This document shows positions 1-64,000 of a stretch of DNA of 64,000 bases, in pieces. Each line of letters starts with the position of its first letter. Positions within the stretch are counted from its first letter, which is position 1. The DNA comes from Delphinapterus leucas (lineage: Eukaryota > Chordata > Mammalia > Artiodactyla > Monodontidae), in NCBI RefSeq assembly GCF_002288925.2, contig NW_022098004.1, positions 10,797,182 through 10,861,181 on the forward strand. The letters are read 5' to 3'. The notes under the pieces are model-generated. The model worked only from the letters and a program-made list of their open reading frames with translations, did no database searches and was not told the DNA's origin. Made by a program: the position numbers and the translations under genes.

Positions 1-112
1 CAATTGATGGACATAGAAGAATGTATTCAAAGAAAAATAAGAGAATCTTAAGAGACCCTTGGGAAACCATTAAACATACTACATTAAACATGCAATGCTA
101 ATCCCAGAGAGA

Positions 113-178
113 GATGGAAGGAAGGACAGGAGGAAGGGAGGGAGGGAGAAGGGAAGGAAGGAAGGAAGGGAGGGAGGG
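113..178. repeat. GGAA/GGGA-rich low-complexity repeat
   Basis: Purine-rich tandem array of GAAG and GGGA units. Confidence 0.9.
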
Positions 179-639
179 GTCAAAAAGAGACATTTAATGG
201 CTGAAAGCTCAAATATGAGGAAAAGTATTAATATGTGCATTTAAGAAGTTCAACAAATTCAGAATAGGTTAAGCACAAAGAATTCTACAGCTAGATGCTG
301 GAGATGACATATCCCTAGCCTAGGCCACTGTTCTAAAGTGCTGCTCCTTTGGCGTTCTTGGCTGAGACACTCCACAGAGTTTCTGCAGGGCTCTCAAGCT
401 CCTGAGGAGATAAATAGTCAACTGTAGTTTATTTTTGTCTTTTGGGCATGTCTGTGAGAGAAATACAGGCTGATGATGGGTTCACAAATCAAGTGGAATC
501 ATTCTTCTTAGGTTACTTAATACAAGTCACCAACTCCACCTGCCCTAGACTCCTTTGCTTTATTTTGTTTATTCTTAGGAAGGGCCTTTTCACAATTTTG
601 TTTTTACATTTTAACTTGTTAAATGAACTTTAATTTTGG
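179..639. other. unassigned
   Basis: AT-rich DNA with no exon-like signals or repeat I can name. Confidence 0.4.
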
Positions 640-1789
640 AAATTTAGTATGGAGAGTTCCTGTATACCTTTCATCCGGTTTCCCCAGGGAAAGCACATAA
701 AATACATGGTATGCAACCATTGTACATTTGCTAAAACTATGAAATTAGCATTGGTACAATATTATGAGCTAAACTATAAACTTTATTCATGTTTAATCAG
801 TCTTGCCACCCATATCTTTTTTCACTTCCTTGGTCAAATTCTGGATAACAGATGACATTGACTCCTTAAGTGCCATTAGTCTGCTACAATATGTGGCAGT
901 TTTCAATCTTTCCTAGCTTTTCATGACCTTGAGAGTTTTGAAGAGTACTAGTCAGGTATTTTATAGAATGTCCCTCATTGTTGTCTGTCTGGTGTTTTCT
1001 CTTGTTTAAATTTGGGTTATGGATTTTCAAGAAGAATACCATAGAGGTGTATTCCCCTTCTTATTGTATCATATCAGGTGATACATGATATCAGTATGAA
1101 CCATCACTGGTGATATTCACCTTGATCACTTGGTTGAAGGTGCCTGTCAGGTTTCTCCACTGTAAAGTTGCTAATTTTACCTTTCCATACTTTATTCTTT
1201 GGAAGTGAGTGAGTCATTAAGTCCAGTCTGCACTCAAAGAAGGAAGTGAAGTCCTCTAGGGCAGTGGTCCCCAACCCCCAGGCTGTGGACCTCTAGCAGG
1301 CTGTGACCTGTTAGGAACCAGGCCGCACAGCAGGAGGTGAGCGACGGTCGAGGGAGCGAAGCTTCATCTGCCGCTCCCCATCGCTCCCCATCGCTCGCAT
1401 TACCGCCTGAACCATCGTTCGCATTACCACCTGATCTATTCCCTCCAACTCATCTGTGGAAAAATTGTCTCCCGCAAAACCGGGCCCTGGTACCAAAAAG
1501 TTGTGGACCACTGCTCTAGGGGTATCTACGTTATGTTATTTGGAAAAATTTTGTAGGAAGGATTTGCCTCTTTTCCTCATTTATTTCTTTATTCAATCTT
1601 TAATTTATATCCATATAGTTAGTGATATTTATTTTGTTCTTTTTGGGCATAATCCTATACTGTCACTATATATTTTGGGCAAATTATTCCAGCTTTAGCC
1701 ATTGAGATCTCTTTGAGATCAATTCCTGTTTCCTTTTGGGATATCTGTAACTCTTATGTATTTATTTAAAAATTGTGCTTTCTTCTCGG
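640..1789 (-). mobile_element. old L1 (L1M class) 3' region, antisense
   Basis: Matches the reverse of the old mammalian L1 3' UTR that also occurs in sense at 4160-5180. It is split by the MER1-type element at 1262-1513 and by a later L1 tail. The same family appears again at 10870-11990. Confidence 0.65.
1262..1513. mobile_element. MER1-type nonautonomous hAT-Charlie element
   Basis: Ends in inverted CAGTGGTCC/GGACCACTG and is flanked by a perfect 8-bp duplication CTCTAGGG (1254-1261 and 1514-1521), as expected for hAT transposons. The interior carries the characteristic clustered CGCTCCCCATCG units. Confidence 0.85.
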
Positions 1790-2127
1790 CCACGGTCACC
1801 GAGGGGTGGAGAAAATGGAGGAGAGGTGGGTTCAAGGGTTACAGACTTTCAGTTATAAGATAAATAAGTTCTGGGGATTGAGTGTACAGCATGGTGCCAT
1901 AGTTAATGATACTGTACTGTATACTTGAAACTTGCTAAGAGAGTATATTAAGGGTTCTCATAGCACTGAAATAATTTTTTAAAGAAAATGCAACTATATG
2001 AGCTGATAGATGTATTAATTTAGCTTGACTGTGGTCATCATTTCACAATGTATACATATATCAAACCATCATGTTAACTACTTTAAATATATACAGTTTT
2101 ATCAATTATATCTCAATAAAGCTGGAA
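1790..2127 (+). mobile_element. L1 3' UTR fragment
   Basis: Sense L1 3' end terminating in the typical CAATTATATCTCAATAAAGC followed by a short A-rich tail. It is inserted within the older antisense L1. Confidence 0.75.
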
Positions 2128-2340
2128 AAATCTCTACATCCTTGACTTGTGGCACAAGATGATGCCCTGGGATCATTTTGCATTGTCCCTGCTTCTGTCC
2201 TGGAATCAGCCATTTCTCCCTGGTGCTGCACTCTGTCACGTTCTACCAAATATTTTCCTAACTCAGAGCCTTTCAAGGGCTTCCCTACTAAGTCAATACC
2301 TATGAAAAGGTCATAATGTATCCCAGTGAGGGACACGTTG
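2128..2340 (-). mobile_element. continuation of old L1 3' region, antisense
   Basis: Resumes the element interrupted at 1790. Confidence 0.45.
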
Positions 2341-4159
2341 AGCCTGCTAGGAGAATAGAGACAATATCTCAGTATAATGACAGTACATAGATATCATGTA
2401 CTGGCAAGAGCCATGGAGTGGATGTGGAACCAGACTCTGAGGTTGCTGGCCAGGTGGTATTGAAGATTCCATTTGGATCGGAACACCAAGGATACAGGAT
2501 TTAACACCAAGGCAGGAACTGTTTTAGATGGTGTCAACCTGTCTCTAGGATGGCTCCTAGCAATGTGTAATAACTAAAGTACTTGATGGAGAAAAACCAG
2601 AAATGCCATAGCAGACAGAAGAAGGTAACATAGACGCACAGAAGTAGGCGTGTTGGAGTGGATAAACTATGTAAGACCAGAGGAACTATCAGACATCTCA
2701 GTTCTTTAAGAGGGCCCATGAGATAACCGTTTATATCATCCAGAAGTAATGCACTGAATCATAGAAAGTTATTTAGTGGCTCCCCTCGAAGCTCAGTACT
2801 GAAGATAGGAAATGCCATTCAGATCTGAGCTCGCTAATAGCATTGGAAATGGTAGGTAACCAAGAATATAGGTACTAGGTATAGCACTTAACCGTCAAAA
2901 GCCTGGTGACACGATTATCTTCGTGAGCTACAAGGTGGGAATGGAAGACAAAGGGGCCTGAATGGCTGAAAGTAATCGAGATAAGTAATAGAAAAGAGTC
3001 CACCCAAAGCAGAACAGATGGGCAGCCATCATGGTAGTTCTCAATCTGTACAATCAAATGAAGTAAAAGAGGGGTGGGAGGCTCAGGGAAGCTGTCAAAC
3101 TGAACACTTCCCCAGTCCTGAGCCACTGTCTTTACTGGGAACACACTAAATGCTGGAGAGGATTGGTCCACAGAAGGGAAGACCCTATAACACCATACAG
3201 TAAACATTTTCCTGGTCCTCCAATGGGACTCTGGACCTTTTGGTAACTATATACTGGGACAAGGAGTCTAACTGACCATTTCCATCACTGTTCAGCACAG
3301 GTCTGAGTTCACATTGCTATCCCGAGAAACAAGTTTGATTTGGGATCATATGACATCCAGGTAATTAATAGAATCCTGGCCCAAATAACAGCTCACTCTG
3401 AGTTGACCAGGTCCACATAAACTATGCTTGCACTGGATCAATCCCAGGTGAAAACTTAGCATCCTCTCAGGTCTGTTCTGAGCATGTGCCTTGTCCTGGG
3501 CCTGTGCATAACCTTCTAACTTCCCTGTCTATGTGAGTGCTTTTGAATGCGTGATTTCCCAGAGAAAGTCTTCCCAGATTTTGCTCTGAAGTTTTGCTCT
3601 CTGGCCTTAAGCAATCTATTGAATGTTTTGAAGGTAATATTTTTACCCCAGGCATCTGAGGGTAGTTAATAGGCCTTGTAGTGTTTCTGAGGAATGCCTG
3701 TTACTTTTCTGCTCTGTTGTCCTGTGCTGGCTTCCAAGTTAGATGAAACAGAGATGAGGAACTTTTATTAGTTTTATAGGTAGCCCCCAGACAGATCTGA
3801 ACAGATATACAGTAATTTGAAAAAAAGGTCTACTCAGTTCCTTCCTGATCCAGGGAGAAGCGTTCCTTTCAGGGAATGCAGGTTGCTACTGCTTTAAAAC
3901 TGCTGCTTGGCTGGGGAGAGGGGTGGAATAAGGGCAAATAAAATAACCACAAAACTTTTCTACAATTTTGAAGATTCATTTTTTTCTTGATTCAGCATTG
4001 GCTTGGTTGCTGTACATTGTTGATTGCTGGAGAGTTCTGATAAAATTGGTTCTGATAGTTTCTGTTTTTTGATGTGTCTGTGGGGAGACAAGAGCTTAGA
4101 GCTGCCATTTTTCTGACATTACTCCTCTAGATACTGGCTTTTAAATACCATTCTCTGAT
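2341..4159. other. unassigned, possibly ancient retroelement-derived
   Basis: No TIMP-like or other exon seen. The 2400-3300 part has the texture of a decayed retroelement interior, but I cannot name a family and no open frame is convincing. Confidence 0.3.
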
Positions 4160-5185
4160 TTTAAAAAATATGGGGTTTGCAAATGGGTACAGGAGCCAAC
4201 CTGAAATTGCTCCCAATAAGCAAAGCTGGAACAATTTGAGCAAATACATAGATAATACTAGTACTGGATTATATAACCCAAGAAACTAAATATCCACGAG
4301 TCTATGATAATGTGAATGAATCATTGAATGCATAAATAGATGGGGGGAAAGGAGGTCGATCTTCCTTACAGAACAATTTGAATTGATTCCAATTACTTTC
4401 CCTTCCCTGGAGTGTAGGCTGGACTTCTGGCTCACTTCCTAATGTTAGGGTATGGAGGGAATTCCCTTGGAAGTCCAGTGGTTAGGACTCTGCACTTTCA
4501 CCGCTGAGGGCACAGGTTCAATCCCTGGTTGGGGAACTGAGATCCCACAAGCCTTGCGGTGCGGCCAAAAAAAAAAAAAAAAAGAAAAGATAGGGTATGG
4601 AGAGAGAAAAGAAAAAGTGGCTTTACGTTGGAGAAGACATTGTAGAAACCACCTTAACCAAATGATCACAATTAACATCACCAGAGATACCACGGGCATA
4701 TAACATACTCCTGTTATGATTTCATGAGAAGGGTACTTGCTCTACGGGGATTTTTTTCTCCCATAAAAAATGTAACCCTAGCCTAATAATGAGAATACAG
4801 GAGACAGAAATCGAGGGATATAGTACAAAATATATGATCGATAAATACTGTTTACATTTTCTAAGTTGTACAAAAAAGGACTAAGAAACTGTCGAAGATC
4901 AGAGGAGACTAAGGAAACGTGACTAAATGCTGTGATGTTCTGGATTAGATTCTGGCACAGAAAACGACATTAATGGGGAAACTGGTGAAATCTGAACAGG
5001 GTCTGTCATTTAGTTAATAGTACTGTGCCCATATTAATTTTTCAGTTTTGACAAATGTACCCTGGTTATGTAAGATATTCTCCTTAGGGCAAACTAGGTT
5101 AAGGCTGTAAACAATTCTGTGTACCATCTTAGAATGTTTTCTGCAAATCTAAATTTATTCTAAAGTCTAAAAATGAATAGAACAA
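4160..5185 (+). mobile_element. old L1 (L1M class) 3' UTR
   Basis: Sense copy of the L1 3' UTR family, interrupted by the SINE at 4458. A related copy lies at 20280-21010, adjoining the duplicated block there too, so the insertion may predate the duplication. Confidence 0.65.
4458..4590 (+). mobile_element. CHR-1-type SINE
   Basis: About 130-bp tRNA-derived body with A/B-box-like region and A-rich tail, flanked by TAGGGTATGGAG at 4446-4457 and 4591-4602. Confidence 0.9.
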
Positions 5186-5729
5186 AACAAAATAGAGAAT
5201 GCGCTGTCTTTGAAGGACTCTAGAAAAGTTTGGTGTTGTGAAATTATGTTAAAAGGAGACATTTAATCAGTTCCCAAAATATGAACTGTTCAGACTCATA
5301 TCTAACTTGTGTCTGCACCTTACTGTGTTGTCATAGTGTTGGCTGTGCTTTATTTTATTTTTGGAAACATGTTTTACTTAAAAGTAGTCAAACTCACTAA
5401 CAATTTCCTGCATATTTTGTGCCTTTTGTATCTTGAAGTCCTAAAGATAGTCTCCTTTGTGTTATGATAAAATTTTAAAAGTTTTACTCTTTGGGAGCTA
5501 GAATACCCTCCCTTCTCTTGCCCAATGATTCTTGGGTTCAGCGAATCATCTAGGGAATGTTCGGGGCATGTCAGGTGGAGTTTGACTCCAGATCCCACTG
5601 GATCTGTTTCTTTGTCCAGGCTGTGTTTTGCTTTGGATGGAGTGAGAAGATGGCAGGAATTTTGGAATGGGAAGGGTTAGGGTCAGGCATGAGTTTGCTG
5701 GATGAATAAGAGATAAAAGGTAAATGAAG

Positions 5730-5938
5730 GGCTTCCCTGGTGGCGCAGAGGTTGAGAGTCCGCCTGCCGATGTAGGGGACGCGGGTTCGTGCCCTGATCC
5801 GGGAGGATCCCACGTGCCGCGGAGCGCCTGGGCCCGTGAGCCATGGCCGCTGAGCCTGCGCGTTGGAGCCTGTGCTCCGCAACGGGAGAGGCCACAACAG
5901 TGAGAGGCCCGCGTGCCGCAAAAAAAAAAAAAAAAGGG
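5730..5938 (+). mobile_element. CHR-2 SINE (about 210 bp)
   Basis: Starts GGCTTCCCTGGTGGCGCAG, has the GC-rich cetacean body and a poly(A) tail. Target duplication AAATGAAG. Absent from the duplicate at 21.6 kb. Confidence 0.92.
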
Positions 5939-6148
5939 AAATGAAGAATACAGAGGATCAAGGGGATTTTTCATCAGGATGGAGTTTGTTATCCTGAGAT
6001 TTATTTTCATATTATTTTCATAAATTTTATTAATGCATATGTTACTTATAGAAAGTAAACAAAACTTAAGGGTACAACTCAATGAACTTTCACAAAATCA
6101 CCCCAGCTTGTCCCCATTTCCCACATCAAGGAACCAAACATTATAACC

Positions 6149-6601
6149 CTACAGTGAAAGGACAGGCTGAAGTACTGCTTGGACTAACTTCAAGTAGTTT
6201 AAATGAACTGGAGGAGTTTTTGCATTCCACGTAGTTGTTAGGGGTCTGGATGGAAAGGTCACAGGATTAACAGTTGGATGAGCTGGTGGGGTCCTTGGGT
6301 GGAACGGTAGAGTTGTGTCCAGAAAAGTTATCATGTGTGCTGGGGAACTGTTGGGATTCAGGCTATAAGTGGGCAGGTGTACCTCAGGATTCTTCTTTGG
6401 AGGGGAAGGATTGGGCGCCACATCAACTTGGGTCCATTCACAGCCACCAGTCATGGAGGGCACACACTTGGAGTGCAAGGACTGGTTTCCTACCCATAAG
6501 CGGCAGCCTACATCCAATGACTGGTCTCGATGGGATATAAAAGTCCACAGACAACCCATTCCTGAAAATATAAACCCCATTCTGTAAGCCCACGGATCGA
6601 T
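6149..6601 (-). pseudogene. paralogous TIMP-like terminal exon with Pro/Thr-rich tail; exons 3-4 missing
   Basis: The frame from 6601 to the TAG at 6151-6149 encodes 150 residues. It starts Ile-Asp-Pro-Trp and runs without gaps against TIMP3 exon 5 up to Cys-Leu-Trp-Thr, but two conserved cysteines are Trp and Gly here. Then come Gly-Asn-Gln-Ser-Leu-His-Ser-Lys-Cys and Gly-Gly-Cys-Glu-Trp-Thr, as in the 22-kb copy. After that the protein continues about 95 residues in a Pro/Thr/Ser-rich tail to a stop aligned with the stop of the other copy. Five extra bases sit between the last AG and the codon where exon 5 should begin. The sequence jumps from here straight to material matching 29.2 kb, so exons 3 and 4 are deleted. 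The open frame is odd for a dead exon; a rearranged functional gene is possible but less likely. Confidence 0.7.
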
Positions 6602-7106
6602 ACTCACTACCCCACATATGTCCATCAGTGTCTCCATACACCACCGTCATCAACCCCAAAAGCCCTGTCACTTATCCCACAAACCCAGTTCACACTCCAC
6701 AGTTCCAGTGAGGTTTGTGGGCAAGGCCCCAGGTAGGCCAAGAAAGAAGAGCAGCATCAAGACCCTGCCGTCTCTGCTCACGTAAAGACTATGGTCCTTC
6801 TCAAAAATGACCAGTAGATGGCAGAAAAATATATGATTTGTATATGTAGACATGTGCTCCAAAAATTATGGAGCTTTGACAGTCTAGAGTTTTTCTAAGG
6901 ACACCGGCTCATCTGCCTGGTGAGTACTGAGAATTACAGATCATCGTGATATCATCAAATTTTCCATCAAGACGTTCTGTTCTCAGCCCACCGCTTATAA
7001 CACTGCCCACCTACTTCTATGTCACTTGTCCAAATCTGTACTTGTCAGAAGAGTGTTGTGGTTAATCTCACCTTTCTCTTCGTTAAAACCCATTAGGAGG
7101 AAATAA
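6602..7106. other. deletion-joint region of copy A
   Basis: Carries the junction between exon-5-linked sequence and sequence matching 29.2 kb, plus the CTCF-like motif. No exon 3 or 4 is present. Confidence 0.5.
6811..6824 (+). promoter_or_regulatory. CTCF-like motif, copy A
   Basis: CCAGTAGATGGCAG fits the CCASYAGRKGGCRS consensus at every position and is conserved in the duplicate. Motif match only; occupancy is unknown. Confidence 0.35.
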
Positions 7107-7114
7107 TCTACTTT

Positions 7115-7478
7115 TCTTTTTTTTAGGGATTTAAAATTTTATTTATTTATTTTTTTGGTTGCGTTGGGTTTTTGTTGCTGTGCGTGGGCTTTCTCTAGTT
7201 GAGGTGAGCAGGGGCTACTCTTTGTTGCAGTGCGCGGGCTTCTCATTGCAGTGGCTTCTTTTGTTGTGGAGCCTGGGCTCTAGGTGCATGGGCTTCAGTA
7301 GTTGTGGCTCACGGGCTCTAGAGCACAGGCTCAGTAATTGTGGCGTGCAGGCTCAGTAGTTGTGGCTCACGGGCTTAGGTGCTCTGTAGCATGTGGGATC
7401 TTCCCAGACCAGGGATTGAACCCATGTCCCCTGCATTGGCAGGCGGATTATTAACCACTGCGCCACCAGGGAAGTCCC
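7115..7478 (-). mobile_element. long CHR-type SINE (about 360 bp)
   Basis: Antisense copy ending CCAGGGAAGTCC, target duplication TCTACTTT (7107-7114 and 7479-7486). Missing from the aligned position near 29.49 kb. Confidence 0.9.
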
Positions 7479-7664
7479 TCTACTTTGAAAACTATAAAAG
7501 TCTTGAATGTGGTATTTCATGTTTCCTACTAGAGTTTTCTGCATTACAATAGAGATTTGGCAATCCAAAGTGATGAATGTGTAATAGAATGGTGTGTGAA
7601 TAATTTTGGACAAGGAAAGAGTTCATGGGCTTTTGAAATTAACTTGGTGGAGGCAGCCCTATAA

Positions 7665-7880
7665 TTTTAGTAATAATAATAAAAGCTGATATTTATTTAG
7701 CACTTACTATATGCTAGGCGCTGTATGAAGCATTTCATATTGGCACATTTAATTTTCACAATAACCCTAAGAAGTGATGGCTATTTAACAATTTTTTTTT
7801 TTTTTTTTACTAAGAAGTACAATGATGCCCAGAGAGTTCAAGTAATTTGTTCAAGGTCCTACAATTAGAAAAATGCTCAG
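7665..7880 (-). mobile_element. MIR SINE
   Basis: Antisense MIR: ATTTAGCACTTACTATATGC through the AAGGTCCTACAATTAG part. Aligned copy at 29700. Confidence 0.75.
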
Positions 7881-8170
7881 GACTTTTCCTTTTTATCTAT
7901 TCATACTACATGCAGTTAACAATGTGGTGCTTGTTGTTAGCATTGCTGGAGCTTTATGAATTCAGGTGAAATGTTATTGTTCTCTTGACACTGTGACACA
8001 TGGGTTAACATCTTCTCCTTCCTAGATCTGGGAAACAGTTTTAGCTGTGTTATCTTGAGTAAGTGTGACCGTAAATGAATGCTTAAGAGAGCACTGTGAT
8101 AGCATCCAGGCTGATGTTAGAGAATATTTTCAACCAGGACTGTCTTGCTGGCCCCAGGTTACATGACCCT

Positions 8171-8319
8171 ATTTTATATTATGTTCTGTTATGTTGTTAT
8201 GTTATTTTTCAGGCCGTGCCGTGTGGCATGTGGGATCTTAGTTCCCTGACCAGTGATGGAACCCGGGCCCCCTGCACTGGGAGCGTGGAGTCTTAACCAC
8301 CGGACCGCCAGAGAAGTCC
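8171..8319 (-). mobile_element. CHR-1-type SINE
   Basis: Antisense, target duplication CATGACCCT at 8162-8170 and 8320-8328. Not present in the duplicate near 30.2 kb. Confidence 0.9.
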
Positions 8320-8404
8320 CATGACCCTCTTTTAGTATGATGGAGTGGTTAAATCACACATCCTAGCTGCCAAGGGCCATCTTGAGTCTATCTTCTTCCT
8401 CCTG

Positions 8405-8504
8405 CACAGGCAGAACATCACTCAGTTCTTCCAACCTGATGTGTTTCTCTGGCGGTCTAGTTTGATGCTCATGGGCTTTGTGGAACAGCTCAGCCTCAGC
8501 ACCC
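8405..8504 (-). pseudogene. decayed counterpart of the exon-2 candidate
   Basis: Homologous to 30272-30366 within the duplicated block. It keeps the acceptor and Val-Leu start but runs into a stop unless the frame is shifted, and it lacks a GT donor at the expected end. Confidence 0.3.
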
Positions 8505-8514
8505 CTGGGACCGA
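8410..8514 (+). other. exon-like open segment, plus strand
   Basis: A strong pyrimidine tract and CACAG acceptor, a 105-nt interval open in one frame (35 codons, phase 2 in and out), and a consensus donor GA/GTGAGT. The duplicate at 30.29-30.37 kb keeps both splice signals but has stops. The frame joins correctly to the exon-like segment at 9362. I do not recognise the protein, and it overlaps the minus-strand exon-2 relic. Confidence 0.25.
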
Positions 8515-9361
8515 GTGAGTTTTGTCAGAGATGTGTTGTGTTGTGCCACGGTCCTGTGCCTAGAAAACAGCCTCCCTACTCACTGGCCCATCTCCTAACA
8601 CTGCTATAGTGGTTAGGATGCTGGGTTGAAAGTAAGAGAACCCAGCTCTGGTGAGCTCATTAAAAGGGAGGTAAGGAATCAGAGCCTACCTCATGGCACA
8701 TTGGATGGAAAGCAGCTGAACTTCAGGAGGGATGGAATCAGAAACTGGAAATCCTGAGATTTCTTTCTCTGCCCTCTGCCTATACCTCTGTCCAAACATC
8801 CTTATACCTCTCTCCACACCTCTCTCTCTATCTTTGTCATTTAATTCTGAGCCCCCAGCTTTCCTTGTTTCTGAATGAAAATCCTAACCACACAAAGCTC
8901 TCAAATTCCCATGTTTCGTGTTTAGCCACATAGGAAGATCTGCCTTGTTGGCCCCAATTCCAAGTTCCTCAGCAAATATCTGATGAGTTCAATTCTGAGA
9001 CTTGCCTTTTACCAGTCAGCTGTGGGTAGAGCAAGATCACGTGGTACACACATGGCTTCTGGGAGCCTGTCCCTACTGTGTGAGAGAGAGGGGCTCCAGA
9101 TGGAGTGCACAGATCCACAAGGCTGCAACAGACAGAGAAGCGTCTCTCCATAGTTGTGCTTGGGTAGACCTTGCTCAGAACAGTAACAGGGTAGTGGATG
9201 GCGTATGAGGCCCCCTCTGGGGCATTCCCTTAGGCCCTGGTGGATGATTGCCATATGATCACAGGTGTCTCTGGTCAGAGAACACTTTCGCTTGAGAGAG
9301 CTGTAGGGGCTGTGATCTCCGTCCCCTGTTTTCTGAAAGTGGCGCTCCTCTTCTCTTTTAG

Positions 9362-9488
9362 GAACTTCTCCTCCCTCACCCACGTGGCCCTTTGGTCCAT
9401 GAATCACCTGGCCTCACTCTCCCCTGGACAGAGGAGTCAAGGCTTGGGCCAAGCCTGTCCAATTGGAGTACCGCAGCCCAGACCTTAG
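9362..9488 (+). other. exon-like open segment, faint TIMP exon-4 resemblance
   Basis: Follows a CTCTTTTAG acceptor and is open to a TAG at 9486-9488. The stretch Leu-Ser-Pro-Gly-Gln-Arg-Ser-Gln-Gly-Leu resembles the TIMP exon-4 helix, but the family cysteines are absent and the phase is 2 rather than 1. It could be a decayed exon or chance. Confidence 0.22.
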
Positions 9489-10869
9489 TGACCAGTCGGT
9501 GAAGGGCACATGGCCCTGGGGTGGTCTCCTTGGAAATTTTCATGCCTGAAAAGAGAAAAGACTGCCTTTTTTCAGTGGGGTGGCTGAGCCGGCATATAGG
9601 AGCCCATCGGAGGAAAGGCGCCAAAAGAATCCAGAGAGTGTGAGGTGGAGAGGCAGACCAGGAGGCCTCAAGGTACTCAGTCTTCGCGTCAAGCCAGGTC
9701 TGAAGCCAGAGGCAGTTCTGTATTTCCTCACTGTGAGATCCCATAAATTCTTCCTCTTTTGCTTAAGTTACTTTGAGCTACTTTTCTGTCTCTTACAACC
9801 TAATGCATTCTCTTGTTTGCCTAAACCCACAACAGTCTCTGAAGGTCTTCACAGGCCCTGTTTAATCATTTCATTCACGGTTGCTTGTTTTATTTGTAAG
9901 TCTCTTCAAAGGAGAGCATCTAACTAATCATCACCAGAGCCCCAGAATGTCACCCTTCATCACCCTTCAAAGTAGGCTCACATCTGATGCTGGGATTAGT
10001 AACACTTGGTGTTGCATCATGAACGAATTCACAGGCTTAGTGATGTTGTCTTGTTATCTGTTTTCTCTTAGATGAATCATTTAGGGACAAGATCATGAAA
10101 TAAGTTTTAGAAAATTGCCTAACTTGAGGGGAAAATCCACTAAATTTTTTTCACCCTTAATATTAGGCATTTCTAAAGCCTAAATACAGAATCATATGTG
10201 GAAAGGAGGGATAGTTACATCCACATAGAAATGCCGTGGTGTCAAGGGCGTGCATTAACCACACACCCAGATCACTTAAATTAGTAGAAGATCTGATCCT
10301 TATCATTTGTTTGCCTTACTCACCTCCCTGACAAGCAATGGTGGTATCAACCAAATGTTATACAGATCCCTGAATTTCCCTTAGCCTGCAAAAATAAAAA
10401 CTGAGCTCAGAGTATGTAAAAGAAATTTGGAACATGCTTGTAAGAAAATCTGGAAATTACTAAGAGCATTATTTTTTAACATATATATACCAAGCATCAT
10501 GAAGGTTAAGACATCTCCATCTTCTGTCATTAACAACATGAGTTGCAGTCTCATAGGGAAGGACCTCATTTGAGTCACATTCTCAGCAAACATCCTGAAA
10601 GACCAGAAGGCAAGACACCTACACTCCAGTAGTCAAATTTTGAGATTAATTTTTTGCATTAACTTAGTGGATCCTAGATGAGAAAATTCAACAAGAAAAA
10701 AAAATGAGGGCAAATCTGTAATGGTCAGCATTTAATTTTTTTGCATTAGTTTAGAGTCAGTGGTTATAGATATAGTCATAAATTCAGTACGTTGTAGCAG
10801 AGGCTTACAAAGGAATTGTAATTTAAATATAATGCATTCATTACATGTTTAAGTAAATTTCACTTTGAA
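9489..10869. other. unassigned single-copy DNA
   Basis: No recognisable repeat or exon. Short open frames only. Confidence 0.4.
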
Positions 10870-11294
10870 AAGAGAGAAAGTATATTTCTAAAATATACTC
10901 AGAGGTAGAGTGTGTTTCTCATTGCATCATGTCAGGGGGTATATGATTTCAGTAAAAGTTATCACTGCTGAAATTAGCCTTGATTGCTTGCCTAAGATGT
11001 TTCTTCACTACTTCTCTATTATAAAATCATGATTTTCTTCTTTCCATATTCTATTCTTTGGCATATGGTAAGTCCTCCCCATACTGAAGGGGAAGGAAAT
11101 GAATTTCCACTTCTTAGAAGGCAGGTATCTCAACATGTTATTTGGAATTCTTCCATAAGGAAGATTTGTTCCCTCCATTTATTTATTCAATATTTTATAA
11201 ATATTGGTATGGGCTGATGGATATTTATTTTGTTCTTTGGGGTATAATTCAATATTATATATTTATTTTGCTAGGAAAATTGTCCCATATTTTA

Positions 11295-11520
11295 TTTTAT
11301 TTATTTATTTATTTAATTATTTTTTTTTGCGGTATGCGGGCCTCTCACTGTTGTGGCCTCTCCCGTTGCGGAGCACAGGCTCCGGACGCGCAGGCTCAGC
11401 GGCCATGGCTCACGGGCCTAGCCGCTCCGCGGCATGTGGGATCTTCCTGAACCAGGGCACGAACCCGTGTCCCCTGCATCGGCAGGCGGACTCTCAACCA
11501 CTGCGCCACCAGGGAAGCCC
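11295..11520 (-). mobile_element. CHR-2 SINE
   Basis: Antisense with GC-rich body, target duplication TGTCCCATATTTTA at 11281-11294 and 11521-11534. Confidence 0.92.
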
Positions 11521-11859
11521 TGTCCCATATTTTAATTGTTCCATTTGTTATATAGTTTTCTAGGAAAATGGTTCCAGCCTTGTCTATTGGGCATTCTTTC
11601 ATATTGATTCATGTGTCCTTATAACATAGATGGGATCATCTTGTGTTTTACCTGGCCCAGCCCTGTATTCAGCCCTTTTTCCAAAGAGCTCTGGTTTCCC
11701 TTTAATGGATAATGGTGTTTAGAAACCAAGATCTGTGCACTGAATGTGCTCATTGCTTTCAAGGTGTCAGTGCTTCTAGGTCTGCTCAGGAGACAGAGCC
11801 AAGAAACAGACAAAGAAACAAATGAATAAATATTCAGTAAATATCTATTCAATAAATAG

Positions 11860-11887
11860 ATTATATATATATATATATATATATATA
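11860..11887. repeat. (AT)n microsatellite
   Basis: Pure TA dinucleotide run. Confidence 0.9.
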
Positions 11888-11990
11888 CTGCTAATTTTGT
11901 ATATAAGCATATCTATAATTATTTCTGCACCTGAGTATCTGAATATATAGTAAAATAGACATGAATACTCACTGCACTGATATCTCTGAC

Positions 11991-12829
11991 TATTCTGTCA
12001 CCACAAAATGCAATGTATTCAACAGCATTTCTCTCCCTTGCTTATGCAGGGGGGCTGGATGTGTTCATTGGTGGCACCGAGAGGCCCTAGAAGAGGGCAT
12101 GGGGACAAGAAACTGATCCTTGACCTATTTGTGACCTCCTCCTGAGGCAAAAGGCAGGGTGTGTGATTAAAGTCAGGGATTATAGCCTCAAAAAGATTGT
12201 ATGTTGTTTGTTGAGGTGTGTTGTGGCTGTGTGCTTGCCTAGACTTGGGCATTCTCAGAGGAGGGGGGAGACTAGGGCATGGCCTCACTCTGGTGAGTGG
12301 CCAGCATGGGGTGAGTGTGTAGGGACGTGGCTATGTCCAAGAAAATTCACGGCCAACTTAGAAGGAAAATGGGGGGGTAACGACTGTGGGGACTAATCTC
12401 TGAGCAGTTTTTGATATCCTACAAGCGTTCTTTCATATCCCGGGACCTTTATAACCAGGGCCAAGAAAGTCGTCATAAGAATGTTGGCATTCTCTTTGGG
12501 AGTATTGATTTCCCTTTAGGAAATGGGGATGATTTCAGTACACTGTTAATTTACATTAATATAACATTATAACCATGATTAATACTACCCTGGTGAATCC
12601 TGTTGTTGTCTCTTAATCTATACAAAATTGGGATAGTTACGATGCATCGTTGATATTACTTTTGCCTTTATAATTGAAATTAATACTATAATTAGGAATG
12701 AAGAGATACTTGTAAATTAGGGGGATAAATCTATATTTTTATGAGTATTTGTGAGGTGTAAAATAGGTAGATCCTTACTTATTAAAGCTATGTTAGTAAC
12801 AGAAACTACTAACCATAGAGTATACAATA
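11991..12829. other. unassigned
   Basis: Nothing recognisable on either strand. Confidence 0.4.
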
Positions 12830-13050
12830 CAAATCCATATTTTTTGAGTGTTTACTTGGTTTCAGGTCATACCTCAAGTGTATTCCGTGCATTAAATGTG
12901 TAACCTTGTCGGTAATCCTGTAAGAGAAGTTCTGTGATTATCTGCATTTCATAGTTGAGGAATCTGAGGCAAAAAGCTGTTGAATGACTTGTGCTGAGGT
13001 ACTTCAGTCGGGAGTTCATGCAACTTGGATTTTCACCCAAGCACCTTGAG
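12830..13050 (-). mobile_element. MIR SINE
   Basis: Antisense MIR core with the tail of the family (GAGGAATCTGAGGC region). Confidence 0.65.
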
Positions 13051-13348
13051 TCCATGCTCCATTTATTTAACCTCTGTGTTTCTCATGGTGATTAAAAGAA
13101 TACTTATCACAAGTCACTAGTATTATTTATCTACATCCTGTCAATATTACGTCAATTAAAGACTGCAAGAAGGTCTTTTCCTAAATCTTTCCTTATCCCC
13201 CACGCTCCCACCTGGCTGCCACCTTCCTGGTGGCCTCTGCATCTTCCTGCCTCTCATCACCATGCCTGGGCAGGCCTGCTCTTGTGCACTATTACACCGC
13301 TGGATTGCTGCTTAGAAGTTGGGGAGTCTGTTAAGAATACAAGGTCCT

Positions 13349-13541
13349 GGGGACTTCCCTGGTGGTCCAGTGGTTCCAGTGCAGGGGGTGCAGGTTCGAT
13401 CCCTGGTTGGGGAGCTAAGATCCCACATGCCTCATGGGCAAACACTGAAACATAAAACAGAAGCAGTATTATAACAAATTCAATAAAGACTTAAAAAAAA
13501 GTGGTCCACATCAAAAAAAAAAATCTTAAAAAAGAAAAAAA
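13349..13541 (+). mobile_element. CHR-1-type SINE with extended A-rich tail
   Basis: tRNA-like body from GGACTTCCCTGG, long A-rich tail, imperfect 16-bp target duplication 13333-13348 and 13542-13557. Confidence 0.88.
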
Positions 13542-13557
13542 AAGAATGCAAGGTCCT

Positions 13558-14011
13558 TTGCTGTGGTGTTTCAACATTTGGTTCTAAGGGGTGAGAGTTC
13601 ACCCTGCTCAGGTGGTTGAGGGAAGGATCCCAGGTATGAGTGCAGTGGGGCTGCACATTTTGTATTTTGAGTCTTGGCTGGAGGCACATGAGTGGGATCT
13701 TGAATACCTAGACATGAGGGGTCCCATGCATACTCTTTCCACCCTCTCAATCATTGCTGTTTTATCCTAGGGCTTGGCCATGTCAGCAGGAAAATGTAGC
13801 CCTATGAGAGCGCATTAGCAGGGAAACCCTACCGATTCCTCCCCATAGGTGTCTCCCCTTGAGAACGGAAGATTTTGGCCAACGGAAGATTCTGACTGAG
13901 AGAATGTGCAGGGTGTCTGGAGTCTTAACAGGTCTGGGTTACACACAAACACCACAGTCATTCCACCCCACACATATTCCTGAGTGCCATATCATTCTCT
14001 TTCCTCCGCAG
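13558..14011. other. intronic-looking DNA before the exon-3 relic
   Basis: No exon found upstream of the relic in this stretch. Confidence 0.35.
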
Positions 14012-14119
14012 GTGATCAGATCTCCTGAGGAGAAATTTGAATTTATCTATGCAAGTGGTAAGGAAAATTATCATGGTTACATTCCTGAGTGGAGTTTTCA
14101 GCAAAAATACCTAATCTAG
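14012..14119 (+). pseudogene. TIMP-like exon-3 relic on the opposite strand
   Basis: A good acceptor (pyrimidine tract then CCGCAG) is followed in phase 0 by 35 codons and TAG. The reading Phe-Glu-Phe-Ile-Tyr-Ala-Ser, a Gly-Tyr at the Cys-Gly position and a closing Gln-Gln-Lys-Tyr-Leu-Ile match TIMP exon 3. The core Cys is gone (Tyr-His-Gly-Tyr). The expected Ala-Gly and donor are replaced by TAG and GATGAG, so the GT is lost. It is the third TIMP-like piece in the window and the only convincing one on the plus strand. I found no matching exon 4 or 5 downstream before the L1 at 15.1 kb. Confidence 0.6.
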
Positions 14120-15147
14120 GATGAGTCACACACCCCCTAGCCCTTTGCCTTCTCTCACCCGCTGGCATGGAACCCTCAGTTTTGGCCAACAGACCAGAAA
14201 TATAATCTCTCTTTAGTAACTTAGAACATTGTGCTCCCTCCCAGGACTGCTCATCCATAGCTGATTTGTTTCCCGGCCCAGGGTTTCCTGAGGCCATTAG
14301 GGCTAGATTCACTTAAACCACAGAGTGGACACAGTGTGCTGACCTTCCAAATTTGACTTCTGTCTTCATGAGCAGTTTTGAGTAACAATAAATCAAAATT
14401 GAATAGACGTAGCATGAAATACGGAAAAGAGTATAACTAAGATACCTTCTCGATATCTACAGGACAGGTCATTCTACCATGAATGACCCATCTGCTGTTC
14501 TTTCAGCCCAGGACCTGGTGCCGACTCTCTTTGTGCCTTGCTGCCTCTCCCTCTTCCTTTCCTCCTCTCCTCTCTATCCTCTTGGCCGTTCCGTAGTTCC
14601 TTTTATTAAATCTGTTTTTGCCCTTTCTCTTTGATGAGCTTCTGATCTTCCCTGTTCTCTGTTGTCACTACCTGCTTTACTTGCTACTGTTTGCTCCACT
14701 TGCTGTCTTTTTGTTCCTTCCCTCTCCTCCCAGGACTCTGCCAATCCTTCATCTTCTGTTCCACCTTTTTTCTATTGTCTGCATTGAACAGGGCACAGAA
14801 TTAAGACGTGGTAAACTTTGCTCTGCTTTCTGCATCCTCCAGAGAGATTTCCGTAGGGATAGTGGTCACTGCTTACTCATACTCATACAGTCATATAGGC
14901 AAGATTTCTCCTGTCTTCAGGGTGTACAATTTACCAAACCAAGCACCTGTCTAAACTCTGTGAACAGTTGTTCTGAAATAACTTGAATAAGACCCTCACA
15001 GACATCATGCCAACCTCCTCAAATCTAATAACACTTAAGTGGTTTGTGTTTTCTTTCTTGATCCAGATTCTGGTAAGGGGAATACTAGGAGTTGTAGAAT
15101 TTGATAGAGCGGTGTCCATAGGAAACACACACATTTCTCCTTGGAGT
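14120..15147. other. unassigned
   Basis: Searched by eye for TIMP exons 4 and 5 on the plus strand without success. Contains a pyrimidine-rich stretch at 14520-14760. Confidence 0.35.
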
Positions 15148-17360
15148 TTTTATTTTTTTAATTGAAGTATAGTTGATTTATAATATTGTGTTAGTTTCAG
15201 GTGTAAAGTGATTAAGTTACATATGTATATTCAGAACATTTTCCACTATAGGTTATTATGCGATATTGAATATAGTTTCCTGTGTTGTACAGTAAATCCT
15301 TGATGCTTATATATTTTATGTATAGTAGCGTGTATCTGTTAATCCCATACTCCTAATTTATCCCTCCCTCCACTCCTTTCCCCCTTTGGTACCATAAGTT
15401 TGTTTTCTGTGTCTGCGAGTCTGTTTCTGTTTTGTATAGTGATTCATTTATATTATTTCTTAGATTCCACATATAAGTCATATCATATGATATTTGTCTT
15501 TTTTTTCATAAATTTATTTATTTTGTTTATTTTTGGCTGTGTTAGGTCTTCATTGCTGTGTGTGGGCTTTCTCTAGTTGCAGCAAGTGGGGTCTACTCTT
15601 TGTTGTGGTGTGTGGGCTTCTCATTGCGGTGGCTTCTCATTGTGGAGCATGGGCTCTAAGTGCTTGGGCTTCAGTAGTTGCAGCATGGGGGCTCAGTAGT
15701 TGTGGCTCACAGGCTCTAGAGCACAGGCTCAGTAGTTATGGCACATGGGCTTAGTTGCTCTGTGGCATGTGGGATCTTCCTGGACCAGGGATCGAACCCA
15801 TGTCCCCTGCATTGGCAGGAGGATTCTCAACTGCTCTGCCACCAGGGAAGCCCCTGATATTTGTCTTTGTCTGACTTACTTAGTATGATAATCTCTAGGT
15901 CCATCTATGTTGCTGCAAATGACAATATTTCACTCTTTTTTATGGCTGAGTAATATTCCATTGTATATATATGCCATATCTTCTTAAACCAGTTGTCTGT
16001 TGATTGGCACTTGGGTTGTTTCCATGTCTTAACTATTGTAAATAGTGCTGCTATGAACATTGGGGCGCATGTATCATTTTGAATTAGAGTTTTCATCTTT
16101 TCCAGGTATATGTTCAGGAGTGGGATTGCTGGATTGTAATGCAGCTCTATTTTTAGATATTTAAGGAACCTCCATACTGTTTTCCATAGTGGCTGCACCA
16201 ATTTACATTCCCACAAACAGTGTAGGAGAGTTCCCTTTTCTCCACACACTCTCCAACATTTATTATTTTTAGGCTTTTTGGTGATAACCATTCTGTCCAG
16301 TGCGAGGTGCTACCTCACTGTGGTTTTGATTTGCATTTCTCTAATAATTAGCAATGGTGAGCATCTTTTCATATGCCTGTTGGCCATCTGTATGTCTTTT
16401 TTGGAGAAATGTCTATTTAGGTCTTCTGCCCTTTTTTCGATTGTTTGTTTGTTTTTCTGATATTGAGTTGTATGACCTGTTTGTAAATTTTGGAAATTAA
16501 GCCCTGTTGGTCACATCATTTGTAAATACACTCTCCTTTCAATAGGTTGTCTTTTCATTTTGGTGATGATTTCCTTTGCTGTGCAAAAGCTTTTAAGTTG
16601 GAATAGGTCCCATTTATTTATTTTTGCTTTTATTTCTTTTTGCCTCAGGAGTTGGAGCTAAGAAAATATTGCCACAATGTATGTCTGAGAATGTTTTGCC
16701 TATGTTCCTTTCTAGGAGTTTTATGGTGTCATGATTTATAGTTAGGTCTTTAAACCATTTTGAGTTTATTTTTGTATATGGTGTGAGGAAGTGTTCTGAT
16801 TTCACTGATTTACATGAGGCTGTCCAGCTTTCCCAGCACCACTTGTTGAAGAGACTGTCTTTTCTCCACTGTCTATTCTTGCCTCCTTTACTGTAGATTA
16901 ATTAACCCTAGAGGTATGGGTTTATTTCTGGGCTGTCTGTTCTGTTCCATTGATCCATATATCTGTTTTTGCGCCAGTATCACACTCTTTTGATTACTAT
17001 AGCTTTGTAGTATTATCTGAAGTCTAGGAGGGTTATGCCTCCAGCTTTGTTCTTTTTCCTCAAAATTACTTTGGCAATTCTGGGTCTTTTGTGGTCCCAT
17101 ATAACTTTTAGGATTGTTTGTTCTAGTTCCATGAAAAATGTCATGGGTATTTTGATAGGAATCACATTAAATCTGTAGATTGCTTTGGGTAGCATGGCTG
17201 TTTAAACAATATTAATTCTTCCAATCCAAGAGAGTGGAATATCTTTACATTTCTTTGAACCATCATCAATTTCCTTTATCAGTGTTTTATGATTTTCAGC
17301 ATATATGTCTTTCACCTCCTTGGTCAGGTTTATTCCTAGGTATTTTATTTTTTGATGTGA
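15148..17360 (-). mobile_element. L1 3' half, antisense
   Basis: 3' UTR and the C-terminal part of ORF2. The translation at 16291-15905 shows the typical Gly-Glu-Lys-Gly-Thr-Leu-Leu-His-Cys and Tyr-Thr-Met-Glu-Tyr-Tyr blocks. 5'-truncated and interrupted by a SINE. Confidence 0.9.
15501..15854 (-). mobile_element. long CHR-type SINE
   Basis: Inserted in the L1, target duplication TGATATTTGTCTT at 15488-15500 and 15855-15867. Confidence 0.93.
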
Positions 17361-18099
17361 CTCCTACTAGGGCTACAGACAGTCAGTGACTTGGATCTTG
17401 GTCTCCAAAAATATAACTGGGATAGATATAAGAAGTAGTAAAATGATGGTTACTAATTTAATCAAATATGTTAAAGAAATGGACACACAACACGACATAC
17501 ACATTTCAATCACACAGTCTAAAGAATTTTTATGAATAAATACACTATGTAACAATACCTTGGTCAAGATATAGAACAATAGCATAAATACTCCAATTCC
17601 CTCATATCCCTTTGGAGTTAATCACTCACCCATGCCAGCTTTGGACAAACATTGACCTAATTTCTATAAATATTGATTAATTTTGCATATTTTAGAATTT
17701 AATATAAATAAGTTAATATAGCATAATCTCTTTGGTAAATGGCTTCTTCCTCTCAGCACAGTCATTTAAAAATTTATCCATGTTGCCTGTACTAATAGTT
17801 CATTCCTTTTCTTATTAGTCACTGTTACAATGTATGAATAAACCAAAATTTGTTTATTCAATCAATTACTGATGGAAAATTGTTTTCTCTCAAGATTTTG
17901 GCCATTATGAATAAAGCTGTTATATACAGTCCTTACCAGTCTCTGTTGTCATATGCTTTCATTATTTGTGTAAATTCTAAGGCTGTAATCTGTTGATCAT
18001 ATGATAATTTTATCATTAGCTTCATAAGAAACTGTTGGGCTTTTTCCAAATTGGTTGTCATATTTTGTACTCCCAAGAGCAATTTAGAAGAGTTCCAGG

Positions 18100-18446
18100 G
18101 GATTCCCTGGGTGGCGCAGTGGTTAAGAATCCACCTGCCAATGCAGGGGACACGGGCTCGAGCCCTGGTCTGAGAAGATCCCACATGCTGCAGAGCAACT
18201 AAGCCTGTACACCACAACTCCGGAGCCTGTGCTCTAGAACCCGCGAGCCACAATTACTGAGCCTGCGTGCCTCAACTACTGAAGCCCACGTGCCTAGAGC
18301 CCGTGCTCCGCCACAAGAGAAGCCACTGCAATGAGAAGCCTGCACACCGCAAGGAAGAGTAGCCCCTGCTCACCTCAACTAGAGAAAGCCCACACGCAGC
18401 AACGAAGACCCAACACAGCCAAAAATAAATAAAATAAATAAATTAG
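18100..18446 (+). mobile_element. long CHR-type SINE
   Basis: Target duplication AAGAGTTCCAGG (18088-18099 and 18706-18717) brackets this element together with the second SINE in its tail. Confidence 0.9.
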
Positions 18447-18705
18447 GGGCTTCCCTGGTGGCGCAGTGGTTGAGAGTCCGCCTGCTCATGCAGGGGACAT
18501 GGGTTCGTGCCCCGGTCTGAGAAGAACTCACATGCCGCGGAGCGGCTGGGCCCGTGAGCCATGGCCGCTGAGCTTGCGCGTCTGGAGCCTGTGCTCTGCA
18601 ACAGGAGAGGCCACAACAATCAGAGGCCTGCGTACCGCAAAAACAAACAAAAAAAGAAAACAAAACAAAACAAAAAAATAATTAATTAAAAAAAAAAAAA
18701 AAAAA
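18447..18705 (+). mobile_element. CHR-2 SINE nested in SINE tail
   Basis: Complete 210-bp body starting within the AAATAAAT-rich tail of the preceding SINE. The outer target duplication shows it came second. Confidence 0.9.
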
Positions 18706-19227
18706 AAGAGTTCCAGGTACTTCAAATCCTTGTCAACACTTGGTATTATCAGTCATTAATTTAGCCACTGTAGTGGATGTGAAGTTGTATCCTGCAGAGG
18801 TTTTACATATATTTTTCCAATAAATATTGTAATGGACTATTAGACATTCATGTACCATGTTTTATAAAATATTCAAATACTTTGCCCATTTGTATTGTTT
18901 CTCTTTTTATTATTGAGTGGTAAGAGGTTTTTAAATTTTCTTTAATGTATTCTGGATACAGGTTGTTTGTCAGATAATGTATATTTTGCATATAACACTT
19001 CTTTCCGAAGCTTATTGTTTTATTTTTGGAATTACAGCTTTTGAAGTGTGGGAGTCTTACATTTTAATGAGGCACAGTTTGTCAGTTTGTCTTTTATAGA
19101 TTTTTGCTTTTTGTGAGTATCTGTTGCCTGGGCCACTGATAAATTTTATTTCACTTAGGCACTCACCACACTAAGCTAGGAAATATATGTTATCAATGTA
19201 TACACAAATATTTTAAAACATTTTTTG

Positions 19228-19273
19228 TAACTGTGTGTGTGTATGTGTGCATCTATGTGTGTGTGTGTGTGTG
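19228..19273. repeat. (TG)n microsatellite
   Basis: Interrupted TG run. Confidence 0.85.
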
Positions 19274-19517
19274 GCCTTGTAGCCACAGAAAACCTCCTTG
19301 TGCCCATTTGGTTCCCCCAGCCTGTGACAGGTATGCCATCTGTCCCATAGTTGCTCTATTTTCTGAATCATCCTTTGATTCCAGGGTTGATAGTTGAACT
19401 CCAGGGAGGATGAGATCACAGGCAATTGGTCTATGGATTTTGCAGCCACCCATTATGCTTATTAACCATAACTATACCCACTCAGGTTCTTAATTCTTTT
19501 TCCAGGAGCTCTATCTT

Positions 19518-19718
19518 TTTTTTTTTGCGGTACGCGGGCCTCTCACTGTTGTGGCCTCTCCCGTTGCGGAGCACAGGCTCTGGACACGCAGGCTCATCGG
19601 CCATGGCTCACGGGCCCAGCCGCTCCGCGGCATGTGGGATCTTCCCGGACCGGGGCACGAACCCGTGTCCCCTGCATCGGCAGGCGGACTCTCAACCACT
19701 GCGCCACCAGGGAAGCCC
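19518..19718 (-). mobile_element. CHR-2 SINE
   Basis: Antisense, target duplication CAGGAGCTCTATCTT at 19503-19517 and 19719-19733. Confidence 0.93.
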
Positions 19719-19733
19719 CAGGAGCTCTATCTT

Positions 19734-20279
19734 ATTCTGAGAGCTTTAAATGGGAGGACCTCCTTCTTGGAAACTTGAAATTGGGAGTCTGGATAAATTA
19801 GGTGGGGATTGTAGAGGTGTAATTACCGGGCAGTGCCTTTATTCCTGACACCGCATGTAAGTCCGCCCAGATTTCTGAGTCTGGGCTAGGAACACCATCT
19901 CCCTTGCAGGGCTTCCTCTCCCAGAATGGACACAGATGCTTTGGGAAGCTTTGTGCCCAAGGGTAGGGACCATAAATCTGAGTAGATGTATGTAAAAACT
20001 ACATAAACCTGATACTCTAGTTGATAAAATTATTTTCACAGGTGTATATGTTGAAAATTCTGAAACTACTTTATATGTATACTAGAGTCGAACAAATAAG
20101 TAAATAAATTATATAAAATGGGAATCAGGTTTCTTATTGTCAGAGAAAAAAGATACAAATAATCAAGGGTTGAGGGCTAGAATTAACCATGTATTACTCT
20201 ATAGTTGGAGATAGTATGAACTCATGTTTATTATAATATATATTGAGGGAGATATAGAAGTAGTTATGTCTATGTATAT
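19734..20279. other. unassigned
   Basis: AT-rich DNA; nothing recognisable. Confidence 0.4.
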
Positions 20280-21009
20280 ATACATGAATTAGTATGCATA
20301 CATTTATCTTCTAGCTCTGTTTACTGAGAGGGCCTGGAAGCAGTGACCCCAGTGACAATGAACAACCCAGCGCCCAGGTATGGGTTTCTAAATTCCATTG
20401 TTCAGTTATAGAAAAAAAAAATAACCACGGGCATGGTCAATAGAGTGTAGAAAAGGAAAAATCATGGCTTTACAGTGGAGAACCCTGGCAGACACCACCT
20501 TAACCAAGTAGTCATTGTTATTATCATGAGTGATGTAGTGTCAATGCTATGTACTTGTGATATGGTGCAATGAAAAAAATATTTCCTCTTTGTGGCCCTC
20601 TTCCCCAAAATTGATAGCCCCAGTCTAATCATGAAAACATATCAGCCAAACCCAAATTGAGGAACAGCCTGTGAAACACCTGACCAGAAAAATTGCAAGG
20701 TCATCAAAAACAAAGTTAAACTAAAAAGCTATCACAGACCAGAGAAGACCGAGGAGGCAGGATGACTAATTTCTGCAGTGTCCAGGATTGGGTTCTGGCA
20801 CAGGTGAAAGGAAAAGGTGTAGAAGTCTGAACAGAGTGTCATTCAGTTCATAATATTGTATTCATGTTAATTACTTAGTTTTGCCAAATGTATCATCATT
20901 ACATAAGATGTTATCATTAGGGCAAACTAGGTAAATATGAATTCTCTGTAATCATTTTGGTACTGTTTTTTTGTAAATCCAAAATTATTCCAAAATTGAA
21001 TAAAATGAA
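20280..21009 (+). mobile_element. old L1 (L1M class) 3' UTR
   Basis: Sense copy corresponding to 4600-5185 and adjoining the duplicated block. Confidence 0.6.
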
Positions 21010-21690
21010 TAGAGAAGACACTGTTTTCAGAAGGACTGTGGAAAATTTTCAAGGCGAAAAATTGTGTTCAAAGGAAAACTTCAATTAATTCCTTAAAACA
21101 TTCATTGTTGAGACCTCATTTTTACCATAATGCTGTAAGTCTGCTATCATTCCAATCTATGTCTGCATCTTATATTTTTATAGTGTTCATGGTGCTTTAT
21201 TTTACTTTCGGAAAGATGTTTTATTTTTAAAGTAGTCAAATTTATTAATATTTTTCTTCATATTGTGTGCCTTTTGAGTTTGAAGTCCTAAAAATATTCC
21301 TCTTTTTGTTCTTGTAAAAGTCTGAGTCTCATATTTTATTCTCAGGACTTTGCTCTGACAAAGAATGATTTTTATATTTGCAAAGGAGTCTTGATTCAGT
21401 GGGAATAAGGATTATTTTTCCTCCCTGGCCCAGTAATTCTTACTTCTGCGTATCATGTGGGAAAGGGTCAGGGCATGTCAGGTAGAGACTGACTCCAGTC
21501 TCTCTGGATTTATCCCTTTGTGTGAACCCAGGGCTCTTGCTTTTGGTAGGTTGGGGAAATGTCAGGAACTCTGGAATGAGAGGGATTAGGGTCAGGCATG
21601 CTGTTGCTGGATCAATAAGAGATAAGAGATGATTGAAGAATTGAGAAGATGAAAGGAATTTGTTACCAGGGTGGGTTGGCAAGCTTGGGA

Positions 21691-21711
21691 TTTATTTTTA
21701 TAAATTTTATT
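21691..21711 (-). promoter_or_regulatory. candidate poly(A) signals of the TIMP-like gene
   Basis: Two AATAAA hexamers on the minus strand (21711-21706 and 21696-21691) lie about 115-135 nt after the stop codon. Equivalent hexamers occur in the paralogous copy at 6031-6026 and 6005-6000, so the arrangement predates the duplication. Confidence 0.5.
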
Positions 21712-21827
21712 GATGCATACACTACTTGCAGAAAGTAAACAGAACTTAAGTGTTCACCTCAATGAATGTATACAAAACTAACTCAATTCTGTTAAGAATA
21801 GCCAAGTCAAAAAACAACATTAAAACC

Positions 21828-22061
21828 CTATAATGTAAAAGGTAGCATCTCAGGAATTGTTTCTGGAGTAGTGGTTTCGGGTTGATAATTATGGGTCTGG
21901 ATTCTGGTCCATTCACAGTGACCATAGCGCATGAGGGCACACATGGAGTACAAGGACTGGTTTCCTTCCCATATATGGTAGTCACAGGCTCTCTGCTGCC
22001 ACACACACTCTTTGACATCAGGTTGAGGGCAAGGGCGCCAGCAGAGGAGGCATGGCTGAAC
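21828..22061 (-). CDS. TIMP-like terminal exon 5
   Basis: Starts after a CCACCTCTAG acceptor in phase 0, encodes 77 residues and ends in TAG at 21830-21828. It is the C-terminal TIMP subdomain: Val-Gln-Pro-Cys, Arg-Pro-Cys, Glu-Cys-Val-Trp, Gly-Asn-Gln-Ser with a Cys six residues on, and Gly-His-Cys-Glu-Trp-Thr-Arg. It has seven cysteines where the corresponding exon of known TIMPs has five. The extra two are in Leu-Leu-Cys-Trp and Arg-Ala-Cys. The last 25 or so residues are Thr/Pro/Glu-rich and have no TIMP counterpart I recognise. Confidence 0.9.
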   Translation of the reverse strand, partial: VQPCLLCWRPCPQPDVKECVWQQRACDYHIWEGNQSLYSMCALMRYGHCEWTRIQTHNYQPETTTPETIPEMLPFTL

Positions 22062-22862
22062 CTAGAGGTGGAGAGAGACCCAGGGCTTGTTGCCACCCCC
22101 TACCCACTCCTGTTCACAACCCCACCCTAAAAAGACAAGGGTCTGAATACAGGTAGAGGCTAAAGGGAAGAGTGAGGGGGGCGGGGAACAGGAGGGAAAC
22201 TGGGGCAGGAGGCGGCCAGGGAATAGGAAGAAGGTGAGAGAGCAGGGGTCATCCATAGAGGGAGATAGAACGGAGAGAGCTCTGGGCACAAGGACGTGGG
22301 ACAACCACCAGTGCCTGGGCTGCAGAGAAAAAAGGCTTAGGAGGCCACTCACGTGACATTTGCATCCTTTTTTGTACAGTGCCTTGAAACCTAATCTCTG
22401 CTCCCTGGTGAGCCGGTACCAGAAGTATACCGGGTGGCATTTTGTGAAGTACAGCGCCTCCCTCCTCAGATACCCTGCGGTGATCAGAGAGCACGACCTG
22501 AGAGTCAACACAGCCTGTGTGGGTGACCCCAGGGAAGGACACGCTCTGACCCCTAGGTAGTTGGCCCCAGAGGGTCTGGAAACCCTGAGGCTGGTATGGA
22601 GTCAGCCATGAATGATGGTCCAGCATTCTTCCCTGGGAAGTATCTGTGAGATCATGGAGAAGGGGCCCTTGGTCCTCGGCGGTGCTACAGTTGCAGAAGT
22701 AGAGTGGGTAGCAAGGCGAAGGGGCTGTATGTGGACAGGGTGCTCACCTGCAATAAGTAATTGTGATTGTTGAGAAGTCCTCACCTCATAACCACAGCTA
22801 TCCCAATCCTTGGATGTGTAAACATAATTGATTTTGGGGGCCTTCCTGGGAAACTTGAGTAT
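21828..22862 (-). CDS. TIMP-like metalloproteinase-inhibitor gene, exons 3-5 (partial gene, intact 3' half)
   Basis: Three exons on the minus strand, 22862-22748, 22474-22353 and 22061-21828, join in one frame to give 156 residues and a stop. Seen: every junction has AG acceptors and GT donors, and the phases (0 in, 1/1, 0/0) agree across both introns. The product reads as the second half of a TIMP. It has the Tyr-Val-Tyr-Thr strand followed by Ser-Cys-Gly, a Leu-Leu-Ile-Ala-Gly exon end, a Leu-Thr-x-x-Gln-Arg-x-Gly-Phe helix, a Gly-Cys-Lys-Cys exon end and a terminal Gly-His-Cys-Glu-Trp. Known: TIMPs are secreted netrin-fold proteins whose N-terminal Cys chelates the metalloproteinase zinc. 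Inferred: a secreted TIMP relative, too divergent to be TIMP1-4. Exon 1, with the signal peptide and the critical Cys-x-Cys, was not found, so inhibitory activity cannot be judged. Exon 2 is only tentatively placed at 30.3 kb. No disabling mutation is visible in these three exons. Confidence 0.88.
22353..22474 (-). CDS. TIMP-like exon 4
   Basis: 122 nt, acceptor ATCACCGCAG and donor GTGAGT. Two bases complete the Gly shared with exon 3, then come 40 codons in phase 0. It shows Phe-Thr-Lys-Cys (the Cys99 equivalent), an aromatic-rich stretch, the family helix Leu-Thr-Arg-Glu-Gln-Arg-Leu-Gly-Phe and the closing Gly-Cys-Lys-Cys. The Cys count and spacing match this exon in TIMP1-4. The exon is only about 280 nt from exon 3 and 290 nt from exon 5. 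Confidence 0.9.
22748..22862 (-). CDS. TIMP-like exon 3
   Basis: 115 nt, preceded by a pyrimidine-rich tract ending CATCACAG and followed by GTGAGC. It encodes 38 residues plus one base. The motif order is that of TIMP exon 3: hydrophobic start (Ile-Leu-Lys-Phe), Ile-Asn-Tyr-Val-Tyr-Thr, Asp-Ser-Cys-Gly-Tyr, and Leu-Leu-Ile-Ala-Gly across the junction. The single Cys matches the TIMP residue that pairs with the N-terminal Cys (Cys70 in TIMP numbering). The phase (0 at the start, 1 at the end) fits the next exon exactly. Confidence 0.88.
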
Positions 22863-23407
22863 CTGTGATGGGAGGGATAGAAAGAGTAGGACCTCAGTTT
22901 TTCATAGAAGTTGCTGGTCTCTAGAAAACATCCAGTTCCCTTGGCAAGAGCAGATTGGACAACTTGTGATTTTGAGGGAAGAGGGTAAGAAGGAAGTGTT
23001 GGGTAAAAAATTAAAATGCTGTACTAAATGGTTTTAGGTCTGAGAGGGGAAAAATCCCTTTCATAGCTGTTGACTACAGAGCAAAATTAAATCCCTGTTA
23101 CCATTCAGTAAAGCTGGTTATGAACAGCTAAGCTCAATTTTGAGTTCAGAAACTCAAAATTTGACCATCTTGCTATGTCGCCTAAAGAGTAAATGGTCTA
23201 AGTAAAGGCGAAAGTACTAATTAGAACATAAAAAGATGGAGAGTTTTACGATGTTTAAGTTGAGTGACAAAGAAAGTTTGGTAGAATGACTAAAACAAAA
23301 CTATGGCAGCAGGGCAGGGAGAAGAGCAAGGAAGTTTTGAATTAATTTTTAATATTTATTTTCACATTTGCTTCATTGACGATAAGAATAGTATCCATAC
23401 CTCATTC
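22863..23407. other. intron of the TIMP-like gene (inferred)
   Basis: Upstream of exon 3. I searched for exons 1-2 on the minus strand and found none convincing. Confidence 0.4.
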
Positions 23408-23560
23408 CTTGATTCAAGTATTATTTATTGAGTGCCTAGTATAAGCCAGGACCTGAGGAAATGGGACGAAGACAGTCTTTGCCCTTAAGGATTCCAAGTT
23501 AATAGGAGAGTATGTTGGTGGTGGTAGGTGGCTAAGAAGTGTGTCATAATAGTATGACAA
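23408..23560 (-). mobile_element. MIR-like remnant
   Basis: TATTTATTGAGTGCCTAGTA start and following motif fit antisense MIR, but it decays quickly. Confidence 0.4.
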
Positions 23561-23827
23561 GTGCATTAGGACACATAAGAGACACCTTATATGGTCTTGA
23601 GGGTGGGATAGAGCATGAGAGGGATTTATTCTAAGCTTGAAACTTAGAGAAATGTGCAAAAAGTGACAATAGAACAGGAATCTTAATAGTTAATTACTAT
23701 GTTTTGATGGAATCAGCTCTACAATGGGAGATAGAATTGACCTGGCTGGTGACAAGGAACCAGTCTCACTGTTGTCGTTTTATGTATCTATAAGATTAAA
23801 AAGAGCAAGTGAAGGTAACTTAAGATC

Positions 23828-23886
<59 letters not shown>
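23828..23886. repeat. (CT)n(AT)n compound microsatellite
   Basis: Pure CT run passing into TA. Confidence 0.95.
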
Positions 23887-23889
23887 AAA

Positions 23890-25234
23890 AGCATGAAAGA
23901 CATGAAAAGGAAATCAAAGACAGGTGAAAAGATTTTGAGTCAAAAGATAATAGGGACATGACTTTAACAAGCAAGAGCAAGCTTAAATAACTATTAAGAA
24001 TAATTAATACTAATATTTATTCTTATAATTAATATTCTTGAGATACACACTGCTATACTTAAAATGGATAACCAACAAGGACCTACTGTATAGCACAGGC
24101 AGCTCTGCTCAGTATTATGTAACAATCTAATCAGGAAAAGAATTTGAAAAAGAAAGTTAACATGCACAATTTTGAAATAAAGCAAGAGATGACAGCATGT
24201 CCTTTCAAAGTCATACTAGGTCATTGGTGAAAGGTCTCATCCAAGGATTATTTAATTATCTAAGCGAATGCGTCCGTATTTAACTTTTTTCCTTATTATT
24301 TGACGGGAGCATTGAAACACTGATTTTAGACGTTAAATTTTACATTTCTGTCCAGTCAGAAATCTAAACTCCAAAGATTTCAGTTTATGGCCCTGAAGGG
24401 CATTAACCAGTTTTGCATCTATTAACAAATTTGTTTCAGCATCCCATTGAATGACTATTTAAATTTCTGTTCCTTGAACTCTACTTTGAACCAGGTGTAC
24501 CATCTAAGTGATTTCTTAAGTTATTAAATATATATTGAATTGTTGACATGTGCTTATCATATGTTTACATGAGTCAAATTTTTACCTTTTTGAAATTATC
24601 CTTCAGTAAAAGTCATTACTTTTCTAGGGAAGTCCAGCAGGAAATATTGATGTTTTGAGACATTATTTGATAATGGACAGCACACGACCACTCGGTTAGA
24701 GTAATTCGAAAGCCTCATTTGCTATTGGCCTGCAAACTGGGTCAAAAGTCTGAAGTTCCCAATGGGCTCCATCCCAGAGATAAGGCCTTAGAGATAAAAT
24801 GGTCCTCCAGCCCATCCAGATCCAGTCTTATTGTTGAGTGAAGAATCCATTATTTTGTTCTAGCACTATTTTTATATGTGTACAAAAACAAATTTGAAAG
24901 GATAATCACCATATCTCAGAGCAGGAAGGTATAAAATTATAAGGGATTTTCACTTCCCACTATACAATTGTATCATTTAAACATTTGAAAGTGAGCATAT
25001 ATTAGCTTTAATAAAACAATAAAAATATCCCGCATTGAAAAATGTCAATTTCGTATTATTTATGTAACCCTTTGCAATCATCATGGATAATTTGAGATGG
25101 ACTCTCCTACTTAAATGTTTTTCTCCATTGGATGAATATTTAAAGTTCAATAATAATAATGCTGTTACTGGCAGTGCGCTCCTCCCCCCAACTGAACCTA
25201 TTCCCTGAACCAATACTGTCTATCATGTATAAGA
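23890..25234. other. unassigned, inferred intron
   Basis: AT-rich single-copy DNA without repeats I can name. Confidence 0.35.
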
Positions 25235-25420
25235 GATATTTGATATATGTTATCTCATTTAATCCTCAGTACTTTTTTTGGAGTGGATGTAACAATCACA
25301 TTTTAGGGATAAGGTAAACGGAGGCCTTAAAAGGTTAAATTATTTCATCAAGCCAAGTTGGGATTTCATGGTCCCCAATTCCATGCCTCTTCTGCTATTC
25401 CACACCACCTCTGTTCTACT
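25235..25420 (-). mobile_element. MIR SINE
   Basis: ATCTCATTTAATCCTCAGTA and following segments of antisense MIR. Confidence 0.65.
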
Positions 25421-26570
25421 GTATAGTGTTCATATTAAAATGCAAAAACATGAGCAAATTTCCAGAATGCAAGGCCCCAGTCATTTCATTATTCCTTTGA
25501 GATAAATCTAATCTGGTCACAAAAAACTCGGAAGGTGTAAATTGCATAATGATGATGGGTGAGGGCCACTGTTTTCACAAATGTCTCCATCCCAGATTCG
25601 TTTCCCTGTAGAAGTAGTAAAGCCAGTCGGCAGCATCACTCTTCAAAGAATTAGAAAACAAGAAGGAGCACAAAATCATTTCCAAGTCACCTGCTGCCAG
25701 AAAATAAGATTTGAATGGATTTTCTAATGTTTCAAAGTACTTCCTTGCAGATAGATAAGAAATTCATAAAACCAGCCATGAGAGTTATATTGCCTGTAAG
25801 TGTAAACAGTCATGATAGAAGAATGACTGCAAACACCCAGAGAGCCTTTTAAGAGGAGACGGATAATAGGTTATATATCTCAGAGAGGAAGAAAAAGGCC
25901 CCTTTGATCATTCTCATGCAAATCCCCAATAGCCGACAGAAAGCTGCTTTAGGTTGTGCCATATTTTCTTTTTAAAATGCGTATGGAACAACTAGCTTAG
26001 AAGTAATGATGTCCTTTTGAAGATGTTTTTTCTTAAATTGGAAACAATTATGGGAGTTAGACTCTTCCTTTTTTAAAATAGAAATTTGTCTGTAACTCAT
26101 CCTCTGGAAAATTCCTTCAGAGGCGAAGAGAACACAACAATGCAATTAGCTTCTGGATTTGTTTATCACAGTGGCTTAGAGTCCCCTCTCCTTTCTCTCC
26201 ATCTTGTATGTAATCAGAAAAAAGAGGCACAAAACACCAGCACCAGCTGCCTCATTTCCTATTCCTTGGATTTCAATAGAGGCACACAAAATGGTCTCCT
26301 GACTCAGCTGAATGAGGTAGAACGGTGCAGTTAAGAACCTTTTTTTTGTTTGTCTGTTTAATCTGCTACGACCTATTTCTCCAAACACAATTCCTTCCTG
26401 GTGCCCTTGACTTCTCTGGCCATTGTGATGGGTCACCGGTTGTCAGATCACGTGGGATCCCTTATTGGTTGCTTCCCTCTGGCTCTCTCTCCAATTGTTT
26501 GGAACAGTGATATAATTCTGCAGAGTGTAGCGGCACTCCCCAGTCAGATGGGGAGGTAGGAGCATCTTTG
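25421..26570. other. repeat-free single-copy stretch
   Basis: No transposon signature over more than 1 kb. No convincing exon; could include conserved noncoding DNA. Confidence 0.35.
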
Positions 26571-26690
26571 CCCAAGTCCTTCTCCCAGCCTAGAATGCCC
26601 TACTCCCCTTCCTCCACCAGTATCTTCAAGGTACAGCTTCAGTGCCACCTCTCCCACTGACAGACTCCTTCCCACCATCAGGCATTGCAG
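26571..26690 (-). mobile_element. L2-like LINE remnant
   Basis: CCTAGAATGCCCTACTCCCC and the following cytosine-rich pattern resemble antisense L2. Confidence 0.45.
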
Positions 26691-28311
26691 AACTTTCACA
26701 AACTTAATCACCAGACCCACAGAAGAGACCAGGACTTAATTATTCTCTAATTATTTTTGGGTAATGTAGCTTAGAGTTATTTGTTTCTTCATTAATTGAA
26801 CACCATCCTTGGGGTCTTCTGGAGGATGGATTGAAGATGAAGAACACACAGTCCATGCCCTTAAGGACCTGCCAGTTTCCTGGCAGTGGCAGACAAGTCA
26901 GCAGCTTTCACAGCTGGGTAGGAAAACTCCCCTCAAATTTGAATTGTTCCAAACTGAACCTTGTCTCCTTCCCCCAAACTTAATGGCAACAGCAATCAGT
27001 CCCGAAGTGACTCAAGTCCATCCCCTTGGGGTCACCCTTGCCTCTGCCTTCTCCCCATTCCCAGGTCCAGTTATTAATGACCAAGTCAGCAACCCCAGAA
27101 CCTGATGAGCACCCCTGGGCCTTCACCCACACTGGGCCTTCTGCCTGAATATTCTCCTTTAGTCTGGTGAGATCAAAAGAAAGGAGTCTGTGAGGACTAA
27201 CGCAAAGTCTAGGAAAAGTTTGCATGGGACCTATATGAGTTACGACTATTATTATTTGAAAAGGCAGAAAACTCAACTCAAGCTGCCTTAAATAATTAAC
27301 AAACTTTATTGGCCAGCAGGGAAAGGGTGAGACTTGGTCCGGAGCTCCAGTGATCTGACCAGGATTCAGTTTCTTTCTCCATTTCTTTTTTTCTTTGGTG
27401 CTTACTCCAATTTCTAGTAGTCTTTCCCCTCTCATCCCCAAGATGGTACAAGCAACTTCTTTGGCTACATATGTCCTGCTTCTGTCCAGAGGGATTGGAG
27501 AGAGTCTGTTTCTCAGAAGTCTGCAGAAATTTCATTGATCACTGACTCAGGTTGGATTATGTGTCCACCCTGAACCGACCACTGTGGCCAGGAGAAGGGT
27601 CATTTAGAGTGGCCTGTGGCAATACAGGTTCACTCTAGGCTTGGAAGTGAGGTGAAGACTACTCAAGCCATAGCAGGGAATAGTTTTTCGAAGAAAGTTC
27701 AGGTGCTGCAGCCGGTAGGGAAGTGGGGAGGCTGAGAAAGCAGTAAACAAATGTCCCTTCTAGGGCCCAATCCATGCATGCTTTGATGGCATGATGCAGG
27801 TTCGGACTGAGTGATGGCAGCTGTGGGAAGCCAGCGGGATCTTAAGGAGTCCATTATTTTCAGATTTCTCTCTCTTAATTATTGGAAAGAATAGTGATGA
27901 AGGGAAAGGAGAGATTTTAGAAGCCAGTAGAATGTTAGAGAGTATGATAATGTGTAAAGAGCATGGCAGTCCTTTTGGGGAAGAATTAAACCAATCTGTG
28001 TCATGACAAATGGAAAAATCAAGGTTAAATAAATCCAACAAATGAATAAATGACTATGTGTTAAAGCGTTTCTGTCATTCATCAAGGAAGAGCTGAGTAT
28101 TAGAAACAAGTCACTTGTTCATTGCTCTTTGCATTTTACGTATGGACTTGAGAGTAAATGAATCCGTTTCATACAGCCTCTATAAGGCAATTAAGAAGGA
28201 AGAGCCCCCCCCAAGTGGCAGATGGTGTGGAAACATTGTGCTCACCCACCTTACCACTCTGTTGTCCTAGAGACTAGTAAATTAGTTAACTGTCTAAATG
28301 TTATAATTTCT
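26691..28311. other. unassigned with ancient-repeat texture
   Basis: 27300-27640 looks repeat-derived but I cannot assign a family. No exon recognised. Confidence 0.3.
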
Positions 28312-28329
28312 CCTCAATTTAGTTTTATT

Positions 28330-28708
28330 TAAATTTTTTTTATTTTTAAAGATTTATTTATTTATTTTGGCTGCATCGGGTCTTAGTTGCAGCACGTGGG
28401 ATCTTCGTTGAGGCACACGGGATCTTTCCTTGTGGCATGAGGGCTCTTTGCTGCGGCATGCGGGCTTCTCTCTAGTTGTGGTGTGCGGGTTTTCTCTTCT
28501 CTAGTTGTGGCACGCGGGCTCCAGAGAGCATGGGCTCTGTAGTTTGCGGCTCGCGGGCTCTCTTGTTGAGGCGTGCGAGCTCAGTAGTTATGGCGCGTGG
28601 GCTTAGTTGCCCCGCGGTATGTGGGATCTTAGTTCCCTGACCAGGGATGGAACCTGCATCCCCTGCATTGGAAGGTGTATTCTTTACCACTGGACCACCA
28701 GGGAAGTC
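28330..28708 (-). mobile_element. long CHR-type SINE
   Basis: Antisense, 18-bp target duplication CCTCAATTTAGTTTTATT at 28312-28329 and 28709-28726. Confidence 0.93.
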
Positions 28709-29245
28709 CCTCAATTTAGTTTTATTAATGAAGGAAGTATAGATATACTTCTTTAAACAAAGATTTACAATCTGAGGGGACACTAGAACATCAGAGTATT
28801 AGAGCTAGCAGGGACCAGCCAGGGTGACTTATCTGATAGATGAGAAAACAGATTGGGAGAGAGAAGTGACAGGCTGATGCCATGTGGAGAATCAGTGGCT
28901 AAGCTATAGGTCTTTGAATAGCCAGTCTGGGGTTTGAGCCTCCTTGAGGACTCAGGCCTTTGTTTTTCTTCCCCTCTCATGTAAGATCTCAGGGGCAGCT
29001 CCTGGAAAGTGTAAGCTGGAAAAGATGCCTGGGAGCCAGTGAATTCTTCTTCTTCTTTTTTAATGGCTTTATTAAACTATAATTGATATGCAAAACCTGA
29101 ACATATTTAACGTACATTAAATTTGATGTGTTTGGACATATATGTACACTTGTGAAATTATGATTCCACTTATGTGAGGTACTTAAAATTGTCCAGGGTG
29201 GGACGCCTTTTATGTGGGCATAAAGGCTGTTGTCCTCAAAAATGA

Positions 29246-29259
29246 CCAGTAGATGGCAG
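29246..29259 (+). promoter_or_regulatory. CTCF-like motif, copy B
   Basis: The same 14-base motif as at 6811, at the aligned position of the duplicated block and embedded in a conserved stretch. Confidence 0.35.
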
Positions 29260-29699
29260 AAAAAATCCATGTACCTGGTAAGGAGGCACCTGTTCCTAAA
29301 AGTCTGAAGCTCTGAGTATCTGTTATATCAGGAGATCAGCTCTCTGCCTGGTGAGTATAGAGACTTACGGAGCACTGTGATACCAGCCCACCCCCATGTC
29401 AGTCCTCCAGATCTTTACCTCTTTCAAGAGTCTGATGGTTAATCTCATTCTTCTTTTCATTAAAACATATTAGGAGGAAATAATCCACTTGGAAAACTAT
29501 TTTATAAAAGGCTTGAATGACCGACCATTAGGTCGCATTTCATATTTCCTACTAGAATTTTCTTGCGTTACAGTAGAGATTATTTGACAACCCAAAGTGT
29601 TGAATCTCTGATGGCCTGAGTGGTGTCTGAAATAGTTTTGGATGAGGCAAAGTCCACCTGCCACTGAAATCGAGTCAGTGGAGGCAGCCAGGTACTTCT

Positions 29700-29900
29700 A
29701 GTAATAATAATAACGTATATTTATTCAGCATGTATCATGGGCCAGGTACTATACTAAGCACTTTGTATTAGTAAAGTTATTTAATATTCACAATAATCAT
29801 ATGAAGAAATGCATATTAATGCTGTTTTACAGAAAACTATACAGAAGCCCAGAGAGTTTAAGCAATTTGCTAAAGGTCATATAATTAGAAAAATGTAAGT
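29700..29900 (-). mobile_element. MIR SINE (duplicate of 7665 copy)
   Basis: Aligned with the MIR of copy A, so it was present before the duplication. Confidence 0.75.
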
Positions 29901-30271
29901 GATTTAAAAAAATGTATTCCTACTACACGGAATTCACAACATTGGTGCTTGATGTCAGCATCGTTAGGGTTTCATGAATGCAGATGAAAAGTGATTGTCT
30001 CTTTGGCCCTGTGATGCATGTACTAAAATCTTCTGCTCATCACTGGACCACTGGAAAGAATGAATCTGGGAAACTGATTTAGCTAGGTTTTCCTGAGTAA
30101 GGATGAGCATAAATTCTTAAGGGAGGATTGTGGCAATGTCAAGGCGGATGTTAGCAGAGTATTTTGAAGTGGGACTTTCCTGCCAGCTCCAGGTTACATG
30201 GCCTTCCTTAGTGCAATGGAATAGTTAAATCACACATCCTAGCTGCTTTGAGATGCCCGCTCAAGTCTACC

Positions 30272-30366
30272 CTCCATCTCCTTTGCAGACAGAACACATC
30301 CAATGTGATGTGTTTCTCTGTTGTATAACCTGATATTCAAGAAATTTATGCGGGATGTCAGCACCC
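30272..30366 (-). CDS. candidate TIMP-like exon 2 of the same gene
   Basis: After a TGTTCCAG acceptor the frame reads Val-Leu-Thr-Ser-Arg in the position of the TIMP Val-Ile-Arg-Ala-Lys. It stays open for 31 codons and ends Ser-Ala-Lys-Glu-Met-Glu, resembling the Ile-Lys-Gln-Met-Lys end of TIMP exon 2. The length (about 95 nt) suits that exon. Against it: the nearest GT donor is one base late (after 30271) and would shift the frame into exon 3. The opposite strand also has plausible splice sites here. The paralogous site near 8504-8405 is frame-broken. Treat as tentative; the exon may already be decayed. Confidence 0.35.
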
Positions 30367-30860
30367 CTGGAACAGAGTGAGTTTTGTCAGTGATGTCGTG
30401 TGTTGTGGCACAGCCCTGTGCCTCGCAAACAGCCTCCCTGTTCACTGGCCCATCTCCTAACACTTGCTGTAGTTGTTAGGATTCTGGACTGAAAGTAAGA
30501 GAACCCACCTCGAGGCAGCTCATTCAAAAAGTGGCTACAAAATCAGTTCAAGTGTACCTCATGGCACATAGGGCGGGAAGGAGCTGGACTTCAAGAGTGA
30601 CGGAATCCAAACCTGAAAAGATCCTGAGATCTCTTTCTCTGTCCATCTCCTGCCCCTGCTTATGCTTCTTTCTGTACATATTCATTCATCTTATTTCTTA
30701 GACCTGAACTTTTCCTGCATCTTCATAAATATCCTGGCCACCCACAACTCTAAAATCCTCATGTTATGTGTTCTGCCACACAGGAAAATGTGACTTGTTG
30801 GTCCCCTAACCAAGTTCCTCACAGAAATATATGATGGGCTTCTTCTGGGACATTATTATG

Positions 30861-32399
30861 CAAACACCTTAATTTTTCTTCATCTCAGGCCATGGCATGT
30901 TTTAGAAGTTTGTTTTGCTTTTTCATCATAGTGGGGCTTTTCTTGCTTACTTTTAGATAAGGCTGTGGCAGTTCTTCCAATATAACCTGTTAATTTCAAA
31001 GGACTTCGTGAGTTGGCTGTAATTCACATTCTCGGAATTGGGAAAATCTGTGTCTTTTGAGATAGAAGAGTTCCTTTTTCCTTTTTTTTCCCCCCCTAAA
31101 ATATGAGAATGCTAGTTTTTCAGGTGCCATGCGGCTCTTTGACAACACACAGGCTGCTTTAGTTGTTTTCAATGAACATTATCGGCAGCTGCTCAGCTGT
31201 GAGAATGCTATTTTTCTTTTTAAATTTTCGGGGATGATGGAGAGCCCCCTGTAAGCTGTGCACCCTGAAGCTCGCAGAATCACTGATGACCTCCTGGGTA
31301 CCAGGGACGCCCCTTGCGTCCTGCAGGGGGCGCAATCACTCCTCGTTTCTTTAAGCACGTGAACAGGTGAAGGCTCTGGTGAGAGTGTCAAGTGGGCACC
31401 ATCTAAGTTTGGACCGCAGTTTCCTCTTTGTATTGCCCTTTCTCCCCTGCATGCTCACGCTGGTGTGATGGGAGGTTGATCTGTGGAACTTGTCCAGTTG
31501 CCAGATCCTCACAGAAGTCTCCAAGCTGTCTCTTGGTGCCTCAGTCGTCATTCCAGTCACCTTCCCTGCCAAGCTGATATAAACGGAAGATTAGGAAGAT
31601 GGGCTGGGGTGCGCCCTGGCTCTTCCCGCTGCGATTCTCCACCTGCACTCCAGCCTTTTAGAGATTTTCCAAGACCATCCTTTAGGAAGAATGCAGGCTT
31701 TCAGAAGACAGGCAATCTCTTTTCCTAACTAGATGTGTCTGCTTATATAGGAAACTGGCTTGAAGAGTAGGAAAGAGAGTTGATACAGGCTGCAAGGAGA
31801 AAGGAAGATAGATTGTGGTGGAACCCCAGTAATTCTGGAGGATCAAGGTCATGAATCAAGAAGAGTCTACTGAAGAATAAGCTGGTCTTGAGTATCCTCA
31901 CCTGCTTTATCTTATAATAAATAGTTATTATAAATTCCCTTTCTCATACCATAGAACAAAAATCAATTCCAGGTGGCCTGTAGACCTAAATATGAGACGT
32001 AAAACAAGAACGGTTCTAGAATATAATTTAGGAGAATATCCTCATGACTCGGTGGCTGACAACAGTCTCTGGAACAGGATACATCCACACACCCACGTGC
32101 CGTGCGCCAACGCTCTGCAGGACCAGGTGTTTTACAAAGTTTGCTTTCCACTCACACAATCCATTGAGGTAAAAACAACCCTCCACTTTTGAGTCTCGGG
32201 AACTTAAAATTCCACATCTGACAGGTTGCCGGCTTTGCAAAGCTGATCAGTATGTGATGAGAAGTCTGGAGTTCTCATCCCAGCTCTCACCCCAACCCAC
32301 AAGTTGGCTGCAATGATATTTGTAGTGAAAATCAGGGCTCTTTTCAAACAGAAGTGTTAGTCTCAAATTATGAGAAAAAAAATCTAATGTTAAAAAAAA
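30861..32399. other. unassigned; searched for exon 1
   Basis: Expected place for TIMP-like exon 1. No signal peptide followed by Cys-x-Cys and a donor was recognised on the minus strand. A CTGCAGGGGGCGC box lies near 31321. Confidence 0.3.
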
Positions 32400-32610
32400 A
32401 ATCTAACGTTCATTAATCACCTATCATGCCAGGGACTAAGCGAGCTCATTCATACACACGACCTTGCTCAATCCTTACGATGGTCCTACGAGGCAAATAT
32501 AATTGCGCCCATTTTTATAGCTGATGAAATGAATTGATAGAGAAGTGAAACGTCCTCCCCAAGGTCACAAAGCTAGCAACCGCAGGAGCCAGGATCGGAT
32601 GCAGAGAGTC
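32400..32610 (-). mobile_element. MIR SINE
   Basis: Long antisense MIR match including CCCATTTTTATAGCTGATGA and AAGGTCACAAAGCTAGC. Confidence 0.8.
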
Positions 32611-32900
32611 ATCTTCATTTACTATCCATGAAGCAAAAAGGGTAGGGGATTATTTGGATTAGAAATTTTCCAGAACATACGCTACCCACTGCTGGCCTCC
32701 ATTGTAGGATGACCTCAGTTTTCCTTCCATGGAACCATAGGGTTTCTACGTACCTTCTTCTCAATAGCCAGGCGAGTGTTTATTTTCCAGTTAGACTGAG
32801 ATGTGTTTGGGGCCAGATTCATTTGGCTTTTGGAAATGTTTGCTGAGTGATTTTAAATGGCACGTCTAGCCACGGGGGTATGGGTGTCCTGTGCTTGATA

Positions 32901-33018
32901 TTTTTTTTTTTTCGGCCGCGCAGCGTGGGGGATCCTAGTTCCCCCACCAGGGACCAAACCTGCGCCCCCTGCATTGGGAGCACGGCGTCTTAACCACTGG
33001 ACCGCCAGGGAAGTCCCG
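32901..33018 (-). mobile_element. CHR-1-type SINE
   Basis: Antisense body ending GACCGCCAGGGAAGTCCC. Target duplication unclear. Confidence 0.85.
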
Positions 33019-34439
33019 ATCAGTGCTTCCTTTGGAAACATTTAAATTTTCAATTTTATCAGACATATAGAATTGGAATACATATGGAAGAAGTGGGGCA
33101 GAGTATAATATCTATTTTGTTGCTTCAGGAAATATTTCTTTATTGTCCAAAAACATTAAAAATAAATGTTCAGAAGCAGAGAGAATATCATTGATGAAGG
33201 TCAGTTATCCTACTCTTTGACTCAATCCTTTTTATTTTTTGCCTTCCCCTATTCCCCTCCAAGATTATACACAGACTTTTCCGTGAAATCTGTTTTTCAT
33301 TCAGCCTCTCTCCCACCCTCTCCTTCCCTTCTCTCTCTCTCTCTCACTCTAAGGGCCCAACACTCAAGACAAGAAGTAGATGCAGGTTTGACACTAGCTT
33401 GAGGGTGGAGAGGGCCATGTGAAAGTTGTGAGAAGGAAATGAATTCGGCTGCCTCTTCCCCTCCTGTAATCAAGAATTGTAGAAAAGATGCTTCCCTAAC
33501 ATCTGGGAGTAGACCTGGTGGGCAGTGATTGCCATCTCTGTGGGACAGCCTCAAACACAATAACATAAACTAACCTCAGAGAGAGATGTTGAAACAGCAG
33601 GTGGAACCAGAAACACCCAGCCTTGGAGCTGGTAAACCCACTGGTGACTTTATTAGGAAACAACCACATATTGTAATAGGATAAACCCATCCATGACTTT
33701 TTTTAAAGAAAATAATGGTATCACCTTATCTTGTGTTTTAAATTATTTTAGGTGTTTTGCTGAAAGTCACAAGTGAGTACAGCTCCTTTGAGAAGCGGTT
33801 TATCCTGGATGGAGAGTTAGAGAATAATAAAGTTACGCAGCTGCTAAAATACTTATCTAGAAGGACGGGATCTAGATGTGAGACGTTTAGGAACTTGGGA
33901 CTGCAGGTTTGGGGGAGGGTGCTAACCTGTAGAATTAATCAGATTCTTTCATTTTCAACTTACCTCAGGGAGAGGCAAAGTACGTTCAGATGTTACCTGT
34001 GAGGAAGGACAGCTAACAAGTCACAGAATGCCCGAAGCAGGCAGTGTCCCTGGATCCAGAAACTTCAAGCAGTAGGACCTGGGAGAATATGCAGTCTGTG
34101 GAGTCTGTGGCAGATAAAAGACAATGAATTTCTAACATCAGACAGCTTCAGTCTGATGGGTGGGCACCAGAGTTAAGTTTAAAGAGTGGTGCCTAAAATA
34201 CCACTTGCTGGTTCCGTGCATCCATCCTCGATGAGGGGTCTGTTTCTTTAAGTCTTATTTCACATCTTATTTAAGGGCTAACATAAGAAACCGGTTATGT
34301 TAGTTCAGAGTTGAGTTCTAGTTTTTTACTAAAATGAATTTTATTAAACAGCAACAACAATAGCAATGAAACAGGAAGATCTGATGGAAGGAATTAGGTT
34401 TGAAATTAGATATCACTGGAGTTTAAAACCTTAAAAATG
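33019..34439. other. unassigned with one exon-like segment
   Basis: A TTATTTTAG acceptor at 33751 precedes a frame open to 34002. It contains a consensus-like internal GTGAGT, and I do not recognise the product. Otherwise no features. Confidence 0.25.
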
Positions 34440-35295
34440 TTTTTTCCAATTTTATTGTGATACAATTGACATACATCACTGTATATGTTTTAAGGTGTAT
34501 AGCATAATTATTTGACTTACATATGTCATGAAATGATTACCACAGTAAGTTCAGTGAACGTCCATCACCTCATATAGATACAAAATTAGGGAAAGAGAAA
34601 AAAATTATTTTTCCTCGAGAAGTCTTCGGATTTACTCTCTTAATTTTCATACGTAATATACAGTAGTGTTAATTACATTCATCATGTTGTATATTACATC
34701 CCTAGTAGTTATTTATCTTATGACTAGAAGTTTGTGCCTTTAGAATGCCTTCATCTAATTATCCCTTCCCCCATCCCCCTGCCTCTGGTAACCTCAAATC
34801 TGATCTCTTTTTCCATGAGTTTGTTTGTTTGTTTTGGAAGTACATTGACCTACAAAGTTTTGAACACTTCCTGGTGAACAGGACAGTGATTCCATGTTAC
34901 TATACATTTCAAAACATTCGCCATGATAAGCCTAGTTACCATCTGTCACCATACAAAGATATCACATGATCATTGACTATATTCCCCACACTGTACATTT
35001 CATACTGTGGCCTTTATTTTGTAACTGGTAGTTTACACCTCTTGATCCCCTTCACCTGTCTCTCTCCTCCCCTCACTACCCTGTCCTCTGGCAACCACTT
35101 GTTTGTTCTCTGCATCTATGACTCTGTTTTTGTTGTGTTTGTTCATCTGTTTTGTTTTTCAGATTCCACATATAAGTGAAGTCACGCAGTATTTGTCTTT
35201 CACTTTCTGACTTATTTCACTAAGCATAATACCCTCTAAGTCCACCCATGTTATCACAGATGGCCAGATTTCATTCTTTTTATGGCTGAGTAATA

Positions 35296-35337
<42 letters not shown>

Positions 35338-36078
35338 CACATCTTCTTTATCCATTAATATATCAATGGGCACTTAGGTTGCTTGAATATCTTGGCTATT
35401 GTAAATAATGCTGCAATGAACCAATGGGTGCGTATATATTTTTTCAATTAGTGTTTTCATTTTCTTCAGATAAATACCCTGGAGTGGAATTGCTGGATCA
35501 TATGGTAGTTCTCTTTTTAATTTTTTGAGGAATCTCCATACTGTTTTTCATAGTGGCTGTACCAATGTACATTCCCATCAACAGTGCGTGAGGGTTCCTC
35601 CTTTTCCACATTCTTGTCAACACGTGCTATCTGTTGTCTTTTTGATGACAGCCATTCTGATAGATGTGAGGTGATATCTCATCGTGGTTTTGACTTGCAG
35701 TTCCCTGATGCTTAGTGACGTTGAGCATCTTTTCCTATGCCTATTGGCCATCTGTATGTCTCCTTTGAAAAAATGTCTATTTGGGGTCCATCCCATTTTT
35801 CAATTGGGTTTTTTTTAAAACTCAGTTCTTTGTGTATTTTGGATATTAGTGCTCCTCTCTGTTTGTGGGTTGTCTACCTGGGGGTGTAGGTCTTGACTAT
35901 ATCACATCACACTCCTCCTACCCATCTTGTTGTGGTTCCTTTTTTATATCTTTAGCGATAGAAGATCTTTTATGCTAGTCTTCTCATCAGTAGTTGTTCT
36001 GTAAATAGCTATTACTTTGGTCAGCCGTGGGAGGGGGTGAGCTCAGCGTCTTCCTACTCCACCATCTTGGCTGCCCCT
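34440..36078 (-). mobile_element. L1 with internal deletion, antisense
   Basis: Runs from 3' UTR through part of ORF2 to about 35870 and then joins 5'-end sequence. CCACCATCTTGGCTGCCCC near 36060 is the reverse of an L1 5' start. Most of ORF2 and ORF1 is missing. Confidence 0.75.
35298..35336. repeat. (TG)n microsatellite inside L1
   Basis: Pure TG run replacing part of the ORF2 end. Confidence 0.95.
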
Positions 36079-36079
36079 C

Positions 36080-36270
36080 CTGGGGTTTGACACCTTGCTT
36101 TGCCATTTCTTAGCTGAGTGACCTTAGTCAGATGACTTAATTATTTTGGTTTTCAGCCTTCTCAGTTCTAAAATTGGGTAATGGATACGTAACCTTCAGG
36201 GTTGTTGTGAAAAACAAGTGAAATCCCTACTTCAGTGCCTGAAAGTTTGTGTGCAGTCAATAAACAATTG
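36080..36270 (+). mobile_element. MIR SINE
   Basis: CTTAGCTGAGTGACCTTAGT through GGGTTGTTGTGAAAA, the sense MIR order. Confidence 0.75.
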
Positions 36271-36744
36271 TGTGTAAGTGAATATTACTTCAGTCTCTTG
36301 GTTACACACTTCAAGGGATTTATATTTACCCCTACTCCTTTGTCCCTGGCTGGCACTAACCTTTCTAATAAATACAGAACTTACAGGTATAGAGTTCATG
36401 AAGAAACAAGCAATTTTTTGTTAACTTACTTTGCAGATGCAAAGCATTTTAGGAATAGTAGATTCAGTGCTTGCAGCTGCAAAACTTCCATTAAGTTTTA
36501 TGTATCGTCCTCTTCTCTTCCCTTGATGAAATAAAATGCTAGAGATACGTATATTGAGTAACAATTAGAATTAGTGAGAGACAATGACCAAGTCTTTAAA
36601 ACTCTCAAATAAGAGGAAAGTTGGCCATCCTTTGGGAGGAAAGAAAGCCCTCCTTTACCTCAATTAACAGGTGAAACCACCAGGATTCTGCCTAAATAAC
36701 AAAAGTAATTGAAGTTGCATTTATATGTCACAAGAGAATCTTTT
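36271..36744. other. unassigned
   Basis: No repeat or exon recognised. Confidence 0.35.
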
Positions 36745-38105
36745 TTTTTTAAACATCTTTATTGGCGTATAATTGCTTTACAATGGTGTGTTAGTCTCTG
36801 CTGTATAACAAAGTGAATCAGCTATCCATATACATATGTTCCCATATCCCCTCCCTCTTGCGTCTCCCTCCCACCCTCCCTATCCCACCCCTCTAGGTGG
36901 TCACAAAGCACCGAGCTGATCTCCCTGTGCTATATGGCTGCTTCCCACTAGCTAGATATTTTACATTTGGTCGTGTATATATGTCCATGCCACTCTCTCA
37001 CTTCGTCCCAGCTTACCCTTCCCCCTCCCCGTGTCCTCAAGTCCATTCTCTACGTCTGCGTCTTTATTCCTGTCCTGCCCCTAGGTTCTTCAGAAACTTT
37101 TTTTTTTAGATTCCATATATATGTGTTAGCATACGGTATTTGTTTTTCTCTTTCTGACTTACTTCACTCTGTATGACAGACTCTAGGTCCATCCACCTCA
37201 CTACAAATAACTCAATTTCATTTCTTTTTATGGCTCAGTAATATTCCATTGTATATATGTGCCACATCTTCTTTATCCGTTCATCTGTGGATGGACACTT
37301 AGGTTGCTTCCATCTCCTGGCTATTGTAAATAGAGCTGCAATGAACATTGTGGTACATGACTCTTTTTGAATTATGGTTTTCTCAGGGAATATGGCCAGT
37401 ACTGGGATTGCTAGGCTGTATGGTAGTTCTATTTTTAGTTTTTTGAGGAACCTCCATACTGTTCTCCATAGTGGCTGTATCAATTTACATTCCCACCAGC
37501 AGTGAAAGAGGGTTCCCTTTTCTCCACACCCCCTCCAGCATTTATTGTTGGTAGAGTTTTTCAGTGATGACCATTCTGACTGGTGTGAGGTGATACCTCA
37601 TTGTAGTTTTGATTTGCATTTCTCTAATGATTAATGATGTTGAGCTTCTTTCATGTTGGCCATCTGTATATCTTCTTTGGAGAAATGTCTGTTTAGGTCT
37701 TCTGCCCATTTCTGGATTGGGTTGTTTGGTTTTTTTTGATATTGAGCTGCATGAACTGCTTGTATATTTTGGAGATTAATCCTTTGTCCGTTGCTTCGTT
37801 TGCAAATATTTTCTTCCATTCTGAGTGTTGGCTTTTCGTCTTGTTTGTGGTTTCCTTTGCTGTGCAAAAGCTTTTAAGTTCCATTAGGTCCCATTTGTTT
37901 ATTTTGTTTTTATTTCCATTTCTATAGGAGGTGGGTCAAAAGGATCTTGCTGTGATTTATGTCATAGAGTGTTCTTCCTATGTTTTCCTCTAACAGTTTT
38001 ATAGCGTCTGGCCTTACATTTAGGTCTTTAATCCATTTGGAGTTTATTTTTGTGTATGGTGTTAGGGAGTGTTCTAATTTCATTCTTTTACATGTCGCTG
38101 AGAAT
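36745..38105 (-). mobile_element. cetartiodactyl L1 3' end, 5'-truncated
   Basis: Starts with oligo(T), then the young L1 3' UTR and the end of ORF2 in antisense (Thr-Met-Glu-Tyr-Tyr block near 37240). Truncated near 38100. Confidence 0.9.
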
Positions 38106-38394
38106 AGGTGCATCTTTGAGGACAAAATTTAAGGTGTACTTTGAAGATAACTCAGAGATATTAGACACAACATCAAAACTTGATTTCCTATGGGACAGCT
38201 TGAGTGAGAACTCACTGTAGTAGTGTTTAAAAAGTGAAAGCTTAGAGAAATCCAGGCCATCTGCTTCCTCTTAACTCCTTTTTCCCAGAGCTCAGCCCTC
38301 TGGCATGGAGGTAAGATCTTCAAGGTAGTGGTAAATTTCAGCTCTGTGTTTAACTGAGCTAGCTGGGAACCAGGTCAATTGTAGTTGTTCCTTT

Positions 38395-38541
38395 TTCTTT
38401 TTTTTCTTTTTTCATTTTCTTTTTTTTTGCCACACCACGAAACTTGCAGGATCTTAGTTCCCTGACCAGGGATCAAACCCAGGCTGGCCCTCGGCAGTGA
38501 AAGTGCAGAGTCCTGACCACTGTACTGCCAGGGAATTCCCC
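38395..38541 (-). mobile_element. CHR-1-type SINE
   Basis: Antisense body ending GCCAGGGAATTCCC after a T-rich tail. Confidence 0.85.
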
Positions 38542-38552
38542 AGTTGTAGTTT

Positions 38553-38752
38553 CTTTTTTGTTTTTTTTAATTAATTTTGATTGGAGTATAGTTGCTTTAC
38601 AATGTTGTGTAAGCTTCTACTGCACAGCAAAATGAATCAGCCATACTTATACATAGATCCCCTCCCTTTTGGAATTCCCTCCCGTTTAGGACACCACAGT
38701 ACATTAAGTAGAGCTCCCTGTGCTCTACAGTAGCTTCCCCTCAGTTGTCCCC
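38553..38752 (-). mobile_element. short L1 3' end
   Basis: About 200 bp of antisense L1 3' UTR flanked by copies of TTGTAGTTTCTT, so a severely 5'-truncated insertion. Confidence 0.85.
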
Positions 38753-38764
38753 AATTGTAGTTTC

Positions 38765-39690
38765 TTACAAAGACAAAGCTGATGGCTGAATTTCAACCAT
38801 TTTATCTCTTTATTCTGTGCTTCTACTGTTGATACTAATATTTACAGCCAGATCCCTACATACGTTTTACAGTTGCTGAATCAGAATAGTGACATAGAGG
38901 GCTGTGGCCGCAACGAATGGAAAATGACTCCCCGTAGCTTACATGCAAAAGAAAGTTATTTCGTTATAACCAGGTTAAAACCAGTTATAACCAGGAAGAT
39001 GACTCAACAGATTGAAGGGAGAATTGAAAATCAGTCAGGCACAGTGTCAAGGCAGCTCTAAGAATCCAGTAGCAGGTGCGATTGGTCATTCTTCTTTGGA
39101 GACAAATGAGAATATATAGCAACGGCTTAGATCCACCTTCATTCCCATGGTGCGTCATTTCTCTTGAGGCTCAAGTTCTGGAAAATGGAGTCAAATTGTC
39201 CTGAATGTCCAGTGAGGAGGGGGAGAGTGTAGGGCACTATGATTGACACAACGAAAGGCATTGATCAGTTTTGCAAGGAAAAATCAGAGCGCTGTCACTT
39301 AAAGAACATTGGAAGTATTCTGAGCAGGCAAGACCTGTCTCTACAAGTGACATCTCGCTGGCGGGTAATGATTTTACCTGGAGTGGAGCCTTCCCAGTAA
39401 CTCAGCTGCTAATGATGAGTGAAGTGTAATGGCAGCTAATGATCTGACTGACACCTCACTCCTATTAGAGCTTAGCAATGGCAGGCCAATGGCATAGATG
39501 ACGTTACAAAAAAGGGAAAAAGAGGAGAGAGCAAGGAAGAAGAGGAAGAAGGAGGGAAGAAGAAACAGTGGCTCAGATCACAGCCGCCATAACCCAGTAC
39601 AGGGCCCTTCACATAGCTCTCTCATCATGCCACGTGGTGGCTGGAAGGGCATACAGGTAGGACCTATCCCCAGAAAGAAGACCTTTCATC
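38765..39690. other. single-copy DNA
   Basis: No repeat or exon recognised; purine-rich segment at 39505-39570. Confidence 0.35.
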
Positions 39691-39691
39691 T

Positions 39692-39990
39692 AGCTCAGCA
39701 CTGTCTGGTAGAAATATAGTGCCGGCCATGTAAGTAATTTTAAATTATCTTATAAGATACACTAAAAGAAAAGTAACAGGGGAAATTAATTTTAATAATT
39801 TGATTTCTTCTATCCAAATATTTTGAGGTCAATGTATAATTAATGCAAAATGTGAGTGAGATACGTTACCATTTCTTCATGCTAAAGTTTTGAAATCTAG
39901 GGTGTATTTTATGCTTACCGCACCCCTCAGTTTGGACTAGCCCCATTTTAATAGCCACAAGTGGTTAGTGGCTACCATATTGGACAATAG
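39692..39990. mobile_element. ancient DNA-transposon-like repeat
   Basis: Weak inverted similarity of the ends (ACTGTCTGG versus ATTGTCCAA when reversed) and the feel of a known interspersed family. Family not assigned. Confidence 0.35.
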
Positions 39991-42439
39991 AGGCTTAGAA
40001 GATTCTGGCATTCCGGCATTACTTTGAAACACCAGATCACTTGTATAATTATTGTACAGTTGTACCATTGTATCTGAGGCGTGTGTGAGGGCCAGGTGTC
40101 CTGGTTTTCTTTCATTTTAAGCAAAAGTAAAGGTAAACACACTTTACTTCCATTCTATGTTTACTGAGCTAAGATGGTTGGTTTGTTTTTCTGATTCACG
40201 TTTGTCGTTTTTCCCAGTTCCTCTTCTGAGGAGTAATCAGTGTTCTGTGAGACTTCCGCAGAAGTTCCTTGGAGACAAAAGAGAGGACCCTGGTACCTAT
40301 GAGGAGCATGAGTCCAGGAGACAATCAATAACTTGTCCAAAGATTTGCCAGCTCGGTGGTTGCTGAGCTGGGATTGCAGTCTCGTTTGCTTTCTCCACAC
40401 TGTAGCCCTGAGTTTGTCTTGCATCAGACCCATCTCACTTCTTTGCTGTCGACCTTGGTGTGTAGCTTCCTGGACCCTGAACCTCCAGGAGAGGATGGAG
40501 ATGGTCAAAGGAGAGCCGCCCTGCCCCGTGAGGGTGAGGAACTAGATCAGGGGTAAGAGGAAGCTGCCTCTGTTTAGTCTGCTCTGTACAAAGGTGGCCA
40601 CTTACATCCACGTCTTTAAAATTTTATAGCCTAATGACTACATGTTTGCTGATGTGAGCATTTTAAACCTTCAGTTTCTTAGTTACAGGGAAGCTTGGAG
40701 AATGACTCTGTTTGTCTCCATCAATGGTTTTCCCTTCAAACTCATAGGCCGGTGTGGATCATTTGTAATTTTTTTAAACAGTAGCTTTCTTGTCATTATG
40801 ACAAAAGTACATGCTTAATGTAGAAAATTTGGGGAAAAAATAGGTCTGTGTCACAAACATAAATAAACACATACATACAATACATACATATGTAAATCAA
40901 TAAATAAATGTCACCTGTTTTCCTAGCGGTCGGGGCAGGGGAAGAAGCTCAAAATTTTGTATTTTGCTATATTTCTTTATGGTGTTTTTTCAAGATATAT
41001 GAATATAACATTTATACAGTTTATTGTTTCAATAACAATGAGAGTCTGCTGTACAATTGGTTTATCACTTACTTCTTTTTACCTTTTGCTTCACTGCTTC
41101 CCATGGTAGATTTTCATTTCTGATCCTTCCCCTGGGTCACCAGGATGGCTTCACATAAGTCCTTTCTGTCTGGCCTTGTGATCCAGCTGTGCCCTGGGTC
41201 TCCATGGAGGGAAGGCATAGACCGGTGCTCACAATGTCTTCTGGGCTCAGCGCACCTGCGGGACAGGCCTGGCAAAGGAGGAAATTGGGGGACCACAGAA
41301 TCGACCAGCCACTCTGACTCCCATTGGGTTCCCTGAGGAGCCCCAGGACTGAGTATCCCAGTAGGTTAATATTTCTGAATGTACAAAAGTCTGTTTTCGT
41401 ACAGTTGCAAATATAGCAAGAAGTATGTCTAAGGGCTTCTGTGAGTTTGGAAGAAGGGTGTTCACTACTCTGGGGCTCCACCAGAGGGGGTACTGGAAGG
41501 AAACAGAGTTCAGGACTGTGAACGAATATGTGTTCTTAGCCCAATTTGCGGTGGGTAGACACAGTCACGTGAAAGCTAGGACCATGCCATCTGGCCAGCA
41601 GATGCCTGGACCCTTCTAGCCCCACAACACACACTCACCCCATCAGTCCCCAGAGAGGCTTAGCAAGCAGACAGCGAGGGCTAGCCTTCACCTCCTTGTG
41701 GATACGGAACCCAGATGGGCCTTGGGAAGAGGAGCCGGTTGTCCAGGTGGTAGGTGTGCGGGCAGTGGGAAGTCCTGTGGATGCATGTCTTCCCCCACGA
41801 GTTAATGCTCCTACTTTCCAGGCACATATGGTTGGAGCAAAGAGTTCACTTCCACTGAGGGAGAGACCCTTAGTTTCCTTCTCCCCCAAATCGGGAAGCA
41901 ATTGATGGTATTCTTCCCACTAGCAAACACCGAGAAACATTTCTTTTACTAGTTTTTTACAGATGCCTTAATTGACCTGCTCCCAAAATGCATCATAACA
42001 CGTGCTGATGACTACAACAGAGAAGCAGGGGGAGAGAGATTTTTCAGTCTGCTAATGTATGAATAACAACATATCTTTTTTTCCCCACTTTACTTAAGAA
42101 ATAAAGTATACTGTCTACCAAGAGAGAAGATGACAGGGGTGTATGCAGAGATAATTGCATGAATTTGCCTCTCTGTTTGTCTAGTGAAATCCGCTCTGTT
42201 TCAAAGAAGATTTTTTTTGTTTTAAATGCTTTCCCAGAGTACTTTCCTCCTGTTGATCCCCTTCTGATGGTTGACAGTAAGGTTTGCCAGTTTCGTTTTC
42301 CCAGAAATGTTATGCTCACATCAGGATTCTCTCCAGCAGTGTTCCTACAGAGCTATTGACTGTTCTTTTCCCCAGTAAAAGAACAGCCAAGCCCACCTCC
42401 AGCCAGGCCAGTCTGGTTCTAGAACCAGATCAAACATTC
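39991..42439. other. mostly unassigned single-copy DNA
   Basis: An ATAC/ATAA-rich low-complexity stretch lies at 40860-40915. Overlapping short frames near 40.2-40.5 and 41.1-41.9 kb exist on both strands, with no recognisable product. Confidence 0.35.
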
Positions 42440-42625
42440 TGCCATTTACACTCTGTCTGGCTCTGGGCAAATCACACCACCTCTGTGAGCCAGATTCCTC
42501 ACCTGCAAGATGGGGATGATTCTCTCGACCACACGGGTGTGGTGTGGATACAACGAGATCGTGATTGTGAAGGCTCCAGAGACAGTGCACAGCTTATAAA
42601 AAGCACCAATAAATGTCATCATCCA
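42440..42625 (+). mobile_element. MIR SINE
   Basis: GCTCTGGGCAAATCACACCA followed by the sense MIR body. Confidence 0.75.
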
Positions 42626-42649
42626 TCTCTCCTGCCCCACGGAATAATG

Positions 42650-42840
42650 GTAACAATTCCGACCATTACTGAGCACGTGATGTGCGCCAGGCATCTCACC
42701 GGCATGTTCCTGTTTAATCCTCAGGACGTGGGAACAGTCTGATGAGGTGAGCGTTACAAAGTCCTTTTGCACATGAGGAAAATGAGAGACTTAGGGATTC
42801 AACTCTGGTCCATCCACTATAAATGAGGGAGCCAGAATTT
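42650..42840 (-). mobile_element. MIR SINE
   Basis: ATTACTGAGCACGTGATGTG and following antisense MIR body. It lies back to back with the previous one. Confidence 0.75.
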
Positions 42841-42944
42841 GATGCGTGTAACTTCAGAAGGGATCATGTCAAGCCCCGCACTGGAGTTCTTCCTCACAGG
42901 GAAGTCTTATTGTCTAAAACATCCTAAATAAGCTTGCTCGTGGG

Positions 42945-42948
<4 letters not shown>

Positions 42949-42983
<35 letters not shown>
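42949..42983. repeat. (TG)n microsatellite
   Basis: Pure TG run. Confidence 0.95.
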
Positions 42984-42987
<4 letters not shown>

Positions 42988-43042
42988 ACCACTTGGGAAT
43001 AAAATGTGAGTACATGTTAGGCACTTAAAATTACTCCTCTTT

Positions 43043-43327
43043 GGGCTTCCCTGGTGGCGCAGTGGTTGAGAATCTGCCTGCCAATGCAGGGGACACGGGT
43101 TCGTGCCCCAGTCCGGGAAGATCCCACATGCCGCGGAGCAACTAGGCCCGTGAGCCACAACTACTGAGCCTGCGTGTCTGGAGGCTGTGCTCCTCAACAA
43201 GAGAGGCCGCGGTAGTGAGAGGCCCGCGCACTGTGATGAAGAGTGGACCCCGCTCGCCGCAACTAGAGAAAGCCCTCCCACAGAACCGAAGACCGAACAC
43301 AGCCAAAAATAAATAAATTAATTTTAA
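43043..43327 (+). mobile_element. long CHR-type SINE
   Basis: Sense, target duplication AAAATTACTCCTCTTT at 43027-43042 and 43328-43343. Confidence 0.93.
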
Positions 43328-43343
43328 AAAATTACTCCTCTTT

Positions 43344-43986
43344 TCCCACCCGGTCATGCTGCTGGTTTCCCATAACTCTGTACTCCAGAGCACGTGGAAA
43401 CCAAGCCCTGCCCCAGGTTCCCTTCTTCCTGGTGGAGGACTCCCTTTCAGAGTAGAGGGACCTAGAATGCCATGTCCTCTGTCCCTCAGAGGCACCTGAC
43501 CACTCAGTCCCTTGTGATGCAAACTCAGAAGCTCACTGGAGAGGTTGTACCACCCCTGCAAGCAGCATCCACTCCTGTGTCAACTTAGAAAGGTAGTGAG
43601 CCAGCCCTGGGAGACAGTCCTTCTCCTCCTTATCAACACACGCTGCCTGTCAGTTGCCGCTTTCTTTGAAAATAACCAATTTATTTTCATCATTATATTG
43701 ATGCATGCTGCTTCCCCTGCCACAGCAATGCTCTCGGACTCCTGCTCTTTGAATCCGTGAATTACTTCTTAGGCCAGGTCCTGTGCTGGATGCTGGGGAA
43801 TCAGTGGAGGCCAAATCAGGTTATGTGAGGAATGCCACACTCTCTGGCCAGGAGAACAGACATTAAACAAAATATTCCATATAAATTGTTTGCAAGCGAA
43901 CTACCTGCAGTTAAGAGAAGAATAGAATGCTATGCAAACGCAAGACGAGGGGGCCTAAGAGGACCTGGGATGTAGGAGTTGAGGGG
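43344..43986. other. unassigned
   Basis: 43760-43980 looks like an ancient interspersed repeat; the rest shows nothing. Confidence 0.3.
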
Positions 43987-44458
43987 TATTAGTTTCTTGT
44001 TGCTGCTGTAACAAAATATGCGTGGAAGCTTAAAAAAAATCTTAAGGTTCTGAAGGTCAGAAGTCTGAACTGGGTCTTACAGGGCTAAAATCAAGGTGTT
44101 GGAAGGGCTGTGTTTCTCCTGGAGGCTGGAGTGGAGAATCTGTTTCCTTACCTTTTCCATCTTCTAGAGGTTGCCCACATTCCTTGGTTTGTGACTCCCA
44201 GCCAGTAACTACATCACTCCAACCACCACTTTTGCAGTCACATCTCCTTCTCTGACTCCCCTACCTTCTACTTTTCCTGGATCACGACCCTTGTGATTTC
44301 TTTGGGACCAGTGAGATAAGCCAGGATAATCTTCATATATCAAGATTCGTAACTTAATTGCATCTCAAGATCTCTTCTGCCCTGTAACATATTCACAGCT
44401 TTCAGGAATTAGGATGTAGATCAGTGGAGAGGCCATTGTTCTGCCTACCACCTGGAGT
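43987..44458 (-). mobile_element. MLT1-type (ERVL-MaLR) LTR
   Basis: Antisense LTR: GTATTAGTTTCTTGTTGCTG to the region near ACATATTCACAGCTTTCAGG, in the order of the MLT1 family. Confidence 0.7.
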
Positions 44459-45120
44459 AAAAGAGGAGCTGAGGAAAAAAACCAGGAAGAGAAAAAGCAT
44501 TTAGAAGAATACACACGGGAGAGTGGGAGGGAAGCAGGTGTTGTGGGCAGCAAGGACCCACCACCCAGAGAGAGTGCCCTATGGAAAGGTCCAGAGGTGG
44601 GCAGAGATGTGCTGCCTGGACCTAAAAGAGTCCTGGGTTGGTGTTGTAGGGAGAATGAGAGCACATGAGATCAAAGCAGCAGGCAGTGGTCCACTCATGA
44701 AGGACTTGGCTCTGCTCTGAGAGGACTAAGACGGAGGACTGCAGCAGGGAAGGGGTGGCTTCACATCCAGGCTTTAAAAGATGACTTTGGTGGTGTCTGG
44801 GGGATCACATTAGAGTGGGGCAAGAATGAATTCCAGGGGGCATGGCAGTGAGAAGGAAGAGATCATTGTGGCTTGTCTAGGATGGTGGGGTCAGATTCAG
44901 GAGATATTCAAGAGGTAGATGAAGGTGAGGTGTCAGGGGTAACCTCAAGGCTTCCAGCATGAACACTGGGGTGACTGGTGGCACCTGCATGAAGACAGGA
45001 AGCTTTGAAGGAGTGAAGGTGTGTGGTGAGTTCAAGAATAAAGTTTTGGACCTAGCTTGAGTTACCAATATGACATTTAAATTGAGTTGTTGAGTAGGCC
45101 TACTGGTATGGCATAAGTCA
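44459..45120. other. ancient-repeat-like, unassigned
   Basis: Resembles a common mammalian interspersed repeat in composition. No exon recognised. Confidence 0.3.
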
Positions 45121-45130
45121 AGGCTGGTCC

Positions 45131-45340
45131 TCTTTTTTTTTTTTTTTTTTAAACATCTTTATTGGGGTATAATTGCTTTACAATGGTNNNNNNNNNNNNN
45201 NNNNNNNNNNNNNNNNNNNNNNNNNNNNNNNNNNNNNNNNNNNNNNNNNNNNNNNNNNNNNNNNNNNNNNNNNNNNNNNNNNNNNNNAGTGAATCAGTTA
45301 TACATATACATATGTTCCCATATGTCTTCCCTCTTGCGTA
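45131..45340 (-). mobile_element. short young L1 3' end containing an assembly gap
   Basis: Oligo(T) and L1 3' UTR on the left and right of 100 N (45188-45287), flanked by AAGGCTGGTCC on both sides. Confidence 0.85.
45188..45287. other. assembly gap, 100 N
   Basis: Run of N inside a short L1 insertion. Confidence 0.99.
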
Positions 45341-45424
45341 AGGCTGGTCCCCTTTTAGAGATATTTATTCAAGCAGTATGACAGGTTACAAGGAGATAGG
45401 ATTTGGAAGCAAAGGTTTATGTGA

Positions 45425-45620
45425 GTCCTGTTTTTTCATCAATGTTCTGTATGACTGGGTCAAGCCATATAGATCCTCAGAGCCCCAGTTTCCTCATTTT
45501 AAAACTCATTAGTAAAATTTCTGTCCTGCTGATAATACCAGATTGTTCTGAAAATCAAATGATAAAGTAAATATGAAAGTGCTTCGTAACTTTTAAATGT
45601 TTTATAAATGTTATTTTTAT
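45425..45620 (+). mobile_element. MIR SINE
   Basis: Sense MIR, CCCAGTTTCCTCATTTTAAA and downstream. Confidence 0.65.
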
Positions 45621-45924
45621 GTTTTTTTAGTAGGATTAATGATTCAGGTACGTAAAGTAGGAGGGGGCATATTACCGTTATTGATTACAAAATCATCTTA
45701 ATCACATTGTATAGTATTTTGTCCACCTTCTCTCTCCATGGACTAAATAATTCCACTTCCCATATCGTCTTTGAGATTCCATATTCTAATCATTTGATCA
45801 TCTCTGTGGACAGAGCTGGCCCTGGACAAAACTGCCAGGAGAGTGTGGGGGGAGACGGAGTCCTATGATGCGGTGGCGGGAGAGGTGACAGGAGAGTGCT
45901 CATGGGAGAGGAGGTTAGGAGAAC

Positions 45925-46015
45925 GTTCCTGAAATGTTTACTGCCTGTCAGCACCTCGCAACTGCTTTACGACATGGGTGTTCTTTTCCCATTTTACTGA
46001 TAAGGATGCAGAGTG
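45925..46015 (-). mobile_element. MIR fragment
   Basis: CCCATTTTACTGATAAGGAT box and flanks. Confidence 0.55.
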
Positions 46016-46284
46016 TTCGGGGCGTTCATTGACCTTGTGGATGGAGGCTGGTGGGTGATGCAGCCCTCAGCATCTGGAGTCCACGCTTCCCTCCATGCCC
46101 AAAGCCTCCTGGGAACAGGAAGAGTGGGATTTTTGTGCCCCGTTGTCCCCTGGAGGTGCTCATTGAGCTGACACTTTTCCGGTTTAAAAAAAAGAATCTG
46201 ACTGATACTCACTGAGGTGTTTTTGACTTCACTGTGAGCTCCTCAGCCCAGAACAGAGCTCTTTGAAAATAGAAACTCTCCATG

Positions 46285-46400
46285 TTAGCCATATTTATGG
46301 AGGTGATCATTTTGCCATGTATACAAATGTTGAATTATTATGTTGTACACCTGAAACTGATACAATGTTATATGGCAATTAGACTTCAATAATAAAAAAG
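46285..46400 (+). mobile_element. L1 3' terminal fragment
   Basis: Sense L1 end (TGTTGTACACCTGAAACTGA) with A-rich tail and near-identical flanks of the form GAAAATRGAARCTCTC. Confidence 0.8.
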
Positions 46401-47815
46401 AAAATGGAAGCTCTCTCTTTTATTGTTGTTCTTTAATAATCTGAAGCTTCTAGTAGGTGTGTGATACAATTTTTTTATAACTGAATAAATGATTCCTCTC
46501 AGTGTCATTTCTATTATAAAAACGATTCAGAAATGGCAATGGCTCCCTTTGGCAGCATTTCAGATGGAGAGAAGGCCTGGAAGAGTAATTAACGGTGTGC
46601 ATTCTGTAATCTAAGGGGTCATCCTCAAATCTGGCTCCCTACTTCATAGACTCATAATCCTTGCTGACACTGGAGCTCTCCTCTGGAAGGCACTTCTCCA
46701 AATTCTGCATCTGACCCTGCTCTCATCCTTGCTTAGCACAATCAGGCCCAAGTTCCTAGCCTGCCCGGGATACAGGGTGGTATTTCCTATTTGCTTTCTT
46801 TCCTCAGAAAACCAATTCAGTGCATGGAACAACAACAACAAAAATGTAGCAGACACAAGCATTTTCATTTGTAGTGGCAAAGTCAGAGATATATGCCTTC
46901 TATAACAATTAGGTTTTTTGTTGCCTTCGATCTTCAGTAATATCTTACACCTTGACATGATTTCTGATGTGACATTTCCCTGTAGAGATGCAAGTTAAGA
47001 CGTTGGTACTGACTTTGCATTTGAGAGGAAGTTGTTACCGCAGCACTTGCAGTTTAGAAGATATAGGAAAATAAGTCATCTTTGCATGATTTATTCGCAA
47101 AGCCCATTATCACAAAATGCCCCTGATAATTCAGGTTCATATTAAATTTCTGTCATTCAGAGAAAGGACAGTTTGGGCAAATAAGTGCTCATTAAAATTT
47201 ATTTAGAGGGAATATTTTCCATTAGGGTGTTTCATTATTTAAGAAGGAAATAGAAGCCTATGCAGTAATGCATAATGCTCACACCAACATGGCGTTTCAG
47301 ATAAATTACATTTGGATAAGGGTGAATGTGTTTGGGTTTGGAAGGCTGAGTGATTCTAGCAGGTACTGTAGTTGCATAATTATAAGCCAGGTTGAAAGAA
47401 GTTGCTGAAAAACAAGGATGAGCCCAAAGAAATCCACCAACAAGCCAATAAAAAATTATTCCATGCTGGTCTAATTTTTGTTCCTCTTGAAACTGAGGTT
47501 TGGGGCCTCCGTATCGGTGGAGCCGGCTTGTGTGCATTACTGTGAGTCTGTGGGTGGTTAAGAGGCTAGACAGGCAATACAGGGGGTGAGTAGAGAATAA
47601 TGGGCACCCTGAGGAATACCGACCCTAACTCAAGGCACCACACTTCATTATTTTTAAGGCAAAGGAAGGATGGCTGGGGCCAGATGTGGGGTTTGGCTCA
47701 CCAGTGAGCAGCCACGACATTTCAATAACCACACATCTCTCTTAAAGAGCTGCATTTTCACTCACAACTGAGGCTTGATAATATTCTTTCACACAGCCTC
47801 AGGGAGGTTCTCTAG
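46401..47815. other. single-copy DNA
   Basis: No transposon recognised for 1.4 kb. No exon seen. Confidence 0.35.
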
Positions 47816-48168
47816 ATGCCCTCTTTCTGCATCAAGGAGGTCCTTTGTGCAGACGCCTTGGATGATTTCCCTTCCTCTCAAAACAGGCTCTGGTACCACT
47901 TCCATGTGTGTGGGGGGATGTTCCCCACACCAGCCAGCGAATCTTGGGACACCAGCTGCGTGTCTTACAATTCATCTCAATTCAGCTATACTTGGAGACT
48001 ACATCATATTCCACGAGTTAAGTGTTCAGTCCTACAAGACTGTCTGATCAGGCCTCCCAAGGTGGCTGCTGTCTTGCTTTCTGTACCTCCCCTGCTTCAC
48101 CTATACTCTACTCACGTGACCGACCTTCCTACGTACTTACCCCTGCCCCAGCTAGTGATTGTTCTAAT

Positions 48169-48381
48169 CTTTTTTTTTTTTTTTTTTTTGCGGTACGCGG
48201 GCCTCTCACTGCTGTGGCCTCTCCCATTGTGGAGCACAGGCTCCGGACTCGCAGGCTCAGCGGCCATGGCTCACGGGCCCAGCAGCTCCGCGGCATGTGG
48301 GATCTTCCCGGACCGGAGCACGAACCCGTGTCCCCAACATCGGCAGGCGGACTCTCAACCACTGCGCCACCAGGGAAGGCC
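48169..48381 (-). mobile_element. CHR-2 SINE
   Basis: Antisense, target duplication TGTTCTAAT at 48160-48168 and 48382-48390. Confidence 0.93.
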
Positions 48382-48390
48382 TGTTCTAAT

Positions 48391-48735
48391 ACTTAGATTA
48401 GAACATCTCCACCTGTTAGCTTATCAAAGGGGCCAGGAGGGGCCTCGTGCCCCTTTGCTAGTTTCCCTGGTAACCGGTGAGCCCGCCCGATGTCAATTCT
48501 CCCTATAACTAGGAACCTCCCTCTCCCCTGGGAGCGAAGACTTCTGGCACATCCTGCATGCCGCCGGAAGCACACGGTGCGATGTTGCTCTAGGACCTTG
48601 CTGCAGATGTGTAAAGTCCCTCTAACCATTAAACCACTGACGTCTCTGCCTCTGACTCCAGGCTCTTTCTTTCGTCTTAGAGCTGGGTAAGCACCGACCT
48701 TGCAGGCCTGCGGGGTGCAGCCCAGCAAACACTCC
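48391..48735 (+). mobile_element. probable endogenous-retrovirus LTR
   Basis: LTR-like organisation: GC-rich core, TATA-like CTATAACTAG, an ATTAAA near 48632, a TC-rich segment and an end in CAGCCCAGCA. Family not identified, and no coding interior is seen beside it. Confidence 0.45.
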
Positions 48736-48799
48736 TCTCCCTCCCTCTTCCCCCTTCCCGCCCACTTCAGATGCAAGTTGCAAGGCCAGTTGGTTATCT

Positions 48800-49370
48800 G
48801 TGCTTCTGACCTACTGGCTAGAAATCAGGGGTTCCCAAGAGCCCCTCCTTGGGTTCAATTAATTTGCTAGAGTGGCTCATTGATTTTATGAGAAACATTT
48901 TACTTACTAGATGAGCAGTTTATTATAAAAGGGTGTAACTCAGGAATAGGCAGATGGAAGAGATGCACAGGGCAAGGCGTGTGGAAAGGGTGTGGAGCTC
49001 CCAGGACCTCTCTAGGCCTGCCATTTTCCCAGAATCTCCACCTGTTCACCAACCTGGAAGCTCTCCAAACCCTGTCCTTTTGGGGGTTTATGGAGGCTTC
49101 ATTACATAGGCAGAGGCACATAGGCACGATTAATTAAATCATTGGCCATTGGTAATTGGTTCAACTTCCAGCCCATTGTTCCCTTCCCGGAGGTTGTTGG
49201 TGGTGGGGGGATACTGAAAATTCTGACCCTCTATCACGTCATTGGTTCCCCTGGCAACTAGCCCTCATCCCTAAGTTACCTAAGGGCTTTACAAAAGTCA
49301 CCTCACTGACATAGTAAAAGACACCTTTATCCCTCTTATCACGGGAAATTCCAAGGCTGAAGACCAAATA
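48800..49370 (-). mobile_element. ancient LTR remnant, antisense
   Basis: The segment with AATTAATTTGCTAGAGTGGC, GGAAGCTCTCCAAACCCTGT and AAATCATTGGCCATTGGTAA is a common mammalian LTR type. Family name uncertain. Confidence 0.5.
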
Positions 49371-49385
49371 CATATTTGAAGAACC

Positions 49386-50280
49386 TCAATTAATACCAAG
49401 CCAAACAACTACAGAGAGCACCACACCCAAGTACATTATATTCAAACTGCTGAGCGCCAAAGATAAAGAGAAAATCTTAACAGTGGTTGCGCTAGCTGTG
49501 CGTTTTGTTGTTGCTCTGGTTACCCTCAGTGGACCACCAGCTTTGAATTCTTCCAGCTTTGCCTTGTGCTTGAGATGGGGACAGGTTACCAGAGGTTTTC
49601 TCCATGTTCTTATGCTCCCCCACCCCCTCAGCTTTAGGCTTTCCCTCTGAGGCAGAACCTCAGAGATCATTGTTCTGCATGCTCTTGCCCCGTTCTGTGT
49701 GATCGACAGTTGATCTTTGTAATTGATCCTCACTGGCCCCATTGAGGTGCGAAAGGGTATTCTCTGGTTTTCCTTCTTAAGCCTCAATCTTAGGCTTCTG
49801 TTGTATTCCTGGGGCTCACTGGTGGAGGTTACTCAGTGATTCTGCCACTCCTGCAAAAATAGAGAATTTCTAATGATCTGAGCCCACATGGTTTCCTGAG
49901 ACTCTCCGAACAATAGTGTGAGTTGAACCCTCCTTCCTTTCCTTTGCTGCAGTGGGTCTTTGCCTGTGTTCTAAGTTTGGCAGTTCTTGCCACCCTTTCC
50001 TCAACAGCTTAATGCTTTTGTTCCATGGAGGAGGACGATCTGGGTGGGGATTTAGGCTTTCTGAACCACCCTGTTCTTCATCTTGCTTCTGATGTCCATA
50101 AAGAATAACCTGTGAGTTGGTACAAACACCCTTTATATCTGAATCTCCCAGGGGTTCTATACGCTCACACTTGCCTAAACTGGTCTTCAGCAAGTTGTTA
50201 GAATTTTTAGCTGAAATCTTCCCCACTTGTGTGGCATATGTGGCTTGACTTGGTGAAGAAAGTAGAATAATCTTACTCAA
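49386..50280 (-). other. two consecutive minus-strand open segments, unidentified
   Basis: Frames 50280-49870 (136 codons) and 49787-49386 (133 codons) lie in series with a short break. The first is Lys/Gln/Ser-rich without domains I recognise. No introns, signal peptide or clear poly(A) tail. Could be a decayed retrocopy or chance. Confidence 0.25.
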
Positions 50281-52329
50281 GGCAAAGTGCTATCTGTATC
50301 AAGCCTTTCTCTGATTCCGGGGAGTGATGCTAGGCAGCTACTGTTTTTAGGTAGTTCCTTTTCCGTGAGCAGAGGGCTGTGGCTCCAAGCTGTAGATAAA
50401 TTCCTAAAACTGTATATTTATGTTATGATTTAGCAAATTATGTACTCTTTAAGATTAAATGTGGTAATCCATTAAATTCCCTATGAAACTTCATAACCTG
50501 TGGATACATGCAGAGCAGAAGGAATCTTCTCAGACCCTAATTAGGCACGTGTGCATTCAATAAGTTACCCCAAATTGCAACTCACACAGGCTAGAGCACG
50601 GCAACTGATCTTTCTGGGGGAAATGTATTTGTAAGATTTACTCTGAGGTCCAAACTTTAGAATAAGGGGAAAGTACTTATCCTGGGAGAAGAGGGATCCC
50701 TTTCAGTACATTACCAGGACTTGTTGGCCGCTTATATAATAGCCATTACCCCCATTTTGCTTTTTAAATATCCCAGATTTTTCTCAGGTACCCACCTTCT
50801 TTGTTATGGTGAAGTTTAATCACATTAATTTCCCGTGCTAGGAATGGGTTTAGGAACAGACTTAGGAAAAATTATGACCCAGGAGGTGAGGGTTGTGTGT
50901 GTGTGTGTGTATGAGGCAAAGGACTGCTGGGTGGGTTGCTAAGATTTATTTTTTGGAGGGGACATTGTGACAAAAGCCCTTCTTTAACTGGATTTTGTTG
51001 GCTGACACCAAACAAACAGGGTGGTGGCAGCCAATCTATGTTGTAGAAGAGCAGGAAGAGAGAAAGAACCTAGCTCCTTGATAATGTCATTGAGACACTA
51101 AAATACAAATAAAGCCACCATATAAATAAGCAATATAAATAACTAATGAAATGATAGTATAGGTAACTTTAAAATACGAACCAACATTCTAATTTAATTA
51201 AAAAGTATCTTATTTCCTGTAATAGTCAAATGAAGATATATCCTTAGTGTGAAAGATATATATAATATAAAAGTATATGGACTTAAATGTGGACCTTTCT
51301 CTTTACCACAATCTTCCTTTCCTGGGCCTGATCTTACTTCCTGAGAGGTAACCAAGGACCATTGTTGGGTATGTATTCTTTTCACTTTTTTACATTGTAC
51401 TTAAGTACTAATGTATGCTTACATTTGCCTATATAGTTTTATTTTACAAAATGGAATCATAGCACGTGTCTTCAATGGGATTTTTTTCATTTAATTTTAA
51501 CGTCTTTAGGTTATATTTCCTAGTCATCATGTACAGTGTATATCTGTGTACATATAAAAGCAATTTAGTAAGACAGACTTCTAGAAGAGGGCTTGCTGTG
51601 TCAGAGGCTGTGCCTGTTTAACTTTTGGCTGATATGACCAGATTGCTATCTGAATCAGCTTTAGCAAGTTATGCTCTCACCAAAAGTGTATGGGAAAAAC
51701 CATTCTATATTTCCTGGAAAAGTTTTTGGAGGGCAAAAGACGATCAAACTAATAAGCTGTTTTGTGATAGGTATCAGATTTTACCTTTTTACACTCTTTG
51801 ACACAGCCATTCCACTTCTAGAAATTAATCCTACAGATATATTACATAGGTAGATAAAGATAAAAGAATGGCAGATACAGCAGTACTCATAATCTTGAAG
51901 AATTAGGGACAACTCAGTGTCTGGCAAAAGGCAAGTCGTTCAATGAATTTTGATACAAGAGACTGTGTGCTTGACAAGAGACATTTAATATGTCAAATAA
52001 CCACCCAGCTCAGGGAATATATGTTCAAAGATCACAACCTGAAAATCTAATGGTTTAGTTCCAGCTGTCTTGGGACAGCTCCATAAACATTTACCCCACT
52101 GGTAAAAGGTTAAGATCTAGCAAATGAGGCAACAAAATACAGGACTTCAAATTTATATTCTCACGTGTTTTATTGTAATTTATTTAAAAGACAAAAAATA
52201 AATAAACTGACCTCAGGCTTTAAAAAATGAGTATCAAAATAAACCAACACAAATTAGGAAGAAAAGTTAATTGACATGAAAGCTATGAAAATTTAAAGCA
52301 GAAGTGCAAGCAGAAATGTTTGACAGGAT
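50281..52329. other. AT-rich unassigned DNA with old LINE traces
   Basis: 51440-51900 has faint LINE-like sequence in both orientations. A TG run lies at 50892-50912. Confidence 0.3.
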
Positions 52330-52830
52330 ACATGAAATTGTAGCAGATAACCTCCAGCCCCACCCAGTATCCATACCTGTCCTTTTATCCAGGAATAGAA
52401 GTTTGATTTTTTTTTTGAGCTGGAAATCTACTCAGGCTGCATTCCTAGCACTCCCTTGCCTCATACTGTGGCTCTATGATTAATTCAGGCAGGTGATACA
52501 TTAACAAAAGTATGGTCAGGAACTTCTGGGAAGGCTAATAAGGGGGCAGAATTACTGGTGAAGTGATTCTTTTATCTTTCCCTTCTTCTGCCTGCTACTG
52601 GCCAGAAACACGAATCTGATCATTAGAGCACCACAGTTGTTGTGAATGATAAGATCACAAGAATGGAAGCTAGGCTGGGGAATCACAGCTTGAAGACTGT
52701 GTCTGGGTCCCTGATGATGCCAGAGTGCTAACACAACATTCCCAGGCTGCACACCTCTGGACCTCTTTTACATGAGAGAGAAATGAACTTTTTCTTGTTT
52801 AAGACACTGTTCCTTAATTTTTTTTGTGAT
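52330..52830 (+). mobile_element. LTR-like ancient repeat
   Basis: The end (CTTTTTCTTGTTTAAGACAC) resembles the 3' part of a mammalian LTR of the MaLR style. The rest is decayed. Confidence 0.35.
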
Positions 52831-52899
52831 ATATAACATGTTCTATGTTACATGATACAGAATACACATTTTTGTTTAAAAAGAATCATAGAATAAAAA

Positions 52900-54000
52900 A
52901 GGAAATTCCTGGCAAACGTAATTAAGAGGGAGCGAGAGAAAGAGAAAATAAATGTACAATGTTAATAATGAGATACATTACAGAAAAGCTTAAAGATTTA
53001 TATTAAAGCATCTTGTACAAACTCATGATAATAAATTTGGAAACTGAGAGAAAGGGACAACTTATTATCAAAACATAAAATATCCCATTTGACCCAAAAA
53101 TGATACAGAAAATTTGAACAGACCAATAACCATAGCTGAATTCAGTGGCAGGCTCAGATGGTTTTACTGCTGAGTTTAATCTCAGTTCATAGATCATGTA
53201 ATTCCTATGCTATTTAAATAATTGCAGTCCACAGAAAGAGATGAAAGACCCCTAATTCATTGTATAAAGTATCATAAAGATAGCACACCAGAGAAAATAA
53301 GATGAATTTTGATTACAAGTATAGAAGCAAATATTTCAAATAAACTATTGGAAGTCTGAATCCAGCTACCCATTTATAAAATTATGATATAAACAAATGG
53401 GATTAATTTCAGTAATGCAAGGACTTCAGAAACAAGAACTTTATCAACATATTTCATTATACCAACAAACTAAAGGACATCAATAGATGTTGAAAAGTTA
53501 TTCAGTTAAATACAGAGCTACTGTGAATAACTGCAAAGAGTTGGATTAGAAGAAAGTATTTAAACGCTATTTACTAAAATAACCAGTGATATATTTTTAA
53601 AAAATTGTTTATTTTATTTATTTATTTTTGGCTATGTTGGGTCTTCGTTGCCCGTGCGCGGGCTTTCTCTAGTCGTGGTGAGCGGGGGCCACTCTTCATT
53701 GCGGTGCAAGGGCTTCTCGTTGTGGTGCCTTCTCTTGTTGCCGAGCATGGGCTCTGGGCGTGCGACGGGCTCAGTAGTTGTGGCTGCTGGGCTCTAGAGA
53801 TCAGGATCAGTACTTGTGGCGCATGGGCTTAGCTGCTCTGCAGCATGTGGGATCTTCCTGGACAGGGGCTCGAACCCGTGTCCCCTGCATTGGCAGGTGG
53901 ATTCTTAACCATTGTGCCACCAGGGAAGCCCCAACCAAGGATATTCTAAAGGGTAAAATATTAGTGTCATTTACCATTAAAAACTGGAATCAGCACTGCT
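52900..54000 (+). mobile_element. old L1/HAL1-like remnant
   Basis: Sense ORF2-type sequence (Ala-Glu-Phe-Ser-Gly near 53140) interrupted by the SINE at 53593. Confidence 0.55.
53593..53932 (-). mobile_element. long CHR-type SINE
   Basis: Antisense, imperfect target duplication AACCAGTGATAT/AACCAAGGATAT at 53581-53592 and 53933-53944. Confidence 0.92.
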
Positions 54001-54009
54001 CACTTCGCA

Positions 54010-54150
54010 TATTCCTTAATTTTCACTTTAGCCCTTTGAGAAGGAGACTTAATATCCTCGTTTTTAAGGTGGCGAAAGTGAGGCTGAAAGCGGCTAGGGT
54101 AATTTACTCTAGCTAGTTAGCAGGTAGTCAGGTTTTGCACTCAGGCAATC
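54010..54150 (-). mobile_element. MIR SINE
   Basis: Antisense MIR features next to the CpG-rich block. Confidence 0.5.
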
Positions 54151-54189
54151 TGGTGCAGGGAATTTTTTCTTTGTCCTGCATCTAAGCCT

Positions 54190-55130
54190 GTTTATTTGCT
54201 TTCCCCTGACCTCTGCCAGCAGCTTCGCCCGCAGCTTCTGGAACCCAGGAGGCCCGGCCGCCCACTGCAGAGCCACGACATTGAGGTCCACGGGGGTGTC
54301 ACGGTCAGGGGGTCCACCACTTCCTTCCGAATCAGCCTGTCATACCAGCAAGGGTGGCCACGGCGCCCGGCACGGCGTCGTCCGGGCCGGCGCGGGTCAC
54401 GGCGCACACGTCACTCACCGCGCATGCGCCGGCCGACGGGGTCCACGAGGTCGCCAAGTGCAGCGGGAAGCGAGTCGTAGGCCAGACGTGAGCCTTTTCT
54501 CCCCCCGCGTGGGGCCTATCACGATGCGCGACGGCTGCGACAGCTGCTCTAGCTCGGTTGTGTACAGTCTCATAAAACCTTGGCCTCGGGGGCCAGACGG
54601 AGCCGGAAGCTGGCAGCGCCTTGTCCTTGCCTGCGGGCTGCCCTAGGCCTGGTGGGGCGTCACCCGGGAGGCTCCCCGAGGCGGCCCTGGGCGTGCGGGG
54701 GTTGAGGAGCCTCTCACGGTGACCGCCTCCTTCTCCAGAGAGCCCCACGCCCAGTCGTCTGCTTCGGCCACTGCGGCGCTTTCTGCTGCTCGCACCGCGC
54801 GCCCCGCAGCCTCTCGCAGGCCTGTGTCCGCCAGGCGATCTCCTCCTTCCGGTGCAGAGGTACCTCGCATTGGCTCACGCTCATCCAGGAAGCCATCTGC
54901 GGGGACCAAGGGGTCCTGGCAGGGCTGCGGAGACCGGCAGCAGCATCAGGTCCTTGACAGCACCCCGGCAGAGGAATGCTCCGGGCTCCATAGCCTGAGG
55001 CCGCCGTGTCCTCGTTCTCACGGTGAGTGTAGACGGCCCCTGCCGTGCAGTTCTTCCTGTGTCTATTGACCCTCACAGTCGCCTCTTCTTTCCTTCCTGG
55101 CTTTTCCAACATCGCCCCTCCCGCCGGAAA
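54190..55130. other. CpG-rich block: CpG island or GC-rich retrocopy
   Basis: Dense CpG (for example around 54360-54500 and 54770-54850) in an otherwise AT-rich, CpG-poor window. Long frames are open on both strands but only in part, as expected from GC richness. Minus-strand segments such as Leu-Ile-Arg-Lys-Glu-Val-Val-Asp-Pro-Leu look protein-like but change frame. No gene identified. Confidence 0.45.
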
Positions 55131-55649
55131 GGAACCAGAGAATTAGGTCTCCTATTAATTCAGCCAGCTCTCTTTGGATTGGTGTTTTCATGCCGTGTCT
55201 TTTTCCAGCCTTTTCCTGTTTATCTGTTCCCTCTGTTGAAAGTTGGTATTTTGTGGGTGACAGATAGTTCTTTATTTTAAAATTCGGTTTGACAGCCTCT
55301 TTTACTTGTAGTGTTTACACAATTTATATTTAATGTTATTATTGACATGGTGGGATTTAAATCTGCCATCTTGCCTTTTGTTTTCTATTTGTCCCACCTG
55401 TTTTTGGATCCTTTCCCCCTCTTTCCTGCCGTCTTTGGGGTTAATAGAGTATTTTTTTAAATGCTGTCGTTTTGATAAGCTCACTGTGTATCCAGATGAA
55501 TAAACTCTTGGTCTTCCTTATGAAAGAGTTGTTTCTCCAATAGTGCAAACTATCTGTCTGGATAAAGTGAATTGCAAGAATTTTCTGAAGGTAATAGTGA
55601 AGTTCTTTCTTAGGTTGCTGTCTTATCTTTCTGCACTAGGCTCTGCTGG
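55131..55649. other. unassigned
   Basis: No recognisable feature. Confidence 0.3.
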
Positions 55650-56110
55650 AGCAAATAGTTAATGCTATGTTTGACACAGGTCATCTCAGCTCTCAGAACA
55701 AATATTTAAGTTTAATTTATCCACAGAGTAAGAGAATGGATGAAGCATGGCATTATTACACTCTTGAATATTTTACAGCAGTGAAAATTAATGTAGCCAA
55801 AGGAATTAGCATGAAAATGCTGAATCTCAAAAACAGTGAAAAGAAAGCAAGTTGTTAATGATTACATACAGTATGAAATCATTCATGTCAGTTTAAGAAC
55901 AGATAAGTAGTCAAATTACAAATCAAATAAAACAGGAACGATGAAAACAAAATTCAGAAGAGTTCCTTGCCCCTTTTCCCACAAGATAAAATAAGAGAAG
56001 GCAGTGATCAGGGAGTGTCCCAGTGAGAGTTTCAATAGTTCTGTCCATTTGTTAAGGTAAATGGACTATTCATGGTTCTTTAACTTATACACGTGCAAAC
56101 TCTGTATACA
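55650..56110 (+). mobile_element. old L1 ORF2 end, sense
   Basis: Translation at 55735 onwards resembles the Tyr-Thr-x-Glu-Tyr-Phe block of L1 ORF2, followed by 3' sequence. Confidence 0.6.
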
Positions 56111-57894
56111 TTATATATATTTTTATTTTTAGAAATATATTCATTTTAAGAATGCAAAATACGAAGCTTTCGTGGTACTGAAAACATGCAGTCATCCTCT
56201 TCCCTTGTTTCATCAGATATCAGCAGGCACGCAGTCACCAGTAAACCGAGGTCTTTTCAGGTTGCCTCCACACTCCAGCCCTCAGTTTTATCTGCAAGAC
56301 AGGGAGAAACTGTTTTTATGACCACTAAAGTTCCTTACAGATAAATAAAATGCTTTGGTTTTATAACGGTATTTGAACCTGCCCCCCCTGGAATCAGAAT
56401 GTATCATTACTCGATTTTAATCTTTTTTTTTTTTTTTTTGGAGCAGCAGCTAATGCAATGTGAACAAGAAATATTTACAATAAATATTGGGGAAAAGAGA
56501 CATGTTGGTGACGTGATTGTAAAGTTAAAAAGCCCATAAAGCTCTATAAAATATGAGAATTAAGAAAAGAATTTGATAACGTAGTGAAGGAAATCATGAA
56601 GTGCCGAGTGCTGAGGGTGCTTTCTATGATAAGTGCTAAGAAGAAAAAAAGAGTAAGATGTTGTGTAAGAGATTGTGAAGAGGCTAGCTGAGAGGGATCA
56701 AAGAAGGTGTCTCAGAAGAGGTGACATTTTAGCAAGACCTTGAATGATTAGACTTGTGTTGACCTGAGATGCAGGATGAGTGTCAAATGTTACACCTTGA
56801 GGTACCCCCAGTCGGCGACGCATGGTTTCAGGAAAGGAGGTGGTGATAGCTTTAAAGGACCTGAAGGACAGAACTTTTTCCAGGGGCACGTTGGAAGGTA
56901 CTGGCAGGAGTCCGCGAAAGGAGCTTACTCTGCATGGTCATAGGCAGAGAACGTCTTGTCCAGCTTCCAACCATTCTGCTGTTCCTGATGGGCTGGCCGA
57001 TGGTGAGCCAGGCCAGGAGCTGGGAATGGCTCTTTACAGATCTCAGATTTATCCTCATTTTGGGGGAAGAACAAACCCTTCTACCCAAGCCTGCTGGTTT
57101 TGGATATGTTGGAAACATTCTTTTCCTGCAAGGGAGAGGAAAAATTCCAACAGCCAAACATGACCAAGGCAAACTCTTTGTCCAACAAAGAAGGTTTACT
57201 GACTTACTGCAACAGGGCGGGGACTGGGGGGGGTATGCTAGTGAACTGGGAAGTGTCTCTTGATAAGAAGGAGCCGGGAGGGTCTTTTTAAACTGAGGCT
57301 TGTGCTTGTGTTAAATGATTCTTAGGAAGGGTTAGAGGCAGCAGGAATCATCTCCGAGTTACTTGCTACCATGGAGAGGTGGAAGTTGCAAAGCTGGGCT
57401 AGGGACATCTTTTGTGAGAAACCAGTAGCCCTCAAAGAAGAGGGTCATTATGATACTCTACGGCCGCAGCATGACCTTTGGAGAAATATTCTTTAATGTT
57501 AACTTTGCAGTTGGCTTTATTGTGTCTGTTATCAAAATCTGCTTAATGGCAGGCCTGATATTTAATACCTCAGAGGAAAAGTGTCCGTAACATCTTGAGG
57601 AAATCAGGGGTGTGATCAATAGTGTTTTTACCCCGTTGTACTTGAAGTGCAGAATAAACCCACAGAATAGCCACAGGCTGGCTTAAGTTGGACCAGGTAT
57701 CTTCCATCCAAGGCATCTGCCTTGGCCCTAGTTAGGAATAGAGTCTGAATTGAAATGGCCTATTTTGCTGAACTGCAAAGTGAATCTAAATACTTATATT
57801 TTTATTGAACCAAAAAAATTTTCCCCAAAAACTATTACTCAAGGGAAAACAACCTAACAAACCAGTTCAAATGAAAATGTGACCAAGCTAACTT
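56111..57894. other. unassigned, partly ancient-repeat-like
   Basis: 56590-56760 and 57120-57300 have repeat texture (the latter LTR-like). Overlapping open frames at 56.8-57.3 kb on both strands show no domain. Confidence 0.3.
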
Positions 57895-59052
57895 TTTTGT
57901 TTTTTATTTCTTTATTATTGTAAAAACACATAACATTAAATTTGCCATCTTCACCATTCTGAAGTGTACAGTTCAGTAGTTTAAAGTATATTCACATTAT
58001 TGTGTAAAGTATATTTACATTATTGTGTAAAATTCAGATCTCTAGAACTTTATCATTTTGCAACACTGAAACTCTACATCTGTTAAACACTACTTCCCTC
58101 CTCCCCTCCCCTCAGCCCTTGGGAACTACCTTTCTGTTTTCTGTTTCTATAATTTTGACTCTTTTAGATATTTCATATGAGTGGACTTATATATTTATTT
58201 GTCTTTTTGCACCCGACTTATTTCATTTAGCATAAATGTCCTCGGGGTTCATCCATGTTGTAGCCTGATAGGATTTCCTTCCTTTTTAAGGCTGCGTAAA
58301 ATTCAATCTTATGTATATACCACATGTTTTTATCCATTAATCTGTTGTGGGAATTTGGGTTGCTTTCACCTCCTGGCTGTTGTTAATTATGCTGCAGTGA
58401 ACATGGATGAGCAAATGTCTCTTCAGGATCCTGCTTTGAGTTCACTGTATATATACCCAGAAGTGAGATTGCTGGATCATATGGTAATCCTATTTTTTAA
58501 TTTTCTGAGGAAGCTCCATATTTCCTCCATATGGAAAGCCATTGTTTTCCATAATGGCTACCCCATTTGCATTCCCAACAATGCACAAGGATTCTAATTT
58601 CACATCCTCAATAACACTTATTTTCTTTTGATACTGGCACCCCAGATGGATATGAGGTGCTATTTCATTGTGGTTTTGATTTACATTTCCCTAATTATAA
58701 GTGATGTTGAGCATCTCTTTATGTGCTTATTGGTCATTTGTATATCTTCTTTGGAGAAATGTCTATTAAAGTTCTTTGTCCATTTTTTAAATCAGATTTT
58801 TAGTTTCTTGTCATTGTTGAGTTACATAAGCTTCTTATACATTCGCGATGTTAACCCTTTATCAGGTATATGATTTGCAGTTATTTTCTCCCATTCTATA
58901 GGTACCTTTTCACTCTGTTCATTGTTTCTTTTGACATGAAGAAAATTTTAAGTCTAGTATAGTCCTTTTTGTCTATTTTTAATTTTGTTTCTTGTGCTTT
59001 TGGTATATCATATCCGAGAAATCATTACGAAATCCAGTGTCCTGAAGCTTTT
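57895..59052 (-). mobile_element. older L1, 3' part, antisense
   Basis: L1 3' UTR and ORF2 end in antisense. It resumes at 63504 beyond the young L1. Confidence 0.8.
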
Positions 59053-59275
59053 CCCTTATGTTTTCTTTTTTTAATTTAATTTAATTTTTTAATACAGCAG
59101 GTTCTTATTAGTCATCCATTTTATGCACATCAGTGTATACCTGTCAATCCCAATCGCCCAATTCATCACCCCCCCACCCCACCCCCGCCGCTTTCCCCCC
59201 TTGTTGTCCATATGTTTGTTCTCTACATCTGTGTCTCAATTTCTGCCTGCAAACTGGTTCATCTGTACCATTTTT

Positions 59276-59882
59276 CTAGAATCCACATATATGCGTTAAT
59301 ATACAATATTTGTTTTTCTCTTTCTGACTTCCTTCACTCTGTATGACAGTCTCTAGATGCATCCACGTCTCTACAAATGGCCCAATTTCGTTCCTTTTTA
59401 AGGCTGAGTAATATTCCATTGTATATATGTACCACATCTTCCGTATCCATTCGTCTGTTGATGGACATTTGGGTTGCTTCCATGACCTGGCTATTGTAAA
59501 TAATGCTGCAATGAACATTGGGGTGTATGTGCCTTTTTGAATTATGGCTTTTTCTGGGTATATGCCCAGTAGTTTGGGTTGCTGGGTCATATGGTAATTC
59601 TATTTTTAGTTTTTTAAGGAACCTCCATACTGTTCTCCATAGTGGCTGTATCAATTTACATTCCCACCAACAGTGCAAGAGGGTTCCCTTTTCTCCACAC
59701 CTTCTCCAGCATTTGTTGTTTGTAGTTTTTCTGATGATGCCCATTCTAACTGGTGTAAGGTGGTACCTCATTATAGTTTTGATTTGCATTTCTCTAATAA
59801 CTAGTGATGTTGAACAGCTTTTCAAGTGCTTCTTGGCCATCTGTATGTCTTCTTTGGAGAAATGTGTAGGTCTTCTGCCCAT
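59276..59882 (-). pseudogene. L1 ORF2 C-terminal Cys-rich region
   Basis: Two overlapping frames carry the [13 protein letters not shown] block and the Tyr-Thr-Met-Glu-Tyr-Tyr block, separated by a frameshift. Confidence 0.85.
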
Positions 59883-60482
59883 TTTCAGATTGGGTTGTTT
59901 GTTTTTTTAATATTGAGCTGCATGAGCTGTTTATATATTTTGGAGATCAATCCTTTGTCAGTTGCTTCATTTGCAAATATTTTCTCCCATTCTGTGGGTT
60001 GTCTTTTCATCTTGTTTATGGTTTCCTTTGCTGTGCAAAAGCTTTTAAGTTTCATTAGGTCCCATTTGTTTATTTTTGTTTTTATTTCCATTACTCTAGG
60101 AGGTGGATCAAAAAAGTTCTTGCTGTGATTTATGTCAAAGAGTGTTCTTCCTGTGTTTTCCTCTAAAAGTTTTTTAGTGTCCGGTCTTACATTTAGGTCT
60201 CTAATCCATTTTGAATTTATTTTTGTGTATGGTGTTAGGGAGTGTTCTAATTTCATTCTTTTACATGTAGCTGTCCAGTTTTTCCAGCACCACTTACTGA
60301 AGAGACTGTATTTTCTCCATTGTATATCCTTGCCTCCTTTGTCATAGGTTAGTTAACCATAGGTGCGTAGGTTTATCTCTGGGCTTTCTATCGTGTTCCA
60401 TTGATCTGTATTTCTGTTTTTGTGCCAGTACCATATTGTCTTGATTACTGTAGCTTTGTAGTATAGTCTGAAGTCAGGGAGT

Positions 60483-61082
60483 CTAATTCCTCCAGCTCCA
60501 TTTTTTTCCCTCCAGACTGCTTTGGCTCTTCAGGGCCTTTTGTGTCTCCAAACAAATTTTAAGATTTTTTTGTGCTAGTTCTGTAAAAAATGCCATTGGT
60601 AATTTGATAGGGATTGCATTGAATCTGTAGATTGCTGTGGGTAGTATAGTCATATTCACAGTATTGATTCTTCCAATCCAGGAACATGGTATATGTCTCC
60701 ATATGTTGGTATCATTTTTAATTTCTTTCATCAGTGTCTTATACTTTTCTGAATACAGGTCTTTTGTCTCCCTAGGTAGGTTTATTCCTAGGTATTTTTT
60801 TCTTTTTGTTGCAATAGTAAATGGGAGTGTTTTCTTAATTTCTCTTTCAGATTTTTCATCATTAGTGTATAGGAATGCAAGAGATTTCTGTGCATTAATT
60901 TTGTATCCTGCAACTTTACCAAATTCATTGACTAGCTCGAGTAGTTTTCTGGTGGCATCTTTAGGATTCTCTATGTATAGTATCATGTCATCTTCAAACA
61001 GTGACAGTTTTACTTGTTCTTTTCCAATTTGTATTCCTTTTATTCTTTTTTCTTCTCTGATTGCCATGGCTAGGACTTGCAA
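60483..61082 (-). pseudogene. L1 ORF2 reverse-transcriptase catalytic part
   Basis: The catalytic box reads Phe-Glu-Asp-Asp where active L1 has Phe-Ala-Asp-Asp. Followed by the thumb region; truncated by frameshift. Confidence 0.85.
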
Positions 61083-61407
61083 AACTATGTTGAATAATAG
61101 TAGTGAGAGTGGACATCCTTGTCTTGTTCCTGATCTTAGAGGAAATGCTTTCAGTTTCTCACCATTGAGAGTGATGTTTGCTGTGGGTTTTTCATATATG
61201 GCCTTTATTATGTTGAAGTAGGTCCCTCTATGCCCACTTTCTGGAGAGTTTTTATCACAAATGGGTGTTGAATTTTGTCAAAAGCTTTTTCTTCATCGAT
61301 TGAGATGATCATATGGTTTATCTTCTTCAATTTGTTAATATGGTGTATCACATTTTTTTGTGTGTATATTGAAGAATCCTTGCATCTCTAGGAAAAATCC
61401 CACTTGA

Positions 61408-61827
61408 TCATGGTGTATGATCCTTTTTACTGTGTTGTTGGATTGTGTTTGCTAGTATTTTGTTGAGGATTTTTGCATCTATATTCATCAGTGATATTGG
61501 TCTGTAATTTTCTTTTTTTGTAGTATCTTTGTCTGGTTTTGGTATCAGGGTGATGGTGGCCTCACAGAATGAGTTTGGGAGTGTTCCTTCCTCTGCAATT
61601 TTTTGGAGGAGTTTGAGAAGGATGAGTGTTAGCTCTTCTCTAAATGTTTGATAGTATTCACCTGTGAAGCCATCTGGTCCTGGACTTATGTTTGTTGGAA
61701 GATTTTTAATCACAGTTTCAATTTCATGACTTGTGATTGGTCTGTTCATATTTTCTGTTTCTTCCTTGTTCAGTCTTGGGAGGTTATACCTTTCTAAGAA
61801 TTTGCCCATTTCTTCCAGGTTGTCCAT
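61408..61827 (-). pseudogene. L1 ORF2 reverse-transcriptase N-terminal part
   Basis: Contains Ser-Pro-Gly-Pro-Asp-Gly-Phe and Leu-Ile-Pro-Lys-Pro-Lys-like blocks, then Tyr-Arg-Pro-Ile-Ser-Leu. The frame breaks at both ends. Confidence 0.85.
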
Positions 61828-62121
61828 TTTATTGGCATACAGTTGCTTGTAGTAGTCTCTTAGGATGCTTTGTGTTTCTGCGGTGTCTGTTGTAACTTCT
61901 CCATTTTCATTTCTAATTTTATTGATTTGTGTCCTCTCCCTCTTGATGAGTCTGGCTAATGGTTTATCAATTTTGTTTATCTTCTCATAGAACCAGCTTT
62001 TAGTTTTATTGATCTTTGCTATTGTTTTCTTTGTTTCTATTTCATTTATTTCTGCTCTGGTCTTTATGATTTCTTTCCTTCTGCTAACTTTGGGTTTTGT
62101 GTGTTCTTCTTTTTCTAATTC

Positions 62122-62676
62122 CTATAGGTGTAAGGTTAGATTGTTTATTTGCGATTTTTCTTGTTTCTTGAGGTAGGCTTGTATAGCTATAAACTTCCCT
62201 CTTAGAACTGCTTTTGCTGCGTCCCATAGGTTTTGGATCGTTGTGTTTTCATTGTCATTTGTCTCTAGGTATTTTTTTATTTCCTCTTTGATTTCTTCAG
62301 TGATCTCTTGGTTATTTAGTAACGTATTGTTTAGCTTCCATGTGTTTGGGGTTTTTAGTTTTTTTCCCGTGTAATTGATTTCTAAGCTCATAGCACTGTG
62401 GTCAGAAAAGACGCTTGATATGATTTTAATTTTCTTAAATTTACTGAGGCTTGATTTGTGACCCAAGATGTGATCTATCCTAGAGAATGTTCCGTGCGCA
62501 CTTGAGAAGAAACTGTAATCTGCTGTTTTTGGATGGAATGTCCTATAAATATCAATTAAATCTATCTGGTCTGTTGTGTTATTTAAAGCTTGTGTTTCCT
62601 TATTAATTTTCTGTCTGAATGATCTGTCCATTGATGTAAGTGGGGTGTTAAAGTCCCCCACTATTATTGTGTTACT
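62122..62676 (-). pseudogene. L1 ORF2 endonuclease C-terminal part
   Basis: Reads Gly-Asp-Phe-Asn-Thr, Arg-Ile-Asp-His-Ile-Leu-Gly and Ser-Asp-His-Ser, the catalytic-domain motifs of L1 endonuclease. The start is lost in the N gap and there is a stop at 62122. Confidence 0.85.
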
Positions 62677-63076
62677 NNNNNNNNNNNNNNNNNNNNNNNN
62701 NNNNNNNNNNNNNNNNNNNNNNNNNNNNNNNNNNNNNNNNNNNNNNNNNNNNNNNNNNNNNNNNNNNNNNNNNNNNNNNNNNNNNNNNNNNNNNNNNNNN
62801 NNNNNNNNNNNNNNNNNNNNNNNNNNNNNNNNNNNNNNNNNNNNNNNNNNNNNNNNNNNNNNNNNNNNNNNNNNNNNNNNNNNNNNNNNNNNNNNNNNNN
62901 NNNNNNNNNNNNNNNNNNNNNNNNNNNNNNNNNNNNNNNNNNNNNNNNNNNNNNNNNNNNNNNNNNNNNNNNNNNNNNNNNNNNNNNNNNNNNNNNNNNN
63001 NNNNNNNNNNNNNNNNNNNNNNNNNNNNNNNNNNNNNNNNNNNNNNNNNNNNNNNNNNNNNNNNNNNNNNNNNNNN
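62677..63076. other. assembly gap, 400 N
   Basis: Run of N between ORF2 endonuclease sequence and 5' UTR of the young L1. Confidence 0.99.
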
Positions 63077-63503
63077 GCGCACACTACTTTGTGTGTGCCC
63101 TCCAAGAATGGAGTCTGTTTCCCCCAGTCCTGTCGAAGTCCTGCAGTCAAAGCCTTCAAAGTCTGATTCTCTAGGAATTCCTCCTCCCATTGCCAGACCC
63201 CCAGGTTGGGCAGCCTGATGTGGGGCTCAGAACCTTCACTCCAGCGGGTGGACTTCTGTGGTATAAGTGTTCTCCAGTCTGTGAGTCACCCACCCAGCAG
63301 TTATGGGATTTGATTTTATTGTGATTTCGCCCCTCCTACCGTCTCACTGTGGCTTCTCCTTGTCTTTGGATGTGGGGTATCTTTTTTGGTGAGTTCCAGC
63401 GTCTTCCTGTCGATGATTGTTCAGCAGTTAGTTGTGATTCTGGTGTTCTCGGAAGAGGGAGTGAGAGCACGTCCTTCTACTCCACCATCTTGAACCAATC
63501 TTC

Positions 63504-63720
63504 CTTACGTTTTCTTTTAGGAGTTTAGTAGTTTTAGGTCTTATATTTAGACCTTTAATCCATTTTGAGTTAACTTTTGTGTATTATGTCATTGATGACA
63601 CAAATTTCTTCTTTTTATATTGCATATCTATTAACATAGTCTTATAATTACTTTTTATGCTTAAAAAATTCTATACATATTTATAAGGGATTTACTAATC
63701 TCTTTTCCAATACGGCAGGC
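63504..63720 (-). mobile_element. older L1, continuation
   Basis: Continues the element interrupted at 59052: ORF2 antisense up to about 63600, then decays. Confidence 0.65.
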
Positions 63721-63803
63721 TTCTATATTTGTCTATGTATTTATCCTTACAATGACCCTGATGAGAGAGAGTGGAGTGTGTCAGGAAATCCCGCCTGGGT
63801 TTT

Positions 63804-63948
63804 TTTTTTTTTATTTGTTATTTATTTATTTGGCTGCACCGGGTCTTAGTTGCAGCATGCGGGATCTAGTTTCCTGATCAGGGATGGAACCTGGGCCCCC
63901 TGCATTGGGAGTGCGGAGTCTTACCCACTGAACCACCAGGCAAGTCCC
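63804..63948 (-). mobile_element. CHR-1-type SINE
   Basis: Antisense, near-identical flanks CCCRCCTGGGTTTT at 63790-63803 and 63949-63962. Confidence 0.9.
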
Positions 63949-64000
63949 CCCACCTGGGTTTTGATGTGGTTGTCTTCATGCTTACCTGGGGTGCAGGAAC

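Follow-up and report, generated by a model that had tools for sequence, protein, structure and literature searches.

In TIMPs the free amino group of Cys1 binds the catalytic zinc, the S/A-V/L pair before C70 is part of the inhibitory ridge, and C70, C99 and C124 pair with Cys1, Cys3 and Cys13. Four canonical TIMPs are counted in the vertebrates studied, according to one paper (PMC10755359). In pig, a gene named 'metalloproteinase inhibitor 1-like' (ENSSSCG00000039747) appears together with CNTNAP4 in an association study, as bordering two SSC6 regions at 10.8 and 11.1 Mb (PMC6610066); this was the one relevant paper found, and there was no study of a fifth or TIMP1-like mammalian TIMP among the literature matches listed. 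The Plethodontid TIMP-like Protein (PTP) is an amphibian family member of unknown function that was matched by mass spectrometry and makes up ~10% of a pheromone extract, as described in PMC6487043.

The locus described here lies in a window of 64,000 nucleotides of Delphinapterus leucas DNA. It comprises three TIMP-like exons, called copy A, and a second TIMP-like exon 5, called copy B, which lies ~15 kb away in the same orientation.

Exon structure and family membership of copy A

Copy A is encoded on the minus strand. Exon 3 (22748..22862, 115 nt, phase 0 to 1; ILKFP...LLIAG) carries the C70 equivalent, exon 4 (22353..22474, 122 nt, phase 1 to 0; YLRR...GCKCH) carries those of C99, C124 and C127, and exon 5 (21828..22061, VQPCLLCWRPC...CEWTRI...LPFTL) is 234 nt long including the stop codon, with an AATAAA 117 nt 3' of it (21706..21711, minus strand). 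Joined, the three exons form an open frame of 156 codons closed by a stop; 5/5 junctions show AG or GT, and there is not one lesion in 471 nt. The phases are identical to those of TIMP1 in this genome (exon 3 0 to 1, exon 4 1 to 0, exon 5 0), and the first residue of exon 3 is that of TIMP1 exon 3 in the same genome and also, as read off the profile matches, that of the TIMP3 and TIMP4 exon 3 starts. An earlier sequence-only reading, which held that minus-strand exons 3, 4 and 5 splice in frame over 156 codons without a stop and keep the TIMP exon structure, was exact in its coordinates and splicing and agrees with the phases and exon 3 boundary of this genome's TIMPs. It had mentioned neither copy B nor the absence of recognisable exons 1-2.

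Splice sites were scored with a simple weight matrix and ranked against every AG or GT of the window. All five copy A sites fell within the top 6% of their own kind: the acceptors of exons 3, 4 and 5 in the top 0.69%, 4.4% and 5.9% of 8741 AG, and the donors of exons 3 and 4 in the top 0.11% and 1.5% of 6562 GT. Because it stands in the top 0.7% of the window, the exon 3 acceptor suggests that an upstream exon may still be used, or was used lately.

A profile search, which the sequence-only reading had proposed, did return TIMP: copy A matched the Pfam TIMP profile (PF00965) with 63 bits (E 4e-17, profile positions 62-183 of 183), against a curated cut-off of 23.1 bits. The top PDB match of the protein was TIMP-1 chain 7s7l_B (E 8.6e-14). 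A first exon profile had included copy A itself, and a repeat was made from TIMP1-4 alone. This repeat gave 18.1, 19.5 and 11.1 bits for copy A exons 3, 4 and 5 and 9.4 bits for copy B, while other frames reached 9.1 bits. Since exon 5 and copy B are weak by themselves in this profile, the family assignment of copy A is founded on the Pfam and PDB matches, and that of copy B on its likeness to copy A.

Nine of the 12 cysteines of the TIMP family lie in exons 3-5, and all of them (9/9) are present in copy A, as is the C-terminal CxW, in the form CEW; the exon 3 and exon 4 cysteines and the CxW had been listed as kept from the sequence alone. Among the 30 columns constant across human TIMP1-4 over exons 3-5, copy A keeps 23, made up of the nine cysteines and 14/21 others. 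In the variable columns its residue equals that of any of TIMP1-4 in 31/100. Over exons 3-5, copy A is thus like TIMP1 in exon order, boundaries and phases, in its nine cysteines and in its final CxW, and TIMP1 also gives the highest percent identity among the four human TIMPs: 35% (44/125), compared with 30% for TIMP3, 28% for TIMP2 and 27% for TIMP4 (first 136 residues). These values bear out the strong divergence from TIMP1-4 noticed earlier. When raw alignment scores are compared, TIMP3 comes out slightly above TIMP1 (165 vs 153). The tree that had been called for was built with seven sequences; copy A sits there on an end branch of 4.68, and its placement is not settled.

Besides its low identity, several features set copy A apart from TIMP1. 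The pair directly before C70 is D-S, whereas all four TIMPs have the S/A-V/L of canonical MMP inhibitors. Exon 5 holds, besides five conserved cysteines and an N-Q-S sequon common to copies A and B (by eye), two additional cysteines, the first adjoining a two-residue insertion (PCLLCWRPC) between C132 and C137 and the second after C145. Finally, no exons 1-2 were recognised in the 141 kb upstream. A structure prediction for exon 5 alone gave a pLDDT of 49.7, too low for use. On the profile match, the phases, the cysteines and a locus of its own, copy A is, as judged from its sequence, a TIMP family member by descent.

Genomic position and the tandem duplication

Scanning all 2.35 Gb of the genome with a TIMP profile gave 10 matches, which were exons of TIMP1-4; the scan missed the contig of copy A itself (C13), so its sensitivity is limited. 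TIMP2 (C27), TIMP4 (C67), TIMP3 (C46) and TIMP1 (C59) lie on four other contigs, and on this evidence the copy A locus is a fifth TIMP locus of the genome. With the copy A protein as query, the whole genome gave eight matches: its own three exons, copy B exon 5 (E 0.026) and four at E 1.3-4.8, two of these on TIMP1 and TIMP3. A 1201-base DNA query from the locus matched only itself and copy B. No TIMP-like copy besides A and B was found in these whole-genome protein and DNA searches.

Copy A lies ~54 kb upstream of a match to MON1B (10765453-10765731 of the same contig), in the same orientation, and TERF2IP is found on this contig at 12.12 Mb; both were identified by their translations. A second Rap1_C match (G000:C28:11255929-11256126, E 4.5e-7) is perhaps a TERF2IP copy. 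In human the gene order is TERF2IP, CNTNAP4, MON1B. Because the pig gene is named with CNTNAP4, and copy A is near MON1B and on the contig of TERF2IP, ENSSSCG00000039747 probably lies in the same interval, and copy A is probably its counterpart by position alone. The pig gene, which PMC6610066 places with CNTNAP4 on SSC6 and which is TIMP1-like by name, was compared with copy A by position and name only. A gene of the copy A type has thus probably been machine-annotated already and probably occurs in more than a single lineage. The sequence-only reading had proposed an additional, lineage-restricted TIMP. The additional family member stands, while the pig gene and its neighbourhood make lineage restriction doubtful.

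Copies A and B belong to an old tandem duplication, with a B segment at 4880..9001 and an A side within 20720-30851 (both minus strand), which is usable as an internal clock for the locus. The 3' flank of copy A (20720..21823, minus strand) is duplicated as 4880-6144, with 73% identity and a K2P of 0.345. The upstream part of the duplicated segment, at 29221..30851 (minus strand) on the A side, has its counterpart at 6783-9001 in copy B. In global alignments the duplicated stretches show 73-75% identity and a K2P of 0.31-0.35, a great age that also argues against lineage restriction. Across 2533 sites in four blocks there were 45 gaps of ≤30 nt, four longer gaps being left out of the count, and 33/45 were not multiples of three.

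The exon 5 remnant of copy B (6149..6562, minus strand) consists of 137 codons and a stop (GCLWT...GNQSLHSKC...GGCEWT, followed by a long tail rich in P/T/S). In the whole-genome search 68 nt of it matched copy A exon 5 DNA with 83% identity (E 1.8e-8), and its stop and 3' flank are alignable to those of copy A, with an AATAAA (6026..6031, minus strand) inside that flank. The 22.0-29.2 kb stretch of copy A, which runs from inside exon 5 upward and includes exons 3-4, has no counterpart in B except SINEs; the best alignment of B 6560-6790 to this stretch scored 27, and shuffles averaged 28. The alignments therefore indicate that copy B is without exons 3-4. From 6562 its exon 5 frame runs through 137 codons without interruption, and the open P/T/S tail has a probability of 0.006 of carrying no lesion if neutral throughout. 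Despite the open tail, copy B is treated as a probable pseudogene, a dead duplicate, because exons 3-4 are missing. A mucin-like stalk was considered for the P/T/S tail and set aside for the same reason. Near 6757, copy B has a hydrophobic start (by eye) that runs into a stop and lacks a clear donor, and the segment 30472-30372, in which 87/100 columns are conserved between the copies, is not coding, its frame being broken in B (by eye).

Neutrality, upstream exons and alternative readings

The neutral model assigned to copy A one half of the A/B distance (0.165) and the same share of the rate of frame-breaking gaps. For the 471 nt plus ten splice bases it predicted 9.1 lesions, and the probability of none was 1.1e-4, or 5.7e-4 without the splice sites. 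In a simulation of 4000 runs, without splice sites, the frame remained open in 0.1% when the whole branch since the duplication was neutral, and in 3.2%, 17% and 48% when only the last half, quarter or tenth was neutral; copy A was chosen for looking intact, so these neutrality figures are optimistic. These runs reject neutrality over the entire branch since the duplication, and neutrality over its last quarter is compatible with the data. The earlier argument that a frame without frameshifts is not neutral therefore holds for the full branch but not for its last quarter. From the open-frame rates for the whole and half branch, constraint probably acted on copy A over roughly half, or more, of the period after the duplication. 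In the 24 aligned A/B exon 5 codons there was no sign of purifying selection: dN was 0.35 and dS 0.22, a figure made unsure by small mutually cancelling A/B gaps there (by eye), and differences at codon positions 1/2/3 numbered 7/9/3.

TIMP exons 1-2, which encode the signal peptide, Cys1-x-Cys3, Cys13 and the VIRAK strand, were not recognised by profile and scans in the 141 kb upstream of copy A, within which there are four assembly gaps: runs of N at 45188-45287 (100 bases) and 62677-63076 (400 bases), and two farther upstream. Over 204 kb (the window, 100 kb above it and 40 kb below), an exon 1-2 profile gave nothing >8.2 bits, and nothing >5.9 bits on the minus strand upstream. A motif scan that looked for a start codon followed by hydrophobic residues and CxC...C returned four plus-strand frames and none on the minus strand. 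In a splice-aware exon 2 scan the best minus-strand score was 10.0 (485 candidates) vs 10.25 for the plus-strand control (567 candidates), with this genome's TIMP1 and TIMP4 exons reaching 53.0 and 52.5 as a benchmark; the scoring was built from TIMP1-4, and an exon as diverged as copy A 3-5 could be missed. With four gaps in the upstream stretch, the inhibitory front of copy A may be either absent, changed past recognition or within a gap.

Individual candidates were rejected. One exon 2 candidate ending at 31902 (KIKQ, then GTGAGG) has a stop 14 codons upstream and surroundings that look like L1, and those near 51668 and 52654 have stops nearby and no usable splice sites (by eye). Upstream of copy A exon 3, at a distance of ~31 kb, 53501-55500 is CpG-rich (GC ≤64%, observed/expected CpG 0.72-0.78) and holds no recognised gene. 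The sequence flanking the 100-base gap at 45188-45287 is repeated at 36741-36863. One repeat occurs at 15860-17353, 35100-35814, 37046-38100, 58246-58993 and 59213-60805 with 66-86% identity, and is L1 ORF2-like by its protein motifs.

We lean towards copy A being a real, fast-diverging TIMP1-like gene whose first exons are unseen and which is alive, or was alive until lately. A rival that we consider rather less probable, and still a serious one, is that copy A is a recently dead relic, in which exons 1-2 have been deleted or have decayed in this lineage and exons 3-5 stay open for lack of time. This would fit the failure to recognise exons 1-2 upstream, the sister copy B without exons 3-4, the excess of dN over dS in the short exon 5 comparison, and an open frame in 17-48% of runs when neutrality was limited to the last 25% or 10% of the branch. 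The five splice sites are still strong, however, there are 0 lesions in the coding stretch, and the assembly gaps could hide the missing exons.

It is improbable that live exons 3-5 have been joined to a non-TIMP first exon and now encode a secreted, non-inhibitory binding protein. No TIMP exon 1-2 was recognised, yet the exon 3 acceptor is very good, and the extra cysteines and sequon of exon 5 would suit such a product. There is, however, no candidate first exon, and C70, C99 and C124 are all kept although their partners sit in TIMP exon 1; their retention points to the usual exon 1 having been present for most of the history of copy A. That the frames are open by chance, or that copy A is a processed copy of some known TIMP, can be set aside as extremely improbable, given the spliced in-frame exons, the introns with TIMP phases, the Pfam match and, against a processed copy, identities to human TIMP1-4 too low for a near-identical source.

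Proposed function and meaning

As the favoured TIMP1-like gene, copy A would represent exons 3-5 of an old, fast-diverging family member in the MON1B/CNTNAP4 interval, transcribed from upstream exons that may be too diverged, inside an assembly gap or >141 kb away. Its product would be a secreted, disulphide-knotted TIMP-like protein. The conserved cysteines of its C-terminal domain are those of the usual three disulphides, and this domain, with its two extra cysteines and new sequon, may bind an extracellular partner. Classical MMP inhibition would be weakened or lost, because D-S replaces S/A-V/L before C70 and the reactive Cys1 was not found; with these residues changed, it is doubtful that the product works as an inhibitor. 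PTP (PMC6487043) shows that TIMP-family proteins can gain new secreted uses. The comparison is an analogy only, and no common copy is claimed.

A fuller proposal, which we put forward tentatively and regard as unlikely in its entirety, is that a fifth mammalian TIMP-family gene near MON1B pre-dates the tandem duplication, is present in pig as well as here, has shed MMP inhibition and encodes a secreted binding protein with a possibly reproductive role. The pig annotation limits how new the locus is, and the interest lies in a mammalian fifth TIMP locus with no study among the matches listed. If such a locus is real, long constrained and probably common to pig, the count of four TIMPs would be revised for some mammals, and the locus would offer a natural test of which parts of a TIMP MMP inhibition requires, and which parts signalling requires. 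If copy A is dead here, it would still be a good case of the birth and loss of a TIMP gene.
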